Shown: positions 1 through 45,147 of the stretch, piece after piece | Layout of the letters: every line of letters starts with the position of its first letter | How positions within the stretch are numbered: position 1 is the first letter of the stretch | Source of the DNA: Micromonospora maritima | Lineage (GTDB): Bacteria > Actinomycetota > Actinomycetes > Mycobacteriales > Micromonosporaceae | Reading direction: 5' to 3' | Length of the DNA: 45,147 nt | Assembly (NCBI RefSeq): GCF_902825405.1 | Contig: NZ_CADEAU010000005.1 | Location: 1-45,147, forward strand | Notes under the pieces: model-generated | What the model was told of the DNA's origin: nothing | The model's database searches: none | The model's input: only the letters and a program-made list of their open reading frames with translations | Translations under genes and position numbers: made by a program

Positions 1-1
1 G

Positions 2-169
2 GCTCCGCAGCCGACTCGGCGCGGATCGGCCGGCGGCACGAATCCGGGGTCGCCTCCGGCTCCCGAGCCACCCCCGCGGCCCGCGCCGACCCCCGCGCCC
101 AACCCTCCGCCGGCGCCCGAGCCGGACGACGGGCTGATCTGCCTGCCGCTGCTCGGCTGCGTGCTGTAG
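2..169 (+). CDS. C-terminus of a Pro-rich protein (5' truncated)
   Basis: Reading frame 2 is open from the window edge to TAG at 167-169. It encodes about 55 residues dominated by Pro/Ala/Glu (PPAPEPPPRPAP-type stretches) and ends in a hydrophobic Cys-containing tail (DDGLICLPLLGCVL). The Pro-rich spacer resembles linkers at the ends of phage tail or lysis proteins and of actinomycete secreted proteins. Function is unknown because the N-terminus lies outside the window. It is co-directional with the lysis-like genes that follow. Confidence 0.6.
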   Translation, partial: APQPTRRGSAGGTNPGSPPAPEPPPRPAPTPAPNPPPAPEPDDGLICLPLLGCVL

Positions 170-214
170 GGATTCAGGCTTCGCGCCCTTTCCTTGAACC
201 CCCAGCCGCGAGGT

Positions 215-535
215 TCAGGGTTCCCGGAACCACTCGCCGCCTCGCCGCGCCCACCCGGGCGCGGTGGGGCGGCCGTCCGGGCCCAGCTCGGCCGGAACCT
301 CGCGCCAGCTGTCCCGAACCTCCTTGAGTACCTCGGCTACCTCCAAGGCGACGGCCTCGGTGGCGTACGCCCTGGCGTACGACGCCCGCTCGGCGAACCA
401 CCAGCCGCTCGGGAGGCGGCCGACGTAGACGTGCAGCGAGTCCGAGGCGGACGTGTGGCCGCTCTGCCACGCCCTAATCCGTCGCGCGCCTGGATGCTCC
501 CAGACCCGGATCAGCTGCCCCTCTTCCATCTCCAT
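215..535 (-). CDS. Hypothetical small protein, 106 aa
   Basis: The frame runs from ATG (535, with a second in-frame ATG at 529) to TGA at 215-217. It encodes an acidic-start protein (MEMEEGQLIRVW) with an aromatic centre (VGRLPSGWWFAERASYARAY) and an amphipathic helix rich in Val/Glu. A GAGG run lies just upstream. No family is recognised. It is transcribed away from the gene at 561, so about 25 bp of shared divergent control region separates them. The choice between the two ATGs is uncertain. Confidence 0.55.
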   Translation of the reverse strand: MEMEEGQLIRVWEHPGARRIRAWQSGHTSASDSLHVYVGRLPSGWWFAERASYARAYATEAVALEVAEVLKEVRDSWREVPAELGPDGRPTAPGWARRGGEWFREP

Positions 536-560
536 CCTCACACCGTACGAGAGGGAGCCC

Positions 561-806
561 ATGACCCCGTCCGTCGGCCGCATCGTCCACTACGTCTCCT
601 ACGGCACCCCCGGCGGCGAGTTCACCTCGCGGTGCCGGGCGGCCATCGTCACGGACGTCGGCTTCGAGAATCGGCTCGGCCTGGCCGTGCTCAACCCCAC
701 CGGGATGTTCTTCCACTCCCTCGCCGAGGGCGGCTGCCTTCATCACGACGGCGACGGCAAGGGCACCTACCCGGGTGGCACCTGGCACTGGCCCGAGCGG
801 GTCTGA
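561..806 (+). CDS. Small phage-type protein (GGTWHWP C-terminus), 81 aa
   Basis: ATG at 561 follows a GAGAGGGAG ribosome-binding sequence. The protein begins MTPSVGRIVHYVSYGTPGGE and ends GGTYPGGTWHWPERV. This layout, RIVHY near the N-terminus and NPTG plus GGTWHWPE near the end, is one I recognise from many actinophage and prophage accessory genes of unknown function. The beta-rich pattern suggests a compact domain. No catalytic motif is visible. Confidence 0.75.
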   Translation: MTPSVGRIVHYVSYGTPGGEFTSRCRAAIVTDVGFENRLGLAVLNPTGMFFHSLAEGGCLHHDGDGKGTYPGGTWHWPERV

Positions 807-880
807 GAAGCAGAAGAGCCCCGGCGTAAGCCAGGGCTCCTCTTGCGATCCGACGTTCGTCGCGATCCTCGACCCCGAAG

Positions 881-1018
881 GGCCGCACCCCCGCGTACGC
901 GGGGAACCATCCGCAGCTCAAGCCAGACATCTGCCAGGCAAGGGTCACCCCCACATACGTGGGGAGCAGTGCATTGACCCAGCGTGCTTACGGATCACCC
1001 CCGCGTGCGCGGGGACGC
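881..1018. CRISPR. Degenerate three-unit CRISPR-like array (type I-E repeat style)
   Basis: Three related 28-bp units lie at about 881-908, 941-968 and 991-1018. Each has the ACCCCC(G/A)C(G/A)T(A/G)CG(C/T)GGGG core with an internal palindrome that is typical of actinomycete type I-E repeats. The first spacer is 32 bp, the canonical I-E length; the second is only 22 bp. The repeats differ from each other at several positions and no cas gene is in the window, so this looks like a decayed remnant or a repeat-mimicking element. It fills most of the 303-bp gene-free stretch 807-1109, in which I see nothing else. Confidence 0.5.
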
Positions 1019-1109
1019 CCTCACCATACCGCGCACCCGGTCGCCCGGGAAGTGTCCGCTGCCCGACACCCCGGGCCGGCTCGCGCGACGCCTGCCCCGA
1101 AGGAGATCC

Positions 1110-1403
1110 ATGGACGACGGACCGCAGCACGCCGCGCCGCCGGCGCCCGTCGAGCGCAAGGTCCACGCCGCGGCGACCGGAGCCGGCGCCGGCGTCGTAC
1201 TCGCCCAGCTCGTCTGCTGGGTGCTCGACAACTACGCGCTCACCCCCGGAGTGACCGGCGACCTGCCGTCCGAGGTGTCCGTGGCCGTACCTCTGGCCGT
1301 CGCGTACGCGACCGCCTGGATCGCCGGCTACAAGGCGCGCCACACCCCTCGGCCCGACCTGGCTGCCCGCCGGCCCCGCACGAACGAGGGGGAATGGCAG
1401 TGA
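1110..1403 (+). CDS. Holin-like membrane protein, 97 aa
   Basis: ATG at 1110 has a strong AAGGAG Shine-Dalgarno seven bases upstream. The protein has a hydrophobic segment around residues 20-40 (ATGAGAGVVLAQLVCWVL) and a second around 52-70 (VSVAVPLAVAYATAWIAGY), then a charged C-terminus. Small size, two membrane segments and position directly before a peptidase-like gene fit an actinophage holin that permeabilises the membrane for release of a lysis enzyme. The assignment rests on topology and context, not on a conserved motif. Confidence 0.6.
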   Translation: MDDGPQHAAPPAPVERKVHAAATGAGAGVVLAQLVCWVLDNYALTPGVTGDLPSEVSVAVPLAVAYATAWIAGYKARHTPRPDLAARRPRTNEGEWQ

Positions 1404-1999
1404 GTGACCCCGACGCGGTCGGCCTGATGGACCTGCAGCCCGGCGACATCGGGTTCGGCCCCATTGACGGAGCTGTCGGCCTGTTCGTGGGCTTCGGTCA
1501 GGCCATCCTGGGTGACGACTCGCGCTTCCGGCACGTCTTCGTTGTGACGAAGGCCGGCCAGCTCGGCCCCAACGGCCTGCCCGCCGAGGCCCCCGAGGTC
1601 GTCGAAGCGATGCCGTCGGGTGCTCGGGTGGCCAGCGCCGCCGATCGGTGGAGCGACCGCTACGTCTACGTGCGCCTGGAGGCGTACCCGCAGGAGGTGC
1701 GCGACCAGGTCGCTTACCACGCCCTGCAGATGGCCGGCACGCCCTACGGCTTCTCCGACTATCTGGCGCTCGCGCTGAAGCGGCTGGGGATCCGGCTGCG
1801 CCTGCTCGACAACTGGATCAGCCGCGTCGACCCCTACGGCTACCCGGTCCGGGCGATCTGCAGCCAGCTGGCCGACGCCGCATGCACCCGAGCCGGCATC
1901 AAGGTCTTCCGGGATGGTCGGCTCAGCCAGGATGTCATCCCGGGGGCGCTGTTCTACCAGCTGCTGCGCATCGGCGGGAAGGCGCTCTGGCCCTCCTGA
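1394..1999 (+). CDS. Permuted NlpC/P60 (YiiX/LRAT-like) cysteine hydrolase, 201 aa
   Basis: ATG at 1394 overlaps the end of the holin-like gene by 10 bp and is preceded by GAGGGGGA. Motifs in order are LQPGDIGFG near residue 13, a His-containing strand FRHVFVVT near residue 45, EAMPSG near 73, and a late Cys motif VRAICSQLADAAC near 153. The His-before-Cys order is the hallmark of circularly permuted NlpC/P60 enzymes (YiiX/YebB type). These cleave amide or thioester bonds; in a phage-like setting a role in peptidoglycan cleavage or lysis is plausible but unproven. No signal peptide is seen, which fits holin-dependent release. Confidence 0.65.
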   Translation: MAVSDPDAVGLMDLQPGDIGFGPIDGAVGLFVGFGQAILGDDSRFRHVFVVTKAGQLGPNGLPAEAPEVVEAMPSGARVASAADRWSDRYVYVRLEAYPQEVRDQVAYHALQMAGTPYGFSDYLALALKRLGIRLRLLDNWISRVDPYGYPVRAICSQLADAACTRAGIKVFRDGRLSQDVIPGALFYQLLRIGGKALWPS

Positions 2000-2068
2000 A
2001 TGGCGGGACGTGGGCGTGGCCCTACACTTCGGCCTGCCCAGGCGACACCGACCCCCGGAGGCCAACCG

Positions 2069-2239
2069 ATGGAAGCATTTGCCGCATTTCTGCTGATCGC
2101 AGCCTCGTTCTGCGCCGTACTCAGAGGCTTCGGCTTCGGCAAGGCGAAGGCGGACGGCGGCTTCGACCTCGGATGGATCGCTGTCGCCCTGTTCATCACC
2201 GGCGCGTTCACCCTTCCCGCGGTCGCCGCCAGCTCCTGA
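2069..2239 (+). CDS. Small two-helix membrane protein, 56 aa
   Basis: ATG at 2069 is preceded by CCGGAGG at good spacing. Two hydrophobic helices (AFAAFLLIAASFCAVL and LGWIAVALFITGAFTLP) flank a short basic loop. It is the third plus-strand gene after the holin-like and hydrolase genes, and a strong hairpin follows it. It may be a second holin or anti-holin. No specific family is recognised. Confidence 0.6.
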   Translation: MEAFAAFLLIAASFCAVLRGFGFGKAKADGGFDLGWIAVALFITGAFTLPAVAASS

Positions 2240-2312
2240 CCGGCCACCCTGGACTCACGGCTCGCCTTCCCAACGGGACTTGTGGCGAGACTCCTCCTTG
2301 ACGACAGGCGAG

Positions 2313-2378
2313 CCTCAACGACCGGCCCCTGCCTCCTCGCGCGACGCGAGGTGGCGGGGGCCGTTTTGTCGTTGAGGG
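2313..2378. terminator. Long bidirectional terminator hairpin
   Basis: An outer 10-bp stem (CCTCAACGAC with GTCGTTGAGG) encloses an inner GC-rich stem (CGGCCCC with GGGGCCG) and a TTTT run at the base on the plus side. It lies between the end of the plus-strand lysis-like genes (2239) and the stop of the converging minus-strand operon (2380), so it can serve both. Confidence 0.75.
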
Positions 2379-2379
2379 G

Positions 2380-2580
2380 CTACAGCTTGCGCGCTCGGCG
2401 CTCCACGTCTCGGATCCTGTCCTCCATCATCCGCCGCCGCCCGGCCTCGACCTCGCGGTTGATCGAGCGCACCTCGGAGAGAGTCTTGGCGAACCACCAG
2501 GCGACGCCGAACACGATCACGAGCACCTCGATGGCCGCGATGATCAGGCCGATGACCGTCACCCAATCCCAGACATTCAC
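2380..2580 (-). CDS. Membrane-anchored coiled-coil protein, 66 aa
   Basis: GTG at 2580 overlaps the upstream stop as GTGA, indicating translational coupling. The N-terminal hydrophobic helix (WVTVIGLIIAAIEVLVIVFG) is followed by a charged helical tail (SINREVEAGRRRMMEDRI) that should form a coiled coil. It is the last gene of the minus-strand operon that runs from 7013. Single-helix proteins of this kind are common in actinophages; function is unknown. Confidence 0.65.
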   Translation of the reverse strand: MNVWDWVTVIGLIIAAIEVLVIVFGVAWWFAKTLSEVRSINREVEAGRRRMMEDRIRDVERRARKL

Positions 2581-2804
2581 CGCTGAACCACCTCTCCTAC
2601 GACGACCTGGTTGTTGAACCGGAACCCGAGCCGCCCCGGGCCCTCGCACGGTGCCTTCCCGGCCCGACTCGGGCCGCGCAGCGCCGTGCTCACCGCGCGG
2701 CAGCAGACCTTGCAGTAGATGACCTCGGCGACCAGGCGCTCCTCGTCGCTCTCGGGCAGGTGCGAGCGATGTACGCCTGCCGTCCGAAACCCCCGGTCAG
2801 CCAT
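2577..2804 (-). CDS. Cys-containing small protein, 75 aa
   Basis: ATG at 2804; the stop overlaps the next gene's GTG. The protein has a CKVCC cluster in VIYCKVCCRAVSTAL and a further Cys in KAPCEGPG, which could bind a metal. It sits in the compact minus-strand operon. No family is recognised. Confidence 0.6.
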   Translation of the reverse strand: MADRGFRTAGVHRSHLPESDEERLVAEVIYCKVCCRAVSTALRGPSRAGKAPCEGPGRLGFRFNNQVVVGEVVQR

Positions 2805-2819
2805 GCCCCGCGACGACCC

Positions 2820-3842
2820 TCACCTCGCGGGCCCGTCCGCCTCGGCCGCCGCAGCCGTGGTGGTCGCCCACTCGGGAAGGCCGCCCGCGCGCCGGCGCCC
2901 CTTCGGCCGGACCTGCTTGGCGAGCAGCTGGGTCCACTCGCGGTACTCCTCCTCGGTGTAGAGGCGGCTGCAGGCGTCGCACTCGATGTACTCGCTGCCC
3001 GGGCGCCGCACCAGCTGGGAGACGTCGTCGCAGCCTTCGGTGCGGCACAGCACGCCCCACATGACCTGCGGCAGCGGCTCGCTCTCGCCGAGCGCCCGGT
3101 ACAGCTCGGTGCGCAGATGGCGGATCTCCCGCGCGTGCTCGGCGATGGCCGGGTGCCGGTCGCAGGCCGCCGTGGAGCGGACGAGCAGCCAGTCGGTCAG
3201 CAGCGGCACCGTGGGCACCGGAAGCCGCTCGTCGGGGAAGAGGCTGTCCCGCCAGTCGCGCACGATCTCGTCGAGGACCGTGGCGACGGACTGCTTGCCG
3301 GTCTGGTCGCCGGCGGCCACCATCACCGCACTGCCGTCGTCGTCGAGCACCGGGCGGCGGCGGGTGGCGGGGTAGACCTCCTCGGCGACCTGCGGACCCT
3401 CTGGCCCGGCCACGATCCGGCGGTGAATGACCGTGCCGTGCTCGACGCGCGTTGCCGGGACCATGGTGTCGCGGACCCCTCCGGAGCGGGCCGGGGCGAG
3501 CAGGTCGACGATGTCGGGGTTGATGGGCAGCTGGCGTTCCCGGGAGCCGGACACGCTCGGCTGCGCGGACCGGGCCGGCGTAGGGGCCATCCCGCCGAAC
3601 ACGGAGGTCGGGTCGGCGCGGCGCAGCCCGATGAACTCGCCCTGGCTGTCGTAGGCCTCGTAGGTGCGGTCGTCGACGTCAGGAGCCTCGGGGTTGGCCA
3701 GGCGCAGGAACAGATCCCGCACGTCGACGATCTCGCCGTCCAGGCGGCGCCGGCAGCCGTCGTCGGCCTGGGCGCGCTCGTACTGCCGCGGCTCGGCGTC
3801 GCGCCGGTAGACGGCGCACAGCACGCAGGCGTGCTCGATCAC
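2820..3842 (-). CDS. Hypothetical phage-type protein with a C-terminal zinc ribbon, 340 aa
   Basis: GTG at 3842 follows GGAGAG at 4-bp spacing; a longer frame upstream lacks a credible start. The protein has CVLCAVYRRD at its N-terminus and a second Cys pair late in the chain (MWGVLCRTEGC ... YIECDACSRLYTEEEY, residues about 260-310), which looks like a zinc ribbon. The TYEAYDSQGEFIGL and VPTVPLLTDWLLVRS segments have the look of actinophage genes of unknown role. A nucleic-acid-binding function is a guess from the ribbon. Confidence 0.7.
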   Translation of the reverse strand: MIEHACVLCAVYRRDAEPRQYERAQADDGCRRRLDGEIVDVRDLFLRLANPEAPDVDDRTYEAYDSQGEFIGLRRADPTSVFGGMAPTPARSAQPSVSGSRERQLPINPDIVDLLAPARSGGVRDTMVPATRVEHGTVIHRRIVAGPEGPQVAEEVYPATRRRPVLDDDGSAVMVAAGDQTGKQSVATVLDEIVRDWRDSLFPDERLPVPTVPLLTDWLLVRSTAACDRHPAIAEHAREIRHLRTELYRALGESEPLPQVMWGVLCRTEGCDDVSQLVRRPGSEYIECDACSRLYTEEEYREWTQLLAKQVRPKGRRRAGGLPEWATTTAAAAEADGPAR

Positions 3843-3933
3843 GGTTCTCTCCGATCGGTGCCGGTAGGGTTGGTCAAGATCCAGCGCGAAGGATCGTCGG
3901 CGGGCGTCCTGGGGGGTCGGGGCGCCCGCCCGC

Positions 3934-4236
3934 TCATCGCTCGGACTCGCGCAGGTGGCGGTAGAGGTCACGCAGCGCGCGTCGCCGCGTCCAGCCGTGG
4001 CCGCACCGGTGGCCGCGGGTCCGGTGCTCGGCGAGGTAGCCCTTGAACGCGTTCCTCGCCGCACGCCAGTTGCGGGTGCGGATGTTGTGGGCGATGTAGC
4101 CGAACTCCCACCAGAGCTTCCCCATCGCCCAGCGGGCGAGCTGGGGCTGCCGGGAGCGCAGCGCCCGGCCGAGGCGGAGCAGCTCGGCGAGCACGCCGAC
4201 GGGGTAGACGTCGATCAGCGGCCGGCGGGTGTGCAT
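3934..4236 (-). CDS. Basic phage-type protein, 100 aa
   Basis: ATG at 4236 follows AGGAGG with 8-bp spacing (a GTG at 4239 is the alternative). The sequence is rich in Arg and Trp (WWEFGYIAHNIRTRNWRAA, then NAFKGYLAEHR). The WRAARNAFxGYLAE pattern recurs in actinophage and actinomycete mobile-element genes of unknown function. Strong positive charge would allow nucleic-acid or membrane contact. Confidence 0.65.
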   Translation of the reverse strand: MHTRRPLIDVYPVGVLAELLRLGRALRSRQPQLARWAMGKLWWEFGYIAHNIRTRNWRAARNAFKGYLAEHRTRGHRCGHGWTRRRALRDLYRHLRESER

Positions 4237-4239
4237 CAC

Positions 4240-4818
4240 TCAGTCCTCCTCAATCAGCGGGGGGTGGCAGGCGCAGGTATACGCCGGCGGAAACAGCCGC
4301 TCCGGGCACCACCGGGCCCGCCAGGCGGGGTGATCCTCGTGCTTGCGGCCTTCGAGCATCAGCGCGTACGTCAGGGCCCAGATCCGGCCGCGCAGCATCC
4401 AGCCCTCGGCGCGGGTCTGCTCGGTCATCGTGTGGTCCTGAGGCTTCTCCTCCGGCAGGGCCACCAGGGCGCTGAGCAGCTCCGCGTTGCTGTCGCGCCG
4501 GCGGATCTCCCTGTGCCAGCGTCCGAGCAGCTGCCGGGCGGCGGCCACCTCGCGCAGGGTCCGGTACGGGGAGTGTTCGGCGATGTGCCGGGCGACCGGG
4601 CGGTCCCCGTATGCCTCGGCCACCAGGCGCTCCGGCTCGCCGGCGTCGTTCATCGCCACCACCGTGCAGTGATCGAACGTCTCGTCGTCGAGGTCGTCGC
4701 CGCAGCGCCACACCATCGGCCGGTCGGCGGCGGCGAGCCGGGCCACCAGCTCGGTCTCGTCGAGGCGCCGGGTGACGAACTCCAGCAGCGCGGTGATCTC
4801 GTCCTCGTGCCGGCTCAC
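4240..4818 (-). CDS. DUF6221-like protein, 192 aa
   Basis: GTG at 4818 overlaps the upstream stop (GTGA). Family-like features in order: an N-terminal LLEFVTRRLDETELVARLA helix, ARHIAEHSPYRTLREVAAAR at about 95-115, and a C-terminal Trp/Cys region (CPERLFPPAYTCACHPP). The 'ARHIAxHxPxRxLREVxAxR' block is the recognisable DUF6221 signature of actinomycetes and their phages. Biochemical role is unknown. A shorter relative lies in the same operon at 6639. Confidence 0.75.
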   Translation of the reverse strand: MSRHEDEITALLEFVTRRLDETELVARLAAADRPMVWRCGDDLDDETFDHCTVVAMNDAGEPERLVAEAYGDRPVARHIAEHSPYRTLREVAAARQLLGRWHREIRRRDSNAELLSALVALPEEKPQDHTMTEQTRAEGWMLRGRIWALTYALMLEGRKHEDHPAWRARWCPERLFPPAYTCACHPPLIEED

Positions 4819-4985
4819 CCGTCGGGGTCCTGCATCAGCCGGTCGACGCACACCTCCACGTGCGCGTCGTCGCGGCGCACGCACGACCAGGTGGCCTCGT
4901 CGAGAATGCACTCCTCGACGTCGAGCCGCAGGTATAGCACAGCGCGGTCGAGCATGCCGCCGGCGTTGAACTCCGGCTCACCCAC
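4815..4985 (-). CDS. Small acidic protein, 56 aa
   Basis: This short frame fills the gap between its neighbours: GTG at 4985 overlaps the end of the upstream gene by 8 bp and its TGA overlaps the next gene's GTG. The product begins VGEPEFNAGGMLDRAVLYLR and ends CVDRLMQDPDG, with three Cys. An internal ATG (M11) is the alternative start. Tight overlaps on both sides support that it is real; no family is recognised. Confidence 0.55.
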   Translation of the reverse strand: MGEPEFNAGGMLDRAVLYLRLDVEECILDEATWSCVRRDDAHVEVCVDRLMQDPDG

Positions 4986-5235
4986 GGAACGCCACGACCA
5001 TCTGGTGCTCGCGGACGCTGCGCACCTCGCCGTGCATGACCGAGCGCCGCAGGGCGGTGGCCCGGTCCTCGGTGGTGGCGTAGCCGAGGAGGGTGTGCGC
5101 GCCGTCCTGGCCGAGGACGACCAGGTCCTCGCGGGTGTCGTTGGGCCCCAGGATCGTGCCGGGCGCCGGCGGGGTGTCGAAGCGCAGCCGGCCGGCGACG
5201 TGTCGCTGCTGGCCGGCGTATTCAGTCATGCTCAT
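4978..5235 (-). CDS. Hypothetical protein, 85 aa
   Basis: ATG at 5235 has an AGGAGG site 5 bp upstream; a second ATG lies two codons in. The product carries a FDTPPAPGTILG segment and a C-terminal REHQMVVAFRG strand. It resembles small beta-rich phage proteins but no family can be named. It is part of the overlapping minus-strand operon. Confidence 0.65.
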   Translation of the reverse strand: MSMTEYAGQQRHVAGRLRFDTPPAPGTILGPNDTREDLVVLGQDGAHTLLGYATTEDRATALRRSVMHGEVRSVREHQMVVAFRG

Positions 5236-5250
5236 GGGGTCCTCCTGTGG

Positions 5251-6642
5251 TTACCGGCTGCGCCGGGGGTCGATGCGCTGCGGCGCCCGCTTCTCGCGCT
5301 GCGGGCCATGGGTGCGGTTCTTCTTCGCCTCGATCGCCCGCAGCATCGGGTTGTCGGTGCGGCGCCCGAGTGCCGCGAGCGGCTGGACCAGGTGCTGCAC
5401 CGGGATCCGGAGCTGGGCCATCGCGGCCCGGGCTGCGGCGACCGCGCGCTGAAACGAGTCGAAGTCGAACCTGACGGGGAGGTCGACGGCCCGGGCGGAC
5501 CGGTGATAGCCGGCCGGTTCGGCCGGCCACTCGAAGCCGTCGCCGTCGGTGGTGCCCACCTCTCGCCATCCGACCTCGCCCGCGCTGGTCCCCAGCGGCG
5601 CGACCCACACCGTGCCGTGCCCGGCGGATCGGGCCCGTTCGGCGAACTCCCGCACGTCGGCAAGCGGGTTGGAGCGAGAATCGCTCCAGGGCAGGCGCAC
5701 GCTGGTGGCGAGGAGCGCCTCCATCTCCCGCCAGATCGCGTCGAGGCTGTCGTGGCGGTCGAGCTGACGCTCGGGCAGCGCGTAGTGCACCATCTCCCGG
5801 CCGTAGCCCAGGCGCAGGTGCAGCCCGTCAAGCTCGGCGAACCGCTCGACCGTGGCCGTCACGTCCGCGCTGCTCACGTGGGTGCCGCAGTCGCACGTCC
5901 AGCGGGACTGCACCGACCCGTCCGCCATCAGGCGGCCCTCGGCGTTGATCGGCGTGCCGCGCCGCCCGCAGCCGGTGCAGCGAATCCGGTAGAGGAACGG
6001 GTGGTCGTAGGTCAGCGCGGTCGCGTCGAGCCGCTGGCCGTTCCCGAGCATCCTGGTGGCTCCGCCGACGCTGGCGAACACCTCACCGAGCCGGCGGTCG
6101 GCGTCGCTCTCGTCCTCGTCCAGCTCGAACCGGTGGTGCTCGTAGTCCAGGCCAGCGGGCCAGGCCACGCGCAGCGGGTACATCTCCTCGACCGTCGCCA
6201 CCTCGCCGTCGACAAGGCAGACCTGATCGTCCTCGTCGCGGGTGTAGTCGTGCACGGTGATCGAGGTGGGCGTGGTGATGATCGGGTAGCCCTCGGCGAC
6301 GCGCATCGGGTCGATCCCGTTGGCGCGCAGCCACTCGACGATCCGCGCCCGGCGCTCCTCGCCCTCCTCGCGCTCCCTGCGGCGCGGGCTCAGCTCGGCG
6401 ACCCGCCGGCGAAGCCGCTCGATGGGGTTCTCGGCGCGCTGGCGGCGCATCTCCTCCGCCCGCTCCGGCTCGCCTTCGGCGATGGCCTGCTGCTGCAGAT
6501 GCCAGCTGGTCTGGCAGTCCGGGCCGGCGAAGTAGGGGCTTGGGTCGCCGGGGAAGAGGTGCCGCCCGCACCCGCACGCGCACAGCTCCTCGCGGGTGGC
6601 TTCCACCGCGGCGTCGATGTGGCCCAGGACGTCGTCGCTCAC
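5251..6642 (-). CDS. Large phage-type protein with zinc-binding modules, 463 aa
   Basis: GTG at 6642 overlaps the upstream stop (GTGA). The N-terminus holds a Cys cluster (CACGCGRHLFPG ... GPDCQTSWH, residues 20-45) typical of short actinophage zinc-finger leaders. A central ribbon has IRCTGCGRRG (about 225) and RWTCDCGTH (about 250). The C-terminus is helical. Its order resembles 'hypothetical' actinophage proteins with an N-terminal C2HC finger. It may bind nucleic acid or act as an assembly factor; nothing identifies an enzyme. Confidence 0.7.
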   Translation of the reverse strand: MSDDVLGHIDAAVEATREELCACGCGRHLFPGDPSPYFAGPDCQTSWHLQQQAIAEGEPERAEEMRRQRAENPIERLRRRVAELSPRRREREEGEERRARIVEWLRANGIDPMRVAEGYPIITTPTSITVHDYTRDEDDQVCLVDGEVATVEEMYPLRVAWPAGLDYEHHRFELDEDESDADRRLGEVFASVGGATRMLGNGQRLDATALTYDHPFLYRIRCTGCGRRGTPINAEGRLMADGSVQSRWTCDCGTHVSSADVTATVERFAELDGLHLRLGYGREMVHYALPERQLDRHDSLDAIWREMEALLATSVRLPWSDSRSNPLADVREFAERARSAGHGTVWVAPLGTSAGEVGWREVGTTDGDGFEWPAEPAGYHRSARAVDLPVRFDFDSFQRAVAAARAAMAQLRIPVQHLVQPLAALGRRTDNPMLRAIEAKKNRTHGPQREKRAPQRIDPRRSR

Positions 6643-7013
6643 GGCCGCCGCCACATGGTGCTGTGGCCGTACGGCATCACGGCCAGATAGCCGGGTCGGT
6701 CGAAGTACGGGATGCCGAGGTAGAGCATCGCCATCCAGCCGATGAAGGACGTGCGCTCGTTCTTGTCCTGGTACTGCCCGCTAGCCAGGCCGAGCAGGAG
6801 AGCCCTGCTCCGCGTCTCGCGCAGCGCCTGCTTCTGCGCGCACGTACACCACTGCGGGCCGACGAGCAGGTGGGCGTCATCCTGCGTCGCGGCGAGGCGT
6901 CGCGCCTGGCAGCTGTCGGCGTGGTCCGCGGCGGCCGAGAGCTGGTCGGCCTCGATCTGCTGCTGCAGCCAGGCGGCGAGCGTCGGCCCCGCCGGGGGAT
7001 GCGGCGTGGTCAT
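6639..7013 (-). CDS. Short DUF6221-like protein, 124 aa
   Basis: ATG at about 7013 starts a frame encoding an N-terminal helix (LAAWLQQQIEADQLSA), a DAHLLVGPQWCTCAQKQA segment, and a hydrophobic Gly/Pro-rich C-terminus (FIGWMAMLYLGIPYFDRPGY). The arrangement recalls the DUF6221-like gene at 4240 with a diverged end. It is the promoter-proximal gene of the minus operon and faces the divergent HNH gene at 7089. Confidence 0.6.
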   Translation of the reverse strand: MTTPHPPAGPTLAAWLQQQIEADQLSAAADHADSCQARRLAATQDDAHLLVGPQWCTCAQKQALRETRSRALLLGLASGQYQDKNERTSFIGWMAMLYLGIPYFDRPGYLAVMPYGHSTMWRRP

Positions 7014-7076
7014 GGGGGCGAGGGTGACGATGATCCACAGGTCCGACAATCCAGCGGGGCACGAAAGCGCTGACCG

Positions 7077-7088
7077 TAGACTGAGGGC
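7077..7088 (+). promoter_or_regulatory. -10 box of a leaderless promoter for the HNH gene
   Basis: TAGACT (7077-7082) is followed by exactly six bases and then the ATG at 7089. The same -10/N6/start spacing recurs at six other genes of the window. No good -35 is visible. Confidence 0.5.
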
Positions 7089-7775
7089 ATGCCGCCCGGC
7101 CGTGCCACGCACCTGCCCACGGTGCGCACCTACACCATCAGCGACTGCCTGGATATCGTCGACCTCGTAGCGGGCCGCTGGGCTCGCAGAATCTTCCGGC
7201 TGCACCCGCGCGCAGCGGTGCACGAGCTGGCACCGGAAGGGTTCGCAGTCGCGCTCGACGCCGCCGCCGACATCCCCCTCGACCTGGTTGAACCGGCCGG
7301 CGAGAAGGGGTTCCTGGTTCGTGACCAGAACGGGTACTGGCCCACCTACTGGCCAAGCCTCGACACGGCCTTCTACGTCGCCAAGTCGCGGCAGCTGATA
7401 CGACTACTGCCCCGCGAGGGCCGGGACCTGAATCACTGGATCGCGCCGCCCGTCGCAAGCAAGCCTTACTCGGCGCTGCCCGCTACGAGGAGGCACTTCG
7501 CTCACCTGCATCCGGAATCAGCAACCTGGGCCGCAGGGGAATCTCGCATCCGGGGCCACCGCCTCAGCTTCGTCGTCTTCCACGGGGCATGGCCCACGAC
7601 GGTGGACCACCTCTGCCTGCGGAAACGCTGCGTGAACCCGCTTCACCTGGAGGACACGAGCTGGCGGGAGAACAATGGTCGGAAGTCGTTGACGACGCTG
7701 GAGCGCCAACGGCTCGCGAGTGCTGCCGCTGCCCGGTACGAGCGGAACCGGATCCCCCTTTTCGCCGAGCGGTAG
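7089..7775 (+). CDS. HNH endonuclease (HNH_3 type), 228 aa
   Basis: ATG at 7089 appears leaderless. The C-terminal third contains the HNH_3 pattern: a hydrophobic HRLSFVVFHGAWPTTVDHLC followed by CVNPLHLEDTSWRENN, giving VDH...CxNPxHL...N. Such proteins nick or cut DNA, and in phages they act as free-standing homing or packaging-associated nucleases. The N-terminal 130 residues are not recognised and could recognise DNA. It stands alone on the plus strand between two minus-strand blocks, as a mobile HNH gene would. Confidence 0.75.
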   Translation: MPPGRATHLPTVRTYTISDCLDIVDLVAGRWARRIFRLHPRAAVHELAPEGFAVALDAAADIPLDLVEPAGEKGFLVRDQNGYWPTYWPSLDTAFYVAKSRQLIRLLPREGRDLNHWIAPPVASKPYSALPATRRHFAHLHPESATWAAGESRIRGHRLSFVVFHGAWPTTVDHLCLRKRCVNPLHLEDTSWRENNGRKSLTTLERQRLASAAAARYERNRIPLFAER

Positions 7776-7823
7776 GACGCGCCAAGCCGGAACTGCTTTC
7801 GGTGCGGCCGTAGATGACCGAAC

Positions 7824-7853
7824 GGGCGGTCACCGGTGTTCCCGGTACCGCCC
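7824..7853. terminator. Convergent terminator hairpin
   Basis: GGGCGGT pairs with ACCGCCC, and the inner ACCGG pairs with CCGGT, closing a TGTT loop with one bulged base. It lies between the converging HNH gene (stop 7775) and the minus-strand gene ending at 7897. Confidence 0.6.
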
Positions 7854-7896
7854 GCTCGCCCGCTCGGCAGAGAGCCGCTCAGGCCGTTTGCCCAGC

Positions 7897-8256
7897 TCAG
7901 GGCCATTTGGGCGAGGGGAGAGTGGCGAGCACGTCCGCTGGATCGCCCGCCGCGACGACGTGCCGGACGCGCCTGTAGCAGCCGCCGCACAGAGTGACCT
8001 CAGACCAGCTGGCCGCCTGCGGGTCTCGACCGAGCTGCCAGCGCGCCCGGCCCGTCATGGCGCCGTAAGCGGGGTTCCGTCCCGCCGGTCTGCAGTCGCA
8101 GTCGATGTTGATGCAGTATGCGGTGCTCCCGCCGGCCCAGCCGATCTTGGCGCGGGGGTATCCCTTCCAGCACGCGCAGAGATACAGGAAGCGGCTGTCC
8201 GAGGTGCTGTGAATCCGGATCTTCTCGCTGCCGCAGGCTTCACAGGTCGTCGTCAT
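7897..8256 (-). CDS. Multi-cysteine zinc-ribbon protein, 119 aa
   Basis: ATG at 8256 lies inside the 3' end of the integrase gene (17-bp overlap). Cys pairs occur at TTTCEACGSEK, YLCACWKGY, INIDCDCRP and EVTLCGGCYRR, so up to two zinc sites are likely. Overlap with the integrase suggests co-transcription and perhaps a role in recombination control, for example as an excisionase or accessory factor, but no helix-turn-helix is seen. Function is unassigned. Confidence 0.65.
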   Translation of the reverse strand: MTTTCEACGSEKIRIHSTSDSRFLYLCACWKGYPRAKIGWAGGSTAYCINIDCDCRPAGRNPAYGAMTGRARWQLGRDPQAASWSEVTLCGGCYRRVRHVVAAGDPADVLATLPSPKWP

Positions 8257-9406
8257 CGTCCATCACCTCCGCGACGGCGGCGGACGTGGCCTCGGCCAGC
8301 TCGGCGCTCTCCTCGATCCGCGCCTCGAAGTCGTCGCCCAGGCGGTCGCGCTCCTCGCGGACACGGGCGAGCCGGCGGCCGACCGCGAAGGTCGGCGCGT
8401 TCTCCGCCTGGTGCCGGCTGCGGTCGTAGCCCTCGGTGGTCTCCGACTTGGCGTGGCCCATGTCCAGCTGCAGCGCCCGGATCGAGACGCCCTCCTGGAT
8501 GCTGATGGAGGCGTAGGTGCGGCGCAGGTCGTGCGGCGCGAGGTTGCCGGGGATGCCGGCCGCCGCGCCGAGTCGCCGGACCAGGCGGTACGCGGTCTGG
8601 CGGGTGAGCGGTCGCCCATCCTCCGTGGACAGCAGTGTCCGCTTGGCGGTGCGTGCGCCGGCCTGTAGAGCGGGCACCTGCGCGGTGGCCGGCCGGACGG
8701 CCAGCCACGCCCGGATTCTCTCGTCGATGTACGAATCCAGGACCTTGGTGATGGTCTTCCCGCCCTTGGCCAGGTACGTGATCTGGGCGCCGTTGTCACC
8801 CTCGGCCAGGTAGTCCTCGACCTTGAGGCCGATCGCCTCGGTGACACGCAGGCCGGCGCCCAGCATCAGCGCGATGAGCAGCGCGCTGCGCTCGGGCATC
8901 CGGCGCGGGCCGGAGTCGGCCTCGGCGGCATCGAGGAGCGCGAGCGCCTGGGAGTCGTTGAGCGCCCGGCCGGCAGTCCCGGCCTCTCGGCGCTTCGGGC
9001 GCTCCCTGGCGCGCAGTCGGTCGACGGGATTGACGTCGATCACCTCGTCGGCGAAGAGCGAGTCGTAGAAGGAGGAGACCGCGGAGACTCGGCGCGCCTG
9101 GGTGCCGGAGGCCCGTCCGCTGGAGGCGAGTTCAGCGACCCACCGCTTCAGGTCGGCCTTGCTGATCGACATGGGGTTAATGCCCCACCTGGCACACCAT
9201 GGGAGGAAAGAGAATGGATCGTGCTTATCAGGGTTTTCGTGCTTGCACTCCCACCTTGGGTACCTGCATCCGAAGATGTCCCATCGGTACTCTTCGCGGG
9301 TCTTCGGGTTAGAAAGGCCTCCTGTGAAGTCATACGCCCGATCCACCGCTTCGCGGAACCCGGCCTCCGGCTCATCGACAGAAGTCGCTACCTCGACTGT
9401 GCTCAC
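8240..9406 (-). CDS. int: Tyrosine recombinase / phage integrase, 388 aa
   Basis: It catalyses site-specific integration and excision through a covalent 3'-phosphotyrosine intermediate. The N-terminal SAM-like core-binding domain covers about residues 20-130. The catalytic residues are seen as GAGLRVTEAIGL (Arg I), a beta-hairpin Lys in LAKGGKTITK, HDLRRTYAS (His-x-x-Arg), MGHAKSETTEGY (His/Trp site and Tyr nucleophile). Length is normal for actinophage integrases. GTG at 9406 appears leaderless (TAGGAT then six bases). The acidic C-terminal tail DDDDDL is unusual. No tRNA-anchored attachment site could be identified next to it. Confidence 0.92.
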   Translation of the reverse strand: MSTVEVATSVDEPEAGFREAVDRAYDFTGGLSNPKTREEYRWDIFGCRYPRWECKHENPDKHDPFSFLPWCARWGINPMSISKADLKRWVAELASSGRASGTQARRVSAVSSFYDSLFADEVIDVNPVDRLRARERPKRREAGTAGRALNDSQALALLDAAEADSGPRRMPERSALLIALMLGAGLRVTEAIGLKVEDYLAEGDNGAQITYLAKGGKTITKVLDSYIDERIRAWLAVRPATAQVPALQAGARTAKRTLLSTEDGRPLTRQTAYRLVRRLGAAAGIPGNLAPHDLRRTYASISIQEGVSIRALQLDMGHAKSETTEGYDRSRHQAENAPTFAVGRRLARVREERDRLGDDFEARIEESAELAEATSAAVAEVMDDDDDL

Positions 9407-9418
9407 ACGTACATCCTA
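9407..9418 (-). promoter_or_regulatory. -10 box of a leaderless integrase promoter
   Basis: On the minus strand TAGGAT (9418-9413) is followed by GTACGT and then the GTG start codon at 9406. No ribosome-binding site precedes the GTG, which supports leaderless initiation. Confidence 0.5.
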
Positions 9419-9617
9419 ATGGTTGTTAGGTACGCTCGCCACTCTGGACGGTCCATCATTGCCATCCGTGCGCGTTCATGAGCACACCGTGTCCTGAGCG
9501 GACGGTGACGCCGGCGGGTACTCTGCGCGATGTTCGTCAAGTCGCCCTTCCGTGCAACGGACGCCGGCGAGATTGCCGGATACTGAAACGACCGACCCAT
9601 CCCCCGGAGGAGTGCTG

Positions 9618-10268
9618 ATGCGCGAGCCGCGCAAGATCACCCGCGATGACGTCGACCAGGTCCTGGCCGAGCACCCGAAACTGGGCGAATGGGGATACGA
9701 CCATCCCGATTCGCGCAGGCCGGGCGAATTGGACAAGGCCCGAGCCTCGCTCCGCCGTCAGCTCACCGAGATCCAGGCGGCCTACGACTGGCTGCTGACG
9801 TTGCACCCCATCGCGGACGGGAAGCGGTGGCCGACGTCGTACGGGCTCAAGCACGACGGCGAGGAGTCCGGGAAGATGCCCTACGTCACCAACGGGGTGA
9901 TGATCGTGGCCGCGTTCCTCGCCGACGCGCCGATCCAGATCAACGACGGGCCCAACCCGTCGATCGGCCTGTCGCTGACCGCGCCGCGACCGAAGCCGGC
10001 ACCCGGCAGCTTCACCGCCTGGCTGGAGCAGTACGAGGACGAGCGGCACCCGATCGGCGACCTGGCGCGCGACGTGCGCGACGACGACACCTGGCCCGTC
10101 GACGGGGTCTCCGTCGACGACCGGTGGCCAGCCGAGGCCGGCAGCTACGAGGTCTACCGCAACTACCTGCTCCGAGTGGGCGCCAGCGCCGACGCGCTCG
10201 ACGTTCTGCGCGAGGCATGGACCGCCTACTCCGGCACCGCGCCGGCCGAGGACGAGGACGAGGACTGA
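9618..10268 (+). CDS. YozE-SAM-like domain protein, 216 aa
   Basis: ATG at 9618 follows GGAGGAG at 5-bp spacing. The first 115 residues (LGEWGYDHPD ... PYVTNGVMIVAAFLADAP) resemble an actinophage protein of unknown role. Residues about 130-205 match the YozE_SAM_like pattern: FTAWLEQYEDERHPIGDLARDV, then YRNYLLRVGASADALDVLREAW. That domain is a small helical fold of unknown function in Gram-positive bacteria and phages. The C-terminus is acidic (EDEDED). It is monocistronic and followed by a terminator at 10360. Confidence 0.7.
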   Translation: MREPRKITRDDVDQVLAEHPKLGEWGYDHPDSRRPGELDKARASLRRQLTEIQAAYDWLLTLHPIADGKRWPTSYGLKHDGEESGKMPYVTNGVMIVAAFLADAPIQINDGPNPSIGLSLTAPRPKPAPGSFTAWLEQYEDERHPIGDLARDVRDDDTWPVDGVSVDDRWPAEAGSYEVYRNYLLRVGASADALDVLREAWTAYSGTAPAEDEDED

Positions 10269-10359
10269 CCTCACCCTGTAGCCCTCCGCGCGCTGAGGGT
10301 TGATACTGGATGAGCCGAGCATCGCTCGATGAGCAGCCCAGAAGGTCTGCAGAGGGTAC

Positions 10360-10402
10360 GAAGAGGCCCCGTGGCGCTACCTCCGTCACGGGGCCTTTCT
10401 TC
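10360..10402. terminator. Rho-independent terminator
   Basis: AGGCCCCGTG pairs with CACGGGGCCT around a 13-base loop and is followed by TTCTTC on the plus strand. It separates the plus-strand gene ending at 10268 from the converging DUF397 gene. Confidence 0.8.
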
Positions 10403-10426
10403 ATGCCGCGAGCGCGGCGGGGGGGG

Positions 10427-10639
10427 TCAGCCGCTGTAGCGGCCGGCCTTGATGTCAGCGACGAAGCTGGTCCAGTTCGTCTCGCCGAAGAGCAGGACGG
10501 GGCCCTGGCCGTTGGCCTTGCTGTCGCGAACGCCCACGCCGTGGCCGGTGCCCTTGTTGGCCTCGACGCAGGCGTTGGCCCCGTCACTCCGGCTGCTCTT
10601 GAACCACTTGTCGCTGGGCAGCGTGTTGATGCCCATCAC
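10427..10639 (-). CDS. DUF397 protein, 70 aa
   Basis: It shows the full DUF397 pattern: KWFKSSRSDGANACVEANKG, then VGVRDSKANGQGPVLLFGE, then WTSFVADIKAGRY. DUF397 proteins of actinomycetes are usually encoded beside an XRE-DUF5753 regulator, as here, and act with it in developmental or toxin-antitoxin-like control (Scr1-type pairs). GTG at 10639 or ATG at 10636 follows AGGAGAGG. The gap to the upstream regulator is 17 bp, so both are co-transcribed. Confidence 0.88.
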   Translation of the reverse strand: MMGINTLPSDKWFKSSRSDGANACVEANKGTGHGVGVRDSKANGQGPVLLFGETNWTSFVADIKAGRYSG

Positions 10640-10656
10640 CTACCTACCTCTCCTTG

Positions 10657-11511
10657 TTACTGCGTGGCCTTGACGATCCCCGCGATCAGCTCGGCGGACT
10701 GGCGGTCCGACAGGGCTGCGCCGCGGAGATAGTTCAGGCTCTCCAGGACGCGGGATACGTCCTTGGGGTCTTCAAGGTAAACGCCGCCACCCAGGTTCTC
10801 GATGTAGACGATCGGTGGGTCGTCCTCGGCGAACTCGAAGACGCTAAAGCCGGATCCCATCGGATCGTACGCACCGACTGAGAAGGGGATCACCTGCAGG
10901 TTGATGTTCGGGCGCTCGCCAACCTCCAGCAGGTGCAACAGCTGCTCCCGCATCACCCCGGGGCCGCCGACCTCCCGTCGGAGCACGGCCTCGTCGATAA
11001 CTGCCCACAGGGTGGGCGGATTGGGGCGGTCGATGGACTGCTTGCGGCCCATCCGCGCGCTGACCTTGCGCTCGGTCTCGGCACCGTCGACCGTAGGACG
11101 CCAGGCGCGGAAGAGTTCGCGGGCGTAGGCCTCGGTCTGCAGCAGGCCCGGAATGAAGGACACCTCGTAGTTGCCGATCGTTGTGGCGTCACTTTCGAGC
11201 CCGACGAAGGTCCTTATCGCATCGCTGAGAATGTCGTCGTATTGCTGCCACCATCCTCGCAGTCGGGCATCCCGGGCGAGCTGGACCAACTCCTCCGCTT
11301 CCGGGCCATTGACGCCGTAGACGTGCAGCAGCTCGCGAACGTCGCCGGGCTTGACGCCCCGCCGGTTGGTCTCGATGCGGCTCAGCCAGCTTGCGCCGTA
11401 GCCGAGCTGCTGGGCGACCTGCTCGCAGCTCAGTCCGCGCGCCTCGCGCAGTTCTCGAAGCTGCTTGGTCAGCCGCCGTCGACGAATGGTCGGGCCGATC
11501 GGACTACCCAT
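10657..11511 (-). CDS. XRE-family regulator with DUF5753 domain, 284 aa
   Basis: An N-terminal helix-turn-helix (LRELREARGLSCEQVAQQLG, then GASWLSRIETNRRGV) is followed by the DUF5753 region (IPGLLQTEAYARELF at about 125, then MREQLLHLLEV and LQVIPFSVGAY ... GSGFSVFEF). Length matches the family, about 285 residues. ATG at 11511 is favoured by AAAGGGGG just upstream; 11514 and GTG 11535 are alternatives. It likely binds DNA with the downstream DUF397 partner. The palindrome TGGCA-N3-TGCCA 90 bp upstream is a good candidate operator. Confidence 0.9.
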   Translation of the reverse strand: MGSPIGPTIRRRRLTKQLRELREARGLSCEQVAQQLGYGASWLSRIETNRRGVKPGDVRELLHVYGVNGPEAEELVQLARDARLRGWWQQYDDILSDAIRTFVGLESDATTIGNYEVSFIPGLLQTEAYARELFRAWRPTVDGAETERKVSARMGRKQSIDRPNPPTLWAVIDEAVLRREVGGPGVMREQLLHLLEVGERPNINLQVIPFSVGAYDPMGSGFSVFEFAEDDPPIVYIENLGGGVYLEDPKDVSRVLESLNYLRGAALSDRQSAELIAGIVKATQ

Positions 11512-11535
11512 CATGACCCCCTTTCCCGAGTCCAC

Positions 11536-11564
11536 AGTGCAACCGAGTGAGTCTGCCGGGTCAA
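11536..11564 (-). promoter_or_regulatory. Probable promoter of the XRE-DUF5753 gene
   Basis: On the minus strand TTGACC (11564-11559) is separated by 17 bp from TGCACT (11541-11536). The -35 is near consensus, the -10 is weak. It leaves a short leader containing the AAAGGGGG ribosome-binding site. Confidence 0.5.
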
Positions 11565-11601
11565 GCCTCCCGGATCAAGGCCCGCCATGGCAACCCTCAG
11601 A

Positions 11602-11638
11602 TTGGCACCTTGCCACGAGGCTTCGTGCCGTCCATCCT
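11602..11638 (+). promoter_or_regulatory. Palindrome-overlapped promoter of the GPP34 operon
   Basis: The palindrome TGGCA-CCT-TGCCA (11603-11615) covers a -35-like TTGCCA; 17 bp further is CATCCT as -10 (11633-11638). The same block, including GAGGC after the palindrome and TGCCG before CATCCT, recurs at 14671-14707 in front of the JmjC operon. This is a direct sequence match between two cargo promoters and suggests a shared regulator. The site also lies upstream of the divergent XRE gene. Confidence 0.65.
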
Positions 11639-11738
11639 GTTCCGGTCCGCTACCCACGGCGGACCGGCGGCTGCGCAGCGCTACATCAGCGCCCGCTATG
11701 TAACGACCCATCACCTTCTGCAGCCTGGGGAAAGGCTC

Positions 11739-12368
11739 ATGTCCCTCGTCGACGACCTCTACTTCCTTGCTCACGACGACGCGACCGGTCGACCGCTGGT
11801 CAGCACCGGCGCCACCGCGTACGGGCTCGCCGGCGCCGTGCTCACCGAGCTGCTCATCGAACAGAAGATCGTCGTCGACGCCGAGCGCCAAGTCGCCCCA
11901 ACAACGAAGCCGACTCCGCCCACCGGGGCGCTGGCTCACCTGTACTTCGACGCCATTCGCAACCAGGAGCAGCACGACCTGCGCACCTGGTTGACCTACC
12001 TGAGCCAGAGCGTCTACGACAAGGCGATCGACCGCCTGGTCACCAGCGGGGAGCTGCGCGAGGAGAGCGGCAACGGACTCCTGCGCCGCGCCGTCCGGTT
12101 CCGCCCGACCGACATGATGCGCGCCACGAAGCCGTGGATCACGCTCCTGCACCACGCCAAGAACCGCCAGACGCTCGACCTGTACCACCTGGCCCTCGGT
12201 GGCCTGGCGGACATGACCGGAGTGCTCGACACCGTGCTGCGCACCGCCGAGCACTCCGACATCGCGCACCTGCGCGCCCAGCTGCCCTACCTCTGGCACC
12301 CGGTGCGCGACGTCATCGAAGAGGCGCGGTCGGCCATCGGCGCCGCCGTGCTGTCCCACCGCATGTAA
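11739..12368 (+). CDS. GPP34 (GOLPH3/Vps74-like) family protein, 209 aa
   Basis: ATG at 11739 with GGGGAAAGG upstream. The GPP34 pattern is clear: LVDDLYFLAHDDATGRPLV at the start, YGLAGAVLTELLIEQKIVVD (residues 27-48), and a helical core with YDKAIDRLVTSGELRE. Eukaryotic GOLPH3 binds phosphatidylinositol-4-phosphate; actinomycetes encode many GPP34 proteins, often as accessory genes, with an unclear role at the membrane. It heads the operon with the permease (29 bp downstream) and the acetyltransferase. Confidence 0.88.
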   Translation: MSLVDDLYFLAHDDATGRPLVSTGATAYGLAGAVLTELLIEQKIVVDAERQVAPTTKPTPPTGALAHLYFDAIRNQEQHDLRTWLTYLSQSVYDKAIDRLVTSGELREESGNGLLRRAVRFRPTDMMRATKPWITLLHHAKNRQTLDLYHLALGGLADMTGVLDTVLRTAEHSDIAHLRAQLPYLWHPVRDVIEEARSAIGAAVLSHRM

Positions 12369-12397
12369 CCCCTTCCATCCCCTACCTGGAGCCACCC

Positions 12398-13909
12398 GTG
12401 AGACATTCACCCGCCCCGACGCTTCGACCGGATCCCGTGGCCAGCAGCCTGGCCCGCAACCGGCTGGGCATCCCCGCGGTGCTCTTCTTCGTGCTGTCCG
12501 CCGCGGCGCCGCTGACGGTGACCGCCGGCGGCGTCACCGCCGGGTACGCCATCACCGGGCGCACCGGCATGCCGGTGGCCTACCTGGCGGTCGCCGCGAT
12601 GATCGCCCTGTTCGCGGTCGGCTACGTGTCGATGAGCCGGCACGTGGTCAACGCCGGCGCGTTCTACACCTACATCACCCGCGGCCTCGGCCGGCCGGCC
12701 GGCGCCGGCGGCGCGTTCGTAGCCCTGCTCGCCTACAACGCCATGCAGGTCGGCCTCTACGGCGGGTTCGGGGTGGTGCTGTCGCAGTTCCTCGCGAGCC
12801 ACGCCGGGTGGGACGTGCACTGGCTGGCCAGCGCGCTGATCGGCTGGGTCCTGGTCGCGGCGCTCGGCGTGCTGCGTGTCGACCTCAACGGCCGGGTCCT
12901 GGCGTTCCTGCTGATCACCGAATGCGCCGTCGCCGCGGTGTTCAGCGCCGTCATGGTCGGCCACCCCGCCGGCGGGGAGCTGACGTTCTCCACGCTCGCG
13001 CCGTCGCACCTGTGGGAGTCCGGAGCCGGCGCCGCGCTGGTCACGGCCATCACGGGATTCGTCGGGATCGAGGCGACTGTGGTGTTCTCCGAGGAGACGA
13101 AGGACCCGCGGCGCACCGTCGCGCGGGCGACCTACCTGGCGGTCGGCATCATCGGACTGCTCTACGCCGGCGCCGCCTGGGCGATGTCCGTCGCGACCGG
13201 TCCGGACAGGATCGTCGCCCGCGCCACCGAGGACGGCACCCAGCTGCTGTTCAACCTGGTCGGCCCCTACGTCGGCCAGACGGTTGTCACCCTCGGCGAG
13301 CTGCTGTTCATCACCAGCTTGTTCGCGGCCCTGCTGAGCTTCCACAACGCGGTCGCCCGCTACGGCTTCGCCCTCGGGCGCGAGCGCGTGCTCCCCGCCG
13401 CGCTCGGGCGCACCGGCCGGCAGACCGGCGCCCCGATCGTCGGGTCTCTGAGCCAGACCGCGCTGGCGCTGGTCGTGCTGATCGCGTACGCGGTAGCCGG
13501 CGCCGACCCGTACGTGCACCTGTTCTTCTGGGTCACCGTCACCGGCGGGCTGGGCGTCCTGATCCTCATGGTCCTCACCTCGGTCGCCGTGGTGGCCTAC
13601 TTCGCCTCCCGCAGCCGCGGCGAGAGCCGCTTCCAGGTCGCAGTCGCCCCGGCCGTGGCCGCGATCCTGCTGGGCGCCGTGCTCGTGCTGACGGTGAGCC
13701 AGTTCGACGTCCTGCTCGGCGTCGACCCGTCCTCGCCCTGGCGGTGGGTCTTCCCCGCGACCTATCTCGCCGCGGCGGTGATCGGCGTGGCTTGGGCGCT
13801 GGTGCTGCGCCAGCGCCGGCCCGACGTCTACCGCGGGATCGGCTACGGCGTCGACGCCGGCACCGAGGCTGCTCGTCAGCAGCCCGCCGTGGCCGGGAGT
13901 CGCGCATGA
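12398..13909 (+). CDS. APC-superfamily amino-acid/polyamine permease, 503 aa
   Basis: GTG at 12398; upstream in-frame sequence overlaps the GPP34 gene and is not credible. About 12 hydrophobic segments run through the chain. APC features are a first helix with PLTVTAGGVTAGYAITG (the substrate-binding GxG break) and a conserved loop GFVGIEATVVFSEETKDPRR around residues 225-245. Such carriers take up amino acids or amines by cation symport or exchange. The ATGA overlap with the acetyltransferase gene implies coupled expression. A permease is unusual cargo for a phage and points to an integrative element or host-derived cargo. Confidence 0.88.
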   Translation: MRHSPAPTLRPDPVASSLARNRLGIPAVLFFVLSAAAPLTVTAGGVTAGYAITGRTGMPVAYLAVAAMIALFAVGYVSMSRHVVNAGAFYTYITRGLGRPAGAGGAFVALLAYNAMQVGLYGGFGVVLSQFLASHAGWDVHWLASALIGWVLVAALGVLRVDLNGRVLAFLLITECAVAAVFSAVMVGHPAGGELTFSTLAPSHLWESGAGAALVTAITGFVGIEATVVFSEETKDPRRTVARATYLAVGIIGLLYAGAAWAMSVATGPDRIVARATEDGTQLLFNLVGPYVGQTVVTLGELLFITSLFAALLSFHNAVARYGFALGRERVLPAALGRTGRQTGAPIVGSLSQTALALVVLIAYAVAGADPYVHLFFWVTVTGGLGVLILMVLTSVAVVAYFASRSRGESRFQVAVAPAVAAILLGAVLVLTVSQFDVLLGVDPSSPWRWVFPATYLAAAVIGVAWALVLRQRRPDVYRGIGYGVDAGTEAARQQPAVAGSRA

Positions 13910-14550
13910 GCGACGTGGCGCGCATCCTTCCGCTGCGCGGCATCCGGCGGGCCACATCCGCGGACCTGAGGGACGTCACCGAGCTGCTGGCCCACGCGTT
14001 CCTGCACGCCGGCCCGGTCGCGCCGTGGCTCGTGCCCGACCCGGACGAGCGCCTGGAGGTCTACCTCGGCTACTTCGGGCTGTTCGCCGTCGACGCGTTC
14101 GACCGCGGCACCATCGAGATCAACCACGAGATCACGTGCGCCGCCCTTTGGTATCCACCGGACCAGGCCCTGGGCCACCCCGAGAACTACGAGGAGCAGC
14201 TGGCCGACATCACGGGCGAGCGACTCGAACGCTTCCAGGTCCTCGACCGGCTGCTCGCCGCCGCGCATCCGCGCGGGCGGCACGAGTACCTCGCGTTCCT
14301 CGCCGTGGCGCCGGAGGTCCAGGGCATGGGCCAGGGCAGCCGGATGCTGCGCCACCACCACACCACCATCGACGACCTTGACCTGCCGGCCTACCTGGAG
14401 GCCAGCAACGTCGACAACCGGCGGCTGTACGCCCGCCACGGCTACAGCACCACCGGCCGGGTGCAGCTGCCCGACGGCGGACCGACGCTGTTTCCGATGT
14501 GGCGTCCGAAGGTGTCGGCGCCGCCACCGGCGGAGGATGCGGGCGAGTAG
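13906..14550 (+). CDS. GNAT-family N-acetyltransferase, 214 aa
   Basis: ATG at 13906 overlaps the permease stop (ATGA). The acetyl-CoA motif A is seen as YLAFLAVAPEVQGMGQGSRM (about residues 126-145; the Q-x-x-G-x-G loop), followed by PAYLEASNVDNRRLYARHGY, a typical motif B/C. The family transfers acetyl groups to amines. Coupling to the amino-acid permease suggests an imported amine or amino acid as substrate, for example self-resistance or detoxification, but this is inference. Length is usual for stand-alone GNATs. Confidence 0.87.
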   Translation: MSDVARILPLRGIRRATSADLRDVTELLAHAFLHAGPVAPWLVPDPDERLEVYLGYFGLFAVDAFDRGTIEINHEITCAALWYPPDQALGHPENYEEQLADITGERLERFQVLDRLLAAAHPRGRHEYLAFLAVAPEVQGMGQGSRMLRHHHTTIDDLDLPAYLEASNVDNRRLYARHGYSTTGRVQLPDGGPTLFPMWRPKVSAPPPAEDAGE

Positions 14551-14562
14551 GTGACGCAACGT

Positions 14563-14631
14563 GGGCCGGCGGCGCAGCCGGCCCTCCTGATCCCCCGGGG
14601 CGGCCCAGGTCCCCACAGGGGCCGCCCCGGG
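14563..14631 (+). terminator. Tandem terminator hairpins after the GNAT gene
   Basis: Two hairpins follow the GNAT stop: GGGCCGGC/GCCGGCCC (14563-14584) and a 13-bp stem CCCGGGGCGGCCC/GGGCCGCCCCGGG (14594-14631). Neither has a strong T run. The rest of the 334-bp gap up to 14884 holds the operator-promoter at 14671 and a leader of about 170 bases. Confidence 0.65.
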
Positions 14632-14670
14632 CCCCGCACGTGGTCCGGAGAACGTCGACACGTGACCGGT

Positions 14671-14707
14671 TTGGCATCTTGCCATGAGGCGCTTTGCCGG
14701 CCATCCT
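14671..14707 (+). promoter_or_regulatory. Palindrome-overlapped promoter of the DUF397-peptide/JmjC operon
   Basis: TGGCA-TCT-TGCCA (14672-14684) overlaps TTGCCA as -35, and CATCCT (14702-14707) follows after 17 bp. Positions match those of the promoter at 11602 almost base for base. A transcription start near 14714 would leave a long 5' leader of about 170 bases before the ATG at 14885. Confidence 0.65.
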
Positions 14708-14884
14708 GAGACGGTCAGCGCTACGCATCGCGCTGGCATGATCACTCGGCGCAACGGCGCCCCGAGTGGACGCTCGACCTGACCGCCTTCCGTGGAAAGC
14801 AGACGGTCAGGCCGAGCCGCAGGTGCACCACGGCGCGGGGACCGAATCCCCGCACAGCGGCACCACCCGGAAGGAGCTTAAGCC

Positions 14885-15124
14885 ATGGAGATCGTCGACC
14901 TGTACGGCAGCGACGAGGTCGCCAACGTGCCCCTGCAGAAGATCTGCGGGGGAGGGATCCACAACCTCAACATGGAGTCCTGCGTCGCCGCGGCCGTCCT
15001 GCCGGACCGGCCGAACGCCGTCGTCCTGGGCGACTCGAAGCTGGGCGCGGACTCGCCGCGGCTGATCTTCGAGCGGCACGAGCTGGACGCCTTCGTCGCC
15101 GACTACGGCGCCGGCAAGATCTGA
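14885..15124 (+). CDS. Small DUF397-like peptide, candidate modification substrate, 79 aa
   Basis: ATG at 14885 follows AAGGAGCTTAAGCC. The C-terminal half follows the DUF397 pattern: ESCVAAAVL, then VVLGDSKLGADSPRLIFERH and ELDAFVADYGAGK. The N-terminal half is unlike ordinary DUF397 proteins and contains ICGGGIHNLNMESC, a two-Cys Gly-rich loop. No regulator gene is adjacent, in contrast to the DUF397 gene at 10427. A strong hairpin directly after its stop would make it more abundant than the enzymes downstream, as is common for peptide precursors. It may be a substrate of the JmjC oxygenase; this is inference. Confidence 0.75.
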   Translation: MEIVDLYGSDEVANVPLQKICGGGIHNLNMESCVAAAVLPDRPNAVVLGDSKLGADSPRLIFERHELDAFVADYGAGKI

Positions 15125-15131
15125 TCCGTCC

Positions 15132-15165
15132 GAGCTGGCCGCGTGCGCCCGCACGCGGCCAGCTC
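15132..15165 (+). terminator. Intra-operon hairpin (partial terminator)
   Basis: A perfect 15-bp stem (GAGCTGGCCGCGTGC with its complement) closes a GCCC loop 7 bp after the small-peptide stop and 17 bp before the next start. No T run follows, so read-through is likely and the hairpin may stabilise or attenuate the transcript. Confidence 0.7.
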
Positions 15166-15182
15166 CACTCAGGGGGTAACGC

Positions 15183-15608
15183 GTGACCGCAGTGATGCAC
15201 TGGCATGGATTCGGGCCGTGGCAAGGGGGCCACGAGGTCTTCGAGATGAAGAACGACGCGCTCCGCAGACCTCGCGAGGACTGGGACACCACGACGGTGC
15301 CTCCGCTGGAGACCGGGAACTACCTGCTGCGCCGCTCGCAGGCCAGCCGCGAGCGGACCTGGACGCGAGTCGAAGACGCCCTCGACTGGCTCGCCGGCCT
15401 GCACGACCAGCACCCGCACGACCCGACGCTCAACTACCCCGACAAGGCCACGCGGCTGAAGCACACCCGCGACGGCCTACTGGGGGGCGCCGACGCCCTG
15501 TGGCACTACACCACCAGCATCAGCGCCAACCGCGTCGTCGTGTACGCGGTGATCTGCTGCCCGCATCGGCACCACACGCGCACGCCGTGCCCCCTCCCGC
15601 CGCCCTGA
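15183..15608 (+). CDS. Unknown protein of the JmjC operon, 141 aa
   Basis: GTG at 15183 is preceded by AGGGGGT. The product begins MTAVMHWHGFGPWQGGHEVF and has a GTD-like region GGADALWHYTTSISANRVVV followed by VYAVICCPHRHHTR, a Cys-Cys/His-rich end. The family is not recognised. Its place between the small peptide and the oxygenase suggests it acts with them, for example as a substrate-binding partner. The Pro-rich last ten residues may reflect read-out past the original end. Confidence 0.6.
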   Translation: MTAVMHWHGFGPWQGGHEVFEMKNDALRRPREDWDTTTVPPLETGNYLLRRSQASRERTWTRVEDALDWLAGLHDQHPHDPTLNYPDKATRLKHTRDGLLGGADALWHYTTSISANRVVVYAVICCPHRHHTRTPCPLPPP

Positions 15609-15625
15609 CCTGCTTGGGAGACGCC

Positions 15626-16531
15626 ATGTCCTTGGAAATGCTCATCGGAGCCGACAACGCCGCCGCCGCGCTGCAGCGCTGGCCCGACCGCCCGTACACC
15701 GTGCGGCTGCCCGACGACAGCCCGATCGCGCGCATCATCACACCCCGGGCCGTCCGAGGGTTCCTCGACGCCGGCTGCGGGCCCGCCGGCTACGTCCACA
15801 TCTACCATCAGGGGGCGGGCCTGCACCCGGCCCGCTTCACCGTCGACGACCGGGTCTCGCCGGCGTCCGTTCAGCTCCTGCTCGACCAGGGCTGCACCAT
15901 TCAGCTGCGGGAGATGGACCGGTGGTGGCCCCCGCTGGCCGCGATCTGCACGGCGATCCAGACCGAGACCTGCTGCCCGACGTACGCCACGTCGTTCATC
16001 ACCCCGCCCGGCACGCAGGGCCTGGACTACCACTGGGACCAGAACCTCGGCATCATCGTGCAGCTCGACGGCACGAAGACCTGGGAGCTGTGGAAGCCGC
16101 GGGTGGACTCCCCGCACCGCGACCACGCCATGTCGACCCAGACGTGGGACGGCGAGTGGGTGAAGCAGTGGCGGGAGCAGGGTCCGGAGATGGAGTTCGA
16201 GCTGCAGCCGGGCGACGTCCTGGTGCTGCCGCGCGGGTGGGTGCACAACCCGCACTCGCGCCGCTCGACGCAGACCAGCGTGCACATGACGTTCGTGCTC
16301 AAGGAGCGAAGCCCGGTGTGGGTCGCGGAGCGGCTGGTGGCCAGCGCGGTCAACGACTCCCGCTTCCGGGCCGTCATCCCGCCGGCGGACTTCGCTCCCG
16401 AGCGCCTGCCCGCCGTCATCGACAGCGTGCGCTCCCTGATCTCCGACTACCTGGCCACCCTCGACGTCGACCAGCTGGCCAAGGCGCTGCGGTACGCCGG
16501 CGAGACCGAGTCGAGCCACAACATCATGTAG
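15626..16531 (+). CDS. JmjC / cupin_4 Fe(II)-2-oxoglutarate oxygenase, 301 aa
   Basis: ATG at 15626 follows TTGGGAG. The iron facial triad is visible: H-x-D in LDYHWDQNLGIIVQ (about residue 137) and the distal His in LVLPRGWVHNPHS (about 206). GTKTWELWKP matches the 'G.K.W.L' strand of ribosomal-oxygenase-type JmjC enzymes (RoxA/MINA53 fold), which hydroxylate protein side chains using O2 and 2-oxoglutarate. The C-terminal 80 residues are helical, as in that family's dimerisation region. Operon context with a small peptide suggests a peptide substrate; a ribosomal-protein substrate is the alternative. Confidence 0.85.
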   Translation: MSLEMLIGADNAAAALQRWPDRPYTVRLPDDSPIARIITPRAVRGFLDAGCGPAGYVHIYHQGAGLHPARFTVDDRVSPASVQLLLDQGCTIQLREMDRWWPPLAAICTAIQTETCCPTYATSFITPPGTQGLDYHWDQNLGIIVQLDGTKTWELWKPRVDSPHRDHAMSTQTWDGEWVKQWREQGPEMEFELQPGDVLVLPRGWVHNPHSRRSTQTSVHMTFVLKERSPVWVAERLVASAVNDSRFRAVIPPADFAPERLPAVIDSVRSLISDYLATLDVDQLAKALRYAGETESSHNIM

Positions 16532-16541
16532 GCGGCGCAAC

Positions 16542-16581
16542 GAGGAAGGCCCCCGGGGTGGTGAACCCGGGGGCCTTCCTC
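16542..16581 (+). terminator. Strong terminator of the JmjC operon
   Basis: A perfect 16-bp stem (GAGGAAGGCCCCCGGG with its complement) closes an 8-base loop just after the stop at 16531. It ends the plus-strand cargo block. Confidence 0.8.
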
Positions 16582-16660
16582 GTGCACGGCCGACACCACT
16601 GGTGCGACCAGCTGACGCGACGACGTTAGCGGCTCTCGCCGGCCGGTGCCACGCGGCGGG

Positions 16661-18052
16661 TCACCCCGCCATCTTCTTGCCGGGCAGGTCGCTGGTGACC
16701 ACGCCGCCGGCCAGGCCGTGCGCGATGTCGCCGGCGTACCCGGCCTTGATCTCCTTGCCGGAGAACGCGCCGGCGCGGCGCAACAGCTCCCCCCACACCG
16801 GATCGGCCACGGTCACCCCGTGCACCAGCTCCGGCGTCGGCTCGAACTTCGCGACCGCGCCGCGGGCGCGCGGCGCCGTCCAGCCGGACAGCTCCGGGTC
16901 GATGCCGGCGGCCTCGCAGGCCAGCGCCACCGTCTGCCGGGTGCACGTCGCCTTGCCGGCGATGATCTCCCAGGGCAGCGGGAGGATCGCCCAGACCTCG
17001 GTGTTCGGGTCGATCTGCGAGCCCGACGAGGTGTGCCAGTAGACCAGGTCGGCGGCCATGACCCGCATGACCTTTCCCGGACACAGGACGTCGAGCAGCT
17101 CCTCAGCCCCGCAGGCGTAGACGGTGTTCATCCAGCCGTCCCGCGCGGTGTTGTAGGCCTGCGCGACGGTGTTCCAGGTCGACGAGTCGACGCCCCGGCG
17201 CACCACCATAGTCAGGCGGTCCACCTCGTCGCTCCACGCCCCCTGCAGGATGCCGGCGGCCGAGCGCATCAGCGCCGACCAGCGGCCCATCAGCTCACCC
17301 TGCTCCGCCGGCGACAGCTGCTTGACGATCTCCGGCTTCGAGTGGACCCGCGAGATCATCCACCAGTTCGTCTCGTCGCCGTTGCGCACGCACCGGCGCA
17401 GCAGCATCTGCGCCACCTCGTCGAACGGGTTGGTCCGGCCGTCGAGGGTGAACTGGCGGCGCACGTTGCGGCGCGCCGTGTAGTAGGCCACGAAGCAGGC
17501 CGCGGCCGGGTCGCCGGTGAACTGCTCGAAGCTGATGTCGGCGACCAGGCCGTTGCGACCGACGATCAGTAGCTCGCGCTCGCGCGTCTGCCGGTCCAGT
17601 CGCTCGACCTTGTCGTGCATCCGCGCCAGGTGCCGCAGCAGGCGGTTGTACTGCCGCTTCGACAGGTCCAGCCCGGCGCCCTTCAGCTCGGCCCGGGTCA
17701 TGCGGTGCTTGAACTTGTCCCCCGGCTGCCAGTCGACCGGGTCCGCCGCGCGGGCGATCAGCTCACGCACCTGCCGCGGGTCGGCGGCGTCAACCGTTGT
17801 CGACCACGACTCGGTCAGCCGCAGCAGCACCTCCACCTGGTGGTGCGCGCCGACCGGCCGCGCGAAGTCCGCCGACATCAGCGAGCCCCAGTAGCGGGCC
17901 CGCGAGGCCTGCACCACGTCGCTCAGCAGGCGCTCCTCGTGCCGGCTCAGCTCGTCGCCGAAGCCGGACAGGATCAGCCGCGCCACGTCCTCGGGGCGCA
18001 TGCGCGCGTCGAGGCCGGCGTACAGCTCCTGCAGGATCTTCCACTTCGACAC
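16661..18052 (-). CDS. Unknown 463-aa protein directly downstream of the tRNA array
   Basis: GTG at 18052 follows AGGAGG; the open frame extends upstream to 18409 only because it reads through tRNA genes. The protein is largely helical, with a conserved-looking core CFVAYYTARRNVRRQF, NPFDEVAQMLLRRC and NWWMISRV (residues about 200-260) and a late WGELLRRAG segment. I have the impression of similar 'hypothetical' actinomycete proteins but cannot name a family. Weak likeness to HEAT-repeat RNA-binding proteins such as TROVE was considered, but the vWA/MIDAS part is absent. A 14-bp hairpin separates it from the last tRNA. A role in tRNA handling is speculation from position. Confidence 0.75.
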   Translation of the reverse strand: MSKWKILQELYAGLDARMRPEDVARLILSGFGDELSRHEERLLSDVVQASRARYWGSLMSADFARPVGAHHQVEVLLRLTESWSTTVDAADPRQVRELIARAADPVDWQPGDKFKHRMTRAELKGAGLDLSKRQYNRLLRHLARMHDKVERLDRQTRERELLIVGRNGLVADISFEQFTGDPAAACFVAYYTARRNVRRQFTLDGRTNPFDEVAQMLLRRCVRNGDETNWWMISRVHSKPEIVKQLSPAEQGELMGRWSALMRSAAGILQGAWSDEVDRLTMVVRRGVDSSTWNTVAQAYNTARDGWMNTVYACGAEELLDVLCPGKVMRVMAADLVYWHTSSGSQIDPNTEVWAILPLPWEIIAGKATCTRQTVALACEAAGIDPELSGWTAPRARGAVAKFEPTPELVHGVTVADPVWGELLRRAGAFSGKEIKAGYAGDIAHGLAGGVVTSDLPGKKMAG

Positions 18053-18080
18053 GAGGGCCTCCTGGGTTGGGGATGAAGAA

Positions 18081-18113
18081 GAGCCGGGGGCGCGACTCGC
18101 GCGCCCCCGGCTC
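18081..18113 (-). terminator. 14-bp hairpin ending the tRNA array
   Basis: GAGCCGGGGGCGCG pairs perfectly with CGCGCCCCCGGCTC around a 5-base loop. It lies between the distal tRNA-like gene (18123) and the GTG of the 463-aa gene, so it is likely a terminator or processing stem for the tRNA transcript. Confidence 0.75.
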
Positions 18114-18122
18114 CCCAGGTTG

Positions 18123-18197
18123 GTCAGCTGGCCGGATTCGAACCGGCGCCCATCCGGAAAGCGAGAGCCAGAGGTTCCGCCGCAGAACTTCAGCCGA
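18123..18197 (-). tRNA. tRNA-like, Glu(CTC)-type with expanded anticodon loop
   Basis: Acceptor TCGGCTG/CAGCTGA, D-stem GTTC/GAAC and T-arm GCCGG-TTCGAAT-CCGGC are intact. The anticodon stem TCTGG/CCGGA encloses a 10-base loop CTCTCGCTTT instead of seven; reading from the 5' side gives anticodon CTC. The loop is abnormal, so identity is uncertain. Confidence 0.5.
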
Positions 18198-18252
18198 CAC
18201 CTGGAAGCTAGTACCGTGCGCGCCGCTCGTCGAACCAGCGGGGCACCCCACG

Positions 18253-18321
18253 TCCCGGAACTCGGAGTCGAACCGAGGAGAGCGCCGTCATGAGCAGCAC
18301 GTGGGCCCAGCCCATCCCGGG
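18253..18321 (-). tRNA. tRNA-Met(CAT), short D-arm
   Basis: Acceptor CCCGGGA/TTCCGGG, anticodon loop CTCATGA and T-arm CTCGG-TTCGACT-CCGAG. The region for the D-arm is only about 15 bases, so the D-loop is nearly absent. Elongator Met or Ile2 are both possible for CAT. Confidence 0.6.
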
Positions 18322-18342
18322 GAGACACAGTGGATGGCATCG

Positions 18343-18413
18343 AGGCCGTGACCGGATTCGAACCGGCGTACGCGGTTTTGCAGACCGCTCCCTCACCACT
18401 CGGGCACACGACC
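18343..18413 (-). tRNA. tRNA-Cys(GCA)
   Basis: Acceptor GGTCGTG/CACGGCC, anticodon arm GCGGT-CTGCAAA-ACCGC, T-arm GCCGG-TTCGAAT-CCGGT. Discriminator T, no encoded CCA. Confidence 0.9.
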
Positions 18414-18418
18414 GTGAG

Positions 18419-18491
18419 CGCCCCCGGCAGGAATCGAACCTGCGACCCCCAGGCTCGGAACCTGGTGCTCTCTCCGCTGAGCTACGAGGGC
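18419..18491 (-). tRNA. tRNA-Arg(CCG)
   Basis: Acceptor GCCCTCG/CGGGGGC, anticodon arm CCAGG-TTCCGAG-CCTGG, T-arm GCAGG-TTCGATT-CCTGC. Discriminator G. Confidence 0.9.
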
Positions 18492-18495
18492 ATGG

Positions 18496-18577
18496 TGTGC
18501 GCCCCTGGTGCCGACCCAGGTCTGCTCGAAAGCGCCGGATTTACAGTCCGGGGGGCGTGCCGCCGCCCACGACGCAC
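18496..18577 (-). tRNA. tRNA-Tyr(GTA), class II, variant T-loop
   Basis: Acceptor GTGCGTC/GGCGCAC, anticodon arm CCGGA-CTGTAAA-TCCGG, a 14-base variable arm as expected for bacterial tRNA-Tyr, and encoded CCA. The T-loop is GTCGGCA rather than TTCGANN. The next tRNA starts one base after the CCA. Confidence 0.8.
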
Positions 18578-18581
18578 ATGG

Positions 18582-18655
18582 TGTGACTGGGCGGATTCGA
18601 ACCGCCGCCCCCGGGGCCACAACCCGGTGCGCTAGACCGCTGCGCTACAGCCACC
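18582..18655 (-). tRNA. tRNA-His(GTG)
   Basis: An extra 5' G precedes acceptor GTGGCTG/CAGTCAC, as required for His identity. Anticodon arm CCGGG-TTGTGGC-CCCGG. CCA is encoded; position 73 reads A rather than the usual C. Confidence 0.88.
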
Positions 18656-18656
18656 G

Positions 18657-18729
18657 TGCCCGCGCCGGGGATCGAACCCGGGCCCTCTCCGGTGTGAACG
18701 GAGCGCTCATTCCGCTGAGCTACGCGGGC
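18657..18729 (-). tRNA. tRNA-Val(CAC)
   Basis: Acceptor GCCCGCG/CGCGGGC, anticodon arm CTCCG-TTCACAC-CGGAG, T-arm CCGGG-TTCGATC-CCCGG, discriminator A. One base separates it from the His gene. Confidence 0.9.
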
Positions 18730-18734
18730 ATGCG

Positions 18735-18822
18735 CGGAAGGGGTGGGATTCGAACCCACGAGGAGGCTCTTCACCCCCTGCGACGCTTCCAACGCCGCTC
18801 CCGTGACCGCCGGGACCCCTCC
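18735..18822 (-). tRNA. tRNA-Ser(GGA), class II
   Basis: Acceptor GGAGGGG/CCCTTCC, anticodon loop TTGGAAG, a long variable arm and T-arm GTGGG-TTCGAAT-CCCAC. Discriminator G fits Ser. Confidence 0.9.
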
Positions 18823-18826
18823 ATCG

Positions 18827-18899
18827 CTCCGGTGGCTGGATTCGAACCAACGCCTGTACGGATTAACAGTCCGCTGCCCTACCGCTGGGCGACACCGGA
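18827..18899 (-). tRNA. tRNA-Asn(GTT)
   Basis: Acceptor TCCGGTG/CACCGGA, anticodon arm GCGGA-CTGTTAA-TCCGT, T-arm GTTGG-TTCGAAT-CCAGC. Discriminator G. Confidence 0.9.
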
Positions 18900-18928
18900 A
18901 TGAGCGCAGCGCTCGCAGCGCCGCGAAG

Positions 18929-19001
18929 TAGAGCCGACGGGGATCGAACCCGCACGATCCGCCTTGAAAGGGCGGCGACCTGCCAGTTAGTCGACGGCTC
19001 C
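18929..19001 (-). tRNA. tRNA-Glu(TTC)
   Basis: Acceptor GGAGCCG/CGGCTCT with a G1-U72 pair, anticodon arm CCGCC-CTTTCAA-GGCGG, T-arm GCGGG-TTCGATC-CCCGT. Confidence 0.9.
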
Positions 19002-19006
19002 ATGCG

Positions 19007-19078
19007 TGCCCCGAGCTGGTGTCGAACCAGCGGCCTCCTGCTTGTCGAGCAGGCGCTCTCCCGCTGAGCTACCGGGGC
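19007..19078 (-). tRNA. tRNA-Val(GAC) with C33
   Basis: Acceptor GCCCCGG/TCGGGGC, T-arm GCTGG-TTCGACA-CCAGC. The anticodon arm CCTGC-TCGACAA-GCAGG puts C at position 33, where U is nearly universal. Confidence 0.82.
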
Positions 19079-19110
19079 ATGTCGGCCAGCCTGACCAGCG
19101 CCAGGTCGAG

Positions 19111-19143
19111 GCAAATTCATTTGTAACTTAAAGTGTCTTACTC
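19111..19143. promoter_or_regulatory. AT-rich intergenic island
   Basis: About 33 bases (GCAAATTCATTTGTAACTTA and onward) are strikingly AT-rich for this genome and contain the near-palindrome GTAACTTAAAGTGTCTTAC. It lies upstream of the plus-strand gene at 19236 and of the tRNAs reading left, so it may hold divergent promoters. No single -35/-10 pair is clearly best. Confidence 0.4.
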
Positions 19144-19235
19144 GTTGCCCATCTGGGTAGGGAGCAGAGATCGACAGCGAAGATCGCTCCTGCGGTGGAG
19201 GGGCCACCCGGGGGCATGAGCGCTTGGGGGAAGCG

Positions 19236-19712
19236 ATGCCGAGTTTTGTTACCCGCGCCAACGGATCCCGCAACGGGAGCGCCGCCGCCTCGATCAGCAC
19301 CCAGCCCATCACCGAGGCCATCGGGCGGGCCCGCGCCGCCGCCGCCAAGGAGCGCGAGGACCGCGACCACCACGGCCCCGGCTCGTGGCACAAGGGGCTG
19401 CTCATCGGTGCCACGATCGCCGCGCCGGCGAGCTGGATGGGGCTCGCGTGGGCTGTCGTGCAGTGGCGCGACGAGCACGTCACGGTCGTTCACGCGGTCT
19501 GGATCGGCTTCGCCACCGTCCTCGCCGCGGTCTGGGCCGTCATCGCCGCCTCGTACGTCAGCCGGCGGCAGTCCGCCAGCCAGCACGACGAGCTGCTGCT
19601 CGGCTTCGACGCCGTCGCCGACCGAACGATGGACTCCAGTCAGGCCGTCGCCGGCGTCGTGGAGCACCTCGCCAACGCCATCCCGAACGCCAAGGTGCAC
19701 AGCCTCAGGTAG
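19236..19712 (+). CDS. Two-helix membrane protein inside the tRNA array, 158 aa
   Basis: ATG at 19236 is preceded by GGGGGAA; an in-frame TTG at 19224 is less likely. An N-terminal soluble helix (ITEAIGRARAAAAKEREDRD) is followed by two membrane helices (LLIGATIAAPASWMGLAW and AVWIGFATVLAAVWAVIAAS) and a C-terminal helical tail. No family is recognised. It runs against the direction of the surrounding tRNA genes. Confidence 0.7.
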   Translation: MPSFVTRANGSRNGSAAASISTQPITEAIGRARAAAAKEREDRDHHGPGSWHKGLLIGATIAAPASWMGLAWAVVQWRDEHVTVVHAVWIGFATVLAAVWAVIAASYVSRRQSASQHDELLLGFDAVADRTMDSSQAVAGVVEHLANAIPNAKVHSLR

Positions 19713-19808
19713 GTCCGTCGGATACCCGACTGAGCTGCGGCGGGAGGCGGTTCAAGGAGGGCTTGCAGCGTCTGGCCACTGTGGTCCGCGATCGGTACGC
19801 TACTCGTC

Positions 19809-20297
19809 GTGACCGAGCCTGCTGCCACCGTCGACGAGTCCTCCCCCGCCGCTCCGGCCGCGCCCCCACCCCACGACCGCTTCGACGTCTTCCTCGACGC
19901 GATTGGCAGGACCTTCGGACTCGGCTTCGGCCTCGGCATGGCGGCCGTCGTCGTGCTCGTCGCCGTGGCGGTCATCAGCTCCGGCAAGCTCGGCGACATC
20001 TTCGACGAGGACCAGTTCCACGACCGCGTGGACTCGATTAACGCGGTGTACCGGCAGGGCGAGCGCGTCCGGGCGGAGCTGAGCAGGTCGGGCACCGCGC
20101 TGACCAACGAGACCATGTGCGAGGACGCCTTCCACCGCGTGGGCGCCGACGATGAGCGGGTTAACCGCTGGACCAAGGACCAGAAGCCGGACACCGCCTT
20201 CGCCGAGCTGCGCAAGCTGTCGTTCATCAACGGCTGCCTCGGCCGGCCGAACCAGCTGCCGGCGACGCCACTGCCCACGCCGAGCCCAACCAGGTAG
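19809..20297 (+). CDS. Single-helix membrane protein, 162 aa
   Basis: GTG at 19809 appears leaderless, with TACGCT at 19796-19801 seven bases upstream. A Pro/Ala-rich cytoplasmic N-terminus leads into a membrane helix (GMAAVVVLVAVAVISSGKL, about 45-63), then an extracytoplasmic region with a Cys pair (TMCEDAFHRVG and FINGCLGRPN) that could form a disulfide, and a Pro/Thr-rich tail. Function unknown. With the gene at 19236 it splits the tRNA array in two. Confidence 0.7.
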   Translation: MTEPAATVDESSPAAPAAPPPHDRFDVFLDAIGRTFGLGFGLGMAAVVVLVAVAVISSGKLGDIFDEDQFHDRVDSINAVYRQGERVRAELSRSGTALTNETMCEDAFHRVGADDERVNRWTKDQKPDTAFAELRKLSFINGCLGRPNQLPATPLPTPSPTR

Positions 20298-20301
20298 TTG
20301 G

Positions 20302-20376
20302 TAGCGGAGGCTGGATTTGAACCAGCGACCTCTGGGTTATGAGCCCAGCGAGCACTCCGAGCTGCTCTACTCCGCA
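20302..20376 (-). tRNA. Initiator tRNA-fMet(CAT)
   Basis: Anticodon arm CTGGG-CTCATAA-CCCAG has the three G-C pairs typical of initiators. The acceptor TGCGGAG/CTCCGCT has a mismatch at 1-72, and the T-arm GCTGG-TTCAAAT-CCAGC and encoded CCA also match bacterial fMet tRNAs. Confidence 0.9.
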
Positions 20377-20378
20377 AG

Positions 20379-20451
20379 CGCCCCGCGCTGGGATCGAACC
20401 AGCGACACCCGCCTTAGGAGGGCGGTGCTCTGTCCTCTGAGCTAGCGGGGC
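20379..20451 (-). tRNA. tRNA-Arg(CCT)
   Basis: Acceptor GCCCCGC/GCGGGGC, anticodon arm CCGCC-CTCCTAA-GGCGG, T-arm GCTGG-TTCGATC-CCAGC. Discriminator G. It reads the rare codon AGG. Confidence 0.9.
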
Positions 20452-20457
20452 ATGTGG

Positions 20458-20530
20458 TGCGCCGAGCGGGAGTCGAACCCGCGACTTTCGGATTAAGAGT
20501 CCGCAGCTCTGGCCTCTGAGCTACCGGCGC
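20458..20530 (-). tRNA. tRNA-Lys(CTT), copy 1
   Basis: Acceptor GCGCCGG/TCGGCGC, anticodon arm GCGGA-CTCTTAA-TCCGA, T-arm GCGGG-TTCGACT-CCCGC, encoded CCA. Confidence 0.9.
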
Positions 20531-20535
20531 ATGGT

Positions 20536-20606
20536 GCCCCCGGGGAATTCCGACATCCCGACCCGCCGGTTAAGAGCCGGCTGCTCTTCCTCTGAGCTAC
20601 GGAGGC
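20536..20606 (-). tRNA. tRNA-Lys(CTT), copy 2, variant T-loop
   Basis: Acceptor GCCTCCG/CGGGGGC, anticodon arm GCCGG-CTCTTAA-CCGGC, encoded CCA. The T-arm GGGAT-GTCGGAA-TTCCC has an abnormal loop like that of the Tyr gene at 18496 and a mismatched inner pair. Confidence 0.75.
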
Positions 20607-20610
20607 TTGG

Positions 20611-20700
20611 CGGAGAGAAGGAGGGTTGAACTCCTACGGGCTGTTTCACCCCAACCGCTTTCGAGGCGGTGGCCGTCGCCAGCTGTCGGCTGGTCTCTCC
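20611..20700 (-). tRNA. tRNA-Ser(CGA), class II
   Basis: Acceptor GGAGAGA/TCTCTCC, anticodon arm ACCGC-CTCGAAA-GCGGT, long variable arm, T-arm AGGAG-TTCAACC-CTCCT, discriminator G and encoded CCA. Confidence 0.9.
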
Positions 20701-20741
20701 AGGCTGTGACCCGTCGGCTGGCCCGGCCACGTCACCGCCAC

Positions 20742-20842
20742 AGCGACGTCCGGGGAGTCGAACCCCGGCAACACCCACCGCCCCCGGGTAACCCCAGCCA
20801 GGGCTGACATGCCCGGCGGCACCCGGGCCTTGCGGATCAACG
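20742..20842 (-). other. tRNA-like remnant or structured spacer with a T-arm
   Basis: A perfect T-arm-like hairpin (CCGGGG-TTCGACT-CCCCGG, 20750-20768) is followed by GACGTCG, which could pair with CGACGTT just at the 3' end of the adjacent tRNA-Pro. No normal D-arm or 7-base anticodon arm lies between them, only GC-rich hairpins such as GCCCGG/CCGGGC. It may be a decayed tRNA or a processing element. Confidence 0.3.
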
Positions 20843-20917
20843 TCGGGTAGACAGGATTTGAACCTGCGAACCTCCCGGTCCCGAACCGGGCGCGCTACCA
20901 AGCTGCGCCACTACCCG
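20843..20917 (-). tRNA. tRNA-Pro(CGG)
   Basis: Acceptor CGGGTAG/CTACCCG, anticodon arm CCCGG-TTCGGGA-CCGGG, T-arm GCAGG-TTCAAAT-CCTGT, discriminator A. Confidence 0.9.
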
Positions 20918-20921
20918 CTGG

Positions 20922-20994
20922 TCAGGACGGCCGGGCTCGAACCGGCGGCCTCCGGCCCCCCGAGCCGGCGCGCTACCCACTGCGCCACGTCCTG
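20922..20994 (-). tRNA. tRNA-Pro(GGG) with C33
   Basis: Acceptor CAGGACG/CGTCCTG, T-arm GCCGG-TTCGAGC-CCGGC, encoded CCA. The anticodon arm CCGGC-TCGGGGG-GCCGG has C at position 33. Confidence 0.82.
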
Positions 20995-20999
20995 ATGCG

Positions 21000-21072
21000 C
21001 GCCCCCGGCAGGATTCGAACCTGCGACCCCTGGATCCGTAATCCAGTGCTCTATCCGCTGAGCCACGGGGGC
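21000..21072 (-). tRNA. tRNA-Arg(ACG)
   Basis: Acceptor GCCCCCG/CGGGGGC, anticodon arm CTGGA-TTACGGA-TCCAG, T-arm GCAGG-TTCGAAT-CCTGC. A34 would need TadA editing to inosine to read CGN codons fully. Confidence 0.9.
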
Positions 21073-21076
21073 ATGG

Positions 21077-21151
21077 TGTCGTCGGGTGGGCTCGAACCAC
21101 CGCATCTCCGAGTTATCAGCTCGGTGCCTTCACCAGCTTGGCCACGACGAC
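21077..21151 (-). tRNA. tRNA-Ile(GAT)
   Basis: Acceptor GTCGTCG/CGACGAC, anticodon arm CCGAG-CTGATAA-CTCGG, T-arm GGTGG-TTCGAGC-CCACC, encoded CCA. Confidence 0.9.
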
Positions 21152-21155
21152 CTGG

Positions 21156-21242
21156 CGGAGAGGGAGGGATTCGAACCCCCGGCGGTTTCACCCGCTCCGC
21201 GCTAGCAACGCGGCGCCATCGGCCAGACTCGGCCACCTCTCC
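21156..21242 (-). tRNA. tRNA-Ser(GCT), class II
   Basis: Acceptor GGAGAGG/CCTCTCC, anticodon arm CCGCG-TTGCTAG-CGCGG, long variable arm, discriminator G and encoded CCA. Confidence 0.9.
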
Positions 21243-21256
21243 ATGTTCTTGCTGCG

Positions 21257-21330
21257 CGGCGCCGACGGGACTCGAACCCGCGACCTCTGCCGTGACAGGG
21301 CAGCGCTCTAACCATCTGAGCTACGACACC
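21257..21330 (-). tRNA. tRNA-Asp(GTC)
   Basis: Acceptor GGTGTCG/CGGCGCC, anticodon arm CTGCC-CTGTCAC-GGCAG, T-arm GCGGG-TTCGAGT-CCCGT, discriminator G. Confidence 0.9.
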
Positions 21331-21344
21331 TTGGCGCGCGACCT

Positions 21345-21440
21345 CCCAGCCGGCTCGGCTTCCCCGCAGGGGCTCGATCTCGCGTCTGGACCGCCTGTCG
21401 CGCATCAGCGATCCTGCGGCCACGAGCTGGCCGGACTGGG
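21345..21440. ncRNA. Structured RNA candidate between tRNA-Asp and tRNA-Ala
   Basis: An outer 10-bp stem (CCCAG and CCGGC pairing with GCCGG and CTGGG, one bulge) encloses a second stem CCGCAGG/CCTGCGG and an inner TCGC/GCGA. No cloverleaf or ORF fits. It could be a processing stem or a small structured RNA; the strand is undetermined. Confidence 0.35.
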
Positions 21441-21443
21441 CAG

Positions 21444-21516
21444 TGGAATCGGGCGGAGTCGAACCGCCGGCCTCGGGATTGCGAAACCCGCGCTCTACCG
21501 TCTGAGCTACGACCCC
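21444..21516 (-). tRNA. tRNA-Ala(CGC)
   Basis: Acceptor GGGGTCG/CGATTCC has the G3-U70 pair that defines Ala, with A73. The anticodon arm CGGGT-TTCGCAA-TCCCG has a T-T mismatch at 31-39. Confidence 0.87.
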
Positions 21517-21530
21517 AGGTTGTTGCTGCG

Positions 21531-21612
21531 TGCGCTCGGAGGGAGTCGAACCCCCACGCCTCTCGGCACCGGTTTCTGAAACCGGCGTGACTACCATTTC
21601 CACCACGAGCGC
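21531..21612 (-). tRNA. tRNA-Leu(CAG), class II
   Basis: Acceptor GCGCTCG/CGAGCGC, anticodon arm CCGGT-TTCAGAA-ACCGG, long variable arm, discriminator A as expected for Leu. Confidence 0.9.
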
Positions 21613-21617
21613 GTGGT

Positions 21618-21741
21618 GGCCGCCGGCAGGATTTGAACCTGCGACTCCCCGCCCCTCCTCCAGTCGTACGCACTGGCCGTCGGACGTGTCGACCCGTCGA
21701 CGAACGGTGGGGCGGTTGCTCTCCCGCTGAGCTACGGCGGC
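21618..21741 (-). tRNA. tRNA-like gene with a hugely expanded anticodon arm (124 nt)
   Basis: The 5' half is normal: acceptor GCCGCCG, TA, D-arm GCTC...GAGC. So is the 3' end: T-arm GCAGG-TTCAAAT-CCTGC and CGGCGGC. Between them a stem ACCGCCCC/GGGGCGG encloses about 53 extra bases instead of a 7-base loop. The insert holds two GTCGAC palindromes and a hairpin CCAGT-GCGTACG-ACTGG that itself looks like an anticodon arm. It may be an intron-like insertion or a non-decoding tRNA-like RNA. Identity is undetermined; no known group I intron would fit in so short an insert. Confidence 0.55.
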
Positions 21742-21746
21742 ACGAG

Positions 21747-21819
21747 AGCCAGCGGCGGGAGTTGAACCCGCATCCTCCCGATTACGAAACGGGCGCTCTG
21801 CCTGGTGAGCTTCGCTGGC
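21747..21819 (-). tRNA. tRNA-Thr(CGT)
   Basis: Acceptor GCCAGCG/CGCTGGC, anticodon loop TTCGTAA, stem CCCGT/TCGGG with a T-T mismatch at 31-39, T-arm GCGGG-TTCAACT-CCCGC. Confidence 0.85.
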
Positions 21820-21825
21820 GTGCGG

Positions 21826-21899
21826 AGCCGACGGTGGGACTCGAACCCACGACCTGCGGGTTACAAGGCCGCTGCTCTGGCCATCTGAGCTACGTCGGC
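21826..21899 (-). tRNA. tRNA-Thr(TGT)
   Basis: Acceptor GCCGACG/CGTCGGC, anticodon loop CTTGTAA, stem GCGGC/CCCGC with a C-C mismatch at 31-39, T-arm GTGGG-TTCGAGT-CCCAC. Confidence 0.85.
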
Positions 21900-21904
21900 G
21901 TGCG

Positions 21905-21976
21905 CTCCGGGACAAGGATTCGAACCTCGCTTTCCGCATCCAGAGTGCGGCGTCTTGCCGAATAGACGATCCCGGA
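21905..21976 (-). tRNA. tRNA-Gln(CTG)
   Basis: Acceptor TCCGGGA/TCCCGGA, anticodon arm CCGCA-CTCTGGA-TGCGG, T-loop TTCGAAT, discriminator G. Confidence 0.88.
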
Positions 21977-21981
21977 AGGGT

Positions 21982-22008
21982 GGCCGGCGAGTCGCGATCT
22001 CGCCGGCC
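21982..22008 (-). terminator. Terminator-like hairpin after the HNH gene
   Basis: GGCCGGCGAG pairs perfectly with CTCGCCGGCC around TCGCGAT. It lies between the HNH stop (22014) and tRNA-Gln. Confidence 0.65.
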
Positions 22009-22013
22009 GGCGG

Positions 22014-22457
22014 TCAGCGCTGCACGGCGCTCGCCCAGGTGGGGACCGTCGGCTGCAGCTGCAGCTCCATGCCGGCCTCGGCCGGCGTCCGGTCCGCCTT
22101 GCGCTGGTTGCACGAGTAGCAGGCGCTGACGGTGTTCTTGTAGCTGTTCCGACCGCCGCGCGAGCGGGGCAGGATGTGGTCGACGGTCGTGGCAGGGGCG
22201 AGGCAGTACCCGCACCGGTGGCCGTCGCGGCGCAGCACGCCGGCCTTGGACCAGGCGGGGCCGTTGGTGTAGCGCCACTTCGTGACGACGTAGCGGACGA
22301 GCCGCAGGACCTTGGGCATCGGGAAGACGCCGATCAGCCGGTCCGGCTCGGCTTCGTGGATCTCGGCGACCTGGCGCATGAGCATCCGGATCGCGTGTCG
22401 TACGGGGACCCGGTGCAGTGGTCCCAGGTCGGCGTTGAGGACGAGAACGGCGTCCAC
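22014..22457 (-). CDS. HNH endonuclease embedded in the tRNA array, 147 aa
   Basis: GTG at 22457 follows AAAGGAGG at 4-bp spacing. The classical HNH fold is clear: RDGHRCGYCLAPATTVDHIL, then PRSRGGRNSYKNTVSACYSC and NQRKADRTP. This gives two CxxC zinc knuckles, the VDHI catalytic His and the final N-x-x-K. N-terminal VLNADLGPLHRVPVRHAI is the usual leader of this actinophage HNH subgroup. The nuclease may spread itself or tRNA segments by cutting tRNA-array alleles lacking it; that is inference from position. Confidence 0.9.
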   Translation of the reverse strand: MDAVLVLNADLGPLHRVPVRHAIRMLMRQVAEIHEAEPDRLIGVFPMPKVLRLVRYVVTKWRYTNGPAWSKAGVLRRDGHRCGYCLAPATTVDHILPRSRGGRNSYKNTVSACYSCNQRKADRTPAEAGMELQLQPTVPTWASAVQR

Positions 22458-22494
22458 CGGGCCTCCTTTCGTCTCGTGGCCGGTGATCGTTGAG

Positions 22495-22567
22495 AGCGGA
22501 CGACGGGGTTCGAACCCGCGACCTGCACCTTGGCAAGGTGCCGCGCTACCAGCTGCGCTACGTCCGC
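22495..22567 (-). tRNA. tRNA-Gly(GCC)
   Basis: Acceptor GCGGACG/CGTCCGC, anticodon arm GCACC-TTGCCAA-GGTGC, T-arm GCGGG-TTCGAAC-CCCGT, discriminator T as for Gly. Confidence 0.9.
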
Positions 22568-22593
22568 ATGGTGGGTGCTGCTATGGTGCTGAA

Positions 22594-22654
22594 CGCCCGC
22601 CGGACCGGCCGGCCCTGCTTGCAGGGTTCCTCTTCGGAGGCTCTCCGGCGGGCG
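22594..22654. ncRNA. Multibranched structured RNA candidate in the tRNA array
   Basis: A perfect 11-bp closing stem (CGCCCGCCGGA with TCCGGCGGGCG) contains two further hairpins, CCCTGC-TT-GCAGGG and CCTC-TTCG-GAGG, plus a CCGGCCGG segment. No ORF or cloverleaf fits. It lies between tRNA-Gly and tRNA-Thr and could be a small RNA or an RNase III processing signal. Confidence 0.45.
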
Positions 22655-22668
22655 CCTTCGTGTTGTGG

Positions 22669-22741
22669 AGCCGCCGCGGGGAGTTGAACCCCGGGCCTCG
22701 TCCGTACCAAGGACGCGCTCTACCTCCTGAGCTACGGCGGC
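22669..22741 (-). tRNA. tRNA-Thr(GGT)
   Basis: Acceptor GCCGCCG/CGGCGGC, anticodon arm CGTCC-TTGGTAC-GGACG, T-arm CGGGG-TTCAACT-CCCCG, encoded CCA. Confidence 0.9.
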
Positions 22742-22748
22742 GGGTGGA

Positions 22749-23270
22749 TCAGATGGCGCCGAGGCCGACGTGCTCGCCGTGAGCTTGGGCGACCAGGCAG
22801 GGCCATGCCACGGCTGCGCAGGCGCGGCAGACCCATTGCTGACGCTCGCGGCTCCAGGCCGGCCGGTGGTAGGCGGGCGGGAGGGTGAACCGCGTCGTGG
22901 CTTCGAGGCCCTCGATGCCGGCGAGGTCGTCGACGAGCAGCCCGGCTGGGGCGGCGGGTCGGCGGGCCTTGCAGTGCGGGCAGATCAGCGGCGGGCGGCA
23001 GCGGGCGACGTCCTGGATCCCGGGCTCGCCTCCACCCCTCAGGGTGGCCATCGCCTCGTCGAGATCGGCGCCGGTGGCGCGACAGAATGCGCGCACTTTG
23101 CCGATCTCGGGGTAGTCGTCCCATTCGCCGTTCTGCCACCGGAACACCGTGCTCCGGCCGATGTGCCCTTGAACGATCTGGGTGATCGACGTGATCTCGT
23201 CGGTTTTGGCATTCTCGACCGCGCGCCGCACGAATGCGGCCCATCTCTGCTGCGGCGTAGTCGATTGCAT
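22749..23270 (-). CDS. HTH protein with C-terminal zinc ribbon, 173 aa
   Basis: ATG at 23270 (GGGGGGAG 8 bp upstream; GTG 23279 is the alternative). Residues about 25-60 form an XRE-like helix-turn-helix (ITSITQIVQGHIGRSTVFRW, then GKVRAFCRATGADLDEAMAT). The C-terminal half has CRPPLICPHCKARRP and QQWVCRACAAV, a four-Cys ribbon. It is probably a DNA-binding regulator, placed divergent to lsr2 and upstream of tRNA-Thr, so it could control either. Family members with this fusion are seen in phages and mobile elements. Confidence 0.75.
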   Translation of the reverse strand: MQSTTPQQRWAAFVRRAVENAKTDEITSITQIVQGHIGRSTVFRWQNGEWDDYPEIGKVRAFCRATGADLDEAMATLRGGGEPGIQDVARCRPPLICPHCKARRPAAPAGLLVDDLAGIEGLEATTRFTLPPAYHRPAWSRERQQWVCRACAAVAWPCLVAQAHGEHVGLGAI

Positions 23271-23421
23271 CTCCGCCACTCCCCCCAGGCGTTGAGAATC
23301 GCGAGGCCGCTACCTGCTCCAATGGGCGCCCTCGTCTTGATGATCTGCTCAGCTGACGCTACGTTGTGCACCATACCGTCTCGTACGGAGTGGTTCACTC
23401 TGGCTCATCCCTGGGGGACAA

Positions 23422-23838
23422 GTGGCTCGTCAAGAGATCGTCAAGCTGTTCGACGACATCACCGGTGAGGACATCACCGATCAGCGCGGTGCCGGCCGCG
23501 TCGAGTTCGAGGTCGGGGGCAAGCGGTACGAGGTCGACCTCAGCACCAAGAACCAGGACGCGCTCAAGGAGGCTCTGGAGCCCTTCATCTCTGCTGGTCG
23601 GCGCGTCGTCAGCGCCAGCGTCCGCCGGCACCTGGAGTCGCCCAGTCGCCGCACTGCGCACCTGGATCGTGCCCAGCTGGCGGAGATTCGCCGCTGGGGG
23701 CAGGAGAACGCCGCGGCTCTGGGCCTGAAGCCGCCGTCCGACAAGGGTCGGGTCTCCAACGAGGTGCTGGAGGCGTACCGGGAGCACGACGGGCAGCGGG
23801 TGCGCCGGCCGGTGCCGCCCGCGTTTGCCGCCGCCTGA
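23422..23838 (+). CDS. lsr2: Lsr2-family xenogeneic silencer, 138 aa
   Basis: GTG at 23422 with GGGGGA upstream. The N-terminal dimerisation region matches Lsr2 (MARQEIVKLFDDITGEDI, then VEFEVGGKRYEVDLS and NQDALKEALEPFISAGRR). The C-terminal DNA-binding part has IRRWGQENAAALG and SDKGRVSNEVLEAYREH, where the AT-hook-like R-G-R is changed to K-G-R. Lsr2 bridges AT-rich DNA and silences foreign genes in actinomycetes. A copy on a mobile element may hide the element's own DNA or interfere with host Lsr2. It lies inside the tRNA array on the opposite strand. Confidence 0.9.
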   Translation: MARQEIVKLFDDITGEDITDQRGAGRVEFEVGGKRYEVDLSTKNQDALKEALEPFISAGRRVVSASVRRHLESPSRRTAHLDRAQLAEIRRWGQENAAALGLKPPSDKGRVSNEVLEAYREHDGQRVRRPVPPAFAAA

Positions 23839-23851
23839 CGTGCAGAACTGT

Positions 23852-23894
23852 CGACGAGGCCGGTGGTGGGGCGACTCGCTGCCGGCCTTCGTCG
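23852..23894 (+). terminator. lsr2 terminator
   Basis: CGACGAGGCCGG pairs with CCGGCCTTCGTCG (one extra T) around an 18-base loop, 13 bp after the lsr2 stop. Confidence 0.75.
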
Positions 23895-23897
23895 TTG

Positions 23898-23969
23898 AGC
23901 GGTGCCGGGGACTTGAACCCCGCCCAGCAGCTTGGAAGGCTGCCGCTCTGCCAGATGAGCTAGCACCGC
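23898..23969 (-). tRNA. tRNA-Gly(TCC)
   Basis: Acceptor GCGGTGC/GCACCGC, anticodon arm GCAGC-CTTCCAA-GCTGC, T-loop TTCAAGT, discriminator T. Confidence 0.9.
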
Positions 23970-23981
23970 ATTGATCTTGCG

Positions 23982-24055
23982 TAGGCCGTAGGGGGCTCGA
24001 ACCCCTAACCTCCTGGGCGAGAACCAGGTGAGCTGCCAGCTTGCTCCAACGGCCC
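23982..24055 (-). tRNA. tRNA-Glu(CTC)
   Basis: Acceptor GGGCCGT/ACGGCCT with G1-U72 as in the Glu(TTC) gene, anticodon arm CCTGG-TTCTCGC-CCAGG, T-arm AGGGG-TTCGAGC-CCCCT. Confidence 0.88.
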
Positions 24056-24063
24056 ATGGAGCC

Positions 24064-24104
24064 GGCGAGGGGTCGGGTTGCGCGCCCGGGCGCTTCCCCT
24101 CGCC
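24064..24104. other. GC-rich hairpin between tRNA genes
   Basis: GGCGAGGGG pairs with CCCCTCGCC; the loop contains the self-complementary GCGCGCCCGGGCGC. It fills the 50-bp gap between tRNA-Glu(CTC) and the next tRNA-like gene. Confidence 0.5.
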
Positions 24105-24107
24105 AAC

Positions 24108-24177
24108 GTGCCCGACCGGGACTCGAACCCGGAACCTCCCCCTCAGCGGGGTGCTCTGCCACTTGAGCTACCGCGCC
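24108..24177 (-). tRNA. tRNA-like gene with a truncated anticodon arm (Leu(GAG)-like?)
   Basis: D-arm GCTC/GAGC and T-arm CCGGG-TTCGAGT-CCCGG are normal. The anticodon region is three bases short: CCCC and GGGG enclose only GCTGA(G), and the acceptor GGCGCGG/TCGGGCA has two mismatches. GAG can be read in the loop, but the gene lacks the long arm of tRNA-Leu. A pseudogene is possible. Confidence 0.4.
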
Positions 24178-24270
24178 AGCCGGATGCCAGTCCGGCCCCC
24201 GCCCTACCGCTCTCGGTCCTCCTCGCCGCTGGCACGGCGGATCGTCGCGAGTTCGGGTCGGGCGAACCTG

Positions 24271-24343
24271 TGCCCACCGCCGGCGTCGAACCGGCAACCT
24301 CCGAGTTTTCAGCCCGGCGCTCTACCCCCTGAGCTTGGTGGGC
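24271..24343 (-). tRNA. tRNA-Phe(GAA)
   Basis: Acceptor GCCCACC/GGTGGGC, anticodon arm CCGGG-CTGAAAA-CTCGG, T-arm GCCGG-TTCGACG-CCGGC, discriminator A. Confidence 0.9.
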
Positions 24344-24350
24344 GTGCACG

Positions 24351-24423
24351 TGGAATCGCAGGGAGTCGAACCCTGGGCCTCCGCTCTGCCGAAGCGGTGC
24401 TCTACCAACTGAGCTACGACCCC
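24351..24423 (-). tRNA. tRNA-Ala(GGC) with C33
   Basis: Acceptor GGGGTCG/CGATTCC carries G3-U70 and A73. The anticodon arm CCGCT-TCGGCAG-AGCGG has C at position 33. T-arm CAGGG-TTCGACT-CCCTG. Confidence 0.85.
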
Positions 24424-24428
24424 ATCGC

Positions 24429-24460
24429 CCGGCCGCCGACAAGGAGCTGCCGGCGGCCGG
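24429..24460. other. Hairpin in the tRNA-Trp to tRNA-Ala spacer
   Basis: CCGGCCGCCG pairs perfectly with CGGCGGCCGG around a 12-base loop. The rest of the 106-bp spacer (24424-24529) shows nothing else recognisable. Confidence 0.5.
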
Positions 24461-24529
24461 GGTGTTGCATGCCATCCACTGTGTAGTTCTCAATGATCAT
24501 CGCCGAGCCGGCCGAGGCCGGGACGTTGC

Positions 24530-24603
24530 GCAGGGGCGACAGGACTCGAACCTGCAACCGCCGGTTTTGGAGACCGGTGCTCTACCAGTTGAGCTACGCC
24601 CCT
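24530..24603 (-). tRNA. tRNA-Trp(CCA)
   Basis: Acceptor AGGGGCG/CGCCCCT, anticodon arm CCGGT-CTCCAAA-ACCGG, T-arm GCAGG-TTCGAGT-CCTGT, discriminator G as for Trp. It is the promoter-proximal member of the array. Confidence 0.92.
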
Positions 24604-24632
24604 ATGAAGTTTTTCCTGGTCCGGATATGGAA

Positions 24633-24669
24633 GAAGCCGCCTCACCCCGTGTGCTGGGTGGGCGGCTTC
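24633..24669 (-). terminator. Terminator of the 42-aa gene
   Basis: GAAGCCGCC and CACCC pair with GGGTG and GGCGGCTTC (one bulged T), followed on the minus strand by TTCTTCC. It separates the small gene from tRNA-Trp. Confidence 0.65.
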
Positions 24670-24685
24670 CGCGTTCTGCGGGGCG

Positions 24686-24814
24686 CTAGCCGCGCCACCT
24701 GCCCAGCGTCTGGGTGTTCCACTGCTCATCGAAGGCTCGTCCGTTGCACGCGGGCAGCACGACGTAGCCGAGCGGCATGGACCGCTTCGACTCGCTGATG
24801 TGCTGCGCGTTCAT
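24686..24814 (-). CDS. Small protein behind the palindrome operator, 42 aa
   Basis: ATG at 24814 follows GAGGAG at 8-bp spacing; stop TAG at 24686. The product begins MNAQHISESKRSMPLGYVVL and ends NTQTLGRWRG, with one Cys. No family is recognised. About 48 bp upstream lies a TGGCA-N3-TGCCA palindrome like those of the two cargo operons, with TTGCCA positioned as -35 and CAAGGT 16 bp further as a possible -10. Confidence 0.6.
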   Translation of the reverse strand: MNAQHISESKRSMPLGYVVLPACNGRAFDEQWNTQTLGRWRG

Positions 24815-24861
24815 CGGGGAACTCCTCGATCGGTGGTTGACCTTGCACTCATGACGGTAGG

Positions 24862-24874
24862 TGGCAACGTGCCA
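24862..24874. promoter_or_regulatory. TGGCA-N3-TGCCA palindrome
   Basis: TGGCA-ACG-TGCCA, the same 13-bp inverted repeat as at 11603, 14672 and 32919. It lies upstream of the 42-aa gene on the minus strand. Confidence 0.6.
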
Positions 24875-24918
24875 ATCGGGCAAGGTTTTTTCGGGGCACG
24901 GCATCGACGGGGATGCGT

Positions 24919-24956
24919 CGAGGGGCGGTCACCGGATGGTGTCCGCCCCTCGTTTT
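24919..24956. terminator. Rho-independent terminator of the toxin-antitoxin operon
   Basis: A 15-bp stem (CGAGGGGCGGTCACC with GGTGTCCGCCCCTCG, one T-T mismatch) closes a GGAT loop and is followed by TTTT on the plus strand. It sits just after the stop of the minus-strand gene at 24963, and could also end a short plus-strand transcript. Confidence 0.75.
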
Positions 24957-24962
24957 CGCAGG

Positions 24963-25100
24963 TCAGTCCTGTTGTTCGTCGGGCTCATCGGCGCGCCGAA
25001 ATTCTTCGACCTCGGCGAGCATCTGCGCGCGGTAGGCGGCCACGCGATCCTCGTCGAGGTCCATCTCGGCGCGTACCTCGGGCCAGCTTCGACCGCTCAC
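24963..25100 (-). CDS. Third gene of the TA-like operon, 45 aa
   Basis: GTG at 25100 overlaps the antitoxin stop (GTGA). The product begins VSGRSWPEVRAEMDLDEDRV and continues AAYRAQMLAEVEEFRRADE, a charged helix. This recalls small XRE-like or RHH-partner fragments but no family is assigned. Coupled translation and a downstream terminator support a real gene. Confidence 0.65.
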   Translation of the reverse strand: MSGRSWPEVRAEMDLDEDRVAAYRAQMLAEVEEFRRADEPDEQQD

Positions 25101-25411
25101 GCGGCGACCGACCTCTGGGCGATCCGGTCAATCAGTCGATGCAGCTCGCCGACCGGCACGACCCGGTCCTCACGATCCCCCTGGCTCGCCCTGAGTCGGG
25201 CCTCCTCGGCTAGCTCGCGCACAAGATCGTTCGGGGTGATGCCGCGGCGGTCGGCTTCATCCTCCAGCCAGATGGCCAGGGCCTCGTCCTCGCCGCGGAT
25301 GCGGAACGAGTAGGACATCTTGACGGGGCGCCGCTCTCGTTCCACGGTGGCGCCGGTTAGATCAATGGGCTCCTGGGAGAGCTTCAGTGCTTCCTCGCGT
25401 TCGCGGTTCAT
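25097..25411 (-). CDS. RHH-type antitoxin-like protein, 104 aa
   Basis: ATG at 25411 overlaps the upstream stop (ATGA). The middle holds a ribbon-helix-helix-like unit: MSYSFRIRGEDEALAIWLED, then EADRRGITPNDLVRELAEEA. The C-terminus is helical and would bind the toxin. Gene order toxin first, antitoxin second is less common but known. It probably also represses the operon promoter near 25690-25715. Confidence 0.65.
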   Translation of the reverse strand: MNREREEALKLSQEPIDLTGATVERERRPVKMSYSFRIRGEDEALAIWLEDEADRRGITPNDLVRELAEEARLRASQGDREDRVVPVGELHRLIDRIAQRSVAA

Positions 25412-25689
25412 GACGCACCCCTGTTCAGCAGTACCTCGGCATCGGTGATTTCATCGCCGGTCAGGTGTCGAGCGGTGACCACCAGGTACTGGTCATCGCT
25501 CTCCTCGATGAGGGTTACCGCCAGGAGCTGGGCGTCGCGCCCCCGTCCGATGATCCGCAGGATGGAGCCGATGTGCTGGCGGATCTTGGGGTGGGCGTAG
25601 CGCAGGACGTAGACGACGTCCTGCCAGGCCACCTTGTTGACAGCTAGGGCCTCGTAGCTGTCGTCGTCCCAGCGGTATTCCTCATCCAC
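25408..25689 (-). CDS. Small toxin-like protein of a TA-like operon, 93 aa
   Basis: GTG at 25689 appears leaderless: TATACT lies exactly six bases upstream. ATG at 25704 gives five more residues and is the alternative. The chain reads SYEALAVNKVAWQDVVYVLR, then ILRIIGRGRDAQLLAVTLIE and YLVVTARHLTGDEITDAEVL. The final 'TARxLxxxE' strand-helix resembles the BrnT/RelE-like toxin fold (RNases), but catalytic residues cannot be assigned. Pairing with an RHH partner supports a toxin role. Confidence 0.6.
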   Translation of the reverse strand: MDEEYRWDDDSYEALAVNKVAWQDVVYVLRYAHPKIRQHIGSILRIIGRGRDAQLLAVTLIEESDDQYLVVTARHLTGDEITDAEVLLNRGAS

Positions 25690-25715
25690 AGGGTGAGTAT
25701 ACATTTGTAGACACC
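25690..25715 (-). promoter_or_regulatory. TA-like operon promoter and operator
   Basis: TATACT (25701-25696) is a near-consensus -10. It lies inside an imperfect inverted repeat, GTGTCTAC ... GTATACTCAC, which could be the binding site of the RHH partner. Confidence 0.5.
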
Positions 25716-25754
25716 GCCAATGGGGAGTTCGCTCGGGTCGCTTTCCGGAGCTGC

Positions 25755-26357
25755 TTACTCGATCTCGTCCTCGGACGAGGCCCCAGGAAGCCACCGTACG
25801 CCGACGCGCTTCGCCTGCAGCTCCTTGACGAGCCCGTCAACGTCGCGGCCGATCCAGCCCAGCTTCCGGGCGTACGGCGGGGCGGCGACCACCCGGCCGT
25901 CGCGCACCTCCACGCCGACGGTCGCCCGCCCCATCGGCACCCAGAGCGCGCCGGCCTCGACCGTCCGCGGCAGGGTCACCCGCCACGCGAGCGCGCCCTG
26001 CTTCTCCGCCTGGTCCGTCGTCCAGCCCGAGCCGTAGGTCTTGGACCAGCGGCAGGCGATCCGCAGGATCCGGGTGCACTCGCCGGCGATGAGCAGGTTG
26101 CGCTCCTGGAAGCCGCCCGGGCCATTCCATTGCCGCACCGTCGGCAGGTGCTCCCGGTGCGGGATGCCGTGCTTCTTGGCCAGGGCGACGCCGAGGGAGT
26201 CGATCCCCTCGGCGCCGCCCGACACGACCAGGTCCGGCCGCCGGCGCGCGAACACGCCCTCGATGATCTCCTCGGCGGCGGCGAGCGCGCTCAGGTCGAC
26301 GAACGTGGTGCTGCCGACGATCGCCAGCACCACCGGCTCGGTCGGCAGGGTGGTCAC
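25755..26357 (-). CDS. DUF2493 / SLOG-domain protein, 200 aa
   Basis: GTG at 26357 overlaps the upstream stop (GTGA). A Rossmann-like SLOG core is visible: VVLAIVGSTTFVDL (nucleotide-binding loop), LVVSGGAEGIDSLGVALAKK, and a C-terminal FQERNLLIAGECTRILRIA. SLOG proteins sense or process nucleotide-derived ligands; DUF2493 members are frequent in phages. A C-terminal extension of about 90 residues with VGVEVRDGRVV is not recognised. It is the last gene of the long minus operon that starts at 31691. Confidence 0.78.
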   Translation of the reverse strand: MTTLPTEPVVLAIVGSTTFVDLSALAAAEEIIEGVFARRRPDLVVSGGAEGIDSLGVALAKKHGIPHREHLPTVRQWNGPGGFQERNLLIAGECTRILRIACRWSKTYGSGWTTDQAEKQGALAWRVTLPRTVEAGALWVPMGRATVGVEVRDGRVVAAPPYARKLGWIGRDVDGLVKELQAKRVGVRWLPGASSEDEIE

Positions 26358-26710
26358 TGGCAGGACAGGTGCTGCTCGGCGAACCCGTCCGCCGAGAAGC
26401 TGATCATGCTGGAAACAACTCGCGCGGCGGCCACCTCGGGCAGGGCGACCAGGCTGCCCTCCGGCAGCACCGGCAGGACGCCCTCCCAGGTCACGTCCGA
26501 CCCTCGGCCCACGACCCGAAGCACCGTCTTCATCCCGCCCTGCGGCACCGTCGCGGTCAGCGCGTGAGCCACGGCGAGCGCCGTCCGCTCCACGGCCTCC
26601 ATGCCAGACCAGCCGTGCTCGGTGTAGGTGGCGCCGGCGACGTAGTCGCCGTCGACGTAGACGTGGACCGTTTCGTCGTTGGGTCGCTCGATGGTCACTC
26701 GATCGGTCAT
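26354..26710 (-). CDS. Hypothetical protein, 118 aa
   Basis: ATG at 26710 follows GGAAGGCGAGAGGG. Beta-rich beginning (VTIERPNDETVHVYVDGDYV) then GWSGMEAVERTALAVAHAL, and a Val/Ala-rich end. No family is recognised. The frame extends upstream over 100 bp but without a supported start. Confidence 0.6.
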   Translation of the reverse strand: MTDRVTIERPNDETVHVYVDGDYVAGATYTEHGWSGMEAVERTALAVAHALTATVPQGGMKTVLRVVGRGSDVTWEGVLPVLPEGSLVALPEVAAARVVSSMISFSADGFAEQHLSCQ

Positions 26711-26819
26711 GCCCTCTCGCCTTCCTCGTTTGTCGTTGCCGCGTGCTCCTGGCTGGCGCCCACGCGGCTTCTGCCCGGCGCCGCGCGGGGGGCTCAGGGA
26801 GAACCGGCCCGGCATCGGG

Positions 26820-27041
26820 TCAGGCATTGCGCTGTTGCGCCTGCTTCTCGAAGTGCTTGCGGCGCCTGGCGAAGTATCGCCGCACGGCGAGCCACTCGTC
26901 TTGCACCGCTTCCACGTCCTCCTCCGAGGGCTCCTCGCCGGTGGCGCGCTGGAGGTGGGCTCGCATCTCGTCGTACTCCAGGCCGCTGATGATTGACTCG
27001 AACAGGTCGTAGGCGTTGGCGTTGACCATGGGGTCGCTCAT
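26820..27041 (-). CDS. Small helical protein, 73 aa
   Basis: ATG at 27041 overlaps the upstream stop (ATGA). Acidic first half (YDLFESIISGLEYDEM) and basic end (RRYFARRRKHFEKQAQQ). This bipolar charge suggests protein or nucleic-acid contact. No family is recognised. Confidence 0.6.
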   Translation of the reverse strand: MSDPMVNANAYDLFESIISGLEYDEMRAHLQRATGEEPSEEDVEAVQDEWLAVRRYFARRRKHFEKQAQQRNA

Positions 27042-27322
27042 GCCGGCATCTCCGAGCGTGGCCGAGGCGGCGCGTCCGCGGCGGTCAGCTCGCAGCCGCA
27101 CTCGATCGGATCGTGCGCGTGCCCGTCCTTGCGGGCCTGCCAGATCAGGCCGAGCAGCTGCTCCTCAGTGAGGACGAACAGGGCCCGCCGGTCGCTCTCG
27201 CGGACCTCGATGTCGAGGCCGAGCACCAGCACGGTGCCGTACAGCCCCTCGGCCGTGCGCTCCGGCTCGGGCAGGGACGCCCAGTGCGCCCGGAAGTCCT
27301 GGAGCATCTGATCGAGGCTCAT
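27038..27322 (-). CDS. Hypothetical protein, 94 aa
   Basis: ATG at 27322 overlaps the upstream stop (ATGA). Contains LEGLYGTVLVLGLDIEVRES-like strands (read EGLYGTVLVLGLDIEV) and LTEEQLLGLIWQARKDGHA with a late CGCELT. Function unknown. Confidence 0.62.
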   Translation of the reverse strand: MSLDQMLQDFRAHWASLPEPERTAEGLYGTVLVLGLDIEVRESDRRALFVLTEEQLLGLIWQARKDGHAHDPIECGCELTAADAPPRPRSEMPA

Positions 27323-27780
27323 CGGTCGGCCGCCTGGAGCCCGGCGCGCACGCCGGCGTTGAACACGGCGATCGTGGCGTACTGGAACGCCTCGTGGCGG
27401 GCCTCGGTCCAGCGCGTGGACATCGGCTCCTTGGCCAGCAGCCAGCCGGTGTACGCGCCGATGCCCTCGATCCGGGCCATGTCGTAGTCCTCCTCCAGGA
27501 TCTCGTGGGCCCGGGCGGGGTTGCGCTTGACGCACTCGGTGCAGCTGACGCTGACCCCGCAGCGGCTGAATCCGCAGCCGGGGCAGCGCCGCAGGTCGAG
27601 GGGCTCCACCGGGCGGCGCCTCGGCGCGACGACCGGCACGAAGCGGCCCTCGGCGATCAGGCCGCCGAGCAGCGCCCGGGTGGCGGCCAGGTGCTGCTCG
27701 GTCACCTCGGCGTCCGGGTGTCCGGCGATGTAGGCGGCGAAGCGGCGCACCTCGTTCTCGTCGATCAGGGTGTCGCTCAC
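27319..27780 (-). CDS. Hypothetical protein with a four-Cys ribbon, 153 aa
   Basis: GTG at 27780 overlaps the upstream stop (GTGA). The centre has RRCPGCGFSRCGVSVSCTEC, likely a zinc site. An N-terminal helix (EVTEQHLAATRALLGGLI) and a C-terminal helix follow. No family is recognised. Confidence 0.62.
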   Translation of the reverse strand: MSDTLIDENEVRRFAAYIAGHPDAEVTEQHLAATRALLGGLIAEGRFVPVVAPRRRPVEPLDLRRCPGCGFSRCGVSVSCTECVKRNPARAHEILEEDYDMARIEGIGAYTGWLLAKEPMSTRWTEARHEAFQYATIAVFNAGVRAGLQAADR

Positions 27781-28151
27781 GGCTCGATCCTCTCGATGAC
27801 CAGGGTCGGGGTGTCGTCGCGCCACCAGCGGTTCATCGGGCTGCCCTGGTCGTCGACGGGCCAGGTGGCGCGGTGTCGGTCGGCGGCGTCGGCGAACGCC
27901 TCCCGCTCCTCGGTGGTCATCTTCTTGGTCAGCCACCACCAGTTGCCGTGGAGGTAGACCGAGAAGCAGGCAGCGTCCAGCTCCGGGTCCTGCAGCCGGC
28001 CGGCGGCGGCCAGGGCCCGCAGGGCGGCCCGGGCGTTGTTGCGGTACTCATCCATGAAGTCGGGCTCGCTCGTCAGCGGGTCCCCGGGGTAGTCGCTGAG
28101 GAAGATGGCCTGCGCGACCCGCTCGATGTCCTCCTCGCGCGGCTCAGCCAC
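27777..28151 (-). CDS. Phage-type hypothetical protein, 124 aa
   Basis: GTG at 28151 lies within the end of the lipoprotein gene (8-bp overlap). It starts with an N-terminal helix (EEDIERVAQAIFLSDYPG) resembling a common actinophage small-protein leader ('VA.AIF....P.......R..ARAAL'), followed by Trp-rich YLHGNWWWLTKKMT. Function unknown. Confidence 0.62.
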   Translation of the reverse strand: MAEPREEDIERVAQAIFLSDYPGDPLTSEPDFMDEYRNNARAALRALAAAGRLQDPELDAACFSVYLHGNWWWLTKKMTTEEREAFADAADRHRATWPVDDQGSPMNRWWRDDTPTLVIERIEP

Positions 28152-28482
28152 CGCTGCTCACCTTCGCGCCGTTGCCGCCGAAGCCGCCGCGCGCCGGCAG
28201 GCCGAGGTTCGACCGCCCGGAGCTGTTCCCGGCGGCCACCTTCTGGCCGCCACTGGGCAGCCGATCACCGGTCCGGTACGTGCTGCCGCCGTAGCTGCCG
28301 ACGTAGATGAAGGCGCCGCCGTCGTCGTCCTCGCACTCCTCGGCCGGCAGGATGGTGCGCTGCTCGTCACCGCAGTACGCCGTGTCCTGGGTGCTGCTGC
28401 AGCCGGCGATCGTGGTGCCGACGGCGGCGGCGAGGGCCAGGAACGTGGCCGACAGGGCCACCTTCGAGCTGCGCCTGTTCAC
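28144..28482 (-). CDS. Putative lipoprotein, 112 aa
   Basis: GTG at 28482 overlaps the upstream stop (GTGA). A signal peptide with a lipobox is clear: basic MNRRSSK, hydrophobic VALSATFLALAAAVGTT, then IAGC|SS. The mature part has a Cys pair and a Gly/Ser-rich end (GGFGGNGAKVSSGG). It should be lipid-anchored on the outer face of the membrane. Phage lipoproteins often block superinfection, but no direct evidence is available here. Confidence 0.75.
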   Translation of the reverse strand: MNRRSSKVALSATFLALAAAVGTTIAGCSSTQDTAYCGDEQRTILPAEECEDDDGGAFIYVGSYGGSTYRTGDRLPSGGQKVAAGNSSGRSNLGLPARGGFGGNGAKVSSGG

Positions 28483-28820
28483 GCCTTCTCCGGCCGCAGG
28501 AAGGTGGTGGTGTCGGCGAGCGCCCAGGCGATCGAGTCCTGGCGGTACTCGCCGGCGAGCCGGATCAGGTCGGCGCGCAGCCGGCTGATCGCATCCAGGT
28601 CCACGGGCAGCTGCAGCGCCCAGCAGGCGTTCTGCCACGGGTCGGTCGGCTTGGAGTGCCAGTTGCCGTGGATGTGGCCGCCCCGGTACGAGGCGGCGAT
28701 GCCGATGGCCTGCTCGACGCGCCGGGCGAAGTCCGCCCACTCGCGCTGGGGCAGCTCGTCGTCGGAGTTGCCGATGCTGATGTAGGCCACCGCGCGGCGG
28801 CTGATCTCGGTCTGGCTCAT
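28479..28820 (-). CDS. Phage-type hypothetical protein, 113 aa
   Basis: ATG at 28820 follows AAGGAG at 10-bp spacing. The central RADLIRLAGEYRQDSIAWAL and preceding GHIHGNWHSKPTDPW blocks have the look of a widespread actinophage helper protein of unknown function. Confidence 0.65.
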   Translation of the reverse strand: MSQTEISRRAVAYISIGNSDDELPQREWADFARRVEQAIGIAASYRGGHIHGNWHSKPTDPWQNACWALQLPVDLDAISRLRADLIRLAGEYRQDSIAWALADTTTFLRPEKA

Positions 28821-28900
28821 CGTTGGCCAGCTCCTTTCGTTCTCTCTCTGGCCTGGCGGCCACCGCGGGGGCTCGGGGATCCCGAGCCCCACGGAAGCGG

Positions 28901-29263
28901 TCAAGCGGAGGCACCGCACACGCACTGCTGGGCGTGCGCGGTGCGCGAGAAGGCGCCGAGCAGCAGTGCGGCGGTCTCGACGGCGGCGCAGTCGCAGTGG
29001 TGGTCAACGTGCAGGCGGGTGGTGGGGTTGACCGGGGCGTTGAGGTCAGGGCGGCAGTCGCACAACGGCGACCCGGGGCGCTCCACGATGCGGGCGTCCC
29101 GGAAGCCGTGCTCCACCAGGGCGTCGACGACCCGGCCGGCGAGGTCGGCAACCCACTCCTGGGTGTCCGGGCTGTCATGCAGCAGGCTGTCGACCTCGTC
29201 CAGGCCGTAGTTGTCGAACGGGAACCGGCAAATGGCCATGGCGGCCACGTCGGCGGCAGTCAT
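28901..29263 (-). CDS. Hypothetical protein, 120 aa
   Basis: ATG at 29263 overlaps the stop of the nucleotidyltransferase gene (ATGA). It contains TQEWVADLAGRVVDALVEHG, a Cys-x-Cys (PLCDCRP) and HVDHHCDCAAVE near the end. A metal site is possible. Overlap with the RlaP-type gene suggests joint expression; function unknown. Confidence 0.62.
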   Translation of the reverse strand: MTAADVAAMAICRFPFDNYGLDEVDSLLHDSPDTQEWVADLAGRVVDALVEHGFRDARIVERPGSPLCDCRPDLNAPVNPTTRLHVDHHCDCAAVETAALLLGAFSRTAHAQQCVCGASA

Positions 29264-29946
29264 CAGGCAGTCTCCAGGTGAGCCAGGCGCACGCGGCGCA
29301 GCCACGCCTCGATCGGCGCGGGGTCCGGGTGCGCCGGCAGGGGCGACGTCATGTTGTAGAGGGCACGCTCGGCGCCGGCCAGCAGCTCCAGGGCGATGCC
29401 GGCGTTGCCCGCGGCGACCTGCTCGCCGAAGTTGCGGTACCAGTCCGGGTCGTCCAGCTCGATGCGCAGGCTGCCAGTGCGGTACAGCTCGACACCCTGG
29501 GCGATGAGCCGGGCGAGATGCCTGGCGTGCTTCGCCGTGCGCTTCCGGAGGTCGGAGGAGAACGAACCGTCGCCGCGGTCGTTCAGCTTCTGGAACTGCT
29601 TGGTGGCGTAGCCGAGGTAGGCGCGGCGCACCAGCTCGGAGCCGAGCAGCGTGGAGCGCAGCTCGATCAGCTCGTCGCCGAGCGGGGTTCTGACCTCATA
29701 GAGGCGCTCGGGCAGCCACATCAGCTCCATCGCGGTTGGATTGCAGCCGAGCGCGAGCTTGCAGAGCTTTCTCGCCTCATGCAGCGTGAAGTCAGGGTTC
29801 GTCGTGACGACTGACTCCTTGGGCTGATGCAGCCCGTGGAACTCGACGGTGGGCGCGGCGAAAACCCCAAGCCGGTCAACGTCGGAGCCGCGGTGGGCCA
29901 GCCCGTAGGCGGTCGACCCGACGATGCCGGAGAGCAGGACGTGCAC
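29263..29946 (-). CDS. RlaP-type RNA-repair nucleotidyltransferase, 227 aa
   Basis: GTG at 29946, one base after the upstream stop. The polymerase-beta nucleotidyltransferase signature is plain: LLSGIVGSTAYGL followed by HRGSDVDRLGVF, i.e. G-S ... D-V-D. The following helical region with FTLHEARKLCKLALGCNPTA and MELMWLPE matches the RlaP/YcgL-like family (RNA repair-associated DNA polymerase beta superfamily). These enzymes are proposed to add nucleotides to damaged RNA ends. It shares an operon with the kinase-phosphatase at 30726 and lies 5 kb from the tRNA array, consistent with tRNA repair. Confidence 0.82.
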   Translation of the reverse strand: MHVLLSGIVGSTAYGLAHRGSDVDRLGVFAAPTVEFHGLHQPKESVVTTNPDFTLHEARKLCKLALGCNPTAMELMWLPERLYEVRTPLGDELIELRSTLLGSELVRRAYLGYATKQFQKLNDRGDGSFSSDLRKRTAKHARHLARLIAQGVELYRTGSLRIELDDPDWYRNFGEQVAAGNAGIALELLAGAERALYNMTSPLPAHPDPAPIEAWLRRVRLAHLETA

Positions 29947-29947
29947 G

Positions 29948-30190
29948 TCAGCCCTCCACGTCTCGCACGAGGCGGTAGCCGGTGCTCGTCGGGCGGAACC
30001 GGTTCAGGCGGATCCGGGTGCGGCGCGCCCTCAGGATCGAGGGCGACGGCTCGCCGTGGGCGTCCACGGCGATGACGTCAGCGTGGGTGCTGTCGACCGC
30101 CGTCACCTTGACCAGGCGACCCTCGCTGCGCTTGTCGTTGTCGGCCCAGATCTGCCCGACGCGGACAGCGGGCAGATTCTTCTCGGCCAT
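29948..30190 (-). CDS. DUF6354-like phage protein, 80 aa
   Basis: ATG at 30190. The pattern AVRVGQIWADNDKRSEGR, then VKVTAVDSTHADV and RTRIRLNRFRPTSTGYRLV recurs widely in actinophages (DUF6354). It looks like a small beta-barrel, possibly KOW/SH3-like, that could bind nucleic acid. Confidence 0.75.
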   Translation of the reverse strand: MAEKNLPAVRVGQIWADNDKRSEGRLVKVTAVDSTHADVIAVDAHGEPSPSILRARRTRIRLNRFRPTSTGYRLVRDVEG

Positions 30191-30191
30191 G

Positions 30192-30377
30192 TCACTTCCC
30201 TCCAGAGGTCTCGGCGACCTCCATCTCGCTGGTGATGTCGCGCAGCTCGGTGACGATCCTGCGGATCGTGGCGGGCAGGGAGCCCTCGCCGAAGACGCTG
30301 AGGCCGGCCTCCACGCCGGCGAGCTGCCCGGTGACGCTCTCCAGTCGCTGACGCAGGTGGGTGGTCGTGGTGCTCAC
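30192..30377 (-). CDS. Small coiled-coil protein, 61 aa
   Basis: GTG at 30377 overlaps the upstream stop (GTGA). Product begins VSTTTTHLRQRLESVTGQLA and is helical with regular Leu/Val spacing. Function unknown. Confidence 0.6.
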   Translation of the reverse strand: MSTTTTHLRQRLESVTGQLAGVEAGLSVFGEGSLPATIRRIVTELRDITSEMEVAETSGGK

Positions 30378-30598
30378 GCCGCCTCCTTCTGCTCGGCCGC
30401 GGGGCGCGGCCAGGTCTTCCACTCGTCGAACTTCTCGGCGGGCACGGGCTGGTCGAGCAGCGTGGCCGCGTCGACCTCGGACAGGCCGTTGGCCTGCAGG
30501 CCGGCCATGGCGCGCTCCCGGGTGAAGTGGCCGGAGGCGTAGTGCACCCAGACCCCCTCGTTGGCCTCGCCGATCAGCTGGTGCAGCAGGTACGCCAT
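30374..30598 (-). CDS. Hypothetical protein, 74 aa
   Basis: ATG at 30598 follows GGGGAG at 6-bp spacing. MAYLLHQLIGEANEGVWVHY then FTRERAMAGLQANGLSEVDA. Resembles small phage domains with a 'GLSxxDA' turn. Function unknown. Confidence 0.62.
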   Translation of the reverse strand: MAYLLHQLIGEANEGVWVHYASGHFTRERAMAGLQANGLSEVDAATLLDQPVPAEKFDEWKTWPRPAAEQKEAA

Positions 30599-30600
30599 CG

Positions 30601-30726
30601 TCAGCTCCCCTGCTCGCGGTAGTTCCGGGCGCCGAGCGGGCTGCACCTCACCGCGAGCAGCGCGTAGGTGGCCACCGCGCCGAGCGGCAGGGAGGCGAAG
30701 ACGAGAACCTTGCCCCAGAAAGGCAT
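30601..30726 (-). CDS. Small membrane peptide, 41 aa
   Basis: ATG at 30726 overlaps the kinase-phosphatase stop by one base (TGATG). MPFWGKVLVFASLPLGAVAT leads into AYALLAV, one membrane helix, followed by a basic tail. It is too short for standard ORF calling but tightly packed in the operon. Confidence 0.6.
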   Translation of the reverse strand: MPFWGKVLVFASLPLGAVATYALLAVRCSPLGARNYREQGS

Positions 30727-31691
30727 CAAAACTTCCCTTCATCGACCTGAAAGACGGTGAGCCCGAGCGACCTCCACATCCGCACGACCTGCTCCCGGTC
30801 GTCGAAGACCCCGACGACGGTGCAGCGGTCGCGGATCTCGCGGTCGAAGATCTCCCGCTTGACCTCGGCGTCGGTGCGGCCGTCGCCCTTGGCGCGCATG
30901 TAGAGGCCCAGGGACGGCACGCCGACGTGCTTGGTGAGCCAGGCGGTCGTGTCGGCCCGGGCGGTCTCGTCCCGGCCGGAGCAGAAGACGATCGGGAAGC
31001 CGGCGGCGTACATCGCCCGGACGGCGGCGATCACCCCCGGGTTGGGCAGGTCCTCGGACACCCGGGTCATGTCGAACGGCGAGCGGTCGCCGCGCAGTGC
31101 CACCGTGCCGTCGATGTCGACCATGACGATGTCCGGCGCGCCGGGCTTCGGCACGTACGGCTGAGCGGGCGGCATCGAGACCAGCTTCGGCAGCGCCAGC
31201 TTGCCCTTGCGCTGGACGAGGTAGCGCTCGTGCATGCCGCGGATGGCATCCTCGCCGACCCACGGGTGGCCGGCGATGCGGCGCAGATTGTCGCGCTGGA
31301 TGCACTCCTCCACCGACACGGCGAGGCACTCGTCATTGACGGCCAGCTCGGCGCCGGTGCGCGCGATCATCGCGACCCAGACCCTGGTCGCCTCGGCGGA
31401 CAGGTTGGTGTCGTCGACGATGACGGTCCTGCCGGCGGCCAGCAGCCCCTCGACGGCGGCGTGTCCGGCGATGGAGACCTGATCCTCCTGCTCGCGCTCC
31501 TGCGAGCGGTCGCCGTGCAGGAGGTCGCGCAGGCCGTCGCGGCTGATCCGGGCGGCGACGACGCCGTCCTGCAGCAGCTTCGACCGCAGTCGCAGGGCCT
31601 CGGTGGTCTTGCCCGAGGCGGGCAGGCCCCGGAAGACGATCAGTTTGCCGGCCGAGCGGATCACCACGCCGGCAGTCGAAGAAGTGGGCAC
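30726..31691 (-). CDS. T4-Pnkp-like polynucleotide 5'-kinase/3'-phosphatase, 321 aa
   Basis: GTG at 31691 is favoured because TACGAT lies exactly six bases upstream (leaderless); ATG 31697 adds two residues. The N-terminal kinase has P-loop LIVFRGLPASGKTTEA (about residues 16-31) and VIVDDTNLSAEATRVW (about 95). The C-terminal HAD phosphatase has DIVMVDIDGTVALRG (about 185; D-x-D-G-T) and GVFDDREQVVRMWR. The order kinase then phosphatase equals phage T4 Pnkp, which heals tRNA and DNA ends (5'-OH, 2',3'-cyclic phosphate) before ligation. No RNA ligase is found in the window. It heads an operon with the RlaP-type gene. Confidence 0.9.
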   Translation of the reverse strand: MPTSSTAGVVIRSAGKLIVFRGLPASGKTTEALRLRSKLLQDGVVAARISRDGLRDLLHGDRSQEREQEDQVSIAGHAAVEGLLAAGRTVIVDDTNLSAEATRVWVAMIARTGAELAVNDECLAVSVEECIQRDNLRRIAGHPWVGEDAIRGMHERYLVQRKGKLALPKLVSMPPAQPYVPKPGAPDIVMVDIDGTVALRGDRSPFDMTRVSEDLPNPGVIAAVRAMYAAGFPIVFCSGRDETARADTTAWLTKHVGVPSLGLYMRAKGDGRTDAEVKREIFDREIRDRCTVVGVFDDREQVVRMWRSLGLTVFQVDEGKF

Positions 31692-31695
31692 CCAC
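31684..31695. promoter_or_regulatory. Operator palindrome 1 (GTGGG-N2-CCCAC)
   Basis: GTGGG-CA-CCCAC covers the start codon region of the kinase-phosphatase gene. An identical half-site pair lies 37 bp away. Confidence 0.6.
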
Positions 31696-31697
31696 AT

Positions 31698-31703
31698 ATC
31701 GTA
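31698..31703 (-). promoter_or_regulatory. -10 box of the kinase-phosphatase promoter
   Basis: TACGAT on the minus strand, six bases before the GTG at 31691. The -35 region falls on operator palindrome 2. Confidence 0.5.
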
Positions 31704-31720
31704 CGCGAGGCTTCCCAAAA

Positions 31721-31732
31721 GTGGGACCCCAC
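31721..31732. promoter_or_regulatory. Operator palindrome 2 (GTGGG-N2-CCCAC)
   Basis: GTGGG-AC-CCCAC lies between the two divergent promoters: over the -35 of the minus promoter and in the spacer of the plus promoter (-10 CAGACT, 31737-31742). Confidence 0.6.
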
Positions 31733-31748
31733 ATGGCAGACTGATCGG

Positions 31749-31997
31749 GTGGCAGACAAGACCCCGGAGCCGGACCGGCACGTAGATCCGCGCGTGCCCG
31801 CCCGCGCGCCGAGGGAGCTGCAGGACGCGGCGCGTCGCGCGCTGCCGGAGGGCAAGGTCCTGTCGCAGGCCGTGGTGGCATTCCTGCACGCGCTGGTTGC
31901 GGATCCCGAGCGGGCGCTCGCGCTGCTCCGTGACCACTGGCCGCCAGAAAAGAAGGGGCGCCCCAGGACCAGGTCCCAGGGCACCCCTGACGAGTAG
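31749..31997 (+). CDS. RHH-like small protein divergent to the kinase-phosphatase, 82 aa
   Basis: GTG at 31749 appears leaderless (CAGACT six bases upstream). The core VPARAPRELQDAARRALPEG then SQAVVAFLHALVADPERA follows a ribbon-helix-helix (Arc/CopG) or plasmid-control pattern of strand, helix, turn, helix. The basic tail (KKGRPRTRSQ) could contact DNA. It likely binds the paired palindromes at 31684 and 31721 and represses both itself and the RNA-repair operon; this is inference. Confidence 0.6.
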   Translation: MADKTPEPDRHVDPRVPARAPRELQDAARRALPEGKVLSQAVVAFLHALVADPERALALLRDHWPPEKKGRPRTRSQGTPDE

Positions 31998-32002
31998 CGC
32001 CG

Positions 32003-32203
32003 CTACGCCGGCGGCCGGATGATCGGCTCGGCCGGAGCGGCATGTCGTTCGAGGAAGCGCAGCGCGGTCTGCAGCGGCTCGCAGTCGACGAGCCCGCATT
32101 CGCCGCACCGCCGGTCCTCACCCTGCGGCCGGTGCTTGGCCGCCCTACGCTTGGCGACCGTGACCATCCAGCCGAGGTCCCGACGGCGGACTGGGGCGTC
32201 CAT
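32003..32203 (-). CDS. Small CxxC protein, 66 aa
   Basis: ATG at 32203, one base after the upstream stop. RRCGECGLVDCEPLQTALRF suggests a metal site; the N-terminus is basic (MDAPVRRRDLGWMVTVAKRR). Function unknown. Confidence 0.58.
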   Translation of the reverse strand: MDAPVRRRDLGWMVTVAKRRAAKHRPQGEDRRCGECGLVDCEPLQTALRFLERHAAPAEPIIRPPA

Positions 32204-32204
32204 C

Positions 32205-32405
32205 TCAGCGCCTGCCGTGGAACGCCGCGCCGCTGACGAGCGGCCGGCGAGCGACGTCGCGCAGGTGGGCCAGGGCCTCGTCGAGCGCGGGGCATCCCTC
32301 TTCGGTGCAGCGGTCGCAGCACGGGATCCACGGCGCACCTTCGGGCCGGCGGTGCACGGCGACGACGCTGTTGGAGCGCAGCGCCTCGGCTGTCAGGACG
32401 CTCAC
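32205..32405 (-). CDS. Small Cys-rich protein, 66 aa
   Basis: GTG at 32405 overlaps the upstream stop (GTGA). IPCCDRCTEEGCPALDEALA has four Cys within 11 residues. Function unknown. Confidence 0.6.
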   Translation of the reverse strand: MSVLTAEALRSNSVVAVHRRPEGAPWIPCCDRCTEEGCPALDEALAHLRDVARRPLVSGAAFHGRR

Positions 32406-32614
32406 GACTGGGCGCCCGGCACTCGGTAGAGCATCTGCTGGCCGAAGGTGGGCTGCGGGTCGGCCTGCGGGTGAGCCTCGGCCGGAGGGTGCGCGGGGGC
32501 CGGCGCTCGCCCCACGGCCCGGCGCATACCGAGAGGGCCGGCGTCCATCGCCGTCATCTCCCGGCGGAGCCTCCACAGTCGCCACCTACGTACGGGCCAG
32601 GGTCGTCGCATCAT
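32402..32614 (-). CDS. Basic/Pro-rich small protein, 70 aa
   Basis: ATG at 32614 (a second ATG follows) with GGGAG 8 bp upstream. MMRRPWPVRRWRLWRLRREM is strongly basic and aromatic; the rest is Pro/Ala-rich and ends TFGQQMLYRVPG. Function unknown. An extended frame to 32941 lacks a credible start. Confidence 0.55.
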   Translation of the reverse strand: MMRRPWPVRRWRLWRLRREMTAMDAGPLGMRRAVGRAPAPAHPPAEAHPQADPQPTFGQQMLYRVPGAQS

Positions 32615-33011
32615 CCTCACGCTCCCAAGTTGGGTGGGCCGGGAGGGGCGCGGCGGCGAGGAGACCCCCTCTCCCCGCCGCCGCGACCCGGATGACGGGC
32701 CCGACAGCAGGGCCCCTTCGGCTCCTACCGCCGCGCCCGGCCAGCGGGCGTGGGCGTCCCCCACGGGGGAAGGCGACACCCACGCCCAGCAAGGGGGTGC
32801 GGGGCCATCCGGACCGCCTGGGGGGACCGACCGGAGTCGGGTGCCCGCACCCTGTCTGTGGGCGTGCTGCTCGGTGCATTTCCTGCGCCGGCACCGTGCA
32901 CACCGGCAACCATCAATCTGGCACGTTGCCATTAGGCACACAAGGGGGAGCGCCGATTTAGGTGACAGAAAGTTTGGGGACCGGCACCCGCAGGCGTCGA
33001 TCCCCAGCTCG
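32615..33011. other. 397-bp gene-free stretch, highly structured
   Basis: No convincing CDS. On either strand it can form several strong hairpins, e.g. GCGTGGG/CCCACGC enclosing CCCCCACGGGGG (about 32746-32783), and GCGGCG/CGCCGC (about 32650-32690). The TGGCA-N3-TGCCA palindrome sits at its far end. It may be a long 5' leader of the operon starting at 32614. Confidence 0.5.
32919..32931. promoter_or_regulatory. TGGCA-N3-TGCCA palindrome
   Basis: TGGCA-CGT-TGCCA, the fourth copy of the motif. On the minus strand a further TTGCC half-site follows after 10 bases, as also happens at 11603, so the operators may contain a third half-site. Confidence 0.6.
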
Positions 33012-33200
33012 TCAGTCCCCGTACTCGGCTGCGGCGGCGTGGAACGCGCCGCGGAGCACGTCCAGCGCCACGTCGGGCGGCACGCCGTGCTCGCGCAGCC
33101 GAACCGCCAGGTCCAGGTAGGCGTCCTCGCCGGAGGTCCGCCACCAGCCGTCCCCTCCGGGGATCTGCTGGATCTGCCGGCGCAGCGCCGCGTCGGTCAT
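33012..33200 (-). CDS. Small helical protein, 62 aa
   Basis: ATG at 33200 overlaps the upstream stop (ATGA). AYLDLAVRLREHGVPPDVAL and DVLRGAFHAAAAEYG give two helices, a common phage small-protein style. Function unknown. Confidence 0.62.
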   Translation of the reverse strand: MTDAALRRQIQQIPGGDGWWRTSGEDAYLDLAVRLREHGVPPDVALDVLRGAFHAAAAEYGD

Positions 33201-33586
33201 CTCCACCTGCGACCTCGGGGGATCTGGACGCGGGCCACGGCCGGCGCGCGGCAGTCCGAGCGGCGCCGGCGCAGCAGGGTCTTGGCGTCGGCCAGGGTGG
33301 CCGGCCGCGGCCCGGGCCCGCCGCAGCCGCACGAGTCGAACAGCGGTCCATCGTGGCGGTAGCGCGGGTCGACCGCCCGGCGGCCAGCCTCGACGAGCAT
33401 GGCGATCTTGCGCCACTGCGCGCGGTTGCCCCGCCGGGGAGCGTGGAAGTCACGGCCCAGCTCGACCATCGGCTGCCGGCAGTCCGGGCAGCGCGGCGCG
33501 GCCTGCTGCGGGTGCTTGGCGCTGCGCCGGCAGGCCACGCAGCCGAAGTGCGTCTTGACCTGGGAGAACATGCTGTATCGGCACAT
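33197..33586 (-). CDS. Zinc-ribbon phage protein, 129 aa
   Basis: ATG at 33586. MCRYSMFSQVKTHFGCVACR, then APRCPDCRQPMVELGRDFHA and QWRKIAMLVEAG. The two CxxC pairs and the 'LGxDFxAPxR' segment identify a widespread actinophage zinc-ribbon protein of unknown function. Confidence 0.75.
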   Translation of the reverse strand: MCRYSMFSQVKTHFGCVACRRSAKHPQQAAPRCPDCRQPMVELGRDFHAPRRGNRAQWRKIAMLVEAGRRAVDPRYRHDGPLFDSCGCGGPGPRPATLADAKTLLRRRRSDCRAPAVARVQIPRGRRWR

Positions 33587-33588
33587 GG

Positions 33589-33747
33589 TTACTCCTCCTG
33601 GGCGGTCAGGCGCTTGCCCTCGCGGCGAGCCCGCCGGCGCAGCCCTCGCTTGATCCGCGAAGTGACGCCGGCGCGCCGCAGGAAGGGGTAGGTCCGCCGG
33701 TGCTCGATGGCGTCCTGCTCGTCGCCGCTGTTCAGCTTCTGCTTCAC
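33589..33747 (-). CDS. Small basic protein, 52 aa
   Basis: GTG at 33747 overlaps the upstream stop (GTGA). VKQKLNSGDEQDAIEHRRTY then a strongly basic tail (GLRRRARREGKR). Function unknown; a nucleic-acid-binding role is possible. Confidence 0.6.
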   Translation of the reverse strand: MKQKLNSGDEQDAIEHRRTYPFLRRAGVTSRIKRGLRRRARREGKRLTAQEE

Positions 33748-33965
33748 GCCGCCTCCCCTTGCCGATGGTCGACCACGATCGAGGCTCGGGCGGCGAGCGG
33801 GCTCAACCGTCGCCGATCCTCGGCGGCCATGAAGGCGGTCGTCGCCGGCTGGCCGAGGAGGTCGACGGTCAGGTGGGCGCGCTCGGCCTCCAGCGGCCAG
33901 CGCTTCGTGGTCATGCCGCCGTCGTCGTGCTCGATCAGGTGGATGATCGTGTGCTTGTCCGCCAC
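33744..33965 (-). CDS. Hypothetical protein, 73 aa
   Basis: GTG at 33965. VADKHTIIHLIEHDDGGMTT then HLTVDLLGQPATTAFMAAED. Beta-rich; no family recognised. Confidence 0.6.
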   Translation of the reverse strand: MADKHTIIHLIEHDDGGMTTKRWPLEAERAHLTVDLLGQPATTAFMAAEDRRRLSPLAARASIVVDHRQGEAA

Positions 33966-33971
33966 GGTGCT

Positions 33972-34346
33972 CTACCAGGCCTTTGCGCGAATCGGAGGGA
34001 CATCGAGGTCGTGGTGGCCGCCGCGCTGCGCGGCGAGCAGCTGGTGGCGCATCGCCCGCCAGCCGTGGCGCTCCTGTCGCCGCTTGCGCCGCCGCGTGGG
34101 CCGCCCGGCGCAGAGCCGGCAGCAGCCGCGGGTGCCGACGAACGTCGGCGAGCAGCGGGTCCAGATCCGGGCCTCGTCGTCGCGCAGGTGCAGGTCGCAG
34201 GGGACGGAGAGCTTGACGAGGTGCCGCTTCAGCTCGGGGTCCCACTCATCGAGGAGCCAGTGGTTGTGCTGCACCCGGAACTCGTGGCGGCAGTACGGGT
34301 CGTGCTCCTGGACCCAGTAGGGTCGGTGGACATCGGTACGGGCCAT
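33972..34346 (-). CDS. Phage-type basic protein, 124 aa
   Basis: ATG at 34346. MARTDVHRPYWVQEHDPYCR is a start I recognise from many actinophage genes of unknown role. It continues with a CDLHLRD segment and a CCRLCAGRPTRRRKRRQERH basic stretch, then a His-rich end. First gene of this minus-strand block; the 266-bp gap upstream (34347-34612) holds a terminator and probably its promoter. Confidence 0.7.
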   Translation of the reverse strand: MARTDVHRPYWVQEHDPYCRHEFRVQHNHWLLDEWDPELKRHLVKLSVPCDLHLRDDEARIWTRCSPTFVGTRGCCRLCAGRPTRRRKRRQERHGWRAMRHQLLAAQRGGHHDLDVPPIRAKAW

Positions 34347-34568
34347 GACGACCTGCCCTTCGGCCGCCCGCGCACCCTGCGCGGGACTAACGCCTGGATG
34401 ACACGTCGATCACCTCCGAGGTCGAGGGGTGCCGGTACGCGGGTAGCGGGGGGCGTGCCCATCTCCCGGCTCAGCAGGGGAGCGCCCGTCAGGCGATGGT
34501 CTTCACGGGCGGGAAGGTACGACACCGCGCAGGATGCGGCAACGACGAATGACCCCCGCAGACAGCGA

Positions 34569-34599
34569 AGCCGGCCGCCCCGCTTGGGACCGGCCGGCT
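34569..34599 (-). terminator. Terminator after the PASTA gene
   Basis: AGCCGGCC pairs with GGCCGGCT around a 15-base loop, 14 bp beyond the stop at 34613. Confidence 0.6.
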
Positions 34600-34612
34600 C
34601 GCGCGGCGAGAC

Positions 34613-35170
34613 TCAGCGCTGCTTGGTGCAGGTGAGCACGATCAGCTCGTCGACGTCGACCTTGCTGCCCTTCTTCGCCGACTGCTTGGTCACGGTCCAG
34701 TTCTCCGGCAGGACCACCCACGTGTCCAGCTCGTCCTGGCTGCCGAACCTCACGTTGGTGATGCCGAGCTGCTTGAGCTTCTCCTCGGCGACCGCGGCGT
34801 TCATGCCGACCAGGTTCGGCATGGTCACGGTCGTGGGCGCGGGCGGCGGCGCGGGCTCGGAGGTGGTCGGCGCGGCGCTCGGCGCAGCCGTGGTCGGCGC
34901 GGCCGAGGCGGTGGTCGCCGCGACGGCCGGAGCCACGGCGGCCTGCTTGGACGCGCTCGGCGCGGGGTTCGGTTCGCTGCCGCCGCCGACGATCGCGCCG
35001 ATGGCGCTCACGCCGCAGCACAGGAGGACGACGGCGCCGACGACGATGCCGACGATGGCCCACGTGCCGAGCTTGCGCTTCGGGGCCACGGGCGGCTGGG
35101 GCGGGATCGGCGAGCCGGGCATGGAGGGCTGCGGGCCGTAAGGCGGCAGGTGAGGAGGCTGAGAGGTCAC
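34613..35170 (-). CDS. Membrane-anchored PASTA-domain protein, 185 aa
   Basis: GTG at 35170 is leaderless (see promoter). A Pro-rich cytoplasmic N-terminus is followed by a membrane helix (WAIVGIVVGAVVLLCCGVSA, about 36-56), an Ala/Pro/Thr linker, and one PASTA domain (VTMPNLVGMNAAVAEEKLKQ, then residues to about 185). PASTA domains bind muropeptides and occur in Ser/Thr kinases and penicillin-binding proteins. A kinase-free copy on a phage-like element may sense or mask cell-wall fragments; this is inference. Confidence 0.82.
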   Translation of the reverse strand: MTSQPPHLPPYGPQPSMPGSPIPPQPPVAPKRKLGTWAIVGIVVGAVVLLCCGVSAIGAIVGGGSEPNPAPSASKQAAVAPAVAATTASAAPTTAAPSAAPTTSEPAPPPAPTTVTMPNLVGMNAAVAEEKLKQLGITNVRFGSQDELDTWVVLPENWTVTKQSAKKGSKVDVDELIVLTCTKQR

Positions 35171-35176
35171 CGGGGG

Positions 35177-35205
35177 ATTATGTCGACCACCCTCGCCCTG
35201 GTCAA
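35177..35205 (-). promoter_or_regulatory. Strong leaderless promoter of the PASTA gene
   Basis: On the minus strand TTGACC (35205-35200), 17-bp spacer, CATAAT (35182-35177), then six bases and the GTG. This is the best sigma-70-type promoter in the window. Confidence 0.8.
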
Positions 35206-35239
35206 CCGTACTGAACAGCGGTGCTTCGGCGCTGAACAG

Positions 35240-35527
35240 CTACAGGTTCAGCTCCTGGCGGTGCTGGTCGCGGCGAGCCTCGTACCCCTTGACCCAGCCG
35301 CGGTACCAGTCCATGCGGCCGAAGGCGATCAGTGCGAACAGCAGGCCCACCGCGTAGACGGCGTACCAGCGGAAGGCGCCGGCGACCAGGGCCAGGGCGG
35401 CGATGACGAAGGAGGTCCACTTCGCCCGCCGGGCGGCGCGCTGGGCATCCTCGACGGACTCCAGGTCCGCCCGGGGCGGGATCAGTCGAGAAAGCCGACG
35501 CCTCGTGCTCTGCTCGGTGGTGGTCAC
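35240..35527 (-). CDS. Membrane protein with two helices, 95 aa
   Basis: GTG at 35527 with GGAGGG upstream. A soluble N-terminus (LIPPRADLESVEDAQRAARR) leads to two helices (WTSFVIAALALVAGAFRW and AVYAVGLLFALIAFG) and a basic tail (WYRGWVKGYEARRDQHR). The 'G..KGYEARRD' end is common in small phage membrane proteins. Confidence 0.7.
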   Translation of the reverse strand: MTTTEQSTRRRLSRLIPPRADLESVEDAQRAARRAKWTSFVIAALALVAGAFRWYAVYAVGLLFALIAFGRMDWYRGWVKGYEARRDQHRQELNL

Positions 35528-35622
35528 CTGCGCCCTCCCGTCCCCTGCCGGCCCCTGCGGCCTTCGTCACCCATGGTGAACCACGGCGCGCAGCGGATTG
35601 ATACCCGTCGCGCGCCGTGCAA

Positions 35623-36063
35623 TCACGGCAGGTTCGCTCGACCCAGCTGGACGGTCGCCTCGTTGAGGCACTCCTGGCAGTCGTAGCCTGGGCCGGCGTG
35701 GCCCTCACCGACGTGCAGCGCCTCGACCAGGACGTGCCAGGCGACGAAGCCACCGCCGGCGCCGGCGCGGGCCTCGGCGAGCCCGCGATCAGCCACCTGG
35801 GCCAGCAGGGTCTTGATGGCCTCGCGGCCGGCGATGCAGCGCCGACTCAGCACGACGACGTCCGCGACAAGGGCGCGCAGGTCGGCTGCCAGGCCGGGCT
35901 CCTCGTCGGCGACCGCGTCGGCGTACGCGGCCAGGGCGACCCGGGCCTTGGGGTCGTTGACGTAGTCGAGCACGAAGTACCGGGCGCCGGCCTTGTCGCC
36001 GCCCGGCCCGTCGCGGCCGTCGGTGCGGCGCACCTCGAATTTGGGGTAGAGCTTGTCGGTCAT
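35623..36063 (-). CDS. Actinophage-type hypothetical protein, 146 aa
   Basis: ATG at 36063 with GGAGAGGA upstream. MTDKLYPKFEVRRTDGRDGP then ARYFVLDYVNDPKARVALAA match a very common actinophage protein family of unknown function ('KYxVxRxD...C.YFVLD...DP.AR.AL'). Confidence 0.78.
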   Translation of the reverse strand: MTDKLYPKFEVRRTDGRDGPGGDKAGARYFVLDYVNDPKARVALAAYADAVADEEPGLAADLRALVADVVVLSRRCIAGREAIKTLLAQVADRGLAEARAGAGGGFVAWHVLVEALHVGEGHAGPGYDCQECLNEATVQLGRANLP

Positions 36064-36126
36064 CGGGGTCCTCTCCGGGGGCGCGAGGGAGCCCGGCGCG
36101 CTCGGGGCGGCCGGGCTCCCCCAGGG

Positions 36127-36774
36127 TCAGTTCAGGGCGGCGCCGGCCTTGAGCGGCTCCTGGCCGAGCATCTTGCGGAACCGGTTGATCTCGCCGAGGT
36201 AGACGTTGCGCTCGTTGCGCACGTCGGTCAGCTGACCCTCCAGCTTGGCGGTGCGCGCCTTCAGCTGCCGGCTCTCGGCCCGCAGCTTCTCGTTCTCGCC
36301 CTGCAGCTCCTCCAGGCGCCGCAGGATGCCCTCCACGGTGATGGTCGGCATCAGCGACTTCTTCGCCGACACGGCGGCCGGGGCGCTACCGCGCTTCGCG
36401 GCCTCGGCCCAGTGCCCCTGGGTGACCTCCCTGATCACCGGGCGCTGGGTGTCGGCCACGACGTCGGCGAGGGTCGCGCCGCCGCTCCGGCCGGCGCCGC
36501 GGCCCTTGGTGGCCCGGTCCTTGGCGTCCTGCTCCTTGGCCTTCTTGACCTTGCAGTTGCCCAGGTGCGGCCGGATCGACATCGGGTTCAGGCTGGTGTA
36601 GGTGCAGTGCAAGCAGCCGTAGTAGGTCTCCTCCGGCCGCCCATTGCCGGCCTCGACCAGCAGCTCGCGGCTCTGCACCAGGTACAGGGGCTCCCCGGTG
36701 CCGCGGTTGTTGACCCGGGCGCGCATCGGGACGTCCATGATGACGGCCCGGCCGTCGACGTGGGTGGCAGTCAC
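36127..36774 (-). CDS. Zinc-finger/coiled-coil protein, 215 aa
   Basis: GTG at 36774 with AAGGAG 10 bp upstream; an earlier GTG (36819) is less likely. YYGCLHCTYTSLNPMSIRPH then LGNC forms a C2HC-type finger (about 50-75). The C-terminal third is a long coiled coil (LRRLEELQGENEKLRAESRQ onward). It is probably a DNA- or RNA-binding scaffold close to the replication genes. Confidence 0.7.
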   Translation of the reverse strand: MTATHVDGRAVIMDVPMRARVNNRGTGEPLYLVQSRELLVEAGNGRPEETYYGCLHCTYTSLNPMSIRPHLGNCKVKKAKEQDAKDRATKGRGAGRSGGATLADVVADTQRPVIREVTQGHWAEAAKRGSAPAAVSAKKSLMPTITVEGILRRLEELQGENEKLRAESRQLKARTAKLEGQLTDVRNERNVYLGEINRFRKMLGQEPLKAGAALN

Positions 36775-36840
36775 TTGACTCGTTCTCCTTGGGTTGAGCT
36801 GGTGTATCTCGTCCCGCACGGCGCGGGAGTTCAGGGGCCG

Positions 36841-37197
36841 CTACGCAGCGGCGGGGAGGGTGGCGCGCAGCGCGCCGAAGGCGTCGAGCACGGCGCGCAG
36901 CTGACGGGCCGCGTCGGCCTGGTCGACACCGCGGATCGTCCAGTGCCCGCCCGGGCCGGACAGGACCACGTCGTACGGGCCGCGGTCGCTGGCGGTCTGC
37001 GAGCCGTGGTAGATGGCCCACAGGCCCTGCGGCGTGGACCAGGTCCACGAGTCGTCCAGCGCGGGCGCCTTGCGCACGATCGCGGTGTGGTCGGGCACCA
37101 TGTCGCGGATCAGCTCGGCGAGGCTCGGCTGCGCGACCGCCCGGGCGGTCTGGGTGTCGGTCTGCACGGTGATGCTCCTCAACGGGATGGTCGTCAC
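36841..37197 (-). CDS. Hypothetical protein, 118 aa
   Basis: GTG at 37197 overlaps the upstream stop (GTGA). Contains SWTWSTPQGLWAIYHG and YDVVLSGPGGHWTIRGVDQA, a beta-rich fold with conserved Trp. Function unknown. Confidence 0.65.
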   Translation of the reverse strand: MTTIPLRSITVQTDTQTARAVAQPSLAELIRDMVPDHTAIVRKAPALDDSWTWSTPQGLWAIYHGSQTASDRGPYDVVLSGPGGHWTIRGVDQADAARQLRAVLDAFGALRATLPAAA

Positions 37198-37664
37198 TGG
37201 TGGGGCCCCGCTGGCTTCGGCGGGTAGTTGCCGGGATTGATGACCATGTCGGTCAGCCACTGCGTCAGGCGCTCCAGGGCGGCCTGCCGCCGGTTCGCAG
37301 CGCGGCGAGCGCGCTCCTTGCGGTGGTCGCTGGTGCAGCCCACGATCCACCGGGCCTCGCCGTAGAGCGTCGCCATGTCCTCGATCGCCTCGCGCAGCCA
37401 CTCAGCGCGGCGCTGCCGCCAGCGCGCCGCCAGCTCGTCGCGGGTGAGCGCACCCTCGCCGGAGACCGCGCCGTGGCCGCACCCGCCGCACGCCGTCACC
37501 CCGTCGTCAGGGTGGCCGCGCCAGCACTGGTCGACGTCGATGATCCCGAAGCCGCAGCCGTTCTCCCCCACGCAGTCGTCCTTCCAGGACTTCCACTCGG
37601 CGAGGTGGTCGGCGTGGGTGTAGCCGCAGGGCGACTCGACCTCGACGCTCACCGGGGCGCTCAT
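37194..37664 (-). CDS. Cys-rich hypothetical protein, 156 aa
   Basis: ATG at 37664 overlaps the upstream stop. The N-terminal half has Cys at CGYTH, DDCVGENGCGFG and ACGGCGHG, a likely metal-binding region. The C-terminal half is a basic helix (RKERARRAANRRQAALERL). It is coupled to the DnaB-like gene. Confidence 0.65.
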   Translation of the reverse strand: MSAPVSVEVESPCGYTHADHLAEWKSWKDDCVGENGCGFGIIDVDQCWRGHPDDGVTACGGCGHGAVSGEGALTRDELAARWRQRRAEWLREAIEDMATLYGEARWIVGCTSDHRKERARRAANRRQAALERLTQWLTDMVINPGNYPPKPAGPHQ

Positions 37665-38440
37665 CGGGCGCCGCCGACCAGTCGGGCCAGCGCGAACTCG
37701 GCGGTGAGGCTGACGGCACCCAGCGGTGCGCGGCGCGCCTTGGCCACGGTCAGCTCGACGCGCTCCGCAGCCGCCGACCGGTGGGTCTCGTCGCGGTGCA
37801 CCAGGATCACCGTGTCCGACAGCGCCGCCGCCGCCTGCTCGCGCATCTCGCCGAGCGTGGGCCGCGCGCCGCTGCGGGCGGGTCGGCTGACGTCGCCCCC
37901 GACCAGCACCGGGACCTCGAACTCGCGGCTCATCTCACTCAGGTCCCGGTACACCTGGCTCATCAGCCGGTCGAACGGGACGCCGGGGGCGACCTCCAGC
38001 AGGTTCGGGTCGTCGACGATGAGCAGGTCGACGCCACCGTGCTGGACCGCGGCGTGGCGCAGCATCGGGCGGATGACCTGGTCGACACTCCTGCCGGCGC
38101 TCGCGTCCAGGTACAGCGGAGCGTGAGCGGTTCGACGCAGGTAGGCGAGCCTGGCGGCGTACAGCTCATCGTCGGCGCCGCGGTGACCGAGGGGCACGCC
38201 GGAGCCGGCGGCAACGATCCGGTCGCGGATCGCCTCGACGGTCTCGCCCGGGGCGCTCATCGCCACGACCCCGCCCTGATCCATGGCGACATGGCGAGCC
38301 ACGTTGAGCAGGACGGTGGTGACGCCCGCCCCGGGCGGGCCGGCCACGGTGGTCACCGTCCCGGGCGCCAGGGGGCCGATCAGGTCGTCGAGGTTCGGCC
38401 AGCCGGTGCTGACGCCGGCCTTGCTGGCGAGCGTGCTCAT
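37661..38440 (-). CDS. DnaB-like RecA-fold protein lacking the Walker A lysine, 259 aa
   Basis: ATG at 38440 with AAAGGA upstream. It resembles the C-terminal ATPase of replicative helicases: TGWPNLDDLIGPLAPGTVTT at the start, Walker A-like AGPPGAGVTTVLLNVARHV, Walker B-like VDLLIVDDPNLLE (about 140), and HRDETHRSA near the end. The Walker A lysine is replaced by Val (GxxGAGVT; codon GTC), so normal ATP hydrolysis is unlikely. It lies next to the complete DnaB and may act as a regulatory or loader subunit; this is inference. Confidence 0.78.
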   Translation of the reverse strand: MSTLASKAGVSTGWPNLDDLIGPLAPGTVTTVAGPPGAGVTTVLLNVARHVAMDQGGVVAMSAPGETVEAIRDRIVAAGSGVPLGHRGADDELYAARLAYLRRTAHAPLYLDASAGRSVDQVIRPMLRHAAVQHGGVDLLIVDDPNLLEVAPGVPFDRLMSQVYRDLSEMSREFEVPVLVGGDVSRPARSGARPTLGEMREQAAAALSDTVILVHRDETHRSAAAERVELTVAKARRAPLGAVSLTAEFALARLVGGAR

Positions 38441-38498
38441 GTTCAGGTCCTTTCGCAGGGGATGCGCGAGACCGCGTGCGGCGCGGCCCCGGACGGGG

Positions 38499-39893
38499 TC
38501 AGTACAGGGACTCGTCGTCGTCGAATCCGAAGTCGACGAACCGCGAGTAGTGCAGGGGGGCGGCGACGGCGACGGTGTCGGTGGGTCCGCCTCGATGCTT
38601 CGCGATGATCATGTCCGCTTCGCCGGCGCGCGGGGACTCCTGGTCGTAGTAGTCCTCGCGGTGCAGCAGGATGACGATGTCGGCCTCCTGCTCGATTTCG
38701 CCCGAGTCGCGAAGGTCGGACAGCTGGGGGCGCTTGTCGGTCCGCCCCTCGTTGCCTCGGTTGATCTGCGCGGGCGCGATGACGGTGCACTGCAGCTCCT
38801 GGGCCAGGAACTTCAGGTCGCGGGCGTTGGCGCCCACGGCCAGGTCGCGGCGGTCGTACGCCTTGGTCTCGCGCAGCCGCTGCAGGTAGTCGACGGCGAG
38901 GACGCCGATGCTGCCGTAGCGCTGGTGGAACCGGCGCGAGATCGACCGGATCTGCGCGACGGTGTGGCAGTCGTCGACGACGTGCAGCGGCCAGCTGGCG
39001 ATCTCCCTCGACGCCGCCTCGGCCCGAGCCAGGTCTCGCTCGCTCAGGTTGCCGCTGAGGAACAGGTGGGAGTTGATCTCGCCGACGTCGGAGAGCAGCC
39101 GCCACATCAGCTCCCGCTTGCTCATCTCCAGCGAGAAGATGATCGACGGGTACCCCCGCTGGGCGGCGGCCTTCGCGAACCCGAGCGCGGCGATGCTCTT
39201 GCCCATGCCGGGCCGCCCGGCCGGGATGACGAGCTGTCCGGGCCGGAACCCGCCGAGGAGCTTGTCGAGCGCCCCCAGGCCCGAGGAGATGCCCTTCGGC
39301 ACGCGGCCCTCGGCGAGCGCCCGCAGGTGGGCCAGCTCGTCGTCCACGAGGTCACCCACGGCGGCCACGGTCGACTGCTGGTTGGCGGCGGTCGCCTCGT
39401 GGATGGTCCGCTGGGCCAGGTCGACGATGTCCTCGACGTCGCGGGACGAATCGTCGCCCTGGCCGTACCCGAGCTGGACGATCCGGGTGCCCGCCTCGAC
39501 CATGCGGCGCAGCACCGCCCGCTCGGCGACGATCCGGGCGTAGTACGCGCCGTTCGCCGCCGTGGGCGGAGTCGCGACCAGCGTGTGCAGGTACGGCGCG
39601 CCGCCGAGGCGCTGCAGGTCCCCGGACCGGTCCAGGGTGTCGGCCATGGCGATCGGGTCGATCGGCAGGTTGCGGCCGAGGCGGCTGACCATCAGCTCGA
39701 ACAGCGTGCCGTGCACCGGCCGGTAGAAGTCCCGCGGCTGCAGGATGTCGATCACGTCGTCAGCGGCGTGCTCGCTGAGCATCATCGCGCCCAGTACGGC
39801 CTGCTCGGCGGCGACGTCACTCGGCGGCGTCCGATCGAACTGAGGATCGCCGACCAGCCCCTCGCTGAGGTCGGTCGCGGTCGCGGCGCTCAC
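38499..39893 (-). CDS. dnaB: Replicative DNA helicase DnaB, 464 aa
   Basis: GTG at 39893 overlaps the initiator stop (GTGA). The N-terminal DnaB domain is seen as PPSDVAAEQAVLGAMMLSEH and DFYRPVHGTLFELMVSRLGR. The RecA-like domain has Walker A IPAGRPGMGKSIAALGFAKA (about 225), Walker B GVLAVDYLQRL (about 330), and VIAPAQINRGNEGRTDKRPQ, the conserved DnaB motif 4 region. Length is normal. It unwinds the duplex 5'-3' at the fork. Directly downstream of the initiator gene, as in phage replication modules. Confidence 0.95.
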   Translation of the reverse strand: MSAATATDLSEGLVGDPQFDRTPPSDVAAEQAVLGAMMLSEHAADDVIDILQPRDFYRPVHGTLFELMVSRLGRNLPIDPIAMADTLDRSGDLQRLGGAPYLHTLVATPPTAANGAYYARIVAERAVLRRMVEAGTRIVQLGYGQGDDSSRDVEDIVDLAQRTIHEATAANQQSTVAAVGDLVDDELAHLRALAEGRVPKGISSGLGALDKLLGGFRPGQLVIPAGRPGMGKSIAALGFAKAAAQRGYPSIIFSLEMSKRELMWRLLSDVGEINSHLFLSGNLSERDLARAEAASREIASWPLHVVDDCHTVAQIRSISRRFHQRYGSIGVLAVDYLQRLRETKAYDRRDLAVGANARDLKFLAQELQCTVIAPAQINRGNEGRTDKRPQLSDLRDSGEIEQEADIVILLHREDYYDQESPRAGEADMIIAKHRGGPTDTVAVAAPLHYSRFVDFGFDDDESLY

Positions 39894-40906
39894 TTCGTAC
39901 TCCCGTTGTCTCGGCGGCCGGCGCGCTCAGCGCGGCACAGTCCGCAGTTGTCCTTGCGCTTGCCGGGGTGCTTGTCGCACTTCTCGTCGGCCGGGACGGC
40001 CTTCGGGGAGGTGGCGGGACCCTGGCCGCGGGCGGCGGCATACCGCGCCTCGCGGTCGAGCTGCTCCTGGATCCGCTTCTGCTCCCGGCGCATCCAGCCC
40101 CGCCAGGTCGCCACCCAGTCGACCTTGACGCCCTTCTGCCCCGGCGCCGACTTGAAGTAGTCGATGAAGGCGTGGGTCTCGACCTTGCCAACCTTCGGGG
40201 TGTGCTCCTTCGCCCAGGCGATCATGTCCTCGTCGGGCCAGAAGTCGTCAGGGATGCGGGTCCCCCGGACCGTCTTCGACGCCTTGCTGGTGGGCTTCGC
40301 GGCCTCGTCGTCGGAGACGATCTTCGTCTTCGGGTCGGGCTTCGGCGGCGAAGCCGACGAAGAAGAAGAACCACTACTAGAAGAAGAAGTAGAGAGGTTC
40401 TTAAAAGCGCGTCCCGCTGCGGGACTAGTCCGGTCCCGCTCCGGGACCAGTCCAGCCCTCGAATCGGGCATTTCAACGTCCCGCTCCGGGACTAGTCCCG
40501 CTCCGGGACTAGTCGAACTGGTCTCGCTCTGGGACTGGTCCCGCTCCGGGACTAGTCCCGCTCCGAGACCAGTCAGGGCCTCCGGGATGGTCAGGAGGTA
40601 GCTGTTGGTTTCCTTGTCTTGCCATGACGCCTGCACGTTGGGGACGGAGACCTTGAACCAGCCGTCCTCCTTGAGCTGCGGCATCAGCCGGATGGTCGTG
40701 GAGCGCCCGAGACCCGCGTACTTCGCCAGCTTGGTGTAGCCGGGCTGGCGCTTCTCCGGGATCAGCCCCGTCTCCGGGTCGGCCAGGGAGAGCAGGGTGA
40801 ACAGCAGGACCTTCTTCGGGTGGGGCAGGTCCGCCATCCGGATCGCCTCGCCGTACGCCTGTACGTTGACCATCGTCGTCGCCCTCCCCTCTTTCTTCTT
40901 CGCCAT
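39890..40906 (-). CDS. Replication initiator with N-terminal winged HTH, 338 aa
   Basis: ATG at 40906 (GGAG at 4-bp spacing). The N-terminal 95 residues form a winged helix (HPKKVLLFTLLSLADPETGL, then YTKLAKYAGLGRSTTIRLMP), typical of phage and plasmid initiators. The centre contains near-repeats GAGLVPERD and a Ser-rich linker, encoded by DNA iterons. The C-terminal part (GTRIPDDFWPDEDMIAWAKE, then FKSAPGQKGVKVDWVATWRG) is the DnaD/DnaT-like segment that recruits helicase in many phages, and it ends in a CxxC pair. Coupled to dnaB. Confidence 0.87.
   Translation of the reverse strand: MAKKKEGRATTMVNVQAYGEAIRMADLPHPKKVLLFTLLSLADPETGLIPEKRQPGYTKLAKYAGLGRSTTIRLMPQLKEDGWFKVSVPNVQASWQDKETNSYLLTIPEALTGLGAGLVPERDQSQSETSSTSPGAGLVPERDVEMPDSRAGLVPERDRTSPAAGRAFKNLSTSSSSSGSSSSSASPPKPDPKTKIVSDDEAAKPTSKASKTVRGTRIPDDFWPDEDMIAWAKEHTPKVGKVETHAFIDYFKSAPGQKGVKVDWVATWRGWMRREQKRIQEQLDREARYAAARGQGPATSPKAVPADEKCDKHPGKRKDNCGLCRAERAGRRDNGSTK
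40373..40410. other. AT-rich candidate DNA unwinding element
   Basis: This stretch (CTACTAGAAGAAGAAGTAGA to TTCTTAAAAGC) is much richer in A/T than its surroundings. It directly abuts the iteron cluster inside the initiator gene and encodes part of a Ser-rich linker. Confidence 0.5.
40411..40574. repeat. Seven iterons inside the initiator gene (candidate origin)
   Basis: The 20-bp unit GTCCCGCTCCGGGACTAGTC occurs at 40411, 40433, 40478, 40495, 40521, 40538 and 40555, with small variations. Three adjacent pairs are spaced by exactly 17 bp and share a GTC. Each unit carries the palindrome GTCCCG-N3-CGGGAC. The arrangement, iterons within the initiator gene next to an AT-rich stretch, parallels ori-lambda within gene O. 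Confidence 0.75.
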
Positions 40907-41111
40907 CACGCTCCGATCCGCCCACTCACGTGCAGCTGGTCGGAGGGTCGAAGTATGATCTGGTCAATGAATTGCCGACCGGCTTCGAGTTGCTTGCCGA
41001 TGGCATAGAACGTACACTAGACGGGTCAAGGTTGCCACCGCAACTCCGACCGTGAGGCGAGGAAGTCTGATGGGAGCCACCACGCTGACCCGGGGGTCGC
41101 GCACCTCCGGG

Positions 41112-41123
41112 TACGATCCCGCC
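41112..41123 (+). promoter_or_regulatory. -10 box of a leaderless promoter for the Phd-like gene
   Basis: TACGAT (41112-41117) lies six bases before the ATG at 41124. The other 200 bp of this gap (40907-41111) should hold the promoter of the initiator gene on the minus strand (CATACT near 40955 is a possible -10). Confidence 0.45.
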
Positions 41124-41495
41124 ATGGCCAGCACACCCCCGCTTCGGATCACGGGAGCCCGAGAGGCTCGCGACTCGTGGGCCGACACGGTGGAGCGGGT
41201 CACCGCTGGCGAGCACCAGATCCTGCTGCGCAACGCCGCAGCGACCGCCGTCATCCTTCCGCCCGAGTGGTACGCCGCCGCGGTGCAGCAGGTCGGCGAG
41301 CCGCCAATGAAGCTGCGCGCTCTCGTTGCCGTGGCATCCGCCCGCACGAACTGGTCCGCCACCGTGCGGATGGTCGAGGACGACGGCAAGCACGTCCTCC
41401 TGCTGCGCCACGCCACGGGTGTCGCCTACCTGGTGCCGACCCAGTGGTACGCGCAGACGCTGGAGGCCCTGGGGGGCCCGAGGCTCAACTTCTGA
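41124..41495 (+). CDS. Duplicated Phd/YefM-like protein, 123 aa
   Basis: ATG at 41124 appears leaderless; an upstream frame start at 41052 adds 24 unlikely residues. It consists of two similar units: LRITGAREARDSWADTVERV ... ILLRNAAATAVILPPEWY, and LVAVASARTNWSATVRMVED ... VLLLRHATGVAYLVPTQWYA. Each follows the Phd/YefM antitoxin pattern (strand-helix, then a 'R.G..VA.L.P...Y' strand). No toxin gene is adjacent. It may be a repressor of the divergent replication operon. Confidence 0.75.
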   Translation: MASTPPLRITGAREARDSWADTVERVTAGEHQILLRNAAATAVILPPEWYAAAVQQVGEPPMKLRALVAVASARTNWSATVRMVEDDGKHVLLLRHATGVAYLVPTQWYAQTLEALGGPRLNF

Positions 41496-41506
41496 CGCCA
41501 GCTCGT

Positions 41507-41836
41507 TCACGAGGCGCCACCAGCGATCACCGTCAGCTGGTGGCGCTTCTCCTCGTCCTGGTCCACGATCACCAGCGCGCGGGCCCGTACCGGATCACGG
41601 CGGATGTAGCCCTTCTCGGCCAGCTGGCGCAGCTGGTAGTGCGCGGCGGACACGCCCAGGCCCACGGCCTGGCCGATCTCGCGCACAGAGGGCGGGAAGC
41701 CATGCATGCTCACGTGGTCACGGATGACCGCCAGAACGCGGCGCTGGCGCAAGCTCAGGGGCGGGAGCGGGGCGGTCGCGGAAGCGGTGTCCGCGTGATC
41801 GTCGCTCACCGGCGGGAGGGTCTGCTGGTCGGTCAT
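41507..41836 (-). CDS. LexA-like winged-HTH regulator without peptidase domain, 109 aa
   Basis: ATG at 41836. The LexA DNA-binding domain is clear: LSLRQRRVLAVIRDHVSMHG, FPPSVREIGQAVGLGVSAAH and YQLRQLAEKGYIRRDPVRAR. The usual S24 autoprotease part is missing, so it is a stand-alone DNA-binding module. It could bind SOS-box-like sites or control the replication genes. Acidic N-terminal 28 residues are not part of the fold. Confidence 0.85.
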   Translation of the reverse strand: MTDQQTLPPVSDDHADTASATAPLPPLSLRQRRVLAVIRDHVSMHGFPPSVREIGQAVGLGVSAAHYQLRQLAEKGYIRRDPVRARALVIVDQDEEKRHQLTVIAGGAS

Positions 41837-41918
41837 CGTCGCGCCCTTGCTGCTCGTTCTGGGGAGGGGGTGGCGCGGCCTGCCGTGGTGGCCAGGCCGC
41901 GCCGGAAGTGGTGGAAGG

Positions 41919-43424
41919 TCAGCCGCGCGGACAGGTCTTGTCGAGGCGGCACGCGGCCTCCTCGGCGACCCGCCGCTGCAGCTGGGCGAACTCCGCGTCC
42001 GACATCGACCGAAGGTCGCCCGACGGCGCCGGCTGTGGAGCGGCGGGGTTGCTGCTGCCGTACTGCGTGCCGACGCCGTTGCCGCCGACGCCGGCGAGCG
42101 TGCCGCAGCGCCAGACGCTGCCATCGGCGCGCAGCAGGCAGGTCGGCTTGTCGCCCTTGAGGTTCCCCGTGCCGGTGGCCCGGTAGAGGATGTTCTGGCC
42201 GGTGCCGAGGGTCGCCACCCACGAGTTGCTGCCGGTCGGGATGACCTCGTACACCTTGATCGACTGCCAGTTCGGGATGTCCTGGTAGTCGGCCTTGACC
42301 TTGTCCACGATCGCGCCCGGGGACACCCACACGGGGTTGAGCTTGTGCACTCGCATCGGCGCCAGCGCGAGCCCGGAGTGCCGGGCCGGCACGGAGGTGA
42401 CCACGGAGATCGCGGTTGCCGAGCCGCGGCCGGTCAGCGGGGTCACGTACGCGGGACGGCCGGCAGCGTCGAGGGTGAACTCCGAATCGTTGCCGGAGTT
42501 GACGTCGTCGTCCGGGGCCTCCCAGCCGGCGCGATTGAACACCCAATCGCTGAACGAGCCCATGCCGGCGGTGGCCTCCCGCTGCTTCTCGGCGATGCTC
42601 AGCGGGTACGACGGGCCGGGGACCTTCGACGTGTCCGTGGTGATGGACACCTCGCCGGTCTTGCCGTTGTAGAGGGCGACACCGGCGGGCTTCTCGATGA
42701 TGGTCAGGAAACCGACCTGTCGCTTCAGGGGCACGGCCACCATCGGGGTGCCCCCGTCGCAGTAGGCGTAGGCGTCCGTGGAGCTGAACCGCACCCAGCG
42801 CTGCTTCTTCGAGATCTGCCGACCCAGGTTGTGGCTGAAGTTGCCGCCGAGGCGGGCGTCGGCGCGGTCACGGTCGAAGGCGCACTTCTGGTCGGCGCTG
42901 CCGCGGCCCTGCAGCGGAAGCTGCTGGGTGAAGGCGACCTCGTAGCCAGACAGCCACCCGCGCCGCTCGACCAGCGTGGCGTACCGGTCCTGGCCGGGCA
43001 GGTACGTGGTGTCCACGATGTTGCCGGCGGTGTCGCCCAGGTTGGGCCGCGCCTGCGCCTGGCCCACCTGGTACGGCGCGCGGGCGCCGAGCTGCGGCAG
43101 CGGATCGGTGACCACCTTCGTGTCCGCCAGATAGGCCCGATCCTGGTCGTAGTTGATGTGCGCCGCCCACAGCACACCCAGGCCGATGCCGGCGAGAACG
43201 CCGACGACGGCCAGGCCCGTGGCGGTGTCCTCGCTGCGCAGCGCGCCGAGGCCGGTGCCGATGATCAGTCCGACCGCGATCACCGCGATCACGGCGAACA
43301 GTGGCATCAGCGACCGCAGCTCCCACACCGCGATGGTGCTGTAGTACGGAGCGACGCCGGCGCACAGGAGCAGGCCCAGCGCCGGAAGGCCGAGCCCGAG
43401 GCTGACCTTCGCGAAGCGGCTCAC
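41919..43424 (-). CDS. Large membrane protein with an extracytoplasmic domain, 501 aa
   Basis: GTG at 43424 overlaps the upstream stop (GTGA). Three to four N-terminal membrane helices (LGLGLPALGLLLCAGVAPYY, LMPLFAVIAVIAVGLIIGTG, GLAVVGVLAGIGLGVLWAAH) are followed by about 380 residues with INYDQDRAYLADTKVVTDPL at the junction, Cys pairs, and a C-terminal LQRRVAEEAACRLDKTCPRG. The family is not recognised, though similar proteins occur near replication modules of actinophages. It may act at the envelope, for example in superinfection control. Confidence 0.75.
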   Translation of the reverse strand: MSRFAKVSLGLGLPALGLLLCAGVAPYYSTIAVWELRSLMPLFAVIAVIAVGLIIGTGLGALRSEDTATGLAVVGVLAGIGLGVLWAAHINYDQDRAYLADTKVVTDPLPQLGARAPYQVGQAQARPNLGDTAGNIVDTTYLPGQDRYATLVERRGWLSGYEVAFTQQLPLQGRGSADQKCAFDRDRADARLGGNFSHNLGRQISKKQRWVRFSSTDAYAYCDGGTPMVAVPLKRQVGFLTIIEKPAGVALYNGKTGEVSITTDTSKVPGPSYPLSIAEKQREATAGMGSFSDWVFNRAGWEAPDDDVNSGNDSEFTLDAAGRPAYVTPLTGRGSATAISVVTSVPARHSGLALAPMRVHKLNPVWVSPGAIVDKVKADYQDIPNWQSIKVYEVIPTGSNSWVATLGTGQNILYRATGTGNLKGDKPTCLLRADGSVWRCGTLAGVGGNGVGTQYGSSNPAAPQPAPSGDLRSMSDAEFAQLQRRVAEEAACRLDKTCPRG

Positions 43425-43717
43425 CAGTCACCGCCGCAGCTCGTCGACGAGCCGGGGTCGCTGCTGTAGCTCGACGGCGAGTTGATGTCGTTGGCCGGCG
43501 ACGGCGCGCAGTCCGCGGCCGGGGTGGAGGTGACGGCGGTGTCGAGGGTGCCGTAGAAGGCGCCACCGTAGGCCGCCTGGTGGGTGAGGCTGGTCGGGTC
43601 GGCCAGCGAGCCGCTGGCCGCGGCCCGGCTGGCGTCGCGCGACTGCTGGTCGCGGCGCTCCTGGATGCAGGCGGTGGACCTGCCGCAGTGGGCGACGTTG
43701 TGGCGCGTGCAGCGCAT
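43421..43717 (-). CDS. Ser-rich, Cys-containing small protein, 98 aa
   Basis: ATG at 43717 with AAAGGA upstream. The N-terminus has MRCTRHNVAHCGRSTACIQE; the C-terminus is Ser/Pro-rich (NDINSPSSYSSDPGSSTSCG). No signal peptide. Coupled to the membrane protein gene. Function unknown. Confidence 0.62.
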   Translation of the reverse strand: MRCTRHNVAHCGRSTACIQERRDQQSRDASRAAASGSLADPTSLTHQAAYGGAFYGTLDTAVTSTPAADCAPSPANDINSPSSYSSDPGSSTSCGGDW

Positions 43718-43783
43718 CGGGTGAGTCCTTTCCGTTGGGGATGGAACGGGTGGTGCTCGACCGGCCGGTGCCGGTGCTCGTGG

Positions 43784-43820
43784 GGCGGTCGCCCGCAGCG
43801 CGGGGCTGCGGGCGACCGCC
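43784..43820 (-). terminator. Terminator after ssb
   Basis: A perfect 16-bp stem (GGCGGTCGCCCGCAGC with its complement) closes a GCGGG loop, 13 bp beyond the ssb stop. Confidence 0.8.
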
Positions 43821-43833
43821 GATCAGGCGCGGA

Positions 43834-44346
43834 TCAGAACGGAGGCTGCTCGTCGGCCGTGGTGCCGCTGCCGCCGAAGGTCTGGCCCTGCGGGCTCGCG
43901 TTGGCCCACGGGTCGCTGCCGTCGGGCGCGGACGCCCCGGTCGACCACGGGTCGCGCTCGCTGCCGCCGCCCCCGCCGCCGCGCGTCATCTTCTGGACCT
44001 TCGCCGTGGCGTAGCGCAGCGACGGGCCGATCTCGTCGACCTCCAGCTCGATGACGGTGCGCTTCTCGCCCTCGTTGGTCTCGTACGAGCGCTGCCGCAG
44101 CCGGCCCGAGACGATGACCCGGGAGCCGCGCTGCAGGGACTCCGCGCAGTGCTCGGCCATCTGCCGCCACACGGTGCAGGAGAGGAACAGCGGCTCGCCG
44201 TCCTTCCACTCGCCGCTGGCCTTGTCCATGAACCGGGGCGTCGACGCGACGCGGAACTTCGCGACCGCCGCCCCGGAGGGGGTGAAGCGAAGCTCCACGT
44301 CACCGGTCAGGTTGCCGATGACGGTCAGATTGGTGTCGCCAGCCAT
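43834..44346 (-). CDS. ssb: Single-stranded DNA-binding protein, 170 aa
   Basis: ATG at 44346, one base after the HNH stop. OB-fold signatures: [73 protein letters not shown] Gly-rich linker precedes the acidic tip DEQPPF, which recruits partner proteins (the typical tip is DDDIPF). It coats single strands at the fork and pairs functionally with the dnaB module. Confidence 0.95.
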
Positions 44347-44347
44347 G

Positions 44348-45106
44348 TCAGGCCGCCGCCTTCCTGTTGATGGGTCGCCGGCCGGGGCGGCCGTGCGTCT
44401 TGATCGGGCCGCCGACGTGCCGCCAGGTGCGGCCGTTGACGATTTGGCTGATGTAGCCGGCGCTGACCCCGAACTCGGCGGCCAGCGCGGCCTGGGTGTC
44501 GCCGCCGCGGAATCGCCAGCGGATCGCCAGGACCTGCTCGGTGAGCAACTTCGACCCGCCGCGCTCCTCGCCCCGGGGCATCCGGTCGCGGCGGACCATG
44601 TCGTTGACGTTCTGCTGGTGGGTGCCGAAGTACACGTGCGCCGGGTTGCAGCAGCTCGGCTGGTCGCAGGTGTGGCAGCCCTCCAGGTGCTCCGGGCAGA
44701 CCTCACCGGTGGTCAGCTCCCGGGCGAACACCTGGGCGGGCACCTTGCCTCGGGTCGGGGAGACGTAGAACTCGCCGTACCCGCCCTTCCAGGTGCTGCC
44801 CTTCCACGGCCAGCACTCGTCGTCGCCGCGCCGCTCGACCTTGGCCCAGAACCGCTGCTCCGGCGTGGCCCGCTTCAGGCTCAGCGCCTTCGGCGGGTTC
44901 GCGTCGCGGTTGGCCCGCCACCAGCGCATGTAGTGCTTGTGGCAGCGACCGCGGCCGGACAGCTTCCCGCCGCAGGTGCCGTCGTCCTCGACGCAGCCGG
45001 TCAGGCCCTGCGCGCTGACCACGTGCGGCAGCGTCGACCCGGCGGCCAGGATCGCCGCCTGCGCCTCGGTGGGCAGGTCCGCCACGAGCCTCAGGTGCGC
45101 GCTCAT
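44348..45106 (-). CDS. HNH endonuclease with C-terminal HTH, 252 aa
   Basis: ATG at 45106 overlaps the upstream stop (ATGA). A zinc knuckle ([20 protein letters not shown]) leads to the HNH_3 region: [20 protein letters not shown], then [20 protein letters not shown] and THQQNVNDM. The C-terminus holds a helix-turn-helix ([20 protein letters not shown]) likely used for target recognition. This is the typical free-standing phage HNH layout. Adjacent to ssb. Confidence 0.87.
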
Positions 45107-45147
45107 GCCGCCTCCCGGACGCTCGCGGCCGGCGGGCCGGGCACCAG
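45103..45147 (-). CDS. 3' end of an upstream gene (partial)
   Basis: The minus-strand frame reads [14 protein letters not shown] and stops at 45103-45105, overlapping the HNH start as ATGA. Only 14 codons lie in the window; the overlap is the reason to believe it. Confidence 0.45.
   Translation of the reverse strand: MVPGPPAASVREAA

What the first reader, a model, noticed from the sequence alone, without database searches (positions are those of the whole stretch)
18123..24603. Mobile tRNA array covering all 20 amino acids
Hand-folded cloverleaves give about 34 good tRNAs plus two or three aberrant ones on one strand. Readable anticodons cover every standard amino acid: Ala, Arg, Asn, Asp, Cys, Gln, Glu, Gly, His, Ile, Leu, Lys, Met, Phe, Pro, Ser, Thr, Trp, Tyr and Val. 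Phage tRNA sets are usually partial; a complete decoding set beside an integrase and a replication module is rare.
Basis: seen in the sequence. Interest (0 to 1): 0.85.

Follow-up and report, generated by a model that had tools for sequence, protein, structure and literature searches.

The report
Mobile tRNA array with RNA-repair genes
A virus-like mobile element in a soil bacterium carries its own nearly full spare set of transfer RNAs together with enzymes of the kind that mend cut RNA, which fits a kit for keeping protein synthesis going when the cell destroys its own transfer RNAs; spare sets of this kind are already known, but the mending enzymes and a shared oddity in some of the tRNAs look new and testable.

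Summary
The array is real. ARAGORN finds 34 minus-strand tRNAs at 18122-24603 whose anticodons cover all 20 amino acids; the Rfam tRNA model supports 30 of these and adds two. About 30 genes look sound and six units aberrant; tRNA-Tyr has an abnormal T-loop and no Rfam support, and elongator Met is doubtful. It is not a full decoding set: 50 of 61 codons, 98.4% of element codons, all redundant with host tRNAs. It is a 'tRNA array unit', a known kind, in Micromonospora, on a contig with integrase and replication genes. Collinear arrays occur in congeners, on another contig of the same genome and on a Nonomuraea plasmid, and in a phage contig that also carries RlaP. What looks new: (1) T4-type Pnkp and RlaP RNA-repair genes on the element, and HAD_SAK_2 repair-type phosphatase genes inside many plasmid arrays; (2) array tRNA-Val(GAC) usually lacks near-universal U33, 8 of 10 against 0 of 28 controls. 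Best reading: a phage-type replace-and-repair module against tRNA-cutting host toxins. Function is inferred; no target nuclease was identified.

The parts
18122..24603 (-). tRNA array: 34 ARAGORN genes plus two further Rfam-supported units
24530..24603 (-). tRNA-Trp(CCA), 5'-most gene; also at that end of the C1, G005, G002, G112 and phage L254 arrays
24350..24423 (-). tRNA-Ala(GGC), loop TCGGCAG (C33); acceptor with G3-U70 pair by inspection
   Evidence: sequence
20919..20994 (-). tRNA-Pro(GGG), loop TCGGGGG (C33)
19006..19078 (-). tRNA-Val(GAC), loop TCGACAA (C33)
20299..20376 (-). initiator-type tRNA-Met: no 1-72 pair, GGG/CCC anticodon stem, 87% identical to the closest host Met tRNA; three host copies share the 6/7 acceptor (initiator features recalled)
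18122..18197 (-). aberrant tRNA-like gene, 8-nt anticodon loop (tcgc)
18252..18321 (-). short tRNA-Met(CAT)-like gene, no Rfam tRNA match over cut-off
18493..18577 (-). tRNA-Tyr(GTA) with abnormal T-loop, no Rfam match over cut-off
20535..20606 (-). additional Lys(CTT)-like tRNA (Rfam only; anticodon read by eye)
21618..21741 (-). 124-nt tRNA-like gene with an insertion of about 50 nt in the anticodon loop, where the G005, C1 and G002 arrays have Met(CAT)
24108..24176 (-). degenerate gene with Leu GAG anticodon on a body without long variable arm
22014..22457 (-). HNH endonuclease gene inside the array
   Evidence: PF01844; 78-80% homologs in L027 and L028
22749..23279 (-). small gene inside the array, HTH-like by inspection only
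   Evidence: no Pfam match
19224..19712 (+). gene of unknown family inside the array, opposite strand
19809..20297 (+). gene of unknown family inside the array, opposite strand
23422..23838 (+). gene inside the array, opposite strand; no family search was run on it
29263..29946 (-). RlaP, RNA-ligase-associated Pol-beta nucleotidyltransferase family, 4.7 kb upstream of the array, same strand
   Evidence: PF10127 64 bits, phrog_388
30726..31649 (-). T4-type Pnkp, kinase plus phosphatase (reading frame extends to 32108)
   Evidence: PF25109, phrog_505 1.2e-81, full-length match to 4xrp and 1ltq
8240..9406 (-). tyrosine recombinase (integrase)
   Evidence: PF00589, phrog_1
37661..38440 (-). DnaB_C-domain ATPase
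38499..39893 (-). replicative helicase DnaB
39890..40909 (-). replication initiation protein
   Evidence: phrog_1408
41507..42124 (-). LexA-type DNA-binding domain protein
43834..44370 (-). single-strand DNA-binding protein
16664..18052 (-). conserved gene of unknown family directly after the array; homologs lie next to tRNA pairs in other Micromonospora

Best explanation
A phage-type mobile element in Micromonospora carries a tRNA replacement-and-repair module. The array supplies a spare, diverged tRNA pool that can read about 98% of the element's codons, including an initiator tRNA; T4-type Pnkp would heal the ends of cut RNA and RlaP probably restores nucleotides. Together they would keep translation of the element's genes going when host ribotoxins or defence nucleases cut host tRNAs in the anticodon loop. 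Shown: the genes, the array order, the divergence from host tRNAs, the phage relative with RlaP. Inferred: expression, charging, and the anti-nuclease role. The loss of U33 in some array tRNAs may be part of the escape (speculative).
For: Array and anticodons. All normal anticodons already present among 50 host tRNAs; mean same-anticodon identity to host tRNAs 73.6%, range 58-93, n=33. Collinearity with arrays elsewhere despite sequence divergence (G005 29/36, C1 16/19, G002 16/18, G112 13/18, Nonomuraea plasmid 16/35; 0 of 1000 shuffles reach any of these). Pnkp with both domains in T4 order and RlaP on the same strand as the array; RlaP also on the sister array contig G005:C5 (60% identity). 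Phage contig L254: portal and head genes, RlaP, then a 20-tRNA array (cut by the locus end) 3.7 kb on, collinear 10/20 with the window (shuffle maximum 8). Plasmid arrays: 9 of 15 plasmids with 17 or more tRNAs have HAD_SAK_2 over cut-off; 9 of the 19 over-cut-off hits on those nine fall inside arrays against 0.48 expected; a tblastn with one such protein found 5 plasmid records, all five array plasmids. Literature: phages counter tRNA cleavage with own tRNAs (PMC11555353 abstract; PMC10264068 passages); jumbo phages combine tRNAs, RNA ligases, kinases and RlaP (PMC7824862 passages).
Against: No relative of the Curtobacterium ATP-dependent RNA ligase was found in the window ORFs; other ligases and RtcB were not tested, and the element is probably cut by the contig ends. 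RlaP homologs occur in 65 of 100 other sampled congeners (E<=0.001, a few weak), and 0 of 80 named genome RlaP loci (the best 80 of 221) have 5 or more tRNAs within 10 kb; only 1 of 11 viral RlaP loci has an array. So RlaP alone is not tied to arrays. RNA-ligase enrichment on array plasmids against neutral controls is not significant (7/11 vs 1/5, p=0.28), and on several array plasmids the ligase lies far from the array. Six array units look degenerate. No promoter match was found. No nuclease target is known. His has A73 where the host has C73, which may hinder charging.
Confidence: 0.5

Rival explanations
1. A general translational-stress survival operon, as shown for the megaplasmid trn operon of Anabaena: normally silent, switched on when ribosome-targeting antibiotics disturb translation, helping host and element survive. 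Actinobacteria such as Micromonospora make such antibiotics (recalled).
For: The Anabaena 26-gene trn operon is repressed by TrcR, induced by translation-targeting antibiotics and aids survival; TrcR also represses rtcB, an RNA-repair gene (PMC10272220, passages). A small regulator-like gene lies inside this array (22749-23279, by inspection only).
Against: No known regulator or inducible promoter identified here; the phage relative points to infection rather than long-term host benefit.
Confidence: 0.22
2. Codon-usage compensation: the array supplies tRNAs for codons that the element uses more than the host does.
For: Proposed for the array of Bifidobacterium megaplasmid pMP7017 (PMC10832533, passages).
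Against: Element codon use correlates at 0.96 with that of ORFs on one other contig of the genome (C1, taken as host), and the array lacks tRNAs for rare A-ending codons; uncovered codons are rare in both. All array anticodons except the aberrant tcgc exist in the host.
Confidence: 0.08
3. A decaying relic of a phage or plasmid array with no present function.
For: Six aberrant units, one with a 50-nt insertion, abnormal Tyr T-loop, A73 in His; a smaller second array in the same genome.
Against: 28 of 34 anticodon stems and 32 of 34 acceptor stems are intact; order and anticodons are kept across genomes while same-anticodon bodies diverge to 54-99% identity; Pnkp aligns over its full length with both domains.
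Confidence: 0.15

Closest known systems
tRNA array units of mycobacterial chromosomes, plasmids and phages (Morgado and Vicente 2018, PMC5966550; Yano et al. 2026, PMC12803027)
   Same: 20 or more tRNAs at 2 or more per kb, 19-20 amino acids, largely redundant with host tRNAs (and, in M. avium, differing from them in sequence), often an HNH gene inside, on mobile elements
   Different: Here in Micromonospora, with T4-type Pnkp and RlaP on the element; tRNA order not collinear with the mycobacterial plasmid arrays L084 and L092. The words 'RNA ligase' and 'repair' do not occur in either paper's text as searched, nor 'polynucleotide' in the second.
Phage tRNA clusters with RNA-repair genes (T4 Pnkp/Rnl1, recalled; jumbo phages, PMC7824862)
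   Same: tRNAs plus Pnkp plus RlaP; a collinear array with RlaP lies in a phage contig
   Different: No RNA ligase and no virion genes were recognised among the window ORFs searched; integrase and near-full-set array present
Anabaena PCC 7120 delta-plasmid trn operon (PMC10272220)
   Same: Long plasmid-borne tRNA operon beside a full housekeeping set
   Different: Regulation and function there are experimental; here nothing is measured, and no TrcR homolog was sought
ICEAcaTY.2 of Acidithiobacillus caldus with a 37-tRNA cluster (recalled, not read here)
   Same: Integrative element with a large tRNA cluster
   Different: Proteobacterial conjugative element; no conjugation genes were recognised among the window ORFs searched

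Membership tests
tRNA array unit (definition in PMC5966550: at least 20 tRNA genes, at least 2 per kb) | At least 20 tRNA genes | tested here: met
   34 by ARAGORN, 32 by the Rfam tRNA model
tRNA array unit | At least 2 tRNA genes per kb | tested here: met
   36 units in 6.48 kb, about 5.5 per kb
Integrative or phage-type mobile element | Site-specific integrase and own replication genes | tested here: met
Integrative or phage-type mobile element | attL/attR boundaries or circular form | tested here: inconclusive
   Window is one whole contig, no exact terminal overlap of 16-200 bases, no host tRNA 18-mer outside the array
Temperate phage or prophage | Virion structural genes | tested here: not met
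   None among the 20 window ORFs scanned with PHROGs; the contig may hold only part of the element
T4 Pnkp family | N-terminal P-loop kinase and C-terminal HAD phosphatase in one chain | tested here: met
   Residues 2-307 align with 4xrp and 1ltq; PF25109 and AAA_33
RlaP | Match over Pfam cut-off | tested here: met
   64.3 bits against 23
Phage anti-anticodon-nuclease tRNA/RNA repair system | Demonstrated rescue from tRNA cleavage | not testable with these tools
   needs experiment
Phage anti-anticodon-nuclease tRNA/RNA repair system | RNA ligase partner | tested here: inconclusive
   No relative of the Curtobacterium ligase in window ORFs; RtcB and the rest of the element not examined

The most novel reading that the evidence does not exclude
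Mobile tRNA arrays of phages, plasmids and integrative elements are one widespread 'replace and repair' counter-defence: a near-full spare tRNA set, RNA-healing enzymes carried in or near it (Pnkp, RlaP, HAD_SAK_2 phosphatase, RNA ligase), and tRNAs whose anticodon loops have lost the near-universal U33 so that U33-dependent ribotoxins cannot cut them. The loss is most regular in Val(GAC), where it recurs in arrays without common gene order, and is shared by Ala(GGC) and Pro(GGG) in the Micromonospora-type arrays; it would mark specific, still unknown, host nucleases.
Probability: 0.3. Interest if true: 0.72.

Novelty: new variant of a known kind. Interest (0 to 1): 0.52.

Why it matters
What plasmid and integrative tRNA arrays do is an open question: recent work on Mycobacterium avium plasmids calls the role of the array unit unknown and its antidefence role putative (PMC12803027). 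A link between arrays and RNA-repair genes, and a shared departure from U33, turn that question into direct tests: which nuclease cuts host Val(GAC), Ala(GGC) or Pro(GGG) but spares the array copies, and does Pnkp/RlaP removal undo protection. C33 elongator tRNAs, if functional, would also be useful for studying the U-turn in decoding.

Tried and rejected
Codon compensation as the main role: set aside on codon-use correlation and coverage. Marker gene 16664-18052: the AlphaFold model was poor (mean pLDDT 51.5), so no fold search was run; no family hit in Pfam, PHROGs, NCBIfam and PADLOC. Pnkp search of genome and viral collections by peptide patterns gave no relative, and DnaB none in viral contigs. 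att site at a host tRNA: none found. Region 9500-16600 against congeners: the permease gene matched in most, with shorter matches to the regulator and acetyltransferase genes; in some congeners the permease and acetyltransferase matches lie side by side, so this stretch may be chromosomal flank or acquired cargo; no empty site was worked out. A spliced-intron reading of 21618-21741 was considered from its fold but not formally tested. Promoter and terminator scans were at chance level. PADLOC on 10 window ORFs: only a weak JetA match.

Wrong or weak steps of mine: one search used coordinates that fall on tRNA-Ser(GCT) instead of Val(GAC); its loci were kept only as general controls, and the proper Val(GAC) control is. 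An earlier count said 37 C5 tRNAs; the right number is 32.

Limits of the association test: the 11 plasmids selected by tRNA similarity come from the 20 records listed (505 had a match); the other 9 listed were not fetched (one, TY81, resembles TY66 in every listed value). Nine plasmids were picked because of an RNA-ligase hit; two of them (Curtobacterium pusillum and Arthrobacter caoxuetaonis) are also in the tRNA list and were counted there; the other seven were left out of the unbiased comparison. The five controls are actinobacterial plasmids met through a kinase search, not matched by family or size; one of them (Mycobacterium adipatum) has an RNA-ligase domain over cut-off. The array spans were typed from tRNA positions, some rounded; one HAD_SAK_2 match below cut-off and the two on the tRNA-free Glaciihabitans plasmid were not counted among the 19. 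The nine in-array genes come from three lineages (Curtobacterium, Micrococcaceae, Tsukamurella) and are not independent. The CBMA213 array gene L084:12262-12825 reaches HAD_SAK_2 only below cut-off (17.6 bits) and was not counted.


Full report
What is there. The window is one complete 45,147-bp contig (C5) of a 6.23-Mb draft genome in 986 contigs. The genus is Micromonospora: a sampled congener (G011) has a contig of the same length, with RlaP at the same position, as a Micromonospora rubida record. ARAGORN tRNAs at 18122-24603, all minus strand, with anticodons for 20 amino acids. The Rfam tRNA model over cut-off gives 32 places, 30 of them ARAGORN genes and two new, 20535-20606 and 21619-21741. 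Six units are aberrant: an 8-nt anticodon loop at 18122, a short Met-like gene at 18252, a Tyr with an abnormal T-loop at 18493, a Lys-like gene at 20535 that ARAGORN rejects, a 124-nt gene with about 50 extra nt in the anticodon loop at 21618 (fold z-score -3.0), and a degenerate Leu(GAG) at 24108. The other 30 look sound, four of them with one anticodon-stem mismatch. The gene at 20299 is initiator-like (no 1-72 pair; 87% identity to its closest host Met tRNA).

Decoding. With ordinary wobble the array reads 50 of 61 codons and 98.4% of 7,419 codons in 35 element ORFs; without the doubtful Leu(GAG), 95.4%. The 50 scattered host tRNAs fetched have 43 anticodons; every normal array anticodon is among them. 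Element codon use correlates at 0.96 with that of ORFs picked on contig C1 of the same genome. The array is thus a spare set, not a supplement for odd codons.

Relatives. Related arrays lie in the same genome (contig C1, 19 tRNAs), in sampled congeners (G005, 36 tRNAs; G002, 18), in a genome of another family (G112, 18) and on a linear Nonomuraea plasmid (35). Their order follows the window's far beyond shuffles: longest common subsequence 16/19 (C1), 29/36 (G005), 16/18 (G002), 13/18 (G112), 16/35 (Nonomuraea), 0 of 1000 shuffles reaching each. Five other arrays tested, Mycolicibacterium CBMA213 and TY66, Tsukamurella, Curtobacterium and Paenarthrobacter, are not collinear. Mean same-anticodon identity is 73.6% to host tRNAs and 76.2% to G005, so order and decoding set are kept while bodies diverge.

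Mobile context. Integrase, DnaB, a second DnaB_C protein, a phage-type replication initiator, SSB and a LexA-like gene lie on the contig. No virion or conjugation gene was recognised in the ORFs scanned. The strongest pointer to origin is viral contig L254 (IMG/VR, 93 kb, of which 20.7 kb was read): portal (2e-139) and head genes, RlaP (49% identity to the window's), and 3.7 kb further a 20-tRNA array, cut by the end of the stretch, that starts with Trp and is collinear with the window (10/20, shuffle maximum 8) and with G005 (13/20, no shuffles run). In both L254 and the window RlaP precedes the array on the same strand; in G005 it follows the array.

RNA repair. The window encodes a full-length T4-type Pnkp (alignment over residues 2-307 with both kinase and phosphatase parts) and RlaP. 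On plasmids, HAD_SAK_2 ('HAD domain in Swiss Army Knife RNA repair proteins') genes sit between the tRNAs in Curtobacterium, Micrococcaceae and Tsukamurella arrays, and the Curtobacterium arrays add an RNA ligase. Of 15 plasmids with 17 or more tRNAs, 9 have HAD_SAK_2 over cut-off; of 8 plasmids without tRNAs, 1 does (Fisher p=0.07). For the 11 plasmids selected by tRNA similarity against 5 neutral controls: HAD_SAK_2 8/11 vs 0/5 (p=0.026), RNA ligase 7/11 vs 1/5 (p=0.28), either 9/11 vs 1/5 (p=0.036). In the nine array plasmids with HAD_SAK_2, 9 of 19 over-cut-off hits fall inside the array against 0.48 expected, though these are three lineages with approximate spans. A tblastn with the Pseudarthrobacter HAD protein found 5 of 72,556 plasmid records, and all five are array plasmids. 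Against the link: 0 of 80 named genome RlaP loci (best 80 of 221) and only 1 of 11 viral RlaP loci have an array within reach; RlaP homologs occur in 65 of 100 other sampled congeners; and in the Micrococcaceae and Jeotgalibacillus plasmids the RNA ligase lies far from the listed array tRNAs.

U33. Every one of 161 control tRNAs with intact anticodon stems (48 host, 113 from non-array loci of other actinobacterial genomes, at most 6 tRNAs per locus) has T33; 25 of 435 array tRNAs do not, 23 with C33 and two with A33 (p=4e-4). Eighteen of the 25 have G34. Val(GAC) stands out: 8 of 10 array copies (window, C1, four Micrococcaceae plasmids, two mycobacteriophages) lack T33; G005 and Tsukamurella keep it; 0 of 28 controls lack it (p=9e-7). 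Ala(GGC) has C33 in window, C1, G005 and G002 but T33 in the seven plasmid arrays with that anticodon and in one phage. Pro(GGG) has C33 in window and G005 but T33 in six plasmid arrays. Curtobacterium, Tsukamurella, Nonomuraea and TY66 arrays and phage Atuin have no non-T33 tRNA. Copies within a lineage are related, so the p-values overstate independence; yet the Val(GAC) genes of window and Micrococcaceae are only 69-72% alike and the Paenarthrobacter array is not collinear with the window; the phage copies are closer to the window's (78 and 82%). That U33 is near-universal is recalled knowledge, borne out by the controls.

Reading. Phage tRNAs are known to rescue phages from tRNA-cutting defences (PMC11555353, abstract), and anticodon-loop changes in mycobacteriophage tRNAs were read as escape from VapC-type nucleases (PMC10264068, passages; 'U33' and 'position 33' do not occur in it). 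Jumbo phages combine tRNAs with ligases, kinases and RlaP (PMC7824862, passages). The window fits this logic on an integrative element. The Anabaena trn operon offers the main rival: a stress operon induced by antibiotics (PMC10272220, passages). Both may hold.

Novelty. tRNA array units on mobile elements, covering up to 20 amino acids, are published (PMC5966550: abstract, first part of Results, passages; PMC12803027: abstract, introduction, section 3.1, passages). The link of plasmid or integrative arrays to RNA-repair genes, and the C33 signature, were not found in print by the searches made: 'tRNA array' with 'RNA ligase' and 'polynucleotide kinase' (15 of 742 listed), 'tRNA array' with 'plasmid' and 'RNA repair' (one paper, Anabaena), 'C33' with U-turn terms (8 of 15 listed), and word searches in three papers. 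The library holds open-licence papers only.

Noticed in passing
16664-18052 (-); loci L007-L012: Protein family of unknown fold; 6 of 100 other sampled congeners have 45-49% homologs (one with a stop inside), each with tRNA-Pro(AGG) plus a Gln, Lys or Arg tRNA directly downstream. A34 in a bacterial tRNA-Pro is unusual (recalled).
   Followed up: partly
21618-21741 (-): 124-nt tRNA-like gene with intact acceptor, D and T arms and a structured insertion of about 50 nt in the anticodon loop.
   Followed up: partly
20740-20842 (-): Stretch with a T-arm-like hairpin between array tRNAs, possibly a tRNA relic.
   Followed up: no
L002 14741-16590 (contig C1 of the same genome): Second, smaller, collinear array of 19 tRNAs in a metabolic neighbourhood, including Leu-anticodon tRNAs without long variable arm.
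   Followed up: partly
22014-22457 (-): The HNH gene inside the array has 77-82% DNA matches in most of the 18 sampled congeners; two such loci checked (L016, L017) hold no tRNA, so the gene is also common outside arrays.
   Followed up: partly
L085 12444-12834; L087 3186-3574; L089 9876-10263; L090 7781-8168: tmRNA genes within or beside plasmid tRNA arrays.
   Followed up: no
L098 7261-8904 and 9485-9898: Arthrobacter phage Atuin has a Ro-like RNA-binding protein inside its tRNA array and an annotated phosphatase right after it.
   Followed up: no
L254 16517-16591 and 16796-16868: In the phage array, Thr(GGT) also has C33 (not in the counts), and one tRNA has a CTA anticodon, called Pyl by ARAGORN.
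   Followed up: no
18579-18654 (-): Array tRNA-His has A73 where the host tRNA-His has C73.
   Followed up: no
11547-12368 (+) and 15143-16531 (+): Cargo-like genes: GPP34 family and JmjC_2/cupin family.
   Followed up: no
W14 (CP009417) and W16 (NZ_CP143488): Jeotgalibacillus and Pseudomonas megaplasmids with 41 tRNAs each also carry RNA-ligase genes; both were picked through a ligase search.
   Followed up: no
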